Shown: positions 1 through 64,000 of the stretch, piece after piece | How positions within the stretch are numbered: position 1 is the first letter of the stretch | Layout: the number at the start of each line of letters is the position of its first letter | Source: Sipunculus nudus | Lineage: Eukaryota > Annelida > Sipuncula > Golfingiida > Sipunculidae | Length of the DNA stretch: 64,000 nucleotides | Direction of reading: 5' to 3' | NCBI GenBank assembly: GCA_026874595.1 | Contig: CM049307.1 | Location: 55,201,870-55,265,869, forward strand | Translations under genes and position numbers: made by a program | The notes under the pieces: model-generated | Databases searched by the model: none | Told to the model about the DNA's origin: nothing | The model's input: only the letters and a program-made list of their open reading frames with translations

Positions 1-994
1 ATATGAAAAATGAAAAAAATCATATCCATTCATGGTGACGTTATATTCAACATAAAAAGGAATGACTTTATATATATATTTATAAATATAAAAAATTATT
101 TACATTTATTTCCTGTAATTAGTATAATGAAATATTGCATTACGTATCTCAATACCTACGCTTCCACGTATGGCAGTATTTTAAGTAATACGAAAATTCA
201 GGCGATACCTTGCCCTGTCCAGTCATTCGACATGGCGGAAAAAGAAAACCTTGTTCTTACCAAAATTTTAACTGGCAAACATCTGCCGGTTTATATACAA
301 CAGTAGCAATTTTAATTCACGCTTCATTCACAGGATTATATAACGCACTCGGTGCACACTACCTAATGCGGCTCAAGCCCATTTCCTTCAATTACAGCTG
401 CGGTTGGAACTTCCACTTTTTCGACGTGGAAGTCCTGGTGCCTCATTTTCGAAACTTATTGATTAAAAAGGGTTACTCAGATTCAGGTATTTACGTATTT
501 GAACATTCCCATTTGAACATTGAACAGCCTAATTTGACACAAATGTCCTACAATAGACTTTTCCCGCATATTCTAACGACATCTGGCAGCGACGACTGAC
601 ACTATGTTCGGGACCGTTAAACCGACGAATAATACTACATTTGCTCTATCTTCAATGATAAAAATAAAAAAATCGTATCTACAAAGGTCAGGTTCCTATT
701 CCCGAGGTCTCTCGTCCATGTATGTGGTTTCAAACCTGTATTTATTTGCTTGATAGACCAGATCATAGAAGACCACCGTTAAGTCCAGCCTTTATATGCA
801 TTGAATAATCATTGGAAAACGGAATAATTGCATAACTAATACATTTATCGTGCAAAAAGACAATGTTATTGAATGAGAAACCCATATGTGTAAATACTAG
901 TCTGATAAACTACTGTAATTGATATATTACAAGTCTGTTTTGGGGCTGGTGACATCTATATCCAGCTTTGACCTCGCTGATCCATATAAGGCCA
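1..994. repeat. Divergent 3' flank of a preceding TRIM/NAT module
   Basis: This stretch holds no gene I can support. It aligns by eye with the sequences just downstream of the other TRIM copies: 35035-35830, and in part 9836-11220 and 20063-21450. Shared landmarks are the 'catggtgacgt' string near 35 and the 'gacatggcggaaaaagaa' string near 229. The short open frames at 10-306 and 210-599 lie in this noncoding repeat. Divergence from the other copies is much greater than between the two 10.2-kb copies, so it belongs to an older duplication round. Confidence 0.6.
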
Positions 995-2770
995 GATCAC
1001 ATGAAAGGCCAACGGAAAAATCTGATAATCTAATCTCACAGACATATTTCTCCTGGTCATTCCATATTATCACCTCCGAAGGAGTTGAATAAGAAAATAT
1101 ATACATTTCTACTTCTTTAGTTTTGCCTGAACATTCATGATACCCGTATCTGCAGCTAAACATTTTGAACCACGCCAAATTTTCATTTTTGTTATATTTC
1201 CGTAAAGAATCATTTTCCTTGACCGGATGATAATAATGTTCCCCTTTGTTTCGAATGAAGGAAAACAATTTCATGAGGAAGTTATTTTATATAAGTTCAG
1301 AAAGTGTAGGTCTTTGCCATCTGCAAACATCTCAAAAAACATTCCTTCCTCTCTACCCGCACATAACACCCTCCCACTATTTGCTGAAACACGGTTGATA
1401 GTGCGCTATGCTACATACATAGATAAAATCCATTTTCTTACAATCGCACAACACTAGTCCTTTTTCCTCCTCCAGACACTAAGACAGCAGTTCCATCTGG
1501 TAGAGCGCCTATGCAAAATCGAGCTACTATCCTGTCGCCATGGTTACTTTGATTATAGCAGGTTTTTCTTTCGAATTAACGTTTGGTCTTTTACATAATA
1601 TATTCTAGTTTTGTCTCATTTTCATCCTTCGACTCCGTGTCTGTTATCTTCCCGATGTCTGAAAATAATTGTGCAAAGGACAATTTTTTGTTGCTCTGTG
1701 ATTTTGATCCACATTTTGTTGGTTTATTCGTGCATTCCTCACTTTAATGGAATTTTTTTACCGAAAGAAATATTTAATCCTTTATGGAATTTAATATGAT
1801 CAGGTTCGTTAAAACATCAAAGGTCTTCCCCACTTTTTTTAGAAATTGCCCTTTCATCTCCAGTTCCCGGCAAGAGAGAACAAGTTCACAGTCACTCTTT
1901 TGCTAGCTCTTAATTGGTATGCTTTCCGTTGCACTTTCAGATATTTTTCTTGCACGATAATCCCTTGCTGTGAAACATTCAAGTACTTTTCGATTAGATC
2001 TTTTAGTGTCCCTTCTTTCTGGTCATCTAAATTCTTTCTGATAGAGAGCGCCGATTCATCAATTTCTCTTCTCACTTCTGTGAAATGTTCGACAAGACTT
2101 CTATACTGAAAAAAAAATGATCTTTGTCTCTTCTATCCTTCTTTTAATGCTCTCTTCCATTGGCTGAAATATGGCCCTGATCTGCCTCGCCATTTAAAAA
2201 CTTCTTTTACAGCGTCAGGATGTGAGCCATGCGTACCATTTAACAAGCAATCTGTGCACCAGAGTACATTGCATGCATTGCAGAAGTGTACATATTTACA
2301 CCCATGGTCTTTACAGAAACCTACGCACTTTTATTTGACCCCTATAGCTTTAAGGGTACCATGGGATGACTCTGAAATCCAGGTTACTTGTTATGCTCAT
2401 TACACAGTTCTCACAAAAGCCTCCGGTAACCAGATTGATTGTTGCAAGGATAAAGTCTCCTCTTACCAGCTGGTTTTGCACAACTCAACCGTCCGCTGCG
2501 AACGGATTATCCCATTTGTTTGCTCTAAAATTGCTCTAAATTTAATGGCAGATCTAAAACATCCCCATTGTGTAGAGTCGTAAGCTGGCGACAATTTGGA
2601 CAGGGAATATAGTTTCCTACACGATACCGTTTAGACATGGTGTGCAGAATGTACGCAAGCACTGCAATGTGCGAGGCGAACGACTTAGCAGGGGGATTCA
2701 AGCAAACCTGACACGTCAAAACTTGCTCTGCTTCACTCAGTGATATGTCTTCTTGATCCGAGGTGGCCAT
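905..2770 (-). pseudogene. TRIM-type RING/B-box/propeller pseudogene, copy A
   Basis: On the minus strand this is a broken copy of the TRIM gene at 21575-23586. The start is recognisable (MATSDQEDISLSEAEQVLTC), and the first RING pair C-x2-C is kept. A frameshift then replaces the C-x-H-x2-C-x2-C core, so the zinc site is lost; the C-P-x-C end of the RING returns in the original frame. Later parts show coiled-coil-like pieces (1854-2075) and propeller pieces (927-1274) in different frames. About 150 bp of the propeller are deleted relative to the other copy (its 21690-21850). The linker also carries a frame change. Several independent lesions make it a pseudogene at the protein level; transcription is unknown. 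Confidence 0.85.
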
Positions 2771-2979
2771 ATTTCAACCTGAAATATTCCTGAAATTTAG
2801 CCTAACGTGCTTTTTTGTAAACCATTCCTTCTGTTAAAAAAGATTCATTTCGAAGGTTTTCCAATCCAGTGGTTCTATTTTATTCAAATTTATTCGGCTA
2901 TATTCCTGTCTGATGATTCCTGGCTGAATTTTCCAGTGTTGACAGAATGAAAAAAAGTGACAATAAAAGCATGATTTTT

Positions 2980-4070
2980 TTTTCAGGTTTTGTTCATCTG
3001 TTAGTCTCATCCTTGGTCAATTTCGATCAAAGATCACTCCGCTAAAGGTTTTCGATGTTAAATGTTATGTTGAATATGAAACGCACCTATTTGCTTACCT
3101 TCACCACTAGTTGTCCACGTGTTTTCATTTTGGTATGCAGATTGAATAGGTGCCCTATATTACAACGACGATGTCGTTTTACTATACGACAGGATATTAA
3201 ATCGACGAAAAAATAACTATTAATCTTAGAATTAACCGTTAGACAACTCCTTGGAAACGTCATTTTTCCATATGTTAAATATCATGGCAAAACTGTCTTT
3301 AGTAACATTATGTTCATCTCGTATGATGAACCGTTCCCCTGCCCTTCATAGCGTACCACCTAATATATAAGAGAGATGACGTTATGGGAAGTTTCTATGT
3401 CGCAACATTGATGGTTTGAACGGGTACAGCTTTTTTTTAACGAAAACGCGCAATTTAAGCACGCAAACAGATTTTAGACGATGTATTTGCTCCACCCTTA
3501 AGTTATTCATAATCGCCATTTCCTTATGTAGGGAGCATGCACTTTTTTTCTTTTGCAGATGTATTTTGAACTGCGCCTAACTGCAAAGAAGGGAAGTATG
3601 AAGACCACAGAATACCTTTTTGCAGCAAAGGAGGTGTTTTGTCGTCCTGATCGCGGAGTGCTCCGTATCGGCAGTAACCCTGGAAATCTAATTTTATGTC
3701 GCTGTCTCCTGGCTACATGGGAAAACGTCGCCGATGTGGTAGAGGAATATCCAGTCTACGCCACAGTGAATGACGTCATTGAGTAACGTCAGTATAGAAC
3801 AAAAGATAACATCTGCTTATTAAACTCCTTTTCCGGCGACCAGTCTAAAACGGATTCCTCCAGCACTTTCAGTTTAACATGCAGTTAGTAGTTAAACGAA
3901 ATCCCGAGGAGGTGGTGCCCTTTTTTATTTAGCTTTACATACCCCTCAGTCTGATGGGAGCGGATATCAAACGTATCCTGGAAGAAACTGGCGATATACT
4001 AAAAGCAAACGAATTTATTTCTTCATAATTGAAACATTTTGTCAGGAATTTGCAGCACAAACACTAATAT
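2980..4070 (+). pseudogene. NAT16-like acetyltransferase pseudogene, copy A
   Basis: This is a remnant of the three-exon NAT16-like gene seen intact at 36410-38711. No exon 1 is visible. The exon-2 acceptor region (near 2983) runs straight into sequence that lies just past the exon-2 donor in the intact copy (near 3030-3060), so almost all of exon 2 is deleted. Exon 3 starts after a good polypyrimidine-AG at 3558 (frame from 3559) and stays open to a premature stop at 3784-3786. The rest of exon 3, including the 'GADIK.ILEETGDIL' region near 3960-4010, survives but is out of frame. Upstream, head to head, lies the TRIM pseudogene. Confidence 0.8.
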
Positions 4071-5940
4071 ATGAACCATCGAAACCATTTTTACTTTGCT
4101 GCTCCATCCATCAGTGTATACAAAGGGGTTTACATGATTATTTGCATCTCATTTCATTCCTGCAACCCTTACAGCTATCAAAAGAGTGGGCGAATTCGCA
4201 GCATACTGGGATAAAAAATACTTATGTATCAAATTGTATATCGATAGTGAGTGGTTTCTGCTGTTGCTAGACTCATTTGTTAAAACTAAGAAAACCCACA
4301 CACAGGCCCTCTTTTGTTGGAAAGATACTTAACACGTTCTCTCTAGAATACAATGCCTATAATTACTGGTCTGAGGCCTAAACACAGCTTGTATACTTAA
4401 TGTGTGTAATCAATTTCTGTTTCATGTACCTTTCCAGTTCATGATTGGATTTATACATTTTATTTTATATCGGCACTTCTTTAACAAATGAATATTTGGA
4501 TGCATATATTATCTTTAAAACACTTTAAATCAAGTCTTTAGGTAATAACTTGGATCATAAAATGATTAATTGTTTTTAATTTTAACCAAAAAAAAATATT
4601 TTAACAAAAAAAAAATGAAATACTTTTGAGTTTTATTAGGCAGAAGAAATAATGTTCATCGAGTCCGGTTATAAAGGTTAGACTAGGTTATGTATCTTTT
4701 TTACTAAACACGTCTTAAGTACAAAAGTGCCATTACTGTTGAATATTCAAGGTATATTTGATTTTATATTATATAACCATGTTTGTGTTTAAATGTATAC
4801 CAATTTAATGATACGTGTTTTAAACGCTGTTATGAATTCTGTGATTATAATAAAACTTTATTGGTATTCAAACAAAAGCTTTACGGGTTATATGGCATGA
4901 ACACATTGTAGAGTATTAAGGGTTCATAATAAAGTTTCTGAATTTGGTCTTTGTAAATGTTTCATGAGCAATTTATTTTCTTTGTATTCAGATTTTTACT
5001 AATCCTGATTTCATAATATGTATAGAATAGCCTTCAATGTTAATTCAAATAATGGAATTCAGGTATAACTTATAAGAGTTGCAGGACAATATATAATCTT
5101 TTCTTTGTAGATAACTCGATTGGTTTATTATGTTGCAGCTTTTTTTTTGTCTAATTGCACCATCACTGGCCTGTCCTTATTTTATCCTCTGTGATACTTA
5201 AGGTAAACTTGATTGATTAACGTTTTTTGTGTTTTTTTTTTTGTTGGAGGACGCACTGTATGTTGGGTGTCAGTTCGGAACGGGGGACCTAGCCCTCTGA
5301 ATGGCTTTGAAAGCCCCTTTGCTATTTCTTGTAAAGCTCTCTCGTTATGTTAAAAGTCATTCATTTACTCCTAGTAGATGCCTTGTGATATTTTGCTTCT
5401 ATAATTTTAATTTCCTTAAAAATATATTTAAGGCAATGTCTTGGTTATGCGCAAGAATTCTGGACTTTCGGTGCGACAAATTACATGTGCAGTCATTATT
5501 CTAAATCTCAACAGAGGAAAATTAAATTGTAACAGTTGTAAAAAAATGGCACAGGAATTTCAAATTTCACATAATGACAACTTTTGATTGGTACTTTGTG
5601 GAAATCTAAAATAAAATCACTGTGACGTATGGGACGAAAGGATAATTTTGAGCACCTGAGAAGTTAAGACTCCAGCCAACGTAAAAATCATACAAAAACA
5701 CGTGAGTGGGCCATATTAACAAGGAACTGCTAATATCCGATCTGCTAATCGGGTTATAATAATGTTAACAACTGGAGAAGACCCAAATCTTACAATTACA
5801 TTATTGCTTTCTCGATTATAGTTTATTCATATGTAATGTATAGAACGCTAATGCTGTCTACCGTTGATATAGGCGGTTACGGGGAAATATGGATATCAGT
5901 TTTTGCTTAATACAAATCCAAAAAAGGAAGACTAAAAGGG
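4070..5940. other. Noncoding downstream flank of NAT copy A
   Basis: No gene seen. The sequence from about 4740 to 5640 aligns by eye with 25850-26700 and 39340-39790, the downstream flanks of other NAT copies. It is therefore part of the duplicated module rather than a separate gene. The short open frame at 5301-5504 is not kept in the other copies. Confidence 0.6.
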
Positions 5941-6240
5941 AGTGCTTCATTCCATGACAATAAGGGCACGAATGCATACCTTTCTGTGCTAATTGTTTGA
6001 GCACGGAGGCAATTCCTCCTATACTAAAAAGTTAAGTGTATGAATGCACACCTGCCTGTACTTACTGTTAGGTTATGAATGAACACTTCCTGTACTAACT
6101 GTTAGGGCACGAAGTAAACTATCCTGTACTATATGTTCAGGCATGAATGCACACCTCTTTAATAATTGTTAGGGTTCCTGTATTAACCAATGGTGACTGA
6201 ATGCATACTTGCCTGTATTAATTGTTGGCGCAGGAATACA
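5940..6240 (+). repeat. Degenerate ~40-bp tandem repeat
   Basis: About seven degenerate units of 38-42 bp, built around 'atgaatgcacacctgcctgt' and 'ctaactgttagggcacgaa'. Each pairs an 'atgcacac' motif with a 'tgttagg' motif. Related units occur at 43905-44110. The array sits directly before the 70-bp minisatellite. Confidence 0.65.
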
Positions 6241-7520
6241 CCCATTCTTAACACCCAATGGAAACAGTAATGACAATTAAGACAATGTGGCAATGTTTGG
6301 TTTAACACGGAAATACACCAGCAATACCTATTCTGAGCAGTAATGACGAATAAGACATAGTGGCAATGCTGAATTCACACATAATTTGAACACCAGCTCC
6401 CATATTTAGCATTAATGATACATCAGACATTGGGGCAATGTCAAATTATTACACAGCAACAGATCATCACATCCATTATGGACAATAATAAGAGCTAGAC
6501 GTTGTAGCAATGTATAATTTTTCACAGCAACAGATCTTTACATCCATTCTGAAAAATGACAAATAAGACACTGTGGCAATGTCTAATATTACACAGCAAC
6601 AGGTCAACATATCCATTCTGAACAGTGATGGCAGCTAAACATTATATAAATGTCGGTTTTTAAAACACAATAGAACACCAACACCCATTCTTACTAGTAA
6701 TGAGAAATCAGACATTGAAGCAATTTCTAAAATTTCAAAACAACAAATCATCACATCCAATCTGAATAGAGACAGCAAGACATTGTGTCAATGCTTGGTT
6801 TAACACAGCAACATATCAACACATCCATGTGCAGTGTCTAATATTACACAGCAACAGATCAACACATCCTTCACATCCATTTTGCCCGGTTTTACACAGA
6901 AATAAACCAGCAACTTTATTCTAAGCAGTAATGACAAATAAGACAAAGTGGCAATGTCTGATGTTACACAGAAATAGAACACCAACACATAATTTTAGCA
7001 GTAATAGCGAATCAGACACTGTGGTAATGCGAAACATATAACAGCAACAGATCATCACATCCATTCTGAACAATAATGAGAGCTAGACATTTTAGCAGTG
7101 CCTAATATTTCACAGGAACAGATCATCACATCCATTCTGAACAGTAATGGCAGCTAGACATTGAAGCAATGTCCTGTTTTACACAGCAACAGATCATCAC
7201 ATCCATTCTGAACAGTAATAACAGCTAGACATTATGTAAATGTCTGTTTTTACACAACAACAGATCATCACATCCATTATGAACAGTAATGACAGCTAGA
7301 CATTGCGGCAGTATTCGGTTTCACACAGCCAGAAATCATCACATCAATTCTGAACAGTGACAGCTAGACATTGTGGCAATGCTTGATTTTTCACAGCAAC
7401 AGATAAACACATCCATTCTGAACAGTAATGATGGTTAGACGTTGTTGAAATATCTATTTTTGCACAAGAATATATCACCAGGTCCGTTCTGAACATAAAA
7501 AAAACATGCCTTAGAGAACA
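6240..7520 (+). repeat. 70-bp minisatellite, copy 1
   Basis: A tandem array with a period of about 67-71 bp and roughly 18 degenerate units. Each unit contains 'cacagcaacagatcatcaca', then 'tccattctgaacagtaatga', then 'agctagacattgtggcaatg'. Open frames in the array (for example 6800-6988 and 7344-7535) are products of the repeat and have no coding support. The same array, with the same boundaries, is present in copy 2. Confidence 0.85.
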
Positions 7521-9950
7521 AGACTGTGGCCACATACATACCTTTATGTCTCCAAGAAAACTTCAATTTGAATCAATACAGCTGCTCACAACTGCAAGTA
7601 GAGACCTCATCTTGTTATCAGAACGTTTTTGCAAAAGATATAGAATAATATTTTTTTCTGGAGACAATGATAAAATAAACTAAAAAATAAAAAGCAAAGA
7701 AGTAATATTAAATAACAAGAAACAATGTATCATTACTGTTATTGGATTAATATTCATTCCACATCGAAAAATGTATTGCAACGGTGCAGAATCATACACA
7801 AAAATGATTGGCGCACACTGGTCAATACCCTATCAAGACTTCAGACACAATATACCTCGTCATTATTTGGTAGCTAAACACTGTCCTTTAGTCCAGAGAA
7901 AGGGTATCTGGATTATGTTACATAACAGAAGTATATGGATAATTAATCGGGGATTCAAATAAGATGGACGCCAGGGAGACAACATTATTAAATAATACAT
8001 AAACAGAGAACATGATAATACAAAGCAAATTTCCAAAGATAAAGAGAGACCATGTTATAGGAAGGCATAAATTGATAACAGAAAACACCATAATATAGCA
8101 TGTCAAAAGTCAAAAACATAAATGATATTAATGGGAAATTGTCACGTAAAAAGCAGTATCTCTGTGGACTCTGCAGATGGCAAAAACTTCCTAAGGAGAG
8201 CATTAAACGCATAAACAGATTGCATGAATGAATCCGTTCTCAGAATACGGACATCACGGGGAAACAATATGGACTTCTCGCCTACTCAGGTTAAGTTTGA
8301 AGTGTTGAAATATTTCCTTGTATCAAAATTTATCTCTGGTACAGAGACCACACAGCCAGGAAATGTTTATTTATGTCACTCAACGCAATTGTCCACATCT
8401 GAATCGTTTTATAACATTAAAATGTACTAAATGTTTGCTTGGGTCAATAGAAGGAAGAAATTAAGAAATAATGTTTCCTCCTACACCTTCAAACGAAATG
8501 CGTTCTTCCTAAGGTGGAAGCTGTCACTTTTAATCCAGCCTTCCTTGAAATATATACAATTTGTTAAACTTGACCGTTGATACCTTGATTATAAATCCTT
8601 CTTAACTTCCCAGGACAGGAATCCTATTCCAAATCAGACTCTTTATTGGATATTGATAAGCTTCATTTCTATATTTTGATTTTCTAATGCCAAATCCATT
8701 GCAGGAAAAAAATACTTTTCTCTAGTATTCGAACAACTCTGCCCATGAAGAACTAGTGGAAAACCAATAATTTCGACGTGCGACCTCCAATGCCGGTTGT
8801 TAGTGGGTAAAATGGCAGCTCCAATGAGATCCCATTTTGTTATACCTTGATATATAAAGCTGTCAGGGGTTGATAAAGATGTGAGAATGAGACAGAAAAG
8901 TAATCAGAAGTCAGCTAGTAGTTTTCCCACGAGAATGTTTGAACACAACAGCGGACAATGTGATATACAATATACATAATCACGCTGTTCTATGGATGTC
9001 AATTATGAAAACAAAATAAAAATTTAGAAATATTCATAACAGTTTTAAAAAGACATGTTTTGGTAAAGGAATCTTAATAAAGATGTGGTTTTCAGTAGCC
9101 TTTCAGGATGTGATATTAGCAATATAATTAATTGCTAGATTATCGAGTATGTATATTGCATTTAGTATTGTGTGATACCAATAGAATTTCCCTTCAATAT
9201 TTTATATTAGGGAATATATTGTATAAAAGGAATATATAAAATATTCAACAAGACAGATACTGGGACGGACTATAGGTATTTTTGTATTGTACAATATACC
9301 TTATTAAGTTGAAATGAGTCCCTCAGTAATTAGTTTCAACAATTCAGGACGATTGTGTTTCATTTTATATTTTCAGAAAAATTATAAAAAAAAGAAAAAA
9401 AATTACATGGAAAATGTTTTATTTCCTGAATCCCAGTCACATAGAATGTTACACACATATATGTATATCCTCTATACATCCGTGTCTTCAAATTTATATT
9501 TCTTGTAGCACAAAGTGAAACAAAATAATTCACAGTTGATTATTTCAGAACAAATAAACCAACCAGCGAAACACCAGAAGTGCTTTTCATCCATTAGCGA
9601 GCTATCTCTTGCTTAAAGGGTTGTGAGCTATTAACGATACATATAGTTTTCAATACATCAATATCTTACCCAGCCTTACTTATTGTGGCAAAAGTAAGCT
9701 TCCTATTTCAGATTTAGACATTTTAACTTGATTAGAATCAAGGAAATACTAAAAGGTAAGCCGCTAATGTATATATAAACACTTCTCAGAGCGTTAAAGT
9801 CAACATTCTCAATTAGACTCGACTTAAAATAATCAGTATATCCTTTCATGGTGACGTATATCTAACATAATAATGAATAAATAAATAAATAAATTTATAA
9901 ATCTATGCATATATAAAGTAAATTTATTTATTGTAATTACCCCCCTCCCC
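7520..9950. other. AT-rich noncoding spacer of the module
   Basis: No gene, RNA or clear repeat array seen. Two stretches recur in the older module further right, which shows that the spacer was part of the duplicated unit: 8640-8960 matches about 32930-33210, and 9550-9640 matches about 34770-34850. The short open frames here (7771-7962, 8224-8430, 9314-9508) lack homology or codon support. Confidence 0.5.
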
Positions 9951-9954
9951 CTAG

Positions 9955-10170
9955 CCTAGCGATCGGGGTTATGTTTTGGGCAGCAAATTTTTGTTTGTAT
10001 ATATGTGTATTAGTTTGTTTGAAGCACAATTACACTAAAAGTCCTCAACGGAGTTTGATGAAATTTTCAGGCTAGCTGAGCGATTATACTAGGAACAATT
10101 AATTAAATTTGGGGGGGGGGGCGATCCATGCGTAAATAACCCCGGAAGCAGCTCCAGTGTTTTATTAGGG
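9955..10170 (+). repeat. Dispersed 'ggttatgttttg' repeat, copy 1
   Basis: An interspersed repeat with the order 'cggggttatgttttgggcag', a pyrimidine-rich part with repeated 'tttgt', then 'gtcctcaacggagtttgatg', a 'gctagctgagcgat' segment and a G-run. Relatives on the plus strand are at 10497-10620 and on the minus strand at 62040-62600, 62850-62960 and 63130-63240. No coding capacity or terminal repeats are seen, so the class is unknown. Confidence 0.6.
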
Positions 10171-10496
10171 GACTATGTCATTATTGTTGACACTGGAACG
10201 TAACAGTAGACGATATGGCCATATTTATAGTGATTCATAGAGGAAAATAACGTCACTCCATTCGTACGTGTCGTTTCCTTGTAGGGTGTCAGTAAATCAA
10301 CGAACAGCATTGGGGCCATGTCGTACCGATCGTTTTTTTCCGGATACGCATTTCGCATGCCGGATTCGCGCACGAGGAAACTCACCTCCTTCATTTCTCA
10401 ATACGTGTACCTATTTTATACGCTTCCGCATCCGCGTTCCGTACATAGAAACCTAAGCTTACGTCTGTAAATATATTCGACCTTACCTCTTTATTA

Positions 10497-10620
10497 CCTC
10501 CGCCAAGCGGCAGAGGTTATGTTTTTGTGGGTGTTGGTGTAAAATAAGTCCAAAAGTGATTGACGGATCTTCCCTAATTCTTCAGGATGGCTCGGCAATG
10601 ATGAAAGGAAAAAAATAAAT
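10497..10620 (+). repeat. Dispersed repeat, second shortened copy
   Basis: It begins 'cctccgccaagcggcagagg' and continues with 'ttatgtttttgtgg' and 'ggatggctcggcaatgatga'. These are the same landmarks as in the repeat at 9955-10170, with a shorter middle. Confidence 0.55.
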
Positions 10621-10639
10621 TTTGATACGTAAACAAATA

Positions 10640-11229
10640 GTTGAACCAAGAATATTTTAATGGAACAATGCTACTACTCTAGCAGTTCCATAGTAGGGTA
10701 ATGAGCTAACTTGGAAGGGGTCTGCGCTGTCTGAGTGATTATGTTGTCGGCACAATAAGACAAGATATTGCATTAAGAAACATACGGGAGATACCAAGCC
10801 CGTCAAGTCAATCGACATGGTTGGAAAAAAAAACCTTTTTTTCATTCACATTATTGACTAGCAACCATCTGCTAGTTTATAAATTTATATATTAGCTTAT
10901 TAGCATTATGGGGCTCAAGTCATTATCCTTCAATAACAGCTGCAGTTGGAACGTCCACTTTTCGACGTGGCAGTCCTTGTGCCTCTTTTTCGAAATTGAT
11001 TGGTTTATAGGGTCGCTCGGAGTCAGGTATTCACGTATTTGAACATTCCTCATGTAAAATCAGAACCAGATTTTACACAGATGTCACACAGTACCCTTTT
11101 CATCACATAAGAACGACCTCTGGTGACCACGATTGACACTCCCGAGGTCACATGTCCGTGCATGTTGTTTCAAATCTTGTATTTATTGCTTAATAGACCT
11201 GAACACAGAAGACCAACGTTACGGCCACC
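10640..11229. repeat. TRIM 3' flank closing tandem copy 1
   Basis: Noncoding. Homologous to 190-790 and 35240-35830 (landmarks 'caagtcaatcgacatgg' and 'gacgtggcagtccttg') and nearly identical to 20868-21457. It ends at the duplication junction at 11224-11231, where 'cggccacc' runs into 'tgatcacatgaaagg'. Confidence 0.6.
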
Positions 11230-11230
11230 T

Positions 11231-13002
11231 GATCACATGAAAGGCCAACGGAAAAATCTGATAATCTAATCTCACAGACATATTTCTCCTGGTCATTCCA
11301 TATTATCACCTCCGAAGGAGTTGAATAAGAAAATATATACATTTCTACTTCTTTAGTTTTGCCTGAACATTCATGATACCCGTATCTGCAGCTAAACATT
11401 TTGAACCACGCCAAATTTTCATTTTTGTTATATTTCCGTAAAGAATCATTTTCCTTGACCGGATGATAATAATGTTCCCCTTTGTTTCGAATGAAGGAAA
11501 ACAATTTCATGAGGAAGTTATTTTATATAAGTTCAGAAAGTGTAGGTCTTTGCCATCTGCAAACATCTCAAAAAACATTCCTTCCTCTCTACCCGCACAT
11601 AACACCCTCCCACTATTTGCTGAAACACGGTTGATAGTGCGCTATGCTACATACATAGATAAAATCCATTTTCTTACAATCGCACAACACTAGTCCTTTT
11701 TCCTCCTCCAGACACTAAGACAGCAGTTCCATCTGGTAGAGCGCCTATGCAAAATCGAGCTACTATCCTGTCGCCATGGTTACCTTTGATTATAGCAGGT
11801 TTTTCTTTCGAATTAACGTTTGGTCTTTTACATAATATATTCTAGTTTTGTCTCATTTTCATCCTTCGACTCCGTGTCTGTTATCTTCCCGATGTCTGAA
11901 AATAATTGTGCAAAGGACAATTTTTTGTTGCTCTGTGATTTTGATCCACATTTTGTTGGTTTATTCGTGCATTCCTCACTTTAATGGAATTTTTTTACCG
12001 AAAGAAATATTTAATCCTTTATGGAATTTAATATGATCAGGTTAAAACATCAAAGGTCTTCCCCACTTTTTTTAGAAATTGCCCTTTCATCTCCAGTTCC
12101 CGGCAAGAGAGAACAAGTTCACAGTCACTCTTTTGCTAGCTCTTAATTGGTATGCTTTCCGTTGCACTTTCAGATATTTTTCTTGCACGATAATCCCTTG
12201 CTGTGAAACATTCAAGTACTTTTCGATTAGATCTTTTAGTGTCCCTTCTTTCTGGTCATCTAAATTCTTTCTGATAGAGAGCGCCGATTCATCAATTTCT
12301 CTTCTCACTTCTGTGAAATGTTCGACAAGACTTCTATACTGAAAAAAAATGATCTTTGTCTCTTCTATCCTTCTTTTAATGCTCTCTTCCATTGGCTGAA
12401 ATATGGCCCTGATCTGCCTCGCCATTTAAAAACTTCTTTTACAGCGTCAGGATGTGAGCCATGCGTACCATTTAACAAGCAATCTGTGCACCAGAGTACA
12501 TTGCATGCATTGCAGAAGTGTACATATTTACACCCATGGTCTTTACAGAAACCTACGCACTTTTATTTGACCCCTATAGCTTTAAGGGTACCATGGGATG
12601 ACTCTGAAATCCAGGTTACTTGTTATGCTCATTACACAGTTCTCACAAAAGCCTCCGGTAACCAGATTGATTGTTGCAAGGATAAAGTCTCCTCTTACCA
12701 GCTGGTTTTGCACAACTCAACCGTCCGCTGCGAACGGATTATCCCATTTGTTTGCTCTAAAATTGCTCTAAATTTAATGGCAGATCTAAAACATCCCCAT
12801 TGTGTAGAGTCGTAAGCTGGCGACAATTTGGACAGGGAATATAGTTTCCTACACGATACCGTTTAGACATGGTGTGCAGAATGTATGCAAGCACTGCAAT
12901 GTGCGAGGCGAACGACTTAGCAGGGGGATTCAAGCAAACCTGACACGTCAAAACTTGCTCTGCTTCACTCAGTGATATGTCTTCTTGATCCGAGGTGGCC
13001 AT
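11231..13002 (-). pseudogene. TRIM-type RING/B-box/propeller pseudogene, copy B
   Basis: Tandem twin of the pseudogene at 905-2770, with the same start peptide, the same RING-destroying frameshift and the same propeller deletion. It lacks the last part of the gene because the duplication junction cuts it near 11231. One A fewer in a homopolymer near 12345 joins two coiled-coil fragments into a single 112-codon frame (12087-12425), so the twins differ in frame there. Part of the coiled coil is readable, but a functional protein is not expected. Confidence 0.85.
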
Positions 13003-13211
13003 ATTTCAACCTGAAATATTCCTGAAATTTAGCCTAACGTGCTTTTTTGTAAACCATTCCTTCTGTTAAAAAAGATTCATTTCGAAGGTTTTCCAATCCA
13101 GTGGTTCTATTTTATTCAAATTTATTCGGCTATATTCCTGTCTGATGATTCCTGGCTGAATTTTCCAGTGTTGACAGAATGAAAAAAAGTGACAATAAAA
13201 GCATGATTTTT

Positions 13212-14301
13212 TTTCAGGTTTTGTTCATCTGTTAGTCTCATCCTTGGTCAATTTCGATCAAAGATCACTCCGCTAAAGGTTTTCGATGTTAAATGTTATG
13301 TTGAATATGAAACGCACCTATTTGCTTACCTTCACCACTAGTTGTCCACGTGTTTTCATTTTGGTATGCAGATTGAATAGGTGCCCTATATTACAACGAC
13401 GATGTCGTTTTACTATACGACAGGATATTAAATCGACGAAAAAATAACTATTAATCTTAGAATTAACCGTTAGACAACTCCTTGGAAACGTCATTTTTCC
13501 ATATGTTAAATATCATGGCAAAACTGTCTTTAGTAACATTATGTTCATCTCGTATGATGAACCGTTCCCCTGCCCTTCATAGCGTACCACCTAATATATA
13601 AGAGAGATGACGTTATGGGAAGTTTCTATGTCGCAACATTGATGGTTTGAACGGGTACAGCTTTTTTTTAACGAAAACGCGCAATTTAAGCACGCAAACA
13701 GATTTTAGACGATGTATTTGCTCCACCCTTAAGTTATTCATAATCGCCATTTCCTTATGTAGGGAGCATGCACTTTTTTTCTTTTGCAGATGTATTTTGA
13801 ACTGCGCCTAACTGCAAAGAAGGGAAGTATGAAGACCACAGAATACCTTTTTGCAGCAAAGGAGGTGTTTTGTCGTCCTGATCGCGGAGTGCTCCGTATC
13901 GGCAGTAACCCTGGAAATCTAATTTTATGTCGCTGTCTCCTGGCTACATGGGAAAACGTCGCCGATGTGGTAGAGGAATATCCAGTCTACGCCACAGTGA
14001 ATGACGTCATTGAGTAACGTCAGTATAGAACAAAAGATAACATCTGCTTATTAAACTCCTTTTCCGGCGACCAGTCTAAAACGGATTCCTCCAGCACTTT
14101 CAGTTTAACATGCAGTTAGTAGTTAAACGAAATCCCGAGGAGGTGGTGCCCTTTTTTATTTAGCTTTACATACCCCTCAGTCTGATGGGAGCGGATATCA
14201 AACGTATCCTGGAAGAAACTGGCGATATACTAAAAGCAAACGAATTTATTTCTTCATAATTGAAACATTTTGTCAGGAATTTGCAGCACAAACACTAATA
14301 T
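13212..14301 (+). pseudogene. NAT16-like acetyltransferase pseudogene, copy B
   Basis: Tandem twin of the remnant at 2980-4070. Exon 2 is nearly all deleted. Exon 3 opens after an AG acceptor at 13789 and reads to the same premature stop at 14015-14017, and the downstream exon-3 remainder is out of frame. No exon 1 is visible between it and the TRIM pseudogene. I see no substitution in its exon 3 relative to copy A. Confidence 0.8.
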
Positions 14302-16167
14302 ATGAACCATCGAAACCATTTTTACTTTGCTGCTCCATCCATCAGTGTATACAAAGGGGTTTACATGATTATTTGCATCTCATTTCATTCCTGCAACCCT
14401 TACAGCTATCAAAAGAGTGGGCGAATTCGCAGCATACTGGGATAAAAAATACTTATGTATCAAATTGTATATCGATAGTGAGTGGTTTCTGCTGTTGCTA
14501 GACTCATTTGTTAAAACTAAGAAAACCCACACACAGGCCCTCTTTTGTTGGAAAGATACTTAACACGTTCTCTCTAGAATACAATGCCTATAATTACTGG
14601 TCTGAGGCCTAAACACAGCTTGTATACTTAATGTGTGTAATCAATTTCTGTTTCATGTACCTTTCCAGTTCATGATTGGATTTATACATTTTATTTTATA
14701 TCGGCACTTCTTTAACAAATGAATATTTGGATGCATATATTATCTTTAAAACACTTTAAATCAAGTCTTTAGGTAATAACTTGGATCATAAAATGATTAA
14801 TTGTTTTTAATTTTAACCAAAAAAAAATATTTTAACCAAAAAAAAATGAAATACTTTTGAGTTTTATTAGGCAGAAGAAATAATGTTCATCGAGTCCGGT
14901 TATAAAGGTTAGACTAGGTTATGTATCTTTTTTACTAAACACGTCTTAAGTACAAAAGTGCCATTACTGTTGAATATTCAAGGTATATTTGATTTTATAT
15001 TATATAACCATGTTTGTGTTTAAATGTATACCAATTTAATGATACGTGTTTTAAACGCTGTTATGAATTCTGTGATTATAATAAAACTTTATTATAACAA
15101 AAGCTTTACGGGTTATATGGCATGAACACATTGTAGAGTATTAAGGGTTCATAATAAAGTTTCTGAATTTGGTCTTTGTAAATGTTTCATGAGCAATTTA
15201 TTTTCTTTGTATTCAGATTTTTACTAATCCTGATTTCATAATATGTATAGAATAGCCTTCAATGTTAATTCAAATAATGGAATTCAGGTATAACTTATAA
15301 GAGTTGCAGGACAATATATAATCTTTTCTTTGTAGATAACTCGATTGGTTTATTATGTTGCAGCTTTTTTTTTGTCTAATTGCACCATCACTGGCCTGTC
15401 CTTATTTTATCCTCTGTGATACTTAAGGTACACTTGATTGATTAACGTTTTTTGTGTTTTTTTTTTTTTGTTGGAGGACGCACTGTATGTTGGGTGTCAG
15501 TTCGGAACGGGGGACCTAGCCCTCTGAATGGCTTTGAAAGCCCCTTTGCTATTTCTTGTAAAGCTCTCTCGTTATGTTAAAAGTCATTCATTTACTCCTA
15601 GTAGATGCCTTGTGATATTTTGCTTCTATAATTTTAATTTCCTTAAAAATATATTTAAGGCAATGTCTTGGTTATGCGCAAGAATTCTGGACTTTCGGTG
15701 CGACAAATTACATGTGCAGTCATTATTCTAAATCTCAACAGAGGAAAATTAAATTGTAACAGTTGTAAAAAAATGGCAAAGGAATTTCAAATTTCACATA
15801 ATGACAACTTTTGATTGGTACTTTGTGGAAATCTAAAATAAAATCACTGTGACGTATGGGACGAAAGGATAATTTTGAGCACCTGAGAAGTTAAGACTCC
15901 AGCCAACGTAAAAATCATACAAAAACACGTGAGTGGGCCATATTAACAAGGAACTGCTAATATCCGATCTGCTAATCGGGTTATAATAATGTTAACAACT
16001 GGAGAAGACCCAAATCTTACAATTACATTATTGCTTTCTCGATTATAGTTTATTCATATGTAATGTATAGAACGCTAATGCTGTCTACCGTTGATATAGG
16101 CGGTTACGGGGAAATATGGATATCAGTTTTTGCTTAATACAAATCCAAAAAAGGAAGACTAAAAGGG
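14301..16167. other. Noncoding downstream flank of NAT copy B
   Basis: No gene seen. This is the tandem counterpart of 4070-5940. It shows a deletion of several bases near 15092 and a few single-base changes relative to it. Confidence 0.6.
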
Positions 16168-16467
16168 AGTGCTTCATTCCATGACAATAAGGGCACGAAT
16201 GCATACCTTTCTGTGCTAATTGTTTGAGCACGGAGGCAATTCCTCCTATACTAAAAAGTTAAGTGTATGAATGCACACCTGCCTGTACTTACTGTTAGGT
16301 TATGAATGAACACTTCCTGTACTAACTGTTAGGGCACGAAGTAAACTATCCTGTACTATATGTTCAGGCATGAATGCACACCTCTTTAATAATTGTTAGG
16401 GTTCCTGTATTAACCAATGGTGACTGAATGCATACTTGCCTGTATTAATTGTTGGCGCAGGAATACA
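16167..16467 (+). repeat. Degenerate ~40-bp tandem repeat, copy 2
   Basis: Counterpart of 5940-6240 in the second tandem block, with the same units in the same order. Confidence 0.65.
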
Positions 16468-17747
16468 CCCATTCTTAACACCCAATGGAAACAGTAATGA
16501 CAATTAAGACAATGTGGCAATGTTTGGTTTAACACGGAAATACACCAGCAATACCTATTCTGAGCAGTAATGACGAATAAGACATAGTGGCAATGCTGAA
16601 TTCACACATAATTTGAACACCAGCTCCCATATTTAGCATTAATGATACATCAGACATTGGGGCAATGTCAAATTATTACACAGCAACAGATCATCACATC
16701 CATTATGGACAATAATAAGAGCTAGACGTTGTAGCAATGTATAATTTTTCACAGCAACAGATCTTTACATCCATTCTGAAAAATGACAAATAAGACACTG
16801 TGGCAATGTCTAATATTACACAGCAACAGGTCAACATATCCATTCTGAACAGTGATGGCAGCTAAACATTATATAAATGTCGGTTTTTAAAACACAATAG
16901 AACACCAACACCCATTCTTACTAGTAATGAGAAATCAGACATTGAAGCAATTTCTAAAATTTCAAAACAACAAATCATCACATCCAATCTGAATAGAGAC
17001 AGCAAGACATTGTGTCAATGCTTGGTTTAACACAGCAACATATCAACACATCCATGTGCAGTGTCTAATATTACACAGCAACAGATCAACACATCCTTCA
17101 CATCCATTTTGCCCGGTTTTACACAGAAATAAACCAGCAACTTTATTCTAAGCAGTAATGACAAATAAGACAAAGTGGCAATGTCTGATGTTACACAGAA
17201 ATAGAACACCAACACATAATTTTAGCAGTAATAGCGAATCAGACACTGTGGTAATGCGAAACATATAACAGCAACAGATCATCACATCCATTCTGAACAA
17301 TAATGAGAGCTAGACATTTTAGCAGTGCCTAATATTTCACAGGAACAGATCATCACATCCATTCTGAACAGTAATGGCAGCTAGACATTGAAGCAATGTC
17401 CTGTTTTACACAGCAACAGATCATCACATCCATTCTGAACAGTAATAACAGCTAGACATTATGTAAATGTCTGTTTTTACACAACAACAGATCATCACAT
17501 CCATTATGAACAGTAATGACAGCTAGACATTGCGGCAGTATTCGGTTTCACACAGCCAGAAATCATCACATCAATTCTGAACAGTGACAGCTAGACATTG
17601 TGGCAATGCTTGATTTTTCACAGCAACAGATAAACACATCCATTCTGAACAGTAATGATGGTTAGACGTTGTTGAAATATCTATTTTTGCACAAGAATAT
17701 ATCACCAGGTCCGTTCTGAACATAAAAAAAACATGCCTTAGAGAACA
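16467..17747 (+). repeat. 70-bp minisatellite, copy 2
   Basis: Counterpart of 6240-7520. The offset stays at 10227 across the whole array, so no unit has been gained or lost since the duplication. Confidence 0.85.
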
Positions 17748-20180
17748 AGACTGTGGCCACATACATACCTTTATGTCTCCAAGAAAACTTCAATTTGAAT
17801 CAATACAGCTGCTCACAACTGCAAGTAGAGACCTCATCTTGTTATCAGAACGTTTTTGCAAAAGATATAGAATAATATTTTTTTCTGGAGACAATGATAA
17901 AATAAACTAAAAAATAAAAAGCAAAGAAGTAATATTAAATAACAAGAAACAATGTATCATTACTGTTATTGGATTAATATTCATTCCACATCGAAAAATG
18001 TATTGCAACGGTGCAGAATCATACACAAAAATGATTGGCGCACACTGGTCAATACCCTATCAAGACTTCAGACACAATATACCTCGTCATTATTTGGTAG
18101 CTAAACACTGTCCTTTAGTCCAGAGAAAGGGTATCTGGATTATGTTACATAACAGAAGTATATGGATAATTAATCGGGGATTCAAATAAGATGGACGCCA
18201 GGGAGACAACATTATTAAATAATACATAAACAGAGAACATGATAATACAAAGCAAATTTCCAAAGATAAAGAGAGACCATGTTATAGGAAGGCATAAATT
18301 GATAACAGAAAACACCATAATATAGCATGTCAAAAGTCAAAAACATAAATGATATTAATGGGAAATTGTCACGTAAAAAGCAGTATCTCTGTGGACTCTG
18401 CAGATGGCAAAAACTTCCTAAGGAGAGCATTTAACGCATAAACAGATTGCATGAATGAATCCGTTCTCAGAATACGGACATCACGGGGAAACAATATGGA
18501 CTTCTCGCCTACTCAGGTTAAGTTTGAAGTGTTGAAATATTTCCTTGTATCAAAATTTATCTCTGGTACAGAGACCACACAGCCAGGAAATGTTTATTTA
18601 TGTCACTCAACGCAATTGTCCACATCTGAATCGTTTTATAACATTAAAATGTACTAAATGTTTGCTTGGGTCAATAGAAGGAAGAAATTAAGAAATAATG
18701 TTTCCTCCTACACCTTCAAACGAAATGCGTTCTTCCTAAGGTGGAAGCTGTCACTTTTAATCCAGCCTTCCTTGAAATATATACAATTTGTTAAACTTGA
18801 CCGTTGATACCTTGATTATAAATCCTTCTTAACTTCCCAGGACAGGAATCCTATTCCAAATCAGACTCTTTATTGGATATTGATAAGCTTCATTTCTATA
18901 TTTTGATTTTCTAATGCCAAATCCATTGCAGGAAAAAAATACTTTTCTCTAGTATTCGAACAACTCTGCCCATGAAGAACTAGTGGAAAACCAATAATTT
19001 CGACGTGCGACCTCCAATGCCGGTTGTTAGTGGGTAAAATGGCAGCTCCAATGAGATCCCATTTTGTTATACCTTGATATATAAAGCTGTCAGGGGTTGA
19101 TAAAGATGTGAGAATGAGACAGAAAAGTAATCAGAAGTCAGCTAGTAGTTTTCCCACGAGAATGTTTGAACACAACAGCGGACAATGTGATATACAATAT
19201 ACATAATCACGCTGTTCTATGGATGTCAATTATGAAAACAAAATAAAAATTTAGAAATATTCATAACAGTTTTAAAAAGACATGTTTTGGTAAAGGAATC
19301 TTAATAAAGATGTGGTTTTCAGTAGCCTTTCAGGATGTGATATTAGCAATATAATTAATTGCTAGATTATCGAGTATGTATATTGCATTTAGTATTGTGT
19401 GATACCAATAGAATTTCCCTTCAATATTTTATATTAGGGAATATATTGTATAAAAGGAATATATAAAATATTCAACAAGACAGATACTGGGACGGACTAT
19501 AGGTATTTTTGTATTGTACAATATACCTTATTAAGTTGAAATGAGTCCCTCAGTAATTAGTTTCAACAATTCAGGACGATTGTGTTTCATTTTATATTTT
19601 CAGAAAAATTATAAAAAAAAGAAAAAAAATTACATGGAAAATGTTTTATTTCCTGAATCCCAGTCACATAGAATGTTACACACATATATGTATATCCTCT
19701 ATACATCCGTGTCTTCAAATTTATATTTCTTGTAGCACAAAGTGAAACAAAATAATTCACAGTTGATTATTTCAGAACAAATAAACCAACCAGCGAAACA
19801 CCAGAAGTGCTTTTCATCCATTAGCGAGCTATCTCTTGCTTAAAGGGTTGTGAGCTATTAACGATACATATAGTTTTCAATACATCAATATCTTACCCAG
19901 CCTTACTTATTGTGGCAAAAGTAAGCTTCCTATTTCAGATTTAGACATTTTAACTTGATTAGAATCAAGGAAATACTAAAAGGTAAGCCGCTAATGTATA
20001 TATAAACACTTCTCAGAGCGTTAAAGTCAACATTCTCAATTAGACTCGACTTAAAATAATCAGTATATCCTTTCATGGTGACGTATATCTAACATAATAA
20101 TGAATAAATAAATAAATAAATTTATAAATCTATGCATATATAAAGTAAATTTATTTATTGTAATTACCCCCCTCCCCCTA
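17747..20180. other. AT-rich noncoding spacer, copy 2
   Basis: Counterpart of 7520-9950. No gene, RNA or array seen. Confidence 0.5.
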
Positions 20181-20181
20181 G

Positions 20182-20398
20182 CCTAGCGATCGGGGTTATG
20201 TTTTGGGCAGCAAATTTTTGTTTGTATATATGTGTATTAGTTTGTTTGAAGCACAATTACACTAAAAGTCCTCAACGGAGTTTGATGAAATTTTCAGGCT
20301 AGCTGAGCGATTATACTAGGAACAATTAATTAAATTTGGGGGGGGGGGGCGATCCATGCGTAAATAACCCCGGAAGCAGCTCCAGTGTTTTATTAGGG
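20182..20398 (+). repeat. Dispersed 'ggttatgttttg' repeat, copy in block 2
   Basis: Counterpart of the interspersed repeat at 9955-10170, with a slightly different G-run length. A second shortened copy follows at about 20725-20848, matching 10497-10620. Confidence 0.55.
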
Positions 20399-20867
20399 GA
20401 CTATGTCATTATTGTTGACACTGGAACGTAACAGTAGACGATATGGCCATATTTATAGTGATTCATAGAGGAAAATAACGTCACTCCATTCGTACGTGTC
20501 GTTTCCTTGTAGGGTGTCAGTAAATCAACGAACAGCATTGGGGCCATGTCGTACCGATCGTTTTTTTCCGGATACGCATTTCGCATGCCGGATTCGCGCA
20601 CGAGGAAACTCACCTCCTTCATTTCTCAATACGTGTACCTATTTTATACGCTTCCGCATCCGCGTTCCGTACATAGAAACCTAAGCTTAAGTCTGTAAAT
20701 ATATTCGACTTTACCTCTTTATTACCTCCGCCAAGCGGCAGAGGTTATGTTTTTGTGGGTGTTGGTGTAAAATAAGTCCAAAAGTGATTGACGGATCTTC
20801 CCTAATTCTTCAGGATGGCTCGGCAATGATGAAAGGAAAAAAATAAATTTTGATACGTAAACAAATA

Positions 20868-21574
20868 GTTGAACCAAGAATATTTTAATGGAACAATGCT
20901 ACTACTCTAGCAGTTCCATAGTAGGGTAATGAGCTAACTTGGAAGGGGTCTGCGCTGTCTGAGTGATTATGTTGTCGGCACAATAAGACAAGATATTGCA
21001 TTAAGAAACATACGGGAGATACCAAGCCCGTCAAGTCAATCGACATGGTTGGAAAAAAAAACCTTTTTTTCATTCACATTATTGACTAGCAACCATCTGC
21101 TAGTTTATAAATTTATATATTAGCTTATTAGCATTATGGGGCTCAAGTCATTATCCTTCAATAACAGCTGCAGTTGGAACGTCCACTTTTCGACGTGGCA
21201 GTCCTTGTGCCTCTTTTTCGAAATTGATTGGTTTATAGGGTCGCTCGGAGTCAGGTATTCACGTATTTGAACATTCCTCATGTAAAATCAGAACCAGATT
21301 TTACACAGATGTCACACAGTACCCTTTTCATCACATAAGAACGACCTCTGGTGACCACGATTGACACTCCCGAGGTCACATGTCCGTGCATGTTGTTTCA
21401 AATCTTGTATTTATTGCTTAATAGACCTGAACACAGAAGACCAACGTTACGGCCACCCTTCAAATGCGTTGACAAATATATTGAAAACGGTATTATTGCA
21501 TATCTTATGCATTCCTAGTGCAAATGACAATGTCAGTGAAGCAGAGAACCATGTGAAAATAGCAGTTTGATAGA
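20868..21574. other. Noncoding 3' flank of TRIM gene C
   Basis: Holds the end of tandem copy 2 (to 21457) and the 3' flank of the TRIM gene. The open frame at 21361-21570 lies in the likely 3' untranslated region and is not supported as coding. Confidence 0.5.
21410..21415 (-). promoter_or_regulatory. Candidate AATAAA poly(A) signal for TRIM gene C
   Basis: A canonical AATAAA hexamer reads on the minus strand about 160 bases past the TRIM stop codon at 21575-21577. Position and orientation fit a polyadenylation signal. In an AT-rich region the hexamer also occurs by chance, so this is tentative. Confidence 0.35.
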
Positions 21575-23586
21575 CTACTGTAATTGATATACTACAAGTC
21601 TGTTTTGGGGCTGGTGAGACCCATACCCAGCTTCAAACTCGCTGATCCATAGAAGACCTGATTGATCACATAAAAGCCCAACGGGAAATCTGATACCATC
21701 GTCTTCGGTCAGCAAATGTCTTAGGAAACACCCATCAAAAGAATATTCTGACACGGTATGATTGCCTTTGTCTGCCACCAAGATGGTACCGAAAGGGGTT
21801 ATTGCTGTACTCATTGGAAATGGCTTTAAGTTACCGTACTGGAGTCTAAGCTCACAGACATATTTCCCCTGGTCATTCCATATTCTCACCTCTGAACGAG
21901 TTGAATCGGAAAATATATACATTTCTCCATCTTTAGTTGTGCCTGTACATACATGTTGCCCGTAGCTGCAGCCTAAACGTTTGAACCACACCAACTTTTC
22001 TTTCTGGTTATATTTTCGTAAAGAATCATTTTCTGTGGCTGGAGTGATAATTATGTTCCCTTTAGTATCTAATGAAGGACAACAATGTCGTGAGCAGGTT
22101 ATTTGATATTCTTTTACAAAGTGTAGGTCTTTGCCATCTGTAGAAACCTCAAACAACATTCCCTCCTCTCCATCCGCACATAACACCCTCCCACTATTTG
22201 CAGAAACACGGTTGATAGTGCGTGATGCTGCATACGTAGATAACAACCATTTCTTACAATCGTACAGCACTAGTCCTTTACCTCCTCTAGATACTAAGAC
22301 AGCAGTTCCATCTGGCAGAGCGCCAATCCCGTATCCTGCCATGATCCTATCGTCATGGTAACGGTTGATTATAACAGGCTTTTCCTTCAAATGAATGTTT
22401 TGTCTCAAGTCCAATAATCCAGTTTTTTCTCATTTTCGTCCTTGGTATCCGTATCAGTTTCTTTCCCGATGTCTGAAAATAATTGTGCAAAGGACAATTT
22501 TTTGTTGTTTTGTAATTTTGATTCACATTTATCAGGTATATTCGTGCATTCCTTATTTTCAGGAACTATTTTACCGAAAGAGCAATTTAAGTCCTTTTGG
22601 AATTTTATATGAAAAGGCTTCGTTAAAACATCCAGGGTCTTCTCCGCTTCTTGTAGACATTGCCCATTCATCTCCAGTTCCCGGCAAGAGAGAACAAGCT
22701 CACAGTCACTTTTTGTGCTAGCTGTAAATTGGTATGCTTTCTGTTGCACTGTCAGGTATTTTTCTTGCACGATTATCCCTTGCTGAGATACATTCAAGTA
22801 CTTTTCGTACAGATATTTTATTGTCCCTTCTATCTGGTCATCTAAATCCTTTCTGATAACTAGCGCCGCCTCATCAATTTCTGTTCGTACTTTTGTGAAA
22901 TGTTCGACAAGACCTTTCCACTGAACCAAGCTAATTTTCGTATCTTCTATCCTTCTTTTAATAGTGTCTTCTCTTGGTTGAAATTTGGCCCTGATCTGCC
23001 TCGCCATTTGAGAAACTTCTTTTACAGCGTCAGGATGGGAGCCATGCGTACCATTTAACAAGCAATCTGTGCACAGGAGTACATCACATGCATTGCAGAA
23101 GTGGACATATTTACTCCCATGGTCTTTACAGAAATCCGACGCACTTTTATTTGACCCTAGCTTTAGGGGTTCCATGGGGTGATTCTGAAATCCAGGGTAC
23201 TTGTTATGCTCCTTTACACAGTTTTCACAAAGTCTTCGGTCACAAGATCGACATTTGATTCTTGCAAGTATAAAGTCTCCTCTTACCCAACAAGTGTTGC
23301 ACAATTCGACCATCCCCAGCGAACGGATCATCTCGTTTGTTTGCTCTATTGTGAAATTTAATGGCAGCTCTGAAACATCCCCACTGTGTAGAGATGTAAG
23401 TTGGCGACATTTTGGGCAAGGGATGTAGTTTCCTGTCACGATCCCGTCTAGACATGGTGTACAGAATGTATGCAGGCATTGTAACGTGCGAGGCGTACGA
23501 CCGAGCAGGGGATTCAAGCAAACCTGACACGTCAAAACTTGCTCCACTTCACTCAGTGATATTTCTCCTTGATCAGAGGCAGCCAT
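21575..23586 (-). CDS. TRIM-family E3 ubiquitin ligase, RING/B-box/coiled coil/NHL-like propeller (one frame break)
   Basis: Read on the minus strand from ATG at 23586. Residues 20-60 form a complete C3HC4 RING (C20, C23, C37, H39, C42, C45, C57, C60). Residues 96-136 are B-box 1 (C96, C99, C112, C115, C120, C123, H127, H136). Residues 153-184 are B-box 2 (C153, H156, C164, C167, C172, C175, H181, H184). A coiled coil (about 190-310) and a charged linker follow. This frame stops at 22405. A second frame, shifted by -1 and open from about 22430 to the stop at 21575, encodes about 280 residues of NHL-like beta-propeller ending VVYQLQ. Joined, it would be about 670 residues, normal for single-exon invertebrate TRIM2/3/56-like proteins. 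The family transfers ubiquitin through E2 enzymes, often in innate immunity or RNA control; the target here is unknown. The break may be a sequencing error in an A6 run, a real lesion, or a natural end of a propeller-less protein. Confidence 0.8.
22418..22436 (-). other. Frame break between TRIM ligase half and propeller half
   Basis: On the minus strand the linker reads GAG AAA AAA CTG GAT and stops six codons after GAG. The propeller frame is entered if one more base is present, for example a seventh A in the run at plus positions 22423-22428. The same linker in the 995-kb-side pseudogene copies (near 1610) has no longer A-run and is offset in the opposite direction, so the region is frame-labile in all copies. 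Confidence 0.7.
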
Positions 23587-23599
23587 ATTTCAACCTGAA

Positions 23600-24275
23600 A
23601 TATTATAGACATTAAGGCTCACATGCTCTCTTTTGAAACGGACTTGCAATATATAATTTGATAAGTTCATACACATCATGCAGGTTTTGAGGTAAAAACA
23701 GATGAGATAAGATTTGTTAAACCCTTACCGGGAAATTACATTGTGCCCTCATAAAAATAGAACTAATGTTTGAAAATTGCTCTTTGACAGTTTTATCTGA
23801 TAAGGGCATTTATTGTTAGTTTGGTTAAAAAGATTATCAATTGAGATATAGATAAATGATTATAGTGGTTACAGAGAATACATGAGATTCATATATTGAT
23901 TTTACTTTATAAAATGAAGTTAATCTGGTTTAAATTATTGGACTTTTAACAACAATTGAAGAATACAAAATGACGACATTGATAAATCAACATATACGTT
24001 GAACACAATACCCCTGGACATACGATACAAGGTAAACTTGAATAATTATTTCTTACCAAGTGGAAGCAATGTCTGTGACAGTTCGGACAGGAAAAGAACG
24101 CTGTGTGTCTAGAGCCCTCTTGGTAATGTCTGATGAATCTTACACGTGGCAAATATGTCAGGTGTGTATATCGACACACCTAGCATATGGTTGCTATGAT
24201 AGGCTGGGTGGATCAATATCTATTTTAAGGTAGCATCCAGGCAAAACTGAATCCAATCAATCATTTGTTTAAGCT
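23600..24275. other. Intergenic region between TRIM C and NAT C
   Basis: Presumably holds the TRIM promoter, since the gene reads leftwards from 23586. No convincing TATA box, initiator or conserved block could be fixed by eye. No coding feature is seen. Confidence 0.4.
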
Positions 24276-24276
24276 T

Positions 24277-24279
<3 letters not shown>

Positions 24280-24314
<35 letters not shown>
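24280..24314. repeat. (TA)n microsatellite
   Basis: An uninterrupted TA dinucleotide tract of about 35 bases. Confidence 0.95.
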
Positions 24315-24316
<2 letters not shown>

Positions 24317-24519
24317 GTACCATATATAGTAAGTTGTATTATTGTACCACAATACTATTTGTACACACTGAAATAATCAAATATGGGTATCCGATCCAAC
24401 CAGCACAACACAATGGTCACCTGGATCCGAACAACCACCTCAACAAACTATATATATAAAACGTCGTTTGGGAACACTTTTCGCTCCAATAAATCAAACG
24501 AACCTATATTTGGGAGTAA

Positions 24520-24850
24520 CTTTTGTATCTACTGTTCAGGTCCACAGTCTAGTCATGCCAAACAAAGTTCATGTACATTTCACACGGCCTCGGCCTGGCT
24601 CTGCAGTGAACACGTTTTATCAGCATGTCTGATGATGTAAATGCCAACCTTCCTAGCTAACTCTTTGTTTAACCAATCACAATGTCAGGTAAACTGGATG
24701 TCAGCTTCACAATAGACGCATTAGATGATAAGCAAAATAAAAAAATGCGACCAATACACCCGACAAATAATGGCAAGAGAAGTTTATATGTCGCAATGAT
24801 GGCAGTTTTAACGGTCACAGCTTGTTTAAACGAAAATGCGTAATATTAGA
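24520..24850 (+). pseudogene. NAT16-like exon-1 remnant, copy C
   Basis: An ATG at 24682 in the same 'caatgtc' context as the intact genes starts a peptide resembling MSGKLDVSFTIDALDDKQ, which matches the first 18 codons of the NAT gene at 36410. The match then breaks in an A-rich stretch. From about 24770 to 24850 the sequence resembles the region before exon 3 (compare 3385-3450), so exon 1 is joined to intron 2 and exons 2 and 3 are missing here. The 5' flank from 24520 also matches 36270-36409. Confidence 0.7.
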
Positions 24851-25800
24851 AAGTAAACTTATTTGTGACCCTAAGGGGAAACTTGACACTTTTCCCTAGA
24901 GATGGAATTTTTTTAGATATTTTACACATGATATCTACATACTCTGGCATACTTTGTTAAATTATGAAATAAATTTGGGAGCCAATGTGCTTATTTTTGC
25001 AGTATATGAAATTGAAAATGGACACTTGTGGTGGAGTTTTATATTTTATAACTAAATGGAAACAAAGTTACACAAGAATATTGACCTATAGAGTTTTCAT
25101 AATATTCTACATAAACATGCAGAATTATATAAAAATCTTATAAAAAGACAAACGTTTTTATGTCGATCAATTTTAAAAATAATCATAAAAAAATGAACTT
25201 TTTTTAGATTACTAGTTTAGTAAACACCTACAGGTGACGCTCCACACATAAATGTGGCCACACATAAATTGCTTCTGGAGTCGACATCATGTAATCGGCT
25301 TTTAAATGCCAAGATCAAAAGAAAAAAATATATGAGCACAAAAAAAAATTGGTATAGACGCCATCAATGTCACTGATAATTATATGTTGATATATATGCT
25401 CTGTTTTCGCATCTATTTGCAATTGTCACTTACTGGATCGCCGTTTGTATGTTGCTGCACTTATGCCTTTTCTGATGGTATTCTGTTTGACAATTGCTAA
25501 CTCAACATTTGTGACTGGTTATAAGATTAATAAATAAAGCGTTTTCGCTGAGAAATCCAGCGATTATTGTTCATCCTAGTTACTTTCCTCAAATGAAGCA
25601 CTGAAATAATGACAATACAATACGATACAATACAAAACAATAAAGTTTATTGGCTCTTGACAAAACCTGGATTGTAAGGAGCGCCAATATACATTGATAC
25701 ATGAAACACATAGGAATTGACTGAAATTGAGCAGAATAATTAACATTTACTTGACAATTGGTATGCGTGATACGGTAGAAACAAAAATGCTGACAGTCTA
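24850..25800. other. AT-rich noncoding stretch
   Basis: No gene, RNA or repeat array recognised. Mostly A/T-rich with short homopolymers. Confidence 0.4.
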
Positions 25801-27280
25801 AGGTGCTTTGAATTAACATTTTTTTTTATTTAGTCCCATGTGTATTAAACTATGGTATAAAAAGTGACATTATTTTTTATGATATTCAAAGGAAAGCTTT
25901 TTACCGTGTACCTGAATTCCCAATCAATACTGACGGCTATGCCATACATATTATGCATTAAGGCTTGCTATCTGAATACTTAGATCATATATTGCTAATG
26001 ATTGCGAAATTTTGGTCTGAAAGTCATGTACACATTGCATAGTAGAAATGGTTTATTCTGATATTTGTCAATTCACTCTTTGTAAATGTCAAATTAGCAA
26101 TATATAATCTTAGTATTCAGATAGCAAACCTTAACGCATAATATGTCTGGCATAGCCGTCAATGTTGTTTGGGAATTCCGGTTTACGGTAGATATGCTGC
26201 TTGGTAAAACATAATGGCTAATTTGGCTTGTGGATACTATGGAATGGTTGATTATGTTGCAGCTCCTTTTGATTGCACCGTTACCGACCTTCAGTGTACA
26301 TCCTGTCATAATTGTATCTTTTGTGATACTTGAGCTAAAGCCTTTAACCAACTGGAAGACGCACTGTATGTTGGATTTTAGTTAGGAACTGGGGGCCTAG
26401 ATCTGAATTGTTTTCATTGGCTGCTCCTGTGCTATTTCTTGCAGATAAAGACCTTTATACTGTAACTCATCCAACTTCTCCCACTAGATGATCTCTGAAG
26501 TAATGTTTCTTCCTTACTCTATTTACTTACAAACATGTTCGAGGAAGTAACTGATAAGGGTTGTTAGTCTATACTTCAACAGGGAAATATTGTTACAACA
26601 AGGCAAAGGAATTCCTATTTTTACATGCTGACAGGTCTTGACAGATACTCTGTGGCAGTCTAAAATGAAATCACTGTGATATATAATCAGCGAGTACGGA
26701 ACAAATACACGTTTTAGCACCTCAGAAATTAAGACCCCTGCCAGAAAAATGGCCAGATAATTCAGGTAAAGGTTTAAATGAAATTCAGAACAAAACCTTA
26801 TCTGCCGCAGATTGGTGGTGCCACCTGCAATATATGGTACATAATTTTAATTAGTATTCATGAGGAAGATCGCCATGGGTCAAAACATTTGCAGGGCATA
26901 AATCTAAACGGTAACGTTTAAACTTCAAAGGATAAGCGGATCTGATATGTCATCTGTGATTATCTAAATGAGGGGGACAGTTTAATTTATATTTTCCTTG
27001 ATTTACGGAAAGAAACAAAGGTATCAGCTCTTTTGAAGTAAAGAATCTTAATAGTAAAATTCGTGTGATTCATATTAAGAGAAACGGTTAATTATTTGAT
27101 GTGCTGATCGGGTTAGAAGAATGATAACGTTATTCGTAGGCAACGTATTCTCAAGAGAACTTGTTAAGGATCTTTCCGACAAAGAGAGGGTAAATGTGTG
27201 AGTGTTCTAAAATTTAGTATCAAAAACCCCTACTAGGCAGATACTTTCGATACAAAGTTTGACAAATAGTAATTTTCGAT
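25800..27280 (+). repeat. NAT downstream flank, copy C
   Basis: Aligns by eye with the flank after the intact NAT gene. About 25850-26700 matches 4740-5640 and 39340-39790. About 26820-27000 matches 40010-40190. About 27230-27285 matches 41495-41560. No coding signal. It shows that the module extends at least 2.5 kb past the NAT stop. Confidence 0.6.
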
Positions 27281-27289
27281 TTTAGAACG

Positions 27290-29190
27290 ATACTCCTTTG
27301 ATAGCTGTAGGAGCTCAAGAAATGACATAAGATGCAATTTTTTATCAGAGTTTGTGATTCGTATCCCTTACAGTAATTTTCAAATCTGCAAAATCGCCAG
27401 TTTCTTCCAGGAAACGTGTGTTTCCGCTCCCATCAGACTGATTGGTATGTAGAGCTCAGTGAAAACTGATCTCGTTGACGTGATGCTGAGTGTTGCGCGT
27501 ATGTCCAAAGCTGGTCGCCGGCATTGTAGATGAATACCTTTACTTTATACTTATCCTAAGTACTCAAAGAGCGGTGCTCTCATTGACGTCATTCATTGTG
27601 ACGTAGACGAAATATTCTTCTACAACATCGGGACGTTTTCCCATGTAGCTAGGATCTATGTACCCTCCGGACAACGACATAAAATCATATTTCCAGAGTT
27701 ACTGCCGATACGGAGCACTCTGCGATATAACGAGTTATCACGTCTTTGGCAGAAACTAGTGTTAATCTTCTACTGGCATTATCGTTACTAACGGGTATTT
27801 GAAAAATACATCTGAAAAGAAAGCAAATACATGTTTTACAAAAAAAGTTAAATCACGTAATACGAATATCTTAAGAGTGGAGTAAATATTTCGTCGAAAA
27901 ATATGTTTCGTTAAATTGTTTATAATGAACTGAGACCAATCAAGTTATTCATTTTACGACATAGAATTTTCCCAACTCAATCTATTTACTTTATAATACA
28001 TAAGACATCATGCTAGCAACGGTAGGAGAACAGCATCCTCACACGAGATTTTCGGTTTGTCACAAAATCCAGATTCATATACTTACAATTTCGAGCATAT
28101 GTAAGATGGCGTGAAAAAGGTGTCGTCTTTCACGGTGTTCTCACAGCAAGAGTTTTTCGATCACATTTTATTTTGTTCCATAAAAATTGGACAATATCAG
28201 GAGATTGTTTACTGGTTGTTTTAAGGAATTGGTATATTTTAGTCCTTGCCAGACTATTATACAAACTGTTGTTGCATGACAGAACGAATTTATCAATAAA
28301 AATCATTCAATAATCATTCAATGAAAACAAACTATAAAATGGCGCGCCATCTCAACGTCATATTTCTTATAAATCCTAGCATGGGGTCGCAATTTAGTAA
28401 CGGTAACAACGTATTTTAACATTACTACTAAGGTCAGCCATTTTGTAAACAATTAGTAGAATATAACTATAATGTAGGTTTGCTTTTGGACACTGATATA
28501 TATTTTTTTAAATAAAAATCGATCATAACTATACAAAAGGTTCAAAAGCATTTGAAATTTATCCGTACTTGCAAAGAACTATGTAGGTGTAAGTTTAAAA
28601 AGAGCACTGTCGCTGATGCATAATACATTTTCATTATCCAGACCCAGAATGAAGACACCTGGACAGCTTATTAATGACTGGGGTAATCCTGCAGGTATAA
28701 TGCACATATACTATCATCTTACTGAAAATTTGACGAGAAATGACTAATTAAAGCATTATGTCAAAAATGCTTCACAGACGCTCTCGTGATTTATTTTTCA
28801 GTTTAAATCCACATGGGCGTTGTTGGCACGTATGCCCTGGTTTCATCATGATCACACTTTGTTAAATAGAGATATTTCATAATTGGAACACAGGTTTGTC
28901 GTAGCGTAAACCTGTAGCGGAGTGACCTCTGATGGAGATTAATTCCTAACTTATCAAAAATCACAAAATAGCCCGTCATAGATCCCAAACCTGGATTCTT
29001 TGCTATATGCTTCACATAATGAGGGTGCCAAACGTGCAGCGAAGCGTTATTTATTTACCTATGTCACTAAAGGGTTGCAGGTCCAAGATTTCAATATACC
29101 CCTTCTTCTCGAAATCACTTTTGGTTCTAGCACTAGAAATAAATACCACTGTATTTTTCTCAATCATCCGGTAACAGGAACAACATCTTT
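27290..29190 (-). pseudogene. Inverted NAT16-like pseudogene (exons 2 and 3)
   Basis: On the minus strand, 28966-29186 corresponds to exon 2 of the intact gene, with 'KHIAKNPGLGSMTGYF' against KHIVKNPGWGSVTGRF. The acceptor AG is degraded, an early deletion shifts the frame in the 'VIEKG' region, and the donor reads gtgatt instead of gtgagt. Bases 27825 down to 27367 correspond to exon 3; landmarks are the AG-ATG start, 'SAKDV', 'LRIGSN.GNMILC', 'YVTMNDVNES' and 'LEETGD', with several stops and frameshifts. No exon 1 is visible to the right. It is the only NAT copy on this strand in the cluster. Confidence 0.8.
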
Positions 29191-29199
29191 AAAAAGAAT

Positions 29200-30180
29200 C
29201 ATGTCACTTTTTTGCATACTATCGACCTTAAATAAACTCTGCCATGAATTTCTTAAATAGACAGAGCATTCTATCGGTTTTCTCAAAATAATTGGACTGT
29301 CAAACATTCTACCAAATTTAATAGAGAGAAAGCAAACTTTCCCTGTACATACCATGATAATATTATTTTACGTTGGTTTAGGGCTGCCATCCCCACATTT
29401 TCGTTCAGTTATCAATTTTCGAACATAACCCGGCATTATACGCATCAATGGTCGTCATTTAGCAACTGTGACTCAAATATGTTATAATTGCACTTATATC
29501 TTTTAAGCGACACTTATGTGGTATGGTCATTCTTATTTATATCTTATCTAGCTCTCCATATGGTACATCAGTGGTGTGATTATGGTTATGATTAAGGTCA
29601 ATTTTTTTTTCATGGGTATTGCGTTAACACCTTATTTCGAACGGACGGGCCCAAGAAGGCCTAACGCTCACCATTTCTTTTTTCTATATTCATGGCGCTT
29701 TCGGCGACCGTGGGATACAAAATATGTTGTTCTTGGCACCAAGTAGGTGTGAGCTTTTGACATTTTACGGGATTGTCGAATTGCAAGTTTGCAATAAAGA
29801 TTATTTGATTATGAATACAACCACCAACTCTGGTATACGTGTGATATCTGCTCTTTCCTATACAGAATTTGCTTCCATTCTAGGTAGCCTATATGATGTG
29901 TGGATTTCGTCGTACAAAGATCCTTATTCCATAACCTGATACGTTGGTTATTTCCGTCTTCCTGTGCAGGTAAGGTATCAACAGGAGGCAGCATGCATGC
30001 TTACCTTGGTGTTGGTACAGACACTTCATAGAAATAAAAAAAAAACACCAAAATGAATGAAAAATGTCGTTAAATGATGATGCCTATTTAACTAATCTCA
30101 CAAAAAAAGACGTTGTAACTGGCATGGAAACTGTTAGGAGGCATCGAAAAGTTCCTGTTCTTAGAAGTGATAGACCATAT
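29200..30180. other. Noncoding stretch
   Basis: No gene or recognised repeat. The open frame at 29724-29939 has no homology that I recognise. Confidence 0.4.
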
Positions 30181-30237
30181 TGTTACGGGGTGACATAAAA
30201 GCGAACAGAACTGTCTCCCTAGTGAAGCTTGCTTTGT

Positions 30238-30291
30238 TAGCGAAGCGGTTGGTACGCCGGACATGTGCGCCAGCGACATGGGTTCGAACCC
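30238..30291 (+). promoter_or_regulatory. tRNA-like Pol III A and B boxes in left LTR
   Basis: TAGCGAAGCGG (30238-30248) fits the A-box consensus TRGCNNAGYNGG closely, and GGTTCGAACCC (30281-30291) fits the B-box GGTTCGANNCC fully. They lie 43 bases apart, as in a tRNA gene. The block would not fold as a complete tRNA, because acceptor-stem pairing is not evident. Confidence 0.7.
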
Positions 30292-30513
30292 CGAATCGAC
30301 CCAGTGTTTTCCCCTGAACAATTTGTCTTCGTTACAAATGGGGGCTCGTCTGACGTGATGGTAAACTTTGTGGCCCAGGGAATAAGCTCACCGAAGTTTG
30401 ACTCCTGGGATAATTGGTCTTGTTCTGATAGCAGAACGCTCTTAAGAGGGTGTGTGTTACAGGGTGACATAAAAAACCGGACCGAACTGTCTCCCTAGTG
30501 TAGCTTTCTTTGC

Positions 30514-30567
30514 TAGCGAAGCGGTTGGTACGCCGGACATGTGCGCCACCGACATGGGTTCGAATCC
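30514..30567 (+). promoter_or_regulatory. tRNA-like Pol III A and B boxes in right LTR
   Basis: TAGCGAAGCGG (30514-30524) and GGTTCGAATCC (30557-30567) repeat the arrangement of the left LTR with the same 43-base spacing. Both boxes are intact. Confidence 0.7.
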
Positions 30568-30619
30568 CGGATCGACCCAGTGTTTTCCTCTGAATAATTT
30601 GTCTTCGTAACAATATACA

Positions 30620-31450
30620 AAGTGCAGCGGTAACACATATGTACAAGTCATTATACTGACGTAACTGTAACATGTAGCGTTATATGAATTGATTCATATT
30701 AAAATAGAATACAGATTAAGTATTTACTTTCCAACATAGACTAGTATGTGGTTGTGCACATTTGCTTACAGACAAACAGAGAGTAAAATATAATAACTAT
30801 GCAATGAAAACATGATTATGTGCACTCTTGAAGCCATTCTTGATTCTTCTAGGAGTTCAAGGTTACTTGATAGTTAATTTGCATTAGATCATAAAAATTT
30901 CTAAACATTCAACCCTGATATTAAAGTGCATACATTTATATAATGATATTTCAAATATCTGAATCATGGGTAACCTTTATGTCAGATTCAGCTAAGCCTC
31001 GTCGGCCATCTATTTAATTATATTTGCTTACACTGATCGAGCTATTATATGACGAACAAATCCAGAGTCATCAGTAGATATCGCAAGTAGATATCTTCTG
31101 CATAAGACAAAAGCTACTTAGGCTTTTCAAAATATTCCATCACCCCTTTCTCGAAATACTAATTGTTGTCTGTGGTATTCGCAGTAAATGCTTTATGCAA
31201 TGCCCAGGTCACTCCTATAGTAGAGGTCATGGCCTCATTGTTAAACAGCGGCATTGCCGTTCTTATATCTATACACATCCCTACAAACATTCAATTTTGA
31301 ATGTTGAACGAGTAAACAATATTTATATTCTGCGGCGGGTGCAGTGAGATGGTGCTGCAACCATAGTGTGGCTTACTTTTGTATCTGCGGATACAATTAT
31401 GTCACTTTAGATTTCCAAAGCTTTCAGTGATATAGAAAACTTTATGTCTG
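30620..31450. other. Noncoding stretch
   Basis: No gene or defined repeat. It may contain decayed retroelement sequence continuing from the reverse-transcriptase remnant to its right. Confidence 0.35.
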
Positions 31451-31460
31451 CTGCAGTCAA

Positions 31461-31583
31461 GCTTTTTTTATGAATGAACAGAGACACATCTGTAAATGCT
31501 TTATCCACAATCCGTCCTAGCGTAAGAGTCCTCCGAAGTCTGTTGGTCAAAATTGTTGCCAAGGTCTTATATAACTTTGGCAT
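31461..31583 (-). pseudogene. Decayed LINE-like reverse transcriptase fragment
   Basis: A 41-codon minus-strand segment reads 'LYKTLATILTNRLRRTL'. This resembles the strongly conserved Y-K-x2-A-x-I-L-x-N-R-L block near the start of non-LTR reverse transcriptases. No catalytic Y/F-x-D-D segment or longer frame remains nearby. The assignment rests on this single motif. Confidence 0.4.
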
Positions 31584-31599
31584 TACTGTTTTGGTTCTT

Positions 31600-32900
31600 C
31601 ATTGCTTGAGCCCTTAGGCCTCTGGAGTATATGTAATGCATCTTTCATGGGACTGGGATGAGGGGGGGGGGTTATAATGGGTTTACCATGATAACGATAA
31701 TGCGTGCAGGACAGTCACATTCAACTGCTTATCATTACAGAATTTTATTCTTTTGAACATCCACGGAGCAAGACTGATCTGCAATTCAATAAACTTATAG
31801 TTAATTAAAAATCTCTTTCGAACTGCAATCATTAGCATTTATCGTAGTCTGCCCTTTCAGTGTGTGATTTATTACATCGATTTCAGATAAAGGATCGGTA
31901 CAAAATACGTAATTATGTTCTTATTTCAGTAAAACCTATTTCTCTGAAATGAATGCACTGGCTGGTCTACATTTTACACGATTTAAATGTTAGGTCTCGG
32001 TGTAAAACTTCAGGTTAAAATTTCTCAGATATTATTTGCAAGTTTACAGGACATAAGAGAGCGCCATCTAATCATAAACAACACTTTATCTGCATGTGCT
32101 ACCTGCATACAATTAAGAAAAAATGTAGTGGCGAGAGCCCAAGGAAATTTTATTTTGCCAGAATAGAAACTAATTAACGTTTAGTGGATATATAGGGCAT
32201 ATAGCATGGTGGGAATTGAATATTATTTTCTTCTCTAATGGGATTGCAAAAATTTTCCTGTGGGCTCTTTTAACCTGGACATTACAGTTCCGTCAATAGT
32301 ATCCAGCAAAAGAGTTTCTCGAACTCCGTTGATTGAAAATATGTGTTGACGACAGATCACCCCAAAAACAGAGTCTCCTTTCTTTAGGCGAAGTGGTCAT
32401 TGTGTCGTGGGGATTTGAGGTAAACCCTCCCTCAACCTTAACATCGATATGCTGAAGTGTACAGCGGCCATTTTGGAGTTTGAGCGCTTACTTTTTCCAC
32501 ACTCAGCTTTGCCGGTAAAATCTCCGCATAATGTTCAAAGTAAGACTCACAGAACCCGAATCCACTGAGAAACGTACCACTTTAGCTGAATATCTTGCCT
32601 ATTCATCAATTGCAGACCTTTCTTTAAGGCCCTGTCACCCTTCTGCGTACCCTTATTCCTTATAAGTTGCTCATTGACATTTTGTTCTTACGCAAGTCTA
32701 CCCATGTTACGCACCTGATATGCACCCATGTATATGTACCAATGCGAACAGTACATATTAATGTGCGTAATTAATATGTGATTAATTTGTTCATTACCTC
32801 CTCAGCATGGTACGGTGAGCTGATACGGTATATACACTGACATGATTGCGACTGGGACAGCTATTTATTCATTAGGCCCTCAAAAATTTTTTGTAGCCGT
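31600..32900. other. Noncoding stretch with a G-run
   Basis: No gene seen. A run of ten G lies near 31661. Nothing else is recognisable. Confidence 0.35.
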
Positions 32901-32929
32901 TGATGGTACAACTATTCAACTACGGGCTC

Positions 32930-33210
32930 TTGATTGATTATTGATATGATTCATTTCTATATTTCTTTTTTCTAAATGCTTAATTTATTGCAAATACTTT
33001 CTCTCCTATTCGAAGAGCCATGTCCTAAAGAAACTAGCGGTTATCCATAATTCCGACATGCTACCTCTGATGTCCAGGCGTTAGTATGTAAAATGGCAGC
33101 TCCAATGAGCTCCCATTTTGAGAAACCATGAGAACTAAACCTGCGCAGGGTACAATAAGGGTGTGGGGATGCGACAGGAAAGTAGTCAAACGTCAGCTTG
33201 TTATTGATTG
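32930..33210. repeat. Module spacer segment shared with 8640-8960
   Basis: Shares 'aaaatggcagctccaatgag' and flanking text with 8640-8960 and 18870-19180, at clearly lower identity than the tandem pair. Marks the older module copy that precedes the intact NAT gene. Confidence 0.6.
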
Positions 33211-33239
33211 TGTACGAAAATGCTTTAAATGAATATACT

Positions 33240-33640
33240 AGCTGATAAAGCCGGACTGGGCTTTTTATCCGGCTAGGGGCGGTTGCAATCGCCGCAACCT
33301 GAGGATTTCAGATCAGATTTTGCGGCCTGGACCTCCTCCCTTTTCAAGACCTTCGGACTTTTTATTAGTTTTGGTCATTAATCCTCCTGGATCGGATCCC
33401 CCGTCCCTTTTCCTAAATTAGGAGTCACATGTTTTCACATTTACTGACCAAGCGGCCCAGTGACTGGGTAAAAGGCCATGCCAAACATGCTTAAATCTTT
33501 CTCTGACAATCGGTGTTATTCATATGCTAAATAGATCTGAACCCTGCGATTGTGTCACACGCCGGCTTGTGTTTTATAGATCACCAAGCAAGCACGGAGG
33601 GCTTCCGGACTTTGCAGAAGACAGTTCGGCTATTATAACC
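33240..33640 (+). repeat. Dispersed repeat, partner of 46370-46720
   Basis: Contains 'ttttcacatttactgacc' and 'ccaaacatgcttaaatc', which recur in reverse orientation in the second intron of the NAT gene at 44845-48841. It is GC-richer than its surroundings, with paired 'ccggac'/'gtccgg'-like words. No coding frame. Class unknown. Confidence 0.6.
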
Positions 33641-34770
33641 AGGTAAATATTATAACCAGGTAAAAATCACTAAAAATGATGTGTACATTAAAACTTATTT
33701 ATTCTCATATCGGCGAGGTCACTGTGAAAACAATAACCTTTAAAATGAGGCATAACACAGATTCATACACAGCGCAGTCTCAGACAACGTTGAGGACAAA
33801 TGTGGACCAAATTCTTTCTTTATGTTGTAATAGCATCATAATTAAGTGCTAATACAAGTTAAAACTTGCCGAAAATTCAAAGAGTTTGCCGTGATTTTTG
33901 ATAATGGAGGCAGTACAATTGCTCAAGTTCTGTTCGGGTTCTGTTTAACAATGAGAAGACACAAGTACGAATATCAACTATTTAGCATGAGTTTAATCTA
34001 TATCTGTAGGTCTTTGTACGACATATTCTCAATTCTAGACGTATAATGGCAACATATGCACGAGTTTATGACGAATTATGTTGATTAAAAACCTGCAAGT
34101 CTGGCAGCAATTCGACACGATTAAGAGTCTCTGCTTAGCTGTGAAATGTGCACATTCTTAATTATAGCCCTCACGAGGTAAGTACGATTTTACTGATACG
34201 ATTTTCACTGAGTTAAACAAGGAGTACTTAGTCTTTTTCCTCAGCCAATAAACAGTTTCTTAACAGTTGGCCAAATGGGGAACTAATCATAACACATAGC
34301 ACTTACGGCAGGCCCAGTAAAAAGTTATGAAACTGTGACGCAAACATTCATGACCCACTGGGAACATATGTGAACACGCTTTGATCTTTGCTCTGCGCTT
34401 GTTTCATCTATTTCCCCTTACTTATAAGGGATGTGATGAATTGGTTTGCCCTCAAGCCTCCACATTACCTGGCGGGGCAATGTTAACTCTGTACATAGGG
34501 GTCGCATAATTGAGATTCAGGTCACCTGCTGGGACCAAAATAAGTGGGCGTTAACTGAAAAACGAGGTGCCCGCAATTCCGAGGTTCATATGTATGATTT
34601 TAAGAGAGAGCAAAAATTGGGACCATAAAAGAGTGGTCGTAATTCCGAGGTGATGGCTATACCGAGGTGGTCGTTAGGTGAGGTTTTACTGTATCTCATC
34701 TTTACGTGTCTTTGATTTTCTATTTCTTGTAGCAATACGTGTAATAAAATAATCTACAGTTAATTATTTC
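33640..34770. other. Noncoding stretch with a degenerate 'gtggtcgt' repeat
   Basis: No gene seen. At 34490-34690 words such as 'aattccgaggt' and 'gtggtcgt' repeat several times. A similar 'gtggtcgt' segment occurs at 54370-54460, which suggests a decayed interspersed repeat. Confidence 0.4.
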
Positions 34771-35034
34771 AGAACATTTTAACTAGCCCAGGAAACACCA
34801 GAAGTGCTTTTCATGCATTAGCAAGTCGCGTCTAGCTTAAAGGGGTGTTTCGCGATACGGAGATTTGCATATTATGCATTGCGATATCGCTTTCAAATAT
34901 CGATATTTTATTTAGCGTGATTGAAGCTGATTAGCGAAATACTGAAAGGGAAGCCGCTAATGTATCTATAAACACTTCTGTGATCGTTTAAGTCAATAGG
35001 CTCAAGAAGTCTTAACTTAAACAAATTAGCATAT

Positions 35035-35071
35035 CCTTTCATGGTGACGTTATATTCCACATGATAATGAA

Positions 35072-35124
<53 letters not shown>

Positions 35125-35770
35125 GCATATATCTATATATATAAGATACATATATTTACTGTAATTGGTACAATGAAATTTCGCATAATTTATCGCAATA
35201 CGTACACTACCATGTATGGCAATATAATACAATACGAACATTGCAGGCGATACCAAGCCCAGCCCTGTCCAGTCTATCGACATGGCGGAAAAAGAATGCC
35301 ATGTTCTCATAAAAATATTGACTGGCAAACATCTGCCGGTTTATATATTGCAGTAACAATTTTCATTCCCGCTTTGTTAACATAAACGGCGCACACACCT
35401 AATGGGGCTCAAGTCAATATCCTTCAATAACAGCTGAAGATGGAAAGTCCACTTTTTTGACTTGGAAGTCCTGGTGCTTTATTTTCGAAACTTATTGATT
35501 TGAAAGGGTAACTCAAATTCAGGTATTCAAGTATACATTCAAGTGAACATTCCCCACGTTAAAGCACAGACAAACTTGACACAAATGTCATACGATAAAC
35601 TTTTCCATCATATTCTATCGACATCTGGTGGCGACGACCGACGCTATGTTTGGACCGTTACAAACGACGAATAATACTATATTTGTTACATCTATAATGA
35701 TTTAATTTAATAGAATCGTATCTTCAAAAATCAGTTTCCTATTCCCGAGGTCTCTCGTCCGTTTATGTGG
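35035..35770. repeat. TRIM 3' flank, copy D, with (TA)n tract
   Basis: Aligns with 1-720 and 9836-11180. A (TA)n tract of about 45 bases lies at 35075-35120 and produces spurious IYIYIY frames on both strands. Confidence 0.7.
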
Positions 35771-35774
35771 TTCC

Positions 35775-36125
35775 AATACCTGTATTTATTGCTTGATAGA
35801 ACAGAACACCGAAGATCAGTTACCTGCAGCCTTCATATGCGTTGAAATATTTGGTGAATACGTTATAACTGCATATATACATTCATAGTGCACAATGAGA
35901 ATGTCAATGAAGCAGAGAACCATGCGTGTAAATACCAGTTTAATAGACTACTGTTACTGCAGTAGTAATTGGAAATGACTTTAAGTTACCGTATTGGATT
36001 CTAAGCTCACAGACATATTTCCCCTGTTCATTCCATATTCTCACCTCTGAACGAGTTGAATCGTAAAATATATACATTTATCCGTCCGTAGTTGTGTCTG
36101 TACAAACATGTTGCCCGTCCAACCT
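35775..36125 (-). pseudogene. TRIM 3' end remnant, copy D
   Basis: Bases 35775-35965 match the TRIM 3' flank at 21425-21590, and 35965-36120 match the propeller-coding part at 21810-21965. The text between them (C-terminal propeller) is deleted. The rest of the TRIM gene is absent: the homology stops at 36125, about 285 bases before the intact NAT start. This shows that the intact NAT gene once had a head-to-head TRIM partner. Confidence 0.75.
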
Positions 36126-36409
36126 GAACCACAACGGACCAAGTAACCCCAACTTAGTCAAGCCTATTTAGACGAGCTTTATACGTGATTATGAAAACGC
36201 CGTGTCAGGACTCCTCACGCTCTAAAAAACACCAAACGATCATATTTCTAGGAGTAATTGTGTAATCTGATGTTCGGGTTCAAAGTCTAGTCTCGCACGA
36301 AAACGTTCATGTACACAGTTCACAGTCAAAGTCTGGTTATGCTGTGAACAAGTTTCGTCAGCGGGTGCTTGATATTGTAAAAGCCAATACCTTTATTTGT
36401 TCAATCAAA

Positions 36410-36623
36410 ATGTCAGATGAACCGAATGTCAGCTACAGAATAGCTACCTTAGATGATAAACAGGGAATATTGCGTATAAAGGAAAACATTTATGATGGTA
36501 TGGATTACTTACCGGACAATTATGAAGTTATGTTCAAGGATCCAAGTTGTTATCCTTACGTCTTGGAAAAAGATGGAGACATAGTAAGTGTGAGCATGGG
36601 TAATATATATAACTATATATATA

Positions 36624-36665
<42 letters not shown>

Positions 36666-38711
36666 TGAGAGAGAGAGAGAGAGAGAGAGGCCTTTTAGTG
36701 AATAATGAGACTGCCACCGGGCAGATGTTTGACGTGGCTATACATAGATGGCGCCACCGTTCGGAGAAGTTGCTGAAGGAGTAACTAAAAGATACAAACC
36801 AGATTTTTTTTTAATTTTTGGGAAAAAAATATATAAATAAAAATATTATTCATTTATTTAAATCTCTAAACTTATCAAAGGTGTCACACGCGCTTTAAAA
36901 AACGCCTTCTGTTAAAAGGTTTATGTAGAATGTTTTATAAACTTTATTTATTTACATGGATTGTACTACTAGTTAATATAACTAATACGAGGCACTCTCC
37001 ATGGCTCAGATGTTGGCGCTCGGTAGTTGGTAAGGGTGGAGGAAACCGGAGGGCCCGGAGAAAACCACCGACCTTGGTCGGGTCACTACAACCCACTCTC
37101 GTAGCCACACCGAGGATCGAACCCGGGTGGCCAGCGGAGAAGGCCAAGCGTTTTACAGCTCAGCTGTCCAGGCCCTTAATGTTTTGTAGAATGTTTTCAA
37201 GCCCAGTGCCTCTTTTTAATCAATCCGGCTTTTTTTCTGCTATAATGAATGCTACAATCTTGGAAGAATAAAGAATTGACACTAAAACTGTGTAATCCTT
37301 TTTTCAGATTTCGTTCCTGTGTTTCTGGGTGATTGAGAAAGGTACGGTCCTATTTATTTCTAGTGGCAGAACCAAGAGTAAGTTCGAGAAGAAGGGCTAC
37401 GTTAAGATCTTGGGCCAACAACCCCTCATAGACTTAGTAAGGAAACATCCAAACATAAAAACACTTCGCTATTCGTTCCGTACCCCTTACTATGTGAAGC
37501 ACATCGTAAAGAATCCAGGTTGGGGATCCGTGACGGGGCGTTTTGTGAGTATTGATAAGTTTGGAATAAAGTTCAATCAGATGTCAATCCGGTACAGGTT
37601 TTCGATGTAAAATATTATGGACACTGTGTGGTTACCGCCTTGCCTCATGACAAAACATTCGTCCAGTGGATATGAAAAAATCATACAAAATCCTTTCGAA
37701 ACAATCTTTTAATGAGTGTGTCATTCAGTTTGATCATTGACCATGCCATGGACCTGTATCCTTACCTACGCCATAAGTTGTCTACGGGTCTTCATTTTGG
37801 TCTCGTTGTTGAATATGTGCCCTATATTGCAACAACAATGTCGTTTTACTACACAACGTCTCTTTCCCCGTTTGTAAAATATCATGGCAAAATATGAAAC
37901 TGTAAATAATTTAACATTATGCTCATCTAGTATGAGGGTATTGTTCCTCTCCCCATTCTAGTATAACGCCGATATAATCCGACAAATTAAGCAAATGAGA
38001 GGTTACTAGAGGCGTCCATGATTGCTTGATTGGTTGCCGTTTGTTGTGACGAAAAGGTGTTAAATACTACCAAGTATAAATACATTTTTGACGATGCATT
38101 TGCTCCACCCTTAGGTTATTCCTATTACGCCGATTCCGTTTGTATGAATCATGACTTTTTTTCTTCTGCAGATGTATATTGAAATCCACGTAACTGCTAT
38201 GAAGGGAAGGATGGCCACCACACAACACCTTGTTTCTGCAAAGGACGTGTTATCTCGTCCTGATCGCGGAACGCTCCGTATAGGTAGTGACCCTGGAAAT
38301 ATGATTTTATGTCGCTCTCCGATGGTTACACCGATCCTAGCTACATGGGAAAACATCGCCGATGTTGTTGAGGAATATCCGGTTTACGTCACAATGAATG
38401 ACGTCAATGACTGCACCGCTCTGAGTACTTCCGGTCAGTATAGAATAAAAGATGACATCTGTTTATTCATCTCCTTTGCCGGCGACCAGTCTGGGGCATT
38501 CCAGCAGCACTTCCAGCATCACGTGACCTCAGCAGCGAAACGACACCCCGACCAGATGACGTCATTTTTTATTAAGCTTTACATACCATTCAGTCTGATG
38601 GGAGCAGATATCAAAAGTATCCTGGAAGAAACTGGCGATATACTGAAACTAAACGAATATATTTCCGTAGAGGTAAAACTTGCTGTTGGGAATATACAGC
38701 ACAAACTCTAA
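36410..38711 (+). CDS. NAT16-like N-acetyltransferase (histidine N-acetyltransferase family), 3 exons
   Basis: Exons 36410-36583, 37308-37544 and 38172-38711 give 316 residues; both introns are phase 0. Splice sites are ATA|gtaagt...ttttcag|ATT and TTT|gtgagt...ctgcag|ATG. Exon 1 carries the family signature 'IYDGMDYLPDNY' (vertebrate NAT16: IYGGLDYLPSRY), followed by 'YPYVLEKDGDI'. Exon 2 gives the central GNAT strands ('VIEKGTVLFISSGRT') and 'RKHPNIKTLRY', matching the R-x-HP-x-V/I-K segment of NAT16. Exon 3 is the family-specific C-terminal domain. NAT16 makes N-alpha-acetylhistidine from acetyl-CoA in vertebrates; the substrate here is unknown. The usual acetyl-CoA loop R-x2-G-x-A is replaced by E-K-K-G-Y-V. 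An in-frame ATG at 36344 could extend the N-terminus, but 36410 has the 'aaaATGtc' context kept in the other copies. An SINE and a TA/GA tract sit in intron 1. Confidence 0.82.
36601..36690. repeat. (TA)n-(GA)n compound microsatellite in NAT intron 1
   Basis: A TA tract (about 36610-36664) runs into a GA tract (about 36667-36690). It starts 17 bases after the exon-1 donor. A single open frame that reads through exon 1 and this tract is an artefact of ignoring the splice site. Confidence 0.9.
36985..37175 (-). mobile_element. tRNA-derived SINE in NAT intron 1
   Basis: On the minus strand the segment begins with a tRNA-like head containing 'CAGCTGAGCTGT' (A-box-like) and GGGTTCGATCC (B box). 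A body follows with 'TTCTCCGGGCCC' and 'CCGGTTTCCTCC'. It is GC-rich in an AT-rich intron. No flanking target duplication was confirmed. Confidence 0.6.
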
Positions 38712-39814
38712 TATATGAACCATCAGGACCACTCTTATTCTGCTGCTCCAGCCATCAGTGTATGCAAAGCGGTTTACACGTATACCGTCATCTTATATTA
38801 TTCCTAGAACTCTTAGAGCTATCAGTGGTGTTTTCATATTCGTAACATACTGGGATCTAAAATGCTTTTTTTTATCAAACTGATTATCGATAGTGGCTGG
38901 CTTCTTATGGTGTTACTCATTTGTAAAATTAAGAAAATGCACACACATGCCTTCTTTTGATGGAGAGATACCTAATACATCCTCCCTCGAATACCATGTC
39001 TATAAATACTGTTCTGAGACCTTGACATTTTCTGTTTAGTTTGTGTATCATCATCTCAAGTTTCATGTACTTTGATTTGATTAATCCGTTTTCTTTTATA
39101 TTGGCAATTCTTTAACAAATGTGTGGATGTATATGTAATCTTTAAATCTCTCAGGTCTTAAGGTAATTACTTGGATTCTAAAATGAACATTACTTAACCA
39201 AATAAGATTAAATTATTTAGAGTGATATGTAAAAGAAAAATTATGTTCAACGAATCCGGTTATAAAAGTTGGACAAGATTGTGAATTATTTTTTGCGTGA
39301 TACGCTAGGAGCACTGATACATGAACCTTTCACTTAACATTTTTATTCATTTGGTCTCGCATGTATTACACTCTGGTATAAATACCTCGATTATTTTTAT
39401 GATATTCAAACAAAAGCTTTTGGGGGTGAAAGCACATAAACATTGCAGAGTAGTAAGGCTTTATACTAATGTTTGTTAATTTTTGCCTTTGTATATGTTA
39501 CATAAGCAATATATGGTACTCAGTAACAGTTTATTTAAACCTGGGTAATATTTATGAAATAGCTTTGTGGATAAACTAGAATGGTCGATAATGTTGCAGA
39601 ATTTTTTCAGTCTAATTACACTAGCCTTCAGTGTACGTCCTGCCCTAATTGTATCTTTTGTGAACATGAGGTATAATTCTTGAATGGTTAACTCTTATCG
39701 TATGAATCTTGCTGGAGGACGCCCTTACCTGTTTCATGTAAATAATGCTCTCTATACTGTAACTCATCCATTTACTCCTACTAGATGCCTTGTTAACTTA
39801 TGTTTCCCTAATCT

Positions 39815-39870
<56 letters not shown>

Positions 39871-41600
39871 ACAATCTCTTGGGCATCCTAAAAGCGAAAA
39901 TCCATACAAAAGGCCAGATCACTCATGTGGAGAGATTTAAATTACATCCAGAAAGAAACATTACCTTAGAAGTTTAAACTGCTGCTGCAGACTAATGGTG
40001 TCACCTGCAATATATGTTACAATATTTTACTTGTTTTTATGAGAGAAACAGCCATTGGTCTAAACTTTTACAAGGCACAATTCCTAACCACAAAGTTTAA
40101 TCTTCACAGAATGAACGGATCTGGTATGTCCTCTGTGAAAATCTAAATGAAGGGCAATTAGATTTAAACTTTTTCTTACTTAAAGGAACAAAACAAAAAT
40201 TTCAGCACTTTTTCAACAAATATCAACATTCCATTTTAACATCAACAGATATTCCGCAGGCCTGAACAGTTTATTCGAAGAGACGGACTTTGCAGTAGCT
40301 AAGAAGCAGGGGATTAACCTGTGGAGTTCATTATATTTTTCTAACATACTGTAAGTGGTTCATTTTACTTGGAAAATCAATACATAGTTACCTTGAGATA
40401 ACATGTGGTATGACCTCAAATAATATGTCATCAGTTGAGCGTCACAGCAGCCCACGGGTCAAAAGTTTAGTAAGGCCAGCTCTCTTGCACACTTAATCAA
40501 TCCACCGTTAAGGTTATGTTGCATTTAGCTGGAATTGTGACAGTAAAATATTATGTTTGCTCCCCTCTTTGCACTGTGGGCCTGCAGATTTTGAAGCACA
40601 CAAACCCACAAACCTGCCGGGTCCTACTCTTGTGAGCCGATTTTGCTGAGTGTGAATAGAACGGACTCACAACATACCGGACCTGGGACTACTCACGACA
40701 AGCAAGTCCTGAAATATAAAAAAAAGGACTGGGTCTAGAGCTGTCTCTGGCTAGCAGTGTGGTTTGATATACTAGCTATAAAGAGAATAAAATGTCAAGC
40801 AAATATGTTCTTTGAGCGTACATGATACAAGATTTATATGATGCAAGATTTATTTCATACTGCTACATAAATTTTCCTTGCGGGTGATATCATAAAACGT
40901 GGTGCTGAGTGAAGAAGAGACATAGTATTATAATAGTAGTAAGAATTTAAAAAAAATGAAAATAGGTCATTATATTGTGTCTAATCGCTTTCGGTACATA
41001 TGAACTTGAGTGTCTGTTTAAGAGACTGAAGAATCTTGCCTGACCTTAACTAGAGAATGTAACCACTGAGCAAGTTTTTACCTTCAATCATTCTTTTCAT
41101 CAGATCCATTACTTTATTTTCATAAATATTATTTATGTCAAATTAAAATCAATAGCCTTTTCTGCTATTTTTCTAATCGGTTCAATTTTCATTTTGTTTT
41201 TAATGGTCAGATTTCTCCACCAGCATATCAACGAATAATATATTACACTCTGGACTATCGTAAAATTGAATAAACCAAAAAGAACATCCATTTTAAACGA
41301 TTTCAATCTCCTTAGAAAGTATAAACGTCGCTGCCCTTTTCGGTATACAGTGTTTGCATTAGTACTCCATTTAAGCCTATCATCTAGTTCTACCCATAAG
41401 TATTTATGCTATTATGGAATTTATAATTTCTTCTTTTGTTCCATCAATAGATACCGATATTGACGAGTTGATGACACAGGCAGAGTATACCTTCGTGTAT
41501 CTAACACCAGTACTAGGCAGTCACTGTCGATATATAGTTTAACAAATAGTAATTTCGATCCTAGTTTTATTAATCCGTTTCTTAAGGGATACAAGTGCAG
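38712..41600 (+). other. NAT downstream flank, copy D
   Basis: Noncoding. 38712-39790 aligns with the flanks at 4050-5430 and, in part, 25850-26480; 40010-40190 and 41495-41560 align with copy C. It contains a (TA)n tract at 39820-39868. The open frames at 39684-39869 and 41266-41463 are not shared between copies. Confidence 0.55.
39820..39868. repeat. (TA)n microsatellite
   Basis: About 49 bases of uninterrupted TA. Confidence 0.95.
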
Positions 41601-42400
41601 CAAGGAACTAATGTCCATGTCTGAGTACACGCTCATGTATATTTATGTTTGATAACAGTAGCGTTCTACACATTACATATGTATAAGTATAATAAGTGGA
41701 AAAACAGTATGGAAATAGTAAAATTATAGCAAATAGCTCATATAAAACTGGAAAGGGTAATAAATTACCAAATGTTTAAAGAAAGCCTCTCTGCAGATTA
41801 ACTAAAGGACCATTTATATTTTTTCCCGATTCAGTAATTAGTAGTAAACCGCAGGCTGCGGCATATCTTGGCCATCATTTTCCCCGATAAGACGATTATT
41901 TTTTATGACAGTTACGAATATAAGAGAAAAACAAACGAATGGTATTAAGGTGTTCTTCCGAATAGCATTTGTTAGATTTTAAACCTCATTTGCTTTTATG
42001 CACCAATAAAACATTTAGCGGGGCCAACAGAACAGATCGAATGTGCTAAACTCCAAATACCTGAAAATATATTCTTAAATGAATGCACATTATTATGCAC
42101 GCCAGGGGTCTAATTGCTACAATTGTTACAAATGTTACGTGAGTACACGCTTGTGCACAAGGCTCGAGAGAAGAATCGAGAGGGAATACCATATAGGCAT
42201 TATCTTCTCCAAGATGAGATTTGCTGTGTGATTTTCATAATGACTGATATTATCCAAAGTTAATATATGCGGATACTATGTTTTTGACCTGGTTCCGCCA
42301 ACGCCGTCTCCTCCTTCTCCTCCGCGTCCGCGTTCGTTTTCAGAGTACCCATCATTCAGAAAAACCCGGCTTATTTATTCGCTCACCTGTGTAGTTGTGC
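41600..42400. other. Noncoding stretch
   Basis: No gene or defined repeat seen. Confidence 0.35.
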
Positions 42401-42404
42401 CTAA

Positions 42405-42870
42405 CAAAGACTGGTGGCGCCGCCCGCATTCATTATTGTGTATTATTTATGTGAGTGTTTTTATATCTCAGGAATGGTTCAATGTATTGAGCAGAAATTT
42501 TGCCCGTCCATAGATCTTAATTATCTCCATCTCGTACTCAAATTTGGTGCGCCATCCACAATGAATTTTGCGTGGCGTCCATCCGTTTGCTATCTGTTCG
42601 TCTCAGTGATTGGTTTAACGTATATGACTGAAACTGTGCATGTCCATAGATCTTGGATACTTCTATCTCTTATTCAAGACTGGTGGCGTCATCTGCGATT
42701 TGTTTTCCTGTAGCGTCCATCCGTACGTTTGATTTAGGTGAAAATTGCTCATATATCAGGAGTGGTTCAATGTATGGGTCTGAAATGTTGCATGTACATC
42801 CATCTTGAAAAGTTTTCTCGGACACCAGACAGGTGGCGCCAACTACGTTCCCTTTTTGCAGAATACGTTT
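42405..42870 (-). repeat. ~140-bp tandem repeat with 'ggtggcgcc' core, inverted array
   Basis: About three and a half units of roughly 140 bp. Each contains 'tggtggcgyc', 'gcgtccatccgt', 'caggartggttcaatgta' and 'tgcatgtccatagatctt'. It is the reverse complement of the array at 50440-51040. Open frames here (42414-42713 and neighbours) come from the repeat. Confidence 0.75.
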
Positions 42871-43129
42871 ATGCAATTTCTCAGGAGCGAATAACAAAAG
42901 GCAAAATTGATAGCTTATACGTGTACGGCGCCTTGGTTAAATACACGTGCCCAAATGTATGTGCTTCAGATACGAATGTGATAAAATAAAATAAAGGGTG
43001 TCAGTATGGGGTGTTTATATTTAGTCACTCAGTCTTTTTACTCAATACGTTGCACGCCGTTTAAGGACGGCTCACTTTCCCAATCAGTCTAACGAGACTA
43101 TTCTTATGGTTTATTGTGTAATCTGCTGA

Positions 43130-43345
43130 TCAGATCCAGATTCCAGAAATACAAAAGGAAAATTTATGTGCACTATCTGGACCACCTGTCCACAGTGTGA
43201 CTGAGACACAAGTTTCTTCCAGCACCCTTCAGATATAGTAAATGTCAACATTCTTTGCCAACACATTTATTTAAGCTTTCAAAATGTCAAGTGTATCTGA
43301 AGTTAGCTACGAAATAACTACCTTAAAATTAAAAAAAACGTTAAA
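43130..43345 (+). pseudogene. NAT16-like exon-1 remnant
   Basis: An ATG at 43284 in 'caaaATGtc' context starts 'MSSVSEVSYEITTLKLK', which resembles the NAT exon-1 start MSDEPNVSYRIATLDDK. It then runs into poly-A and loses the homology. The 5' flank from 43130 resembles 24520-24681 and 36270-36409. No exon 2 or 3 follows before the second intact gene 1.5 kb on. Confidence 0.65.
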
Positions 43346-43539
43346 GTTGTAGGTTTTAAATTCCCTTGCCAGTAACAGGCACAGAAGACTTTACAATTGA
43401 ACTTCCCGGTGGCAGCGTCCATGGAACGCTACATAGCCTACACATGGTTTTGAGGTCGATAAGGGCCCGCCATACACAGATGGTACTAAATGCTTAATGC
43501 TGGGTAGACACTGGTGTGCTGAGTCCTTGACAAAGAGTC

Positions 43540-43635
43540 TTAGCGAAGAGTTGAGAGGCTATGGGATTCAACCCCATTACCGCTTTATCACAAGTCCGGC
43601 ACCTTAGCCATTACAGCTCCATGCTCCACGCTCAT
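43540..43635 (-). mobile_element. Decayed tRNA-derived SINE head
   Basis: The minus strand shows 'TGGCTAAGGTGCCGGAC' (A-box-like) and GGTTGAATCCC (B box with one change) at tRNA-like spacing. No defined body or ends. Confidence 0.4.
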
Positions 43636-43640
43636 AACAC

Positions 43641-43780
43641 AAGGTGACGAAAAAGACCTGAAATATATGTCATTGATGAGCAAGCCGAGTGAGATTACGT
43701 TCAGACACACCGAGCACTGTCCGTCCCGGAAGGCCGAGAAGCTGGGCACCATTGGACCGATCATTTTTCTTATCAATGAT
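43641..43780 (+). pseudogene. Stray HDHD5-like exon
   Basis: The plus-strand peptide 'LMSKPSEITFRHTEHCPSRK' matches the HDHD5 exon at 55389-55531 (minus strand; VGKPSEITFRYAEHCLSRE). At nucleotide level 'agcaagccgagtgagattac' is kept in both. A one-base deletion near 43650 shifts the first codons. The catalytic G-K-P-S lysine motif has become S-K-P-S. The homology stops around 43775, before the donor site, and no neighbouring HDHD5 exon is present. It is a partial, opposite-strand duplicate about 11.6 kb from the parent exon. Confidence 0.8.
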
Positions 43781-43904
43781 ATTTATATATTTTTTTATCA
43801 GAGTAATATGATAAATACAGTTGAGTATGTTATATGTATGAAAGAAACTTGTTCAACTTTGTTTGTCCAACATCAATGAACAATCCCTTAAGAAACGGAT
43901 AATA

Positions 43905-44110
43905 GCAGGGAGTGCTGCAGACCCAATATGTACTAATTGCTAGGGCACGAAATCACACCCCTGCTTGCATGAACTGCAAGGACATGAAAGCAAACCTTCC
44001 AGCAGCAGACATGAATGCACAACTTTCTGCACTACCTCGATTAGGTGAGAAGGCTTACCTCACTGCACTAAAGGCTGCATGTACACCTTCGCAAATCTCC
44101 ATTAAACTGG
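43905..44110 (+). repeat. Degenerate ~40-bp repeat related to 5940-6240
   Basis: 'tgtactaattgctagggcac' and related words recur at about 38-45 bp, resembling the arrays in the tandem blocks. An open frame at 43912-44205 crosses it and is judged not coding. Confidence 0.5.
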
Positions 44111-44189
44111 AACGAGTACCAGCAAATACATTGTCAGCTAGGTTTTATATATCACTGAAATATTCAATGGCAGTGTCAATATTCGCTAG

Positions 44190-44844
44190 TTACCAAATTG
44201 TCTAAATTGTCAACAGCTCAATATTTTTTTTGGTTGCTAATCCCTGAAAATAAACACACTGAAAATGTTATTAAAGTTGGCTGCCGGCAGTACAATGTTT
44301 CGTCGTTAGGCAATTCAAAATTTCTCGTGGCGGTTTCCACAAACCTGCATACACGTTTTAGGTGCAGGGGCTCGGGTAGAACCCTGATTAACAGTCTTAA
44401 ACAATATATTCATATGGAAGATTTATGGGCAATGTCTTATCAGCTGGTCCGATTCAAAGTGTTATTCAAAGAGAACATAAGGTATAATAAAACAGAGGGT
44501 AGATACTCTTGTGTGTGCGTTTATGGGGCACGAGACAACAGCTTCGAACAACGCAAAACCGAAAGTCACCTTACCCTGAAAATCAATTGCACTGAAAATG
44601 TTCATGAACGCTGGCTGTTATCGCAATAACAGAATTTATCTCTAAGATTTATTGGCTATGTGTTATCAGCGGGTCCGATCAGTAGTCGACGTGGCAAAAA
44701 GTATTACCAGGTTAAAAAAGGTATTGCAAAGTCTAGGTTCTTTAACATTTTTGTATGTTGGTCAAGAGATTTCTTACAGCGTATGAGTGATACTGCTCAA
44801 GTTTTCAAACTCACATTGTTTGTGCCTTCCTTAATATTAGTAAA
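44190..44844. other. Upstream region of the second NAT gene
   Basis: No gene supported. 'gatttatgggcaatgtctta' near 44419 and a similar string near 44647 form an imperfect direct repeat. From about 44770 the sequence resembles the 5' flank of the NAT gene at 36410. Confidence 0.45.
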
Positions 44845-46128
44845 ATGAGTGTATCCGGTGTTATTTACAGACTGGCCACTCCTGATGATAAGCAAGGAAT
44901 ATTGCGTATCAGGGACAACATATATGATGGTATGGACTACTTGCCGGACAAATTTGAAGACATGATGAAAGATTCAACTTGTTATCCCTACGTCACGGAA
45001 ATTGAGGGCGAGATAGTAAGTGTTCATACGAGCATATTATTTCTAATGCGTCATACATGCTAGAGATATATGTGACGATGAATATATTAAAGCCTTGAAG
45101 TTTTCGGCATAAACGCATACGTTCCCCTTTCAGCCTGTTTATGGTTAGCTTAATCTATTTAATATTTGTTTGCTCCTGCCTAAGTTCGAATCAAGTACTC
45201 AGAAAATAAATGTCTCTCCCTTCGAATAAGCCAACACAGAAGTAATCTAAATGTATTACACCGTAAAGCATCATTATAACCGGCTAGTGACCTACCTCAT
45301 TTGTACAATGTATGTGACAGCATGCTTCATCACCTTGACTCGAGGTAACCTCCGTGAAAAGTTTTTATGCAGCACCTGTACCGGATATATAAGCTTATTT
45401 TTCGACAATCTGTTAGTAAACAGGGTATATATATGTGACCATGGTAATAAACTGAAAACTCTTCTTACCAAAGGCTGTCTATTACGCATGTGCAGAAGTT
45501 TAAAGCTTATTATTTATTGTTTAGCAGTATCGGGACCAATCCTTTGCATTTTGCAAAACATTTGATTTGCGCCTTATATTGTTTATGGACTTGATCTGAT
45601 TATGATTGCGGACATTTTAACGGGCTCCCACATCAACACATAGTACATCGTGGGGACAGGGCCTCTTGGCTTATTATTTTGTTTTTGTAATAAAGGTTCA
45701 AAAGATTATCTGTTATGATACATCTAAATACACGACATATGTGTGCCCTAAAAGGTTAAAAGTGTTCCATGTATTTAAAAATATTAGATGGCGGCCATTA
45801 TGCCTTTCAGATTTCTATGTGGTGCCCTTTATTGAAATTAAATACTAGTATATATATAAATGTATATTTTTTTCAGATTTCATTCATTTGTCACTGGGTG
45901 ATTGAGAAAGGTACAACGATTTTTGTTTCCAGTGCAAGAACTAAGGAACAGTTCGAGAAGAAGGGCTACCTTAGAGCCTTGGCCTACGACCCTCTTAAAG
46001 GAAATCCAAATATAAAGAGCTTTCGCTATGTGCTTGAAGAGCCGCACTATCTGAAGCAAATCCCAAAGAATCCTAGCTGGGGCTATTTTGTAAGTATATT
46101 TGGTGGTTTTCAGTACTTGAAAAAGATT

Positions 46129-46189
<61 letters not shown>

Positions 46190-47148
46190 ATATAATACTA
46201 TTAAAAAGAATTCGGTCCACCTTTCTTCGCAATGTTCTCTAAAACCGCGTTGCGTACGATACTGTGCGATACTTCATTTTAAAGTTATTGTTCCCGCAGT
46301 GTCCTCGCCGATATGAGAAGAAATAATTTTTAATGAACACATCATTTTGATTTTTGCATTATTTATGATCTGCATGGGGGTTCCCACCGAAAACAGCCGA
46401 ATTGCCTTCGGCAAAAACCGGATTGCCCGTACGGTCCAATGCAGCACAGGATTAAGGACTATATTGTGCAAATGAATAACCCATTGAGGGATTTAAGCAT
46501 GTTTGGTTTGACATTTGACCCATGCTCTGACCCACGTGCGTGGTCAGTAAATGTGAAAAACGCGTAACTCTCGCTTTATGAAAAGGAGGGCTTCTACCCA
46601 AGGGGATTAATGAGAAGACCTAATAAATGGTCCCCACTTCTGGAAAAGGGTTGGGATTGGGGCGGGGTTTCCAGGACTCAAAATCGGTCTGTTACGATTA
46701 AAAAACGGGTTCCGACTTCACTTGGGTCCGCTTCTTCTTCCAACGAAGAATATATATTTCCATATCTTTCTTTAGGAATAATTTCCTTCGTACATAAAGT
46801 TCATCGTTCGTGTCTTCTTCACATCAACCTATTCTTTAAACGTCCAACTTTAGTAACCAGTCAAAGATCATCGAAAACCTGTATGCCCCCGCGTCCCATC
46901 CTGGAAACATCATCAGTGACCAGTTCTCCAAGGTAAACATACCGGATTATGAATTTCTGCCGTGACCGCAGCGCCACAAATTTAATGCAAAAAAAAATAT
47001 GTGTACATATCTTATTATGACAATATCCCACTGAAAATCTTTATTTTCTTTTAACTTTTAGAATAAAAAACTGAGCCAAAATTCCTCATATTTGTTAATT
47101 AATCTCCCTAACCCTGGTAAAAGCCAGGTATATCGGGTACATCAGATA

Positions 47149-47200
<52 letters not shown>

Positions 47201-47808
47201 CAGATGGGCACTAGCAGAGCGCCTATTTCTACTAAGACAAATGAGTCTCGCTCTATTTGTTTTATTCGCTTGTGTTCCAAAGTTTTAAAATCCCCTTGCA
47301 ACAGAGGAGCAAATCGTTATTGATAAAAAAAATTGCAAGGCACAGACATCTACACTATCCTGCTAACCAGAAACAAAATGACAAACACACAGAAAGCTGC
47401 TACTGCTACTACTGTTTCTACTAGTAATAATAATTTTTAGTGCCGGGAGTCGTTTCAGGCATCGACATCAACTGATGATCGATTTTTAATTAACTTTTGG
47501 GAATCAGTTGTAATTTCATGATAAATCAGCAGAAAAATAGGTTCACCTCCAGGAGTTTGAAATTTCTGATCAAATGTAGACCCGTATACACTTTCAGTTG
47601 ATGTAAAGGCATAAATACTGGCTAATATATCTAATTACTCTATAACCTACAAGTGTTCGAATAATTTTTGATGAAAGTGTATTTTCTGTCATTATAAAGC
47701 CGAACCTTTGTGAAAGAGTCCGTAGTCTGTAATTGATCATGGCAATGTGAGATCGATCAACGGTCCCAATATTAATAATAGTGATGATAATAATAATAAT
47801 AATAATAG

Positions 47809-47863
<55 letters not shown>

Positions 47864-48841
47864 TTTATTTTCATCAATAAACGCCCTAGACAGCCGATAA
47901 GCAGGGGCGGTTTAAGGGGGGGCCCTTTTCGACCTTACCAAAAAAACTAGCAAAAAATCTCAAAGTACTCCGTCACGCTTCCAGTCAAAAAATAAAAGAC
48001 AAAGTGTATATAGAACAGATACAATGTATGTCTTGCTTTATAATGCGTTTTAGCTACACAAGATTGCACGATTACAACCTAAATTTTCAAAAAAAATGTC
48101 TACACCTGGTCCCCCCCCCCCTATCCCTCCCACCTCCCCTCGGTTCTTCGCGGCCTTGCATTGTGAGCCCCCCCCCCTATTCTTAATTCCTGTATCCGCC
48201 CCTGATAAGAGGCACCATCATAAGTCCTGTTTCTCTTTATCTACTATTATTTTAAAGGACTATTTTATTTCTATCCATTTTTTATATGACAGAAGAAAAT
48301 CGTCACACAAACTTCTACCGCAAAGATGGCTACAACATGGATGGTTCGACAAAAAGTTTCATCAAATGCTGTTCCTGCAAAGGAGGTATTATCACGTGGA
48401 ACTATGGCAGAGCTGCGTATAGGTGATGATAAAATATTTCTGTGCAGATTCCTCCATATGCCAGTTTCAACTACATGGGAAAACGTCGCTGATGTGGCTG
48501 AGGACTATCCGGTTTACGTCACAATGAACGAGGTCAATGAGTGCACGGCCTTGAGCACCTCCGCCGTTCATCGAAGCCGACGCGGCCATTACTACTCCTT
48601 CTGCTTTTTAGCGGTCTCACTTGATGCATTCGAGGAGCATTTTCATCTTAACCTGACCTCGACATTTAAAAGCTTCCCCGACCAAGACGACACCGTCATC
48701 ATCAACATGTACATGTCAACCTTTCTGGACTGCGCCAGTGTAGCTCAGATGATGGAAGAAACGGGAGATATATTAGAGGATCATGAAATAGCTTGTGCCG
48801 AATTTGATGTTATTGAAGGCGAGGTGCAGAACAAATCATAA
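44845..48841 (+). CDS. NAT16-like N-acetyltransferase, second intact paralogue, 3 exons
   Basis: Exons 44845-45015, 45877-46089 and 48293-48841 give 310 residues. Both introns are phase 0 and sit where they do in the gene at 36410. Splice sites are ATA|gtaagt...tttcag|ATT and TTT|gtaagt...tgacag|AAG. Exon 1 reads 'IYDGMDYLPDKF' and exon 2 'VIEKGTTIFVSSARTKEQ'. Exon 3 shares 'ATWENVADV'-like, 'YPVYVTMNEVNECTALST' and 'EETGDIL' blocks with the other copy. Exon 1 is roughly two-thirds identical to the other gene, so the pair is old compared with the 10.2-kb duplication. The acetyl-CoA loop is again E-K-K-G-Y, not R-x2-G-x-A. The exon-3 start is chosen from the AG at 48291 and the phase; residues just after it are poorly conserved. 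Intron 2 (2.2 kb) holds a dispersed repeat and microsatellites. Substrate and expression are unknown. Confidence 0.8.
46127..46183. repeat. (TA)n microsatellite in NAT intron 2
   Basis: About 55 bases of TA beginning 38 bases after the exon-2 donor. Confidence 0.95.
46370..46740 (-). repeat. Dispersed repeat, partner of 33240-33640
   Basis: The reverse complement shares the 'ttttcacatttactgacc' and 'ccaaacatgcttaaatcc' blocks with 33240-33640. It lies in intron 2 of the second NAT gene. The open frame at 46610-46936 is incidental. Confidence 0.6.
47149..47195. repeat. (TA)n microsatellite in NAT intron 2
   Basis: About 47 bases of TA. Confidence 0.95.
47783..47862. repeat. Palindromic (AAT)n-(ATT)n microsatellite in NAT intron 2
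   Basis: AAT triplets switch to ATT triplets near 47821, so the tract is a near-perfect inverted repeat able to form one long hairpin. It gives an Asn/Ile homopolymer frame that is not coding. Confidence 0.9.
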
Positions 48842-48877
48842 TCTTTTCGTAGTCAGCGGCAGCTGTCTCTGCCTGTA

Positions 48878-48900
48878 GTCCGACAGCCGACTCGTCGGAC
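48878..48900. other. GC-rich hairpin after the second NAT stop
   Basis: GTCCGAC (48878-48884) and GTCGGAC (48894-48900) form a perfect 7-bp stem with a 9-base loop, 37 bases past the stop codon. It may simply be a 3' untranslated hairpin. Confidence 0.4.
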
Positions 48901-48904
48901 AGCC

Positions 48905-50430
48905 CTAAAGACAGTCCAACCAAAATATAACTATCATGGCACTATACAAAACTGGACACCCGCACGAATGGACTGACGGACTGACAGATGGATAGTAAAC
49001 TTGGTTCATTTGGGACATCTTGGACTCAGAATGCGACAATCCAATGGTTGGTATTGCTTGCATATAAAAATTGTTGGTCCTAATATGCGTTTGGTAAAAT
49101 TGCGAATGGTCAACCTCATTCATCTCACCGACCTGATACAAAATACAATATGATAAACTATTTGCAATACATGAGTCGAAAATGTTACCGTCGGAGGCCT
49201 GCTTAACCAATGATTTCCCTTACACGGCGGCCCATCTAAAGTTTAAAGCTGACGTACAGGTTAATGGAGTGAAATATACCTGGAAAATATTAGTATAATT
49301 TAAATGACATGTTTAGATCAGTATGGAAAACAGTTGTGATGACACTTCGGTCATCTTACCTAACAGTTGTGAATTTATCTTTATTTTCCGATTTGGAAGG
49401 CAAGAAAAATTAGAACATGCGTTGTTTGATATAAATTCCCTTTCCCATAATAAATCAATCTTGATTAAATTGCCCCATTCATTTTGTTACATATCTGAAC
49501 GCCTCAATGTATGAGAAAATTACGGTTAAGGGAAAATAATTGTACAGGAGCTGAATACCTCCAATAGACTCCGCTGATTATGGACTATTTTTATTCTTTC
49601 TCAAGAAATAATAACGCTTATACCTAGAAGAACATTTTAATATGAAACCAAAAATAATCTCCCAGACGATATTATGCTTTCTTTTTGCTACATATCCCTC
49701 TGCATTATATGCACAAGGTTTATAATTATGAAATATTACCCGCAACTATACGTTAATTATTTAATAAAAATTCAGATATTCATCGGTATAGAAGAAGAAT
49801 GCAATTTTTTCTCATGAGCAAATATGTAAATCTACGGCCTACATTAAAACAACGGGGTTGAATGTGGAATAATATTATTAAGAAAATTTATCCTTGTTGT
49901 GCAATATAAACATGTTGAAAGAAGAACGTCTGAAAGAATATTTACCACCCATTTACAATGTTAATTGTGATTAAATCGCTTTTGTCTACATTATGCGTGT
50001 TTATTATTTTGCTTTCTCTGTGAACTGTCTAAACTGATTTAAAATAAACTTTATTTAGAGTTAATATTGCAAGGACACATACTCTTATGAATCAGTCACA
50101 AGTACAATTTTAATTATATCAATGAGCTATTTTGTATATAATATATATATTCTTACGGCAATAAGGATTTAAAATTGATATTGTCTAACAAGAATAATCT
50201 TGTGTTCGCATGAGACTGTCGTGTGCACATGATATGTAAAAAAACTGTGTATCGTATATGAGCCCTCGTAAATTTTTAAATAAATGATTTGAAATAAACT
50301 AGAATACGGGTAGTCGAAAAGCGACAATGTGTATCCGCCGAAATCAGAGTGGTAGGAGTGAAGTGTGGCATGGGTTAAGTGGTATGTCACACCACTCCTG
50401 AATTCAACTAAAACTCTGAGAAAAGGGTAT
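48905..50430. other. AT-rich noncoding stretch
   Basis: No gene or defined repeat. The frames at 48905-49210 and 50169-50390 have no support. Confidence 0.4.
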
Positions 50431-50439
50431 TTCTTTATT

Positions 50440-51045
50440 CAAGGAAAATAGGTATGTAGGTGGCGCCACCTGTCTGGTCACGAGAAAACTTTCCATGATG
50501 GACAGACATGCATTTTAAGACCAACATTTTCAACCACTCCTGAAATATGAGTAATTTTAACACTCAGCAAACGTACGGATGGACGCAAAGCGAAAACGAC
50601 TGCGTGTGGCGCCACAAGTCTTGAGTACGAGATGGTGGTATCCAAGATCTATGGACATGCACAATTTCAGGCCAATACGGCAGACCACTTCTAAGAAAGG
50701 GGCATTAATTTATTCTACAAAAACGGGAAGTAAGGTGGCGTTACCTGTCTTGTTTACGAGAAAACTTTCCAAGACGGATGAACATGCCAAATTTCAGACC
50801 AATACCTTGAACCACTCCTCAGATATGATCAGTTTTCACCCAAAGCAAATGTTACGGATGGACGCCACGGGAAAACAATTGCAGATGGCGCCACCAGTCT
50901 TGTTTACGAGACCAAGGTGTCAAGGGTCCATCGACATGCATAATTCCAACCAAATATATTGAACAATCGCCAAGACGATGGAAAATGCAAAGATGGACGC
51001 TTCGTAAAAAGTATTGTAGGTGGCGCCTTAATCTGATTAAGGTCA
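50440..51045 (+). repeat. ~140-bp tandem repeat with 'ggtggcgcc' core
   Basis: Five degenerate units. The 'gtggcgcc'-type core falls near 50460, 50605, 50733, 50885 and 51020, spaced 128-152 bp. Each unit also has 'gagaaaactttccaagatgg', 'acatgcacaattt' and 'acggatggacgc'. The array is the reverse complement of 42405-42870. Confidence 0.8.
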
Positions 51046-51049
51046 GATA

Positions 51050-51840
51050 GGTGATAAGGCCCCTTTAAGGGACAGCGTACCTGTAAGCCATGAGGCGGAG
51101 TACAAAATGAGGAAAGTAATGGCATCCTAAGTGCCTGATAGAGCGGCCCACCATGCAATATGTAAAGGGAGCCTGGTCGGAGACTCTCTAATATCAGACG
51201 GCACTACAGGTTAAATGTGTTATTTAATGCTGACAATATGACACCCTTTGCTTGCAAACAAATGTTAAAATATTGAATCGAGAAAATCGGGGAAAGCCTG
51301 ACCAGTGACACGCATTGATCCTGGTTTTTTTTTAACACTTTAAGAGATGAAAACTTCTTTACATTGAAAATGTCTTTACATTTACATTGATCTACATATT
51401 TTTGTGCTTACTAATTTATATTTATGGTGTGTATTCGTAATACAAAATCGGTTACATATGCGCGGTTTATTATTGTTGTAGGGGGTTACATTGGCCCTAA
51501 CAAAAATACGAACAAATTTAAAAGTTTTTGCAAGTACACTTTTCTTATTAGCTCAGCTGGGTGTTAATCATGTTGAGATATATCGATTTGTCTTTGTCTG
51601 TCTGTTCTTGTTGCCAGTCGCCTGGCTGTCAGAATGGAAGACATAAAAACGATGGGCATAAAGGACGTATGAATATCCAATTAACGTGCAGACAGGTCTG
51701 GCTAACTCTCATAGGTAACCCAAAATTATGCCAAAGTAACTTATATTCTGCAAGATACTGAGCCTAAACCGTGTTTTAGTAGCTTAAAGTTTGTAGGTCA
51801 GAATAAGATTATGAAGTGGACCTTTCATGCCTTGGGGTTG
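51050..51840. other. Noncoding stretch
   Basis: No gene or defined repeat. The open frame at 51561-51761 has no recognised homology. Confidence 0.35.
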
Positions 51841-51844
51841 TGAA

Positions 51845-52120
51845 AACGTCGCCAAGACGCCGTTTGGTCACCATTTTGCGGCGTTACGGTAACGTTGTCA
51901 GGTTGTTGCGGGAACAATAATCTTATTTTTAATGTTAACAAAACGTTCTAATAACATTTTAAACGTTTTTGCAAGGTTGAGTAAACGTTGTGGCAACGTT
52001 TGTTGTGAAAAAAACGTTATTATTACTACAAGAAAACTTTCCTGATTCACGTTGTTTTGCTGTTAAGGGAAAAACGTTATCCCAACTAAAACACGACGGT
52101 TAGTACAACGTTGAGATAAC
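51845..52120. repeat. AACGTT-rich short-period repeat
   Basis: The palindromic hexamer AACGTT or close variants (aaacgttat, caacgtt, aaacgttt) occurs more than ten times in about 270 bp at irregular 15-35 base spacing. No coding frame. Such AACGTT-rich repeats occur in many marine invertebrates; the class is not defined here. Confidence 0.65.
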
Positions 52121-52529
52121 TATTTTTGGCTAGCTGGGTATTCCCTTGTCAGATATGGTTGTGACTAAAGACAGTCCCACCAAGGGGCGCCTGAACTGCT
52201 GATATATTTGTTCCGAAAGTTAAAATAGAAAAAAAGAATTGAGCAATCCGGCAATAGATAATGAAACATTTTATTCAGTTTTTCAGGCTGAAGATGTATT
52301 TAATCATATTTATGGTACTCATTACTCCACTCATTTAATCGAATATGTCAAATATAGACTGTTTTCTCATATATTAAATTCATTCTTTCACTCAAATTCT
52401 ATGTAAGGTATAGTGGTGGTTTCCTTATAATTGTATCTGGTTGATTTACTTTCAAAATAAATCCGATTAATGATTTAACCTTCCAAAATGAATGTTGGAG
52501 CGGCTGGCGCTCAAAATTGGTAAATTTCT

Positions 52530-52900
52530 ATTGAAAATCAAAATCAAAATTTTTGTTACGGGGGTTTCAAATTGACGCGGGCGGTGCCTAAGGACCCTAC
52601 CTGTTATTATTTTTTGGCCTTAGATCATAAATGTACAATCGAAAACTAATAATAACATTCATGTCAGATCACATGCTAACTTTATCATTCCTATATTATA
52701 CACTGTATTGTTACATTGAAGCATATTACTTTTATCAAAAGCAACGTGATCTAGAAACTAGTTAATATATTTGTAAAAAGTACCAAAATAACTTAGGCCA
52801 AAACAGTAAAAGGTATGGTTCTCAGGCACCGCCCGCGTCAATTTTAACCCCCCACCCCCACCCCTCCCCCCGCATCAAACATTTCTATTTTGATTTTCAT
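52530..52900. mobile_element. Palindromic (foldback/MITE-like) element
   Basis: Long inverted arms: 52532-52635 and 52796-52899. Each contains 'gaaaatcaaaat' at its outer end, then 'attgacgcgggcggtgcct', then 'ttggcct' at its inner end. The centre (about 160 bp) is AT-rich without coding capacity. Target duplications could not be fixed because the edges are A-rich. Probably a non-autonomous DNA element. Confidence 0.7.
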
Positions 52901-52904
52901 CTTG

Positions 52905-54516
52905 CAAAAAGATAAAAAATAATACAATTTTGATCAGATTTCCTATGTTATGTAGTGCTTTTACCTGTTTAGCAAAAACGTTCTGCTATTTTCAAGCTTT
53001 TCGCTGATCATATGACATTTTTACCGGTTTTTTTTTTAATTGCGTGCGATCCATATTTATTATTCTTTTTTTGGCCTTGCATAACATGTCCCCAAATAAA
53101 TGAGCAGAGCAAGTCCACTGCCAGTAGCAAACTGACGCAAACTGCCGAACCAGCAGGTTAATTGATGTGTACACCTGGACGGAAAAGTAGGTGACGGGAG
53201 AGGCAAAGGTTAATTAACCTGTTTGTGTCTGTAACTCAAGCTCCGACTGGTTTATCTTCATTAGCTGTGTATAAAGGTTAAAGGGCCTTGCCAAGGACGA
53301 GGTGTTCTGCCAATACTGCAGGGGTTGTCTGCAGTGTCGTTAAGTGATTCTTCTGTGTTTCAGTAAAGCAGAATTCAGATTATTATATTTATATATATTT
53401 ATGTATGATCAGGCATTTCTATGCTATAGTACATAATTATATATATTATTTAATTTTATTATAATTATTATTATAACAATAATGATATAAATAAAAGTTA
53501 TTATTATTATTGTTAATATATTTTTATTATTCAATTTGATCAGATTGATTATCTGCTCTCTCTCTCTCTTTCTCTTTCTATCTCTCTCTTATATATATAT
53601 AGACAGTTCCACAAATGCAAAACACAAACTTAATATTTGAATTTTAATAATAAATGCCAATAAAAATGAACACATACCTGATGACGACTGATCCAAGTAT
53701 GCATTATCTATATGACGGTATATTATTGGATATGTATCTACATTAGAAAACAAAATGATATATGATACTCACCGCATGTTTATAATATATATATATAATA
53801 TTCCGCACAGGGGTAGTAATAACGATCTTTCGCCTTTTTTGGTCTCAAATAGGCAAACACGTTCACGGAAAGGCATTTATTATTTTGTACCTTTTCGTTG
53901 TTATGGTGAACACCTAGATTTTTCCACATAAATAGCTTATATTTATTAAGAAAAATCGCAAATGCGAAATTTTTTTTGGGTGGTCGTCAACCGACTATCT
54001 ATATTTGCTGTATTTTTCTATAAAAAGGGTCTTTAATATCTGAAATTTTCCGGTATTTTGGCACTCATCTTTATTTCTTTCTGAGTTTTCACTGCACAAT
54101 CGTGTTTTGATATAACACTGTTACCACAGAAAACATTGAATTCTTTTTACATGCACGTGTGCACGTAGGATGGCATTTAAGATGACCGACGTACACTGAG
54201 GCAAGTGTGAATGAAAGTTTGTTATGATGGTAGCTAGGATACATCCTTTGCGGAAAGGCATTTTTTTTCTACGGAATGGCAAACCTGTATCAATGCTTTT
54301 CCCGTAGAAAACTGAAAATGTCAAAGTATAACGCTACCTGTATACAGTGACCTTGCGAGTTCGGCCAAACTGGTCGTTTTCGTGGGATGGTCACGTGGAG
54401 AAGTTTTATGATTATTTACATTTGTCGGGGACAAAAAAGTGGTCGTCTTTACGCGGAAGTCATAAGCTTATTGCATTATATTTATATATACAACTGTCCA
54501 CATAAAAAAATAAATC
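52905..54516. other. Noncoding region downstream of HDHD5
   Basis: Holds a CT-rich tract with TA tail (53556-53601) and AT-rich DNA; 54370-54460 resembles the degenerate 'gtggtcgt' repeat at 34490-34690. No gene seen. The HDHD5 3' untranslated region must end here, but no convincing AATAAA on the minus strand was found close to the stop. Confidence 0.4.
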
Positions 54517-57500
54517 CTATAATAGGTTTTCCCTTTCCAGAATGTACTTTACAGCTTCGTAAACGTCTTCTTTGATTCTAAATGGTTTATACAGTTCCGA
54601 GGTAACGGGAATGTCCCTGTGTGAGTGGTTGTGTTTTTCGTCCTTGACCTGTAACATTTCGTCATTTCCGGTTTTGTAGACGCCCGTACACACCAGAATG
54701 CCGTCACATTCCTCCACGGTTTGTTCAGAGAGACCGGCGTCTGACGGAATGTTTCTGGAGGCGGGAATACTGGGGTCAAAGGTCATTTCCTTTTTATTCT
54801 GTGTGGCGCCCTCAATAATCTTTTCCATGTTTTCGTGTACATGATCTACATACTGCTGATATAGATTGGCTCCAAGTATGTCTGATGATGGAGTGTCACT
54901 GAAATAGAAAAAAAAATTATACAATTATTTTAATAAATATTCAATATAAAAAAATTAAAATGTAAGACTTATTAAGTTTCAGTCGAAAAATAACAAACTC
55001 AGTCATAATCAGTGGTAATATGCTAATAACAGTGGTCATGGTTAAATATACCAATTACCTGGGATTTAAATGAAAATTGATTTATAGTTACATTTATAAG
55101 TATAATCATCAAATGTTTATTGTTTTCAGGCTTGTTGCTCAAAGTGTTTATATACTTTTGTGTAATCATGCTTAATAAAGTTGCACGAAATGATCCATAC
55201 GACATGTATCCGTATATATAAAAAATAACCTAGATTAAAAAATCACATATCTAAGGAATAGATAAATACCCATCACAACGTCGTGTTAAAATAAGAAAAA
55301 ATAAGTACTCTTCATGAATTCATATATATAAGGAATATTCAATTATCCATACTAAATTCGTGCATAAATATAAGAAGTAAATAATTACCCAATCAAGTAC
55401 ATTGTAGTGATTGGCTCCATGATGCCGAGGTTCTTGGCCTCCCGGGACAAACAGTGCTCGGCGTATCTAAAAGTAATCTCACTCGGCTTGCCCACCAGAG
55501 AGGAGTACTTCAGCTCTTTTCCCGTTACTTTCTGTACACAGTGAACAAAACAAAAGCTTATGAGAATTAATACTTACAGAATCAAATGCTGATGTGTCTA
55601 TGTGATACGCTGTCTAACTATCAACATTGACATATTGTACGGCCCATGAACTAATTTTCGTTAAGAGTTAATTGTATTGAAAAAATAACAGAAGAAATTT
55701 AATTCATTTGTAAATTAGCAATTATATATTTATGTTAAATTTCTTAATAATTGTATGGCTAGCATTTCCAGTTACATGCATCTATATACATGTTGATGTG
55801 TTGCATATTTATGTTTTAGAAGACATTTTCTAACAGGGGAAAAAAGAAAATGACGCAACAGAGACTGAAAGTGGTCGCATCATGACATTATTATCAAATG
55901 TATACGGAGTAAATTAAATTATACAATTTCCAATCAAACAGATAAAAATAATAAAACATTAAACGTACGACTGATGTAAACATCTTGAGATGTGCCCCTA
56001 ATATTACTGCGAAGAAGAAATTCCAGATTTTCATTCTGTATTTCTTAAAACCTTTCGTGTTACATATAAATGTTTGTGTATCAAAATTATACATAGATTT
56101 CAATGTATAAAGTACATTTTGCTATTTGAATGTTAACTTACACAATAAAGCGATTCCAGACACAGAAGAAAGGCACCGTGTCCATATCTGAAAGAAAAGG
56201 AGACGATGTATGTTCTTGGGTCTGGTATTGTCATATGTTATCATTTATCTTTGTATCTTTCGTATAGTTTAAAAAGTGTGTGTAATTATTTGTTCTAATT
56301 CACATGTTTTGATTGAAGAGCTATCCCTTTCTTTCCACAGTGTGAAACCATCCAAATTCCCGTACTATTGGCCCATTCATATTGGGCGCCTGGTACACTT
56401 TGGATTGCTGTCCCTTTTTATCTGACGTCTTTTTCCAACGTTGAGTCATCAAATTTCCGTACTATTAACCCAGGGCAGAGCGGGCGTTTTGGAATCTTTG
56501 GAGAGTGGAATCGCTAACTATGACTTCTTTCCAAAACGTGAAAATTCCCTACTACTGACCAAGGCATCGTGGGCGTTTTGGAAACTTTGGGGAACTTGTA
56601 GCTGTGATAAGAAGCATATTCGTTAGGACTGAACCTGGAAGAGATCAATATATGATGCTTTTGAAGTTTCAGATAAGTTCTTGTGCCAAAGTTTCAAATC
56701 TGAGTCTTATTTGTATTTAAATATATCTTGCTGAAGGTAACTGCCTTCATTTTATTAATGCTACCTTAATTCTAAGTATATTTACATCAACAGAATTAAG
56801 TCGCGGTTTCCGGCAAAGTGACAGAGCAGTATCACACGCTTCCTCTCATGTTATATCCTTGTCTTAACCAGGCCGGCTGACTACTGCATCTGCGGGCCCT
56901 GGGTGTGTAATCTACCCCACTGCTTGATCATACCACCTCGGAATCCCCGAAAAGCGCACTCGTTGGTGAGCGAAACACGGCCGTTAAGCACGACCTTCCA
57001 ATTAAGCCTGCAGAGCGCTCAAATTCGGTGTGAGCCGACCTTTGAGAAATCTCACCGCCTCGGCTGAGATTGGTACTCCCGATCTCCCGGCTTTGAGTCC
57101 TGTGCATTACCCCTGGGCCACAGAAGCACGCTACAAATCTGATTCTGTCATCAATGAAAAAAAAAATATTTCTTCTATACCTACCGTGGCATGCAGGCCA
57201 TTTCCATGAACAGTAGATCCATGTTACAAGCAATAACAGGTAGGTGCTCTTCAGGATATGATCCGGGAGCTTTGTCCGGCTTGCCGTCTGTCACTAACAA
57301 GTCCACCAGTAGCTGAAGAGATTGGTCCCACTTTATGGGTTCCCCCAACAGGACGATGGCCTCCACACGTGGGAAGTCCTTCTCTGTGTAATTACCAGCG
57401 GCCTTTTGAAATATAACAATGAAACACTAAGCAAATAATTTATTTCCTTCATCTTCGATGCAAGCACTTTCGTTTCAAGTGCTGACCTTCAAATAGGAAT

Positions 57501-57992
57501 TATTAATTGTATAACCAAAACTATCTTGAAAGGCTATATCTCTTGAGGTTTATGTTGATTGAAATAAACAAAATAAAGGTTCTTAAGGTAAGAGATGATA
57601 ATAAATGGATTATATAACCACTGATGTTGATAACGATTGTTTTATGTAAATATTTTTGGTAACAAATCTACACTTTTATTTGAATCATTCTAATGTATTT
57701 GTTAAATGAATTTTTGTTATTTATGATAACTCTGCAGATGTGTGAATTGGGCTAAGGGCAAGTCTTACCCTGTAACTTCTCACTTATCATTACCCCCGGG
57801 CAACCATCTCTATAATATTTACATCAACATGATTAACTCTACACAATTAAGAGCAACATTTGACCCAGTTCCGCGTCTGTTAACAGATGGAAAAAACTTA
57901 CGTTTCTTTTCCTGTTGTCATGGTCCACAACGTCTAGCAGGGGATACGCTTCAACGATTTCATCCATCGTGCAAACGTTCGTAAAGCCGAGA
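54517..57992 (-). CDS. HDHD5: HDHD5 (CECR5)-type HAD-like hydrolase, C-terminal five exons
   Basis: Minus-strand exons 57992-57902, 57402-57185, 56187-56142, 55531-55389 and 54898-54517 join in frame (phases 2, 0, 2, 0, 2) with GT-AG ends to give 292 residues. Family landmarks in order: 'LGFTNVCTMDEI', 'FPRVEAIVLLGEPIKW', 'HLPVIACNMDLL', 'MPRYGHGAFLLCLES', 'KVTGKELKYSSLVGKPSEIT' (the G-K-P-S lysine of HAD motif III), 'IGDTPSSDILGAN' (HAD motif IV, D-x3-D) and 'GILVCTGVY'. Human HDHD5 has about 420 residues, so roughly 130-170 N-terminal residues, including the nucleophile D-x-D-G-V motif, lie upstream of 57992; I could not find them before 64000, so they are probably outside the window. The protein is mitochondrial in vertebrates and its substrate is unsettled. 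A stray copy of the fourth of these exons is at 43641-43780. Confidence 0.9.
56890..57125 (-). mobile_element. Possible decayed tRNA-derived SINE in HDHD5 intron
   Basis: GC-richer than the intron around it. The minus strand shows 'TGTGGCCCAGGGGTAATG', resembling an A box, but the B box is poor. It lies between the exons at 57185 and 56187. Weak call. Confidence 0.3.
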
Positions 57993-57999
57993 CTTAGAC

Positions 58000-59395
58000 A
58001 TTGGTTAAGGAACAGCAGATAATACGATACCCAAGCCTCGTTTAATCATTAGTGAATTCATCCGTAAATGATAAGAGGGAAACGATTATACTCATAAATC
58101 GTTAAATCTTTATACGATTAAAAAATTTCAACATTCAACTCAGTTTTCTCTGTAGGGAGGTAGCTTCAAAGAGGTTGAGGAGGATACATGAATTTCTATA
58201 TTGATATTTGGGACATTTTTTGTAGAGGGGGTGTTGCCTTTGATCCCCGGAGGTGTAACCATTTATTTTCACTTTTTTTCCTTTTTTCTACCTTTCCTAC
58301 TTGCGTCAGATCTCAAAACGGCTATTTTTTCCAAACCCGACCTTCAGAGTTATAGTTAAAGAGATAGATATTCATCTTTAACTCTTCGGCTGATTTTCAA
58401 GGTCGCATGCTACTTAGCATATTCCCGTTTATCGGGGAGGCATCCACTTATCGCTCGGCGATTGTAAACCTCTGGTAATTTTTGTTAAACAGGAACAAAC
58501 TAAGGACAATTCGATAATCGAACTTAATTCGACCAAACTTAATTGATCCTAGGGTAATTTTTCCTTTAGATCGATTTCTGCTTGGGACATAAATGAGATC
58601 ATTTGCATATTTGAATAAATAAGCCAAAAATAATATATTATTTATAAATAATATATTGAAGCACATTGAAGACAAATGGGTACAAAATATTCGATTTGTA
58701 TGAATTATAACATTACTATATATAAAATTTGTTTTTTTAGGCTGTAAATTTTAGATAAATTATGCTTATTAGGTAAATTCTTAAGTTTATTGTAAAAATA
58801 TGCATTATTTCTATGGAAACATTCTTACAAAGAAAATACTCACCGCTTTTACTGACTTAGCCGTATTATGTATTCTGTTCATCGTTTTTGAAAATAATTA
58901 ACACTTTTGCATCATTATATAAATTAATTTGCATATTAAAAAAGTATATATACAATAATAGACACAACAAACCCCAGAACAATTCGATAATCGTCACTGC
59001 CAAACTTTCCTTATTTCACCCTGGGATAAATTTTCCTGTAGAATAGGATATTTTTTGTTTTTGCATATTTAATGAGATAATTTGCATATTTTAATAAAAT
59101 ATTGAAAAATTATAATTAACAAAGAAATATATTCAAATGTTGGCTTTCCATGAACAGAGTAATGTATATTTGGTACACAATATTTAAAATCTTCTCTTTC
59201 AAACCTTCAGCTAATGCGTACACTTATCGGTCTCCAATTTTTTAAGCTAACTTTTGTCATTTCTAATATGGCTATACCGAATGTCACAGGGTGGTTTCAC
59301 ATTCATGTTTTCCAAATTTGTTTGCATCTCTTCATTGCTGTAAGATAATTGGACGTTTTTGACGGGAATATTTACAGTTTGGACCCTGAGTTTAT
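58000..59395. other. AT-rich region, probable HDHD5 intron
   Basis: No exon recognised on either strand. 58490-58570 and 58975-59050 share words ('aattcgataatcg', 'gatttgcatattt'-like), which suggests an imperfect direct repeat about 490 bp apart. By position it should be an HDHD5 intron if the 5' exons lie to the right. Confidence 0.4.
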
Positions 59396-59397
59396 GG

Positions 59398-59663
59398 TTA
59401 TTTTGTGGAAAAAGGGGTTTTGTCAATAACTGGCACAGACTGATAACCTAAAGTAATCCCATTTGACACAAGGTGTACTCTGGCCTGGTCTGTTATCAGA
59501 TAGATCCTCCATAGAGAACCTATCACCTGACACCACTCAATATCCTCGATATCAACAGCCCTGGCCACGGTCATGGACATTGTGTAAGGAGTATTCCTGC
59601 TTCGATCCCCGAGCACAATGTCTCTTTGCTTCATAAACAGAGGTAACACAGGTGGAATCATTC
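59398..59663 (-). pseudogene. Possible retroelement ORF1 (gag-like) fragment
   Basis: An 87-codon minus-strand frame with 'EWCQVIGSLWRIYLITD' and 'ARVHLVSNGITLGYQSVPV'. The pattern C-V-x-R/I-x-G-x-L-W-R-I-Y-L followed by a short helix and G-I-x-L resembles RRM-like ORF1 proteins of non-LTR elements in molluscs, as I remember them. A 'tttacag' acceptor-like string precedes it. It does not resemble any HDHD5 segment. Function uncertain. Confidence 0.3.
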
Positions 59664-59899
59664 TGTAAACATTTGTGTGGTGGTTTCAAATACACCTCAA
59701 TACTGATTATTTTCAGAAGACATTTTTTTCTGCTTTTTCGTTCTCATAGAGCGTTCAGTATTTTAGTTATCATATCTTCTCACAGTCTGCAGAAGGTGCT
59801 GTAATTTCTGCGAGGCAACCCTGCCTAATTTGGTCAAAACGGCGAGAGCTTAAAAGAGTCCACTGCTGTTTACTTTGGCTGACACCACGGTGAGCTGTT

Positions 59900-61470
59900 A
59901 CTGCTCCTATTGTAATAACGTCCCCTATTGTAATAATTATTATATGAGGGGTTACAAATTATCTGTATCTCATAACCTCTATTGTAATATCGTGTACAAT
60001 TGTTATAATTATTACATGAGGGGTTGTATTTGCAAGCCCTATTGTAATAACATTTTTATTACATTAGGGGTCGCGGTTGCAATGGTTTTTGCACACCAGC
60101 TTTGGTAAAAAAATGTGAATACTGTGATTGGAACAACAGATATATCGATACCTTTGATCATGATAATAGGAATAATTTGTTTTCAGCAAGGTATATCAGC
60201 ATTTTAGTGCGATATTGTAATGCTACGTTTTTTATGATTTGATTTTAAATTAAACAATATAAATGACTGTTGAATTTTAAATTGATAATCATTTATTAAT
60301 TATAATTATTTATAAGTTGCTTACATGTAGTACAAATAATAGTGATTGCCCCTTTATTCATTTGAGCAGCAACGTTATTATAATTATTCATTTATGACTA
60401 TACTATTTGGGTCTTAATTGTCTAAAATGACAATTATTAAGACATTTTGTATGTCATAAATTTAGACACGTGAAAAACGTATATGTTTACACTTAATAAT
60501 CAACATAAATTAATCAAATAACAATAAGTTTCTTTATTATTTTTTTTTATTACATTAGGCAACGTTATTAGAAAAGTGGTTACAATTCAATCACTGATGC
60601 CATTTACTATGTAAAAAGGATATTTTAATATTTCCTTGATTGACACTGTTGTTAAGTGTGCTATTGTTAATATGTCTATAAATTATAATAGTTCATATAT
60701 ATTACACCCATGTACTAAAGAATATCTATAATAATTTTCTGGCAATTATCATTATTACAATAGGCAACGTTATTACAATAGTGGTTGGGCCAAAGTGACC
60801 CCTTTTGTAATAAAGTACAATAATGTAATAACGACTCAATTTCTGATGTCATTTACTGTATAAAAAGGTGTTTTAATATTTATCAAAATGCAACAGTTTT
60901 AAGGTTTACAAATGTTAAAGGTCTGTTAATGATAATTGTTCTTAATATATCTCCATGTACTTCAAAAATATCCATTAGATTTATCTGGCATAAATTTTAA
61001 TTAAAATAGGTAACGTTATTACAATAGTGGTTGTGTCAGAGAAACCCTTATTGTAATAAATTTCCTTAATATAATAAGCACATAATCTAATATATCATTT
61101 ACGATATCAATGGAGATTTAATTTTTATCAAAATGCAACAGTTGTATGGTTTACAAATGCTAAAATGTCTGTTAATTATAACTGTTCTTAATGTATCTCT
61201 AATCTCCATGTACTGCAAAATTATCCATGAGATTTTCCTGGCATAAATTTTTATTACAGTCGGAAACATTATTACATTAGTGGTTAGGTTAGGGTAACCC
61301 TTATTGTAATAAAGTGCCTTAATGTTATAAGCACATAATTACATATGTCATTTACGGTATAAAACATGTTTTAATATTTATCAAAATGCCACAGTTGTAT
61401 GGTTTACAACTGCTAAAATGTTTGTAAATTATAATTGTTCTCAATGTATCACCGTGTTCAACAGGGCCAA
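59900..61470 (+). repeat. Satellite with TTATTACAATA inverted arms, ~190-250-bp period
   Basis: Monomers start with 'aacgttatta' near 60371, 60561, 60766, 61012 and 61264, so the spacing grows from 190 to 252. Each later monomer carries 'ttattacaatagtggtt', then 'aacccttattgtaataa', then 'gtcatttacggtataaa' and 'tttatcaaaatgcaacag'. The left part (59905-60080) has the arms without the rest. The window's last bases (63950-64000) show the same arms again. Confidence 0.75.
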
Positions 61471-61539
61471 GGACTATAAAACAACGAACAAAATCGTGGC
61501 CCTCTTGCTGTACGTTGATTTACATACACCGTTGATTAA

Positions 61540-61987
61540 GGCCGTTCACATTAGATCACATCTAAACTGGATTAAACTAAATCGGTTTACTGTAGTCTCG
61601 AAGTAGTCCGCTTAGCGTCCGCATCGAAGTTCGTATTACAAAAGGCTAAACCGATTTATGCAATACAACTTGAGATTGCTGTCCGCACTTGGTTCATAAT
61701 CCGATTCAGACCAGAATCTTAGCGCTCCCTTGCTCAACACATGCTGGGGCAATATCACGGGTAGCGATCAAGGCCGTTCGCTGAAACTTCACTCATTCAG
61801 ACTAGAAGCGGGTTTGCCTGTACGCGCTAGAAATCGGTTTGCTGTTAACCGGCCTGAAGTTAACTGGACTGCTGTAGACCGACTTTCAAGCGGACTACAG
61901 TAAACCAAACTGATGCGGATTAGTGGTCGAGTGCGAGCAGATTAACCCGATTCACAATCCGGATTATTTGCTAGTGCGGACACGGCC
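61540..61987. mobile_element. MITE-like element with terminal inverted repeats, nested in another repeat
   Basis: It starts GGCCGTTCACATTAG (61540) and ends with the complement of GGCCGTGTCCGCACTAG (61987). Further matching inverted segments lie inside, such as 'ggtttactgtagtc' on both arms. About 448 bp with no coding capacity. It interrupts a dispersed repeat whose halves lie at 61470-61539 and 61990-62100; the uninterrupted version is at 62212-62390. Confidence 0.6.
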
Positions 61988-61989
61988 TG

Positions 61990-62600
61990 AGACATCATGA
62001 CTCACTCCAAATATGACCATATCGTCACCTGCTACGTGGCAGTGTACACAAATATGCAATATAACCCCCCCACACCCCATCCCCATCCCCCAATAAAACA
62101 ATAGAGGTCACTCCGTGGTTATTTACGCATTTACAAAATTTTAATCTGTTGCTCCTTGTATCATTTCCGAGCTATTCTGTTGATTTCATCAAAATCCGTT
62201 CACAACGAACAATTAACAACCGTGGCCCCCTTCCTGTACGTTGATTTACCGTCACCTCCCAGGAAAAAGGCACGTACACGTAGAGCGCCGTCATTGTCCT
62301 CTGTGACGTGGACTCGCACCCCAAATATGGTCATATCTGCGTAAACAAATATGCTATGGACCCCCCCCCCCCCCCATAAAAAACACCAGAACTCATTCCG
62401 GTGTTATTTACGCATATTTTGCTCCCTAAAATTTTACATTTGTTCCTTGTATCGTTGACGAGCTATCCAGAAAATTTCATCAAATTCGGATTTTTTGTGT
62501 TAATGTTCTAACAGACAAACAGATAAACAGATAAACAGACAAATATACACTGCCTAAAAACATAACCCCCGTCGCTAGGCTTGGCGGAGGTAAAATTTTC
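61990..62600 (-). repeat. Dispersed 'ggttatgttttg' repeat copies
   Basis: At least two degenerate minus-strand copies of the repeat family at 9955-10170. Landmarks: 'ggttatttacgcat', 'gagctat', 'tttcatcaaa', the alternating 'acagataaacag' tract, and 'cataacccccgtcgctaggc' at 62562. C-runs occur near 62067 and 62361. Confidence 0.6.
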
Positions 62601-63237
62601 CCAATACCTTCCCCATGTATCTGTAATAAACCTTAAAAAACAAAGTTCATAATTGAAAATTAAAAAAAAAATCTTTATTTTCATATACTAAAAATTAGTA
62701 AAAATAATAACTAGAAAATCATTCAGAGAGCGCGGGAATGCGACAAGGCAGCTGATTACCCTGATATGCAACTGTCAGTAAAGAAGCGTTTTCCTTTGAA
62801 ATATTCCTGAATCAAGAATGTTATCCGTATCAAAATTTAATCAATTTTATCCCTCGATCATTGCCGAGCTGTCCTAAAGATTTCATCGAAATCCATCAAA
62901 AACTTTTGACTGGTGTTGCAAACAGACAAACAAACAAACCAACGCTCGCAAAAACACAACCCCTGCCGGTATTAACAGGTAAAGTCGAATATATTTGTAG
63001 ACTAAAACTTAGATTTCTTGGGTATGCGAGATGCGAAATGCGTATTAAACGATACGCGTATTGGGAGATATAAGAGGTGAGATTGCTCACGGTCGCTATA
63101 GACCTATGAAGTTTCCGGATTGTACCCAGGGGCAATATATAGAAAAAATGCATCAAACTCCTTTGAGGACTTTTTGTTTTATCGTGCTAACAGACAAACA
63201 GACAAACATACGCTGCCAAAACATAACCCCCGACGCC

Positions 63238-63242
<5 letters not shown>
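62600..63242 (-). repeat. Further dispersed repeat copies
   Basis: 62850-62960 and 63130-63240 carry the same landmarks ('gccgagctgtcct', 'agacaaacagacaaac', 'cataacccccgacgcc') in minus orientation. The sequence between them is AT-rich with no gene. Confidence 0.5.

Positions 63243-63281
<39 letters not shown>
63243..63281. repeat. (TA)n microsatellite
   Basis: About 38 bases of TA directly abutting the end of the partial LTR element. Confidence 0.95.
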
Positions 63282-63286
<5 letters not shown>

Positions 63287-63553
63287 CAAAGACAAATAAA
63301 TGAGGGGGAAATCCTTGGCTGATCCAGGAGTCGAGCCCAGGTCGGTGACGTACAAGTCCGGCGTACCAACCGCTTCACTAGCAAAGCAAGCTTCACTAGC
63401 GAGACAGTTTGGTCCGCTTTTATGTCACCCCGTAACACACCCCCTCTTAAGAGCGTTCAGCTATCAGAACAAGACTAATTATTCAAGGAGTCACACTTTG
63501 GCGAGCTTATTCCCTGGGCCACAAAGTTAACCGTCACGTTAGACGAGCCCCCA
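63282..63553 (-). mobile_element. Miniature LTR retrotransposon, copy lacking the 5' LTR
   Basis: On the minus strand: primer binding site TGGGGGCTCGTC (63553-63542), an internal region close to that at 30351-30440, a purine-rich AAGAGGGGG, and one LTR (63437 to about 63282, 156 bp) starting TGTTACGGGG. The tRNA-like A-box region reads TAGTGAAGCGG and the B box GGCTCGACTCC, so both have decayed relative to the full copy. No LTR precedes the primer site. The LTR's last bases abut a TA tract. Confidence 0.75.
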
Positions 63554-63559
63554 AGAAAT

Positions 63560-64000
63560 GTACTTCTCTCCGAGGAGGATGTCATAAATGTTGATAAATG
63601 TGTGCCATGTCAGCTGTTACAGCTGCAAAAAGCTAAATTTAATTGATATTTGACTACGTTAAACTTTCAATAATTCATAAAAAAAATCATTCAAGTGGAA
63701 CCATTGAAGGTAATTAGAAGAATAATTACTTTGGACGTCATTCTCCGGATTTATATATCAATATGGGCATTTAGCTTTACTGCATAATCATTTTGCAGAC
63801 AAAAGCCTGTTATTGGTTAACAATGTAATGATGTGAAGATAACAGATATGTCAATCGCAATAACCTAACAATCTGTCTGGAGACCACTCAGGACAGGAGT
63901 TAAACAGTGAAATGTATGAACACCTGTTTGTTTCAATGACACACAACAATAATCTAATACCGCGGTTATTACATTATTGGACGTTATTACAAATCGGGTT
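63560..64000. other. Noncoding right edge
   Basis: No gene seen. The last 50 bases carry 'ggttattacattattggacg', related to the arms of the satellite at 59900-61470. Confidence 0.4.

Follow-up and report, generated by a model that had tools for sequence, protein, structure and literature searches.

A probable Helenus-type TRIM with tRNA-type promoter boxes in its LTRs in a genomic window of Sipunculus nudus

The closest described relatives of the element reported here are the terminal-repeat retrotransposons in miniature (TRIMs) with tRNA-derived sequence in their LTRs, which were named Helenus by Kojima in 2024 and are found in bivalves and other organisms (PMC10886601). In the sections of that paper on which we draw, 51 families are recorded from five orders of pteriomorph bivalves, the lengths of Helenus elements range from 311 to 1263 bp and the target duplications in animals are of 4 bp (PMC10886601). 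The primers of the bivalve elements include tRNA-Pro, the same tRNA is used by Gypsy-13_CGi, and a Gypsy element is regarded as the likely helper (PMC10886601). The promoter consists of an A box, with TRGCY and YGG in most families, and a B box with GGTTC, and a comparison across fungi, wasps, fish and molluscs reported that Helenus LTRs have conserved sequence around both boxes (PMC10886601). According to the same sections few Helenus elements could encode a tRNA, and their use of RNA polymerase III (Pol III) was inferred without experimental validation (PMC10886601). Helenus is also mentioned in a 2026 meeting report (PMC12859917).

Three further kinds of TRIM invite comparison. The plant element Cassandra shares with the element described below the TRIM architecture and LTRs that contain a promoter of Pol III type, but in Cassandra, which belongs to land plants, that promoter is derived from 5S rRNA, whereas the sipunculan window holds tRNA-type A and B boxes (PMC10886601). 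Ajax, a nemertean TRIM, is likewise characterised by a small-RNA promoter in its LTR, and differs in that the promoter is 5S-derived, the target duplication is of 5 bp and the primer is tRNA-Leu (PMC10886601). The biv-TRIM element of 2019 is also a TRIM, in this case from bivalves, but a typical primer site was not identified there whereas the present element has one of tRNA-Pro type, and the parts of its description used here carry no mention of a tRNA-type promoter in the LTRs (PMC6934838).

Architecture of the element and its resemblance to Helenus

The DNA analysed, referred to below as the window, is a stretch of 64,000 nucleotides, and all positions are given relative to its first base. 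The first copy of the element occupies 432 bp at 30181–30612 and, as read from its letters, comprises two LTRs and a 118-bp interior, with the following features.

30177–30180, no strand assigned: left target site duplication ATAT, the same 4 bases standing at both flanks
30181–30336, plus strand: left LTR, 156 bp, TG...CA
30337–30454, plus strand: internal region, 118 bp, opening with AA and then the primer site
30339–30350, plus strand: primer-binding site TGGGGGCTCGTC, 12 bases, 2 bases (AA) inside the left LTR
30444–30450, plus strand: short purine tract AAGAGGG, 7 bases, stopping 4 bases before the right LTR
30455–30612, plus strand: right LTR, 158 bp, TG...CA
30613–30616, no strand assigned: right target site duplication ATAT

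The 12-mer TGGGGGCTCGTC, which we take to be complementary to the 3′ end of animal tRNA-Pro, is present twice in the 64-kb window, with one occurrence per copy of the element. The integrases of LTR elements commonly remove two bases, and the 2-base gap between the left LTR and the primer site fits this habit. The chance of 4 identical flanking bases at fixed ends is about 0.005 when calculated from base composition, a value that would be higher for flanks as AT-rich as these, and the target duplication was seen in the one copy (1 of 1) that has both ends. A total length below 1000 bp, a primer site beside the left LTR and a target duplication, all of which are criteria for a TRIM, are thus present together in copy 1. 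Its two LTRs have diverged by a K2P distance of 0.089 (7 transitions and 6 transversions over 156 sites), which indicates that the insertion is not recent.

A second copy is located at 63553–63283 on the minus strand, about 33 kb from the first and in the opposite orientation, giving two copies in 64 kb.

63438–63553, minus strand: internal region of copy 2, 116 bp, matching copy 1 at 105 of 116 bases
63283–63437, minus strand: single (right) LTR of copy 2, aligned over 155 bp, with a (TA)n tract after it

Compared with copy 1, the LTR of copy 2 agrees with the left LTR at 127 of 155 positions and with the right LTR at 130 of 155, with two further gap positions in the latter comparison. Its purine tract, AAGAGGGGG, has 9 bases and ends 2 bases short of the LTR.

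A first-pass annotation of this DNA had proposed a miniature LTR retrotransposon with a tRNA-type promoter in its LTRs, and the sequence features examined fit that proposal, to which a dispersed second copy can now be added. The LTRs of 156 and 158 bp with TG...CA ends were recovered as described, with 143 identities and 13 mismatches over 156 aligned bases and one 2-base gap, as were the ATAT flank on each side and the tRNA-Pro-type primer site of 12 bases behind a 2-base gap. The purine-rich tract said to precede the right LTR does exist, but at only 7 bases, and ending 4 bases short of the LTR, it is weaker than its wording implied. That annotation knew of no description from molluscs, but one exists in the bivalve families of Helenus in the sections of Kojima's paper cited above (PMC10886601).

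The features that the element shares with Helenus are a short LTR pair, A and B boxes within the LTRs, a primer site matching a tRNA 3′ end, a 4-bp duplication and a length within the published range, and no difference of kind was found against the sections of the account used here (PMC10886601). A difference of detail concerns the boxes, which read TAGCG...CGG and GGTTCGA in the present element, so that the last base of TRGCY differs (PMC10886601). We consider it very probable that the element is a Helenus-type TRIM ('TRIMp3' in Kojima's term), which would be transcribed by Pol III, primed by tRNA-Pro and mobilised by a helper. The assignment is made on features described for the published families (PMC10886601), and by those features the element would appear to be another clear example of an already published kind. 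The general picture is unchanged by it. The known range of Helenus would be widened if the host lay outside the pteriomorph bivalves, and the combination of a defined primer site with a Pol III-type promoter would be useful for finding the helper and for testing Pol III transcription by RNA.

Promoter boxes and proposed transcription

The candidate promoter elements and the T runs that follow them are distributed over the two LTRs of copy 1 as follows.

30238–30248, plus strand: A-box-like TAGCGAAGCGG, left LTR
30281–30291, plus strand: B box GGTTCGAACCC, left LTR, starting 43 bases past the start of the A box
30307–30310, plus strand: TTTT, a possible Pol III stop 3′ of the left B box and the sole sense-strand T run of at least 4 bases in the left LTR
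30514–30524, plus strand: A-box-like TAGCGAAGCGG, right LTR
30557–30567, plus strand: B box GGTTCGAATCC, right LTR
30583–30586, plus strand: TTTT, a possible transcript end in the right LTR

In both LTRs the box TAGCGAAGCGG is followed by GGTTCGA with box starts 43 bases apart, and the spacing that had been claimed for each LTR was borne out by pattern search. These are the only two A–B pairs in the window by the patterns used, and none occurred when the full window was shuffled 20 times with its dinucleotides preserved, a control that leans towards the element since one of the two A-box patterns is an 11-base variant picked after the element had been seen. The classical 12-base A-box spacing, TRGYNNARNNGG, is not present in the element. 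The sense strand of the element contains one TTTT per LTR, both 3′ of the B box; as meaningful terminators these were rejected, given that shuffling yields on average 1.33 such runs for LTR plus interior, where the element has one.

The likeness to a tRNA is confined to the two promoter boxes. ARAGORN reported no tRNAs over the window and Rfam no matches over the window at the gathering score, and over a stretch of 500 bases that includes the element Rfam gave neither a tRNA nor a 5S match at E values up to 5; 5S rRNA-derived LTR sequence, the feature of Cassandra, was accordingly not found in either search. Folding of the two tRNA-like stretches gave no cloverleaf, and an equally good fold was reached by 11 of 200 shuffles for one stretch and by 96 of 200 for the other. 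As regards conservation of the boxes, the longest identical run between the two LTRs of copy 1 was equalled in 5944 of 20000 shuffles, and that over all three LTRs in 2050 of 20000, which is not beyond chance. In copy 2 both boxes are altered, the A box opening with TAGTG and the B box reading GGCTCGACTCC (GGCTC), and the TTTT has been lost. The absent tRNA fold, the unconserved boxes and the changes in copy 2 together weaken, without overturning, the case for an active Pol III promoter.

These results bear on the most serious competing explanation, namely that the element is a TRIM of the ordinary, Pol II-transcribed sort whose A and B boxes are relics, left for instance by a SINE inserted into an LTR, and no longer drive transcription. 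Such a relic would account for box conservation that does not exceed chance across the three LTRs, for the undetected tRNA fold and for the changed boxes of copy 2, and it is compatible with a literature in which, in the sections cited, the use of Pol III by Helenus stands without experimental validation (PMC10886601). It accords less well with the retention of both boxes at tRNA-like spacing in each LTR of copy 1, or with the published finding that sequence around the two boxes is conserved among Helenus LTRs from fungi to molluscs (PMC10886601), and we regard it as unlikely. An element of this sort would still be Helenus by the published definition; the explanation concerns how the element works, and on identity it overlaps with the one that we prefer.

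As regards the working of a Pol III-transcribed Helenus element, transcription from tRNA-type promoters usually starts some 10 to 15 bases upstream of the A box. Such a start would place the promoter inside the RNA, and it would be carried by both LTRs. We propose that Pol III, directed by the two internal boxes, would start about a dozen bases 5′ of the A box of the left LTR, and that the transcript would traverse the element and stop in the right LTR, possibly at the TTTT there. The TTTT of the left LTR precedes the interior and would therefore have to be read through for a full RNA to be made. Both ends of such an RNA would share an R region some 80 to 85 bases long. Its copying would be primed by tRNA-Pro at the primer site, and the proteins that make DNA from it and integrate this DNA with a 4-bp target duplication would come from an autonomous LTR element, most likely of Gypsy type.

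The second copy and the remaining alternatives

The second copy is of particular value for two other accounts of the direct repeats. A tandem pair of tRNA-derived SINEs, in which the repeats are simply two SINE copies, would explain the tRNA-like promoter within each repeat, but it leaves the TG...CA ends, the primer site that follows the left repeat after 2 bases and the 4-bp flank duplication without a place, and copy 1 is without an A-rich or simple-repeat tail. The (TA)n tract of copy 2 could be read as such a tail, but the corresponding LTR end of copy 1 has no such tract, and copy 2 joins the same interior to the same LTR. A pair of SINEs is accordingly very improbable. Least probable of all, to the point of being negligible, is a local duplication of 274 to 276 bases that mimics LTRs, which would suit direct repeats lying near each other but not the primer site, the ATAT flanks or the recurrence of interior and right LTR as a unit some 33 kb away on the other strand. 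The occurrence of interior and LTR as a dispersed unit counts against both accounts, and they were rejected on the strength of copy 2 and the LTR features.

The structure of copy 2 may also record something of how Helenus-type elements are copied. Its match to copy 1 opens precisely with base 1 of the primer site, no significant match to a left LTR was seen in the 447 bases remaining in the window beyond it, and no flank duplication was seen around it. A precise start at this position is expected from a minus strand completed up to the primer site, followed by failure of the second strand transfer. Copy 2 could thus be the fossil of a reverse transcription that halted before second strand transfer, its one-LTR DNA having then joined the genome, a reading that we put forward tentatively and hold to be rather doubtful. 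The plain alternative is that a later deletion produced the start at the primer site, and a single copy does not decide between failed strand transfer and deletion. Should such ends recur in the family, DNA alone would show that the present TRIM, with its tRNA-type promoter, replicates through the standard LTR pathway, and also that failed intermediates can be inserted into the genome.

Coding content and surroundings

The element is apparently without genes of its own. Sixteen stop-to-stop frames of at least 20 aa overlap it, the longest of which, at 115 aa, extends beyond the end of the element, and the four longest of the 16 gave no Pfam matches at E values up to 0.1. With frames so short, and no Pfam match among the four longest, its proteins are presumably supplied from elsewhere. 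A search of the window for an autonomous partner found the primer-site 12-mer confined to the two copies of the element, and Pfam retrotransposon domains were absent from 11 window ORFs of at least 120 aa (seven searched at E values up to 0.001 and four at up to 0.01). Exact patterns of the element had no matches in collections of viral, bacterial and archaeal DNA, a result of little weight since the host genome possibly lies outside them.

Several other features of the window deserve mention. A direct tandem duplication of about 10.2 kb (992–11229 and 11228–21457) has halves that are 99.8% identical, and is either recent or an effect of assembly, such as the joining of two haplotypes. At 21575–23586 on the minus strand there is a frame matching the RING and B-box zinc finger entries of Pfam, and the next frame has an NHL-repeat match just below the Pfam cut-off. 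DNA about 84% similar to 21575–23586 is found at 1029–2811 and 11265–13043, that is, in both halves of the tandem duplication. The frames at 38151–38711 and 48326–48841 are alike by eye and gave no Pfam match at E values up to 0.001. Finally, a tandem array at 60752–61450 consists of 2.8 copies of a 253-base unit.
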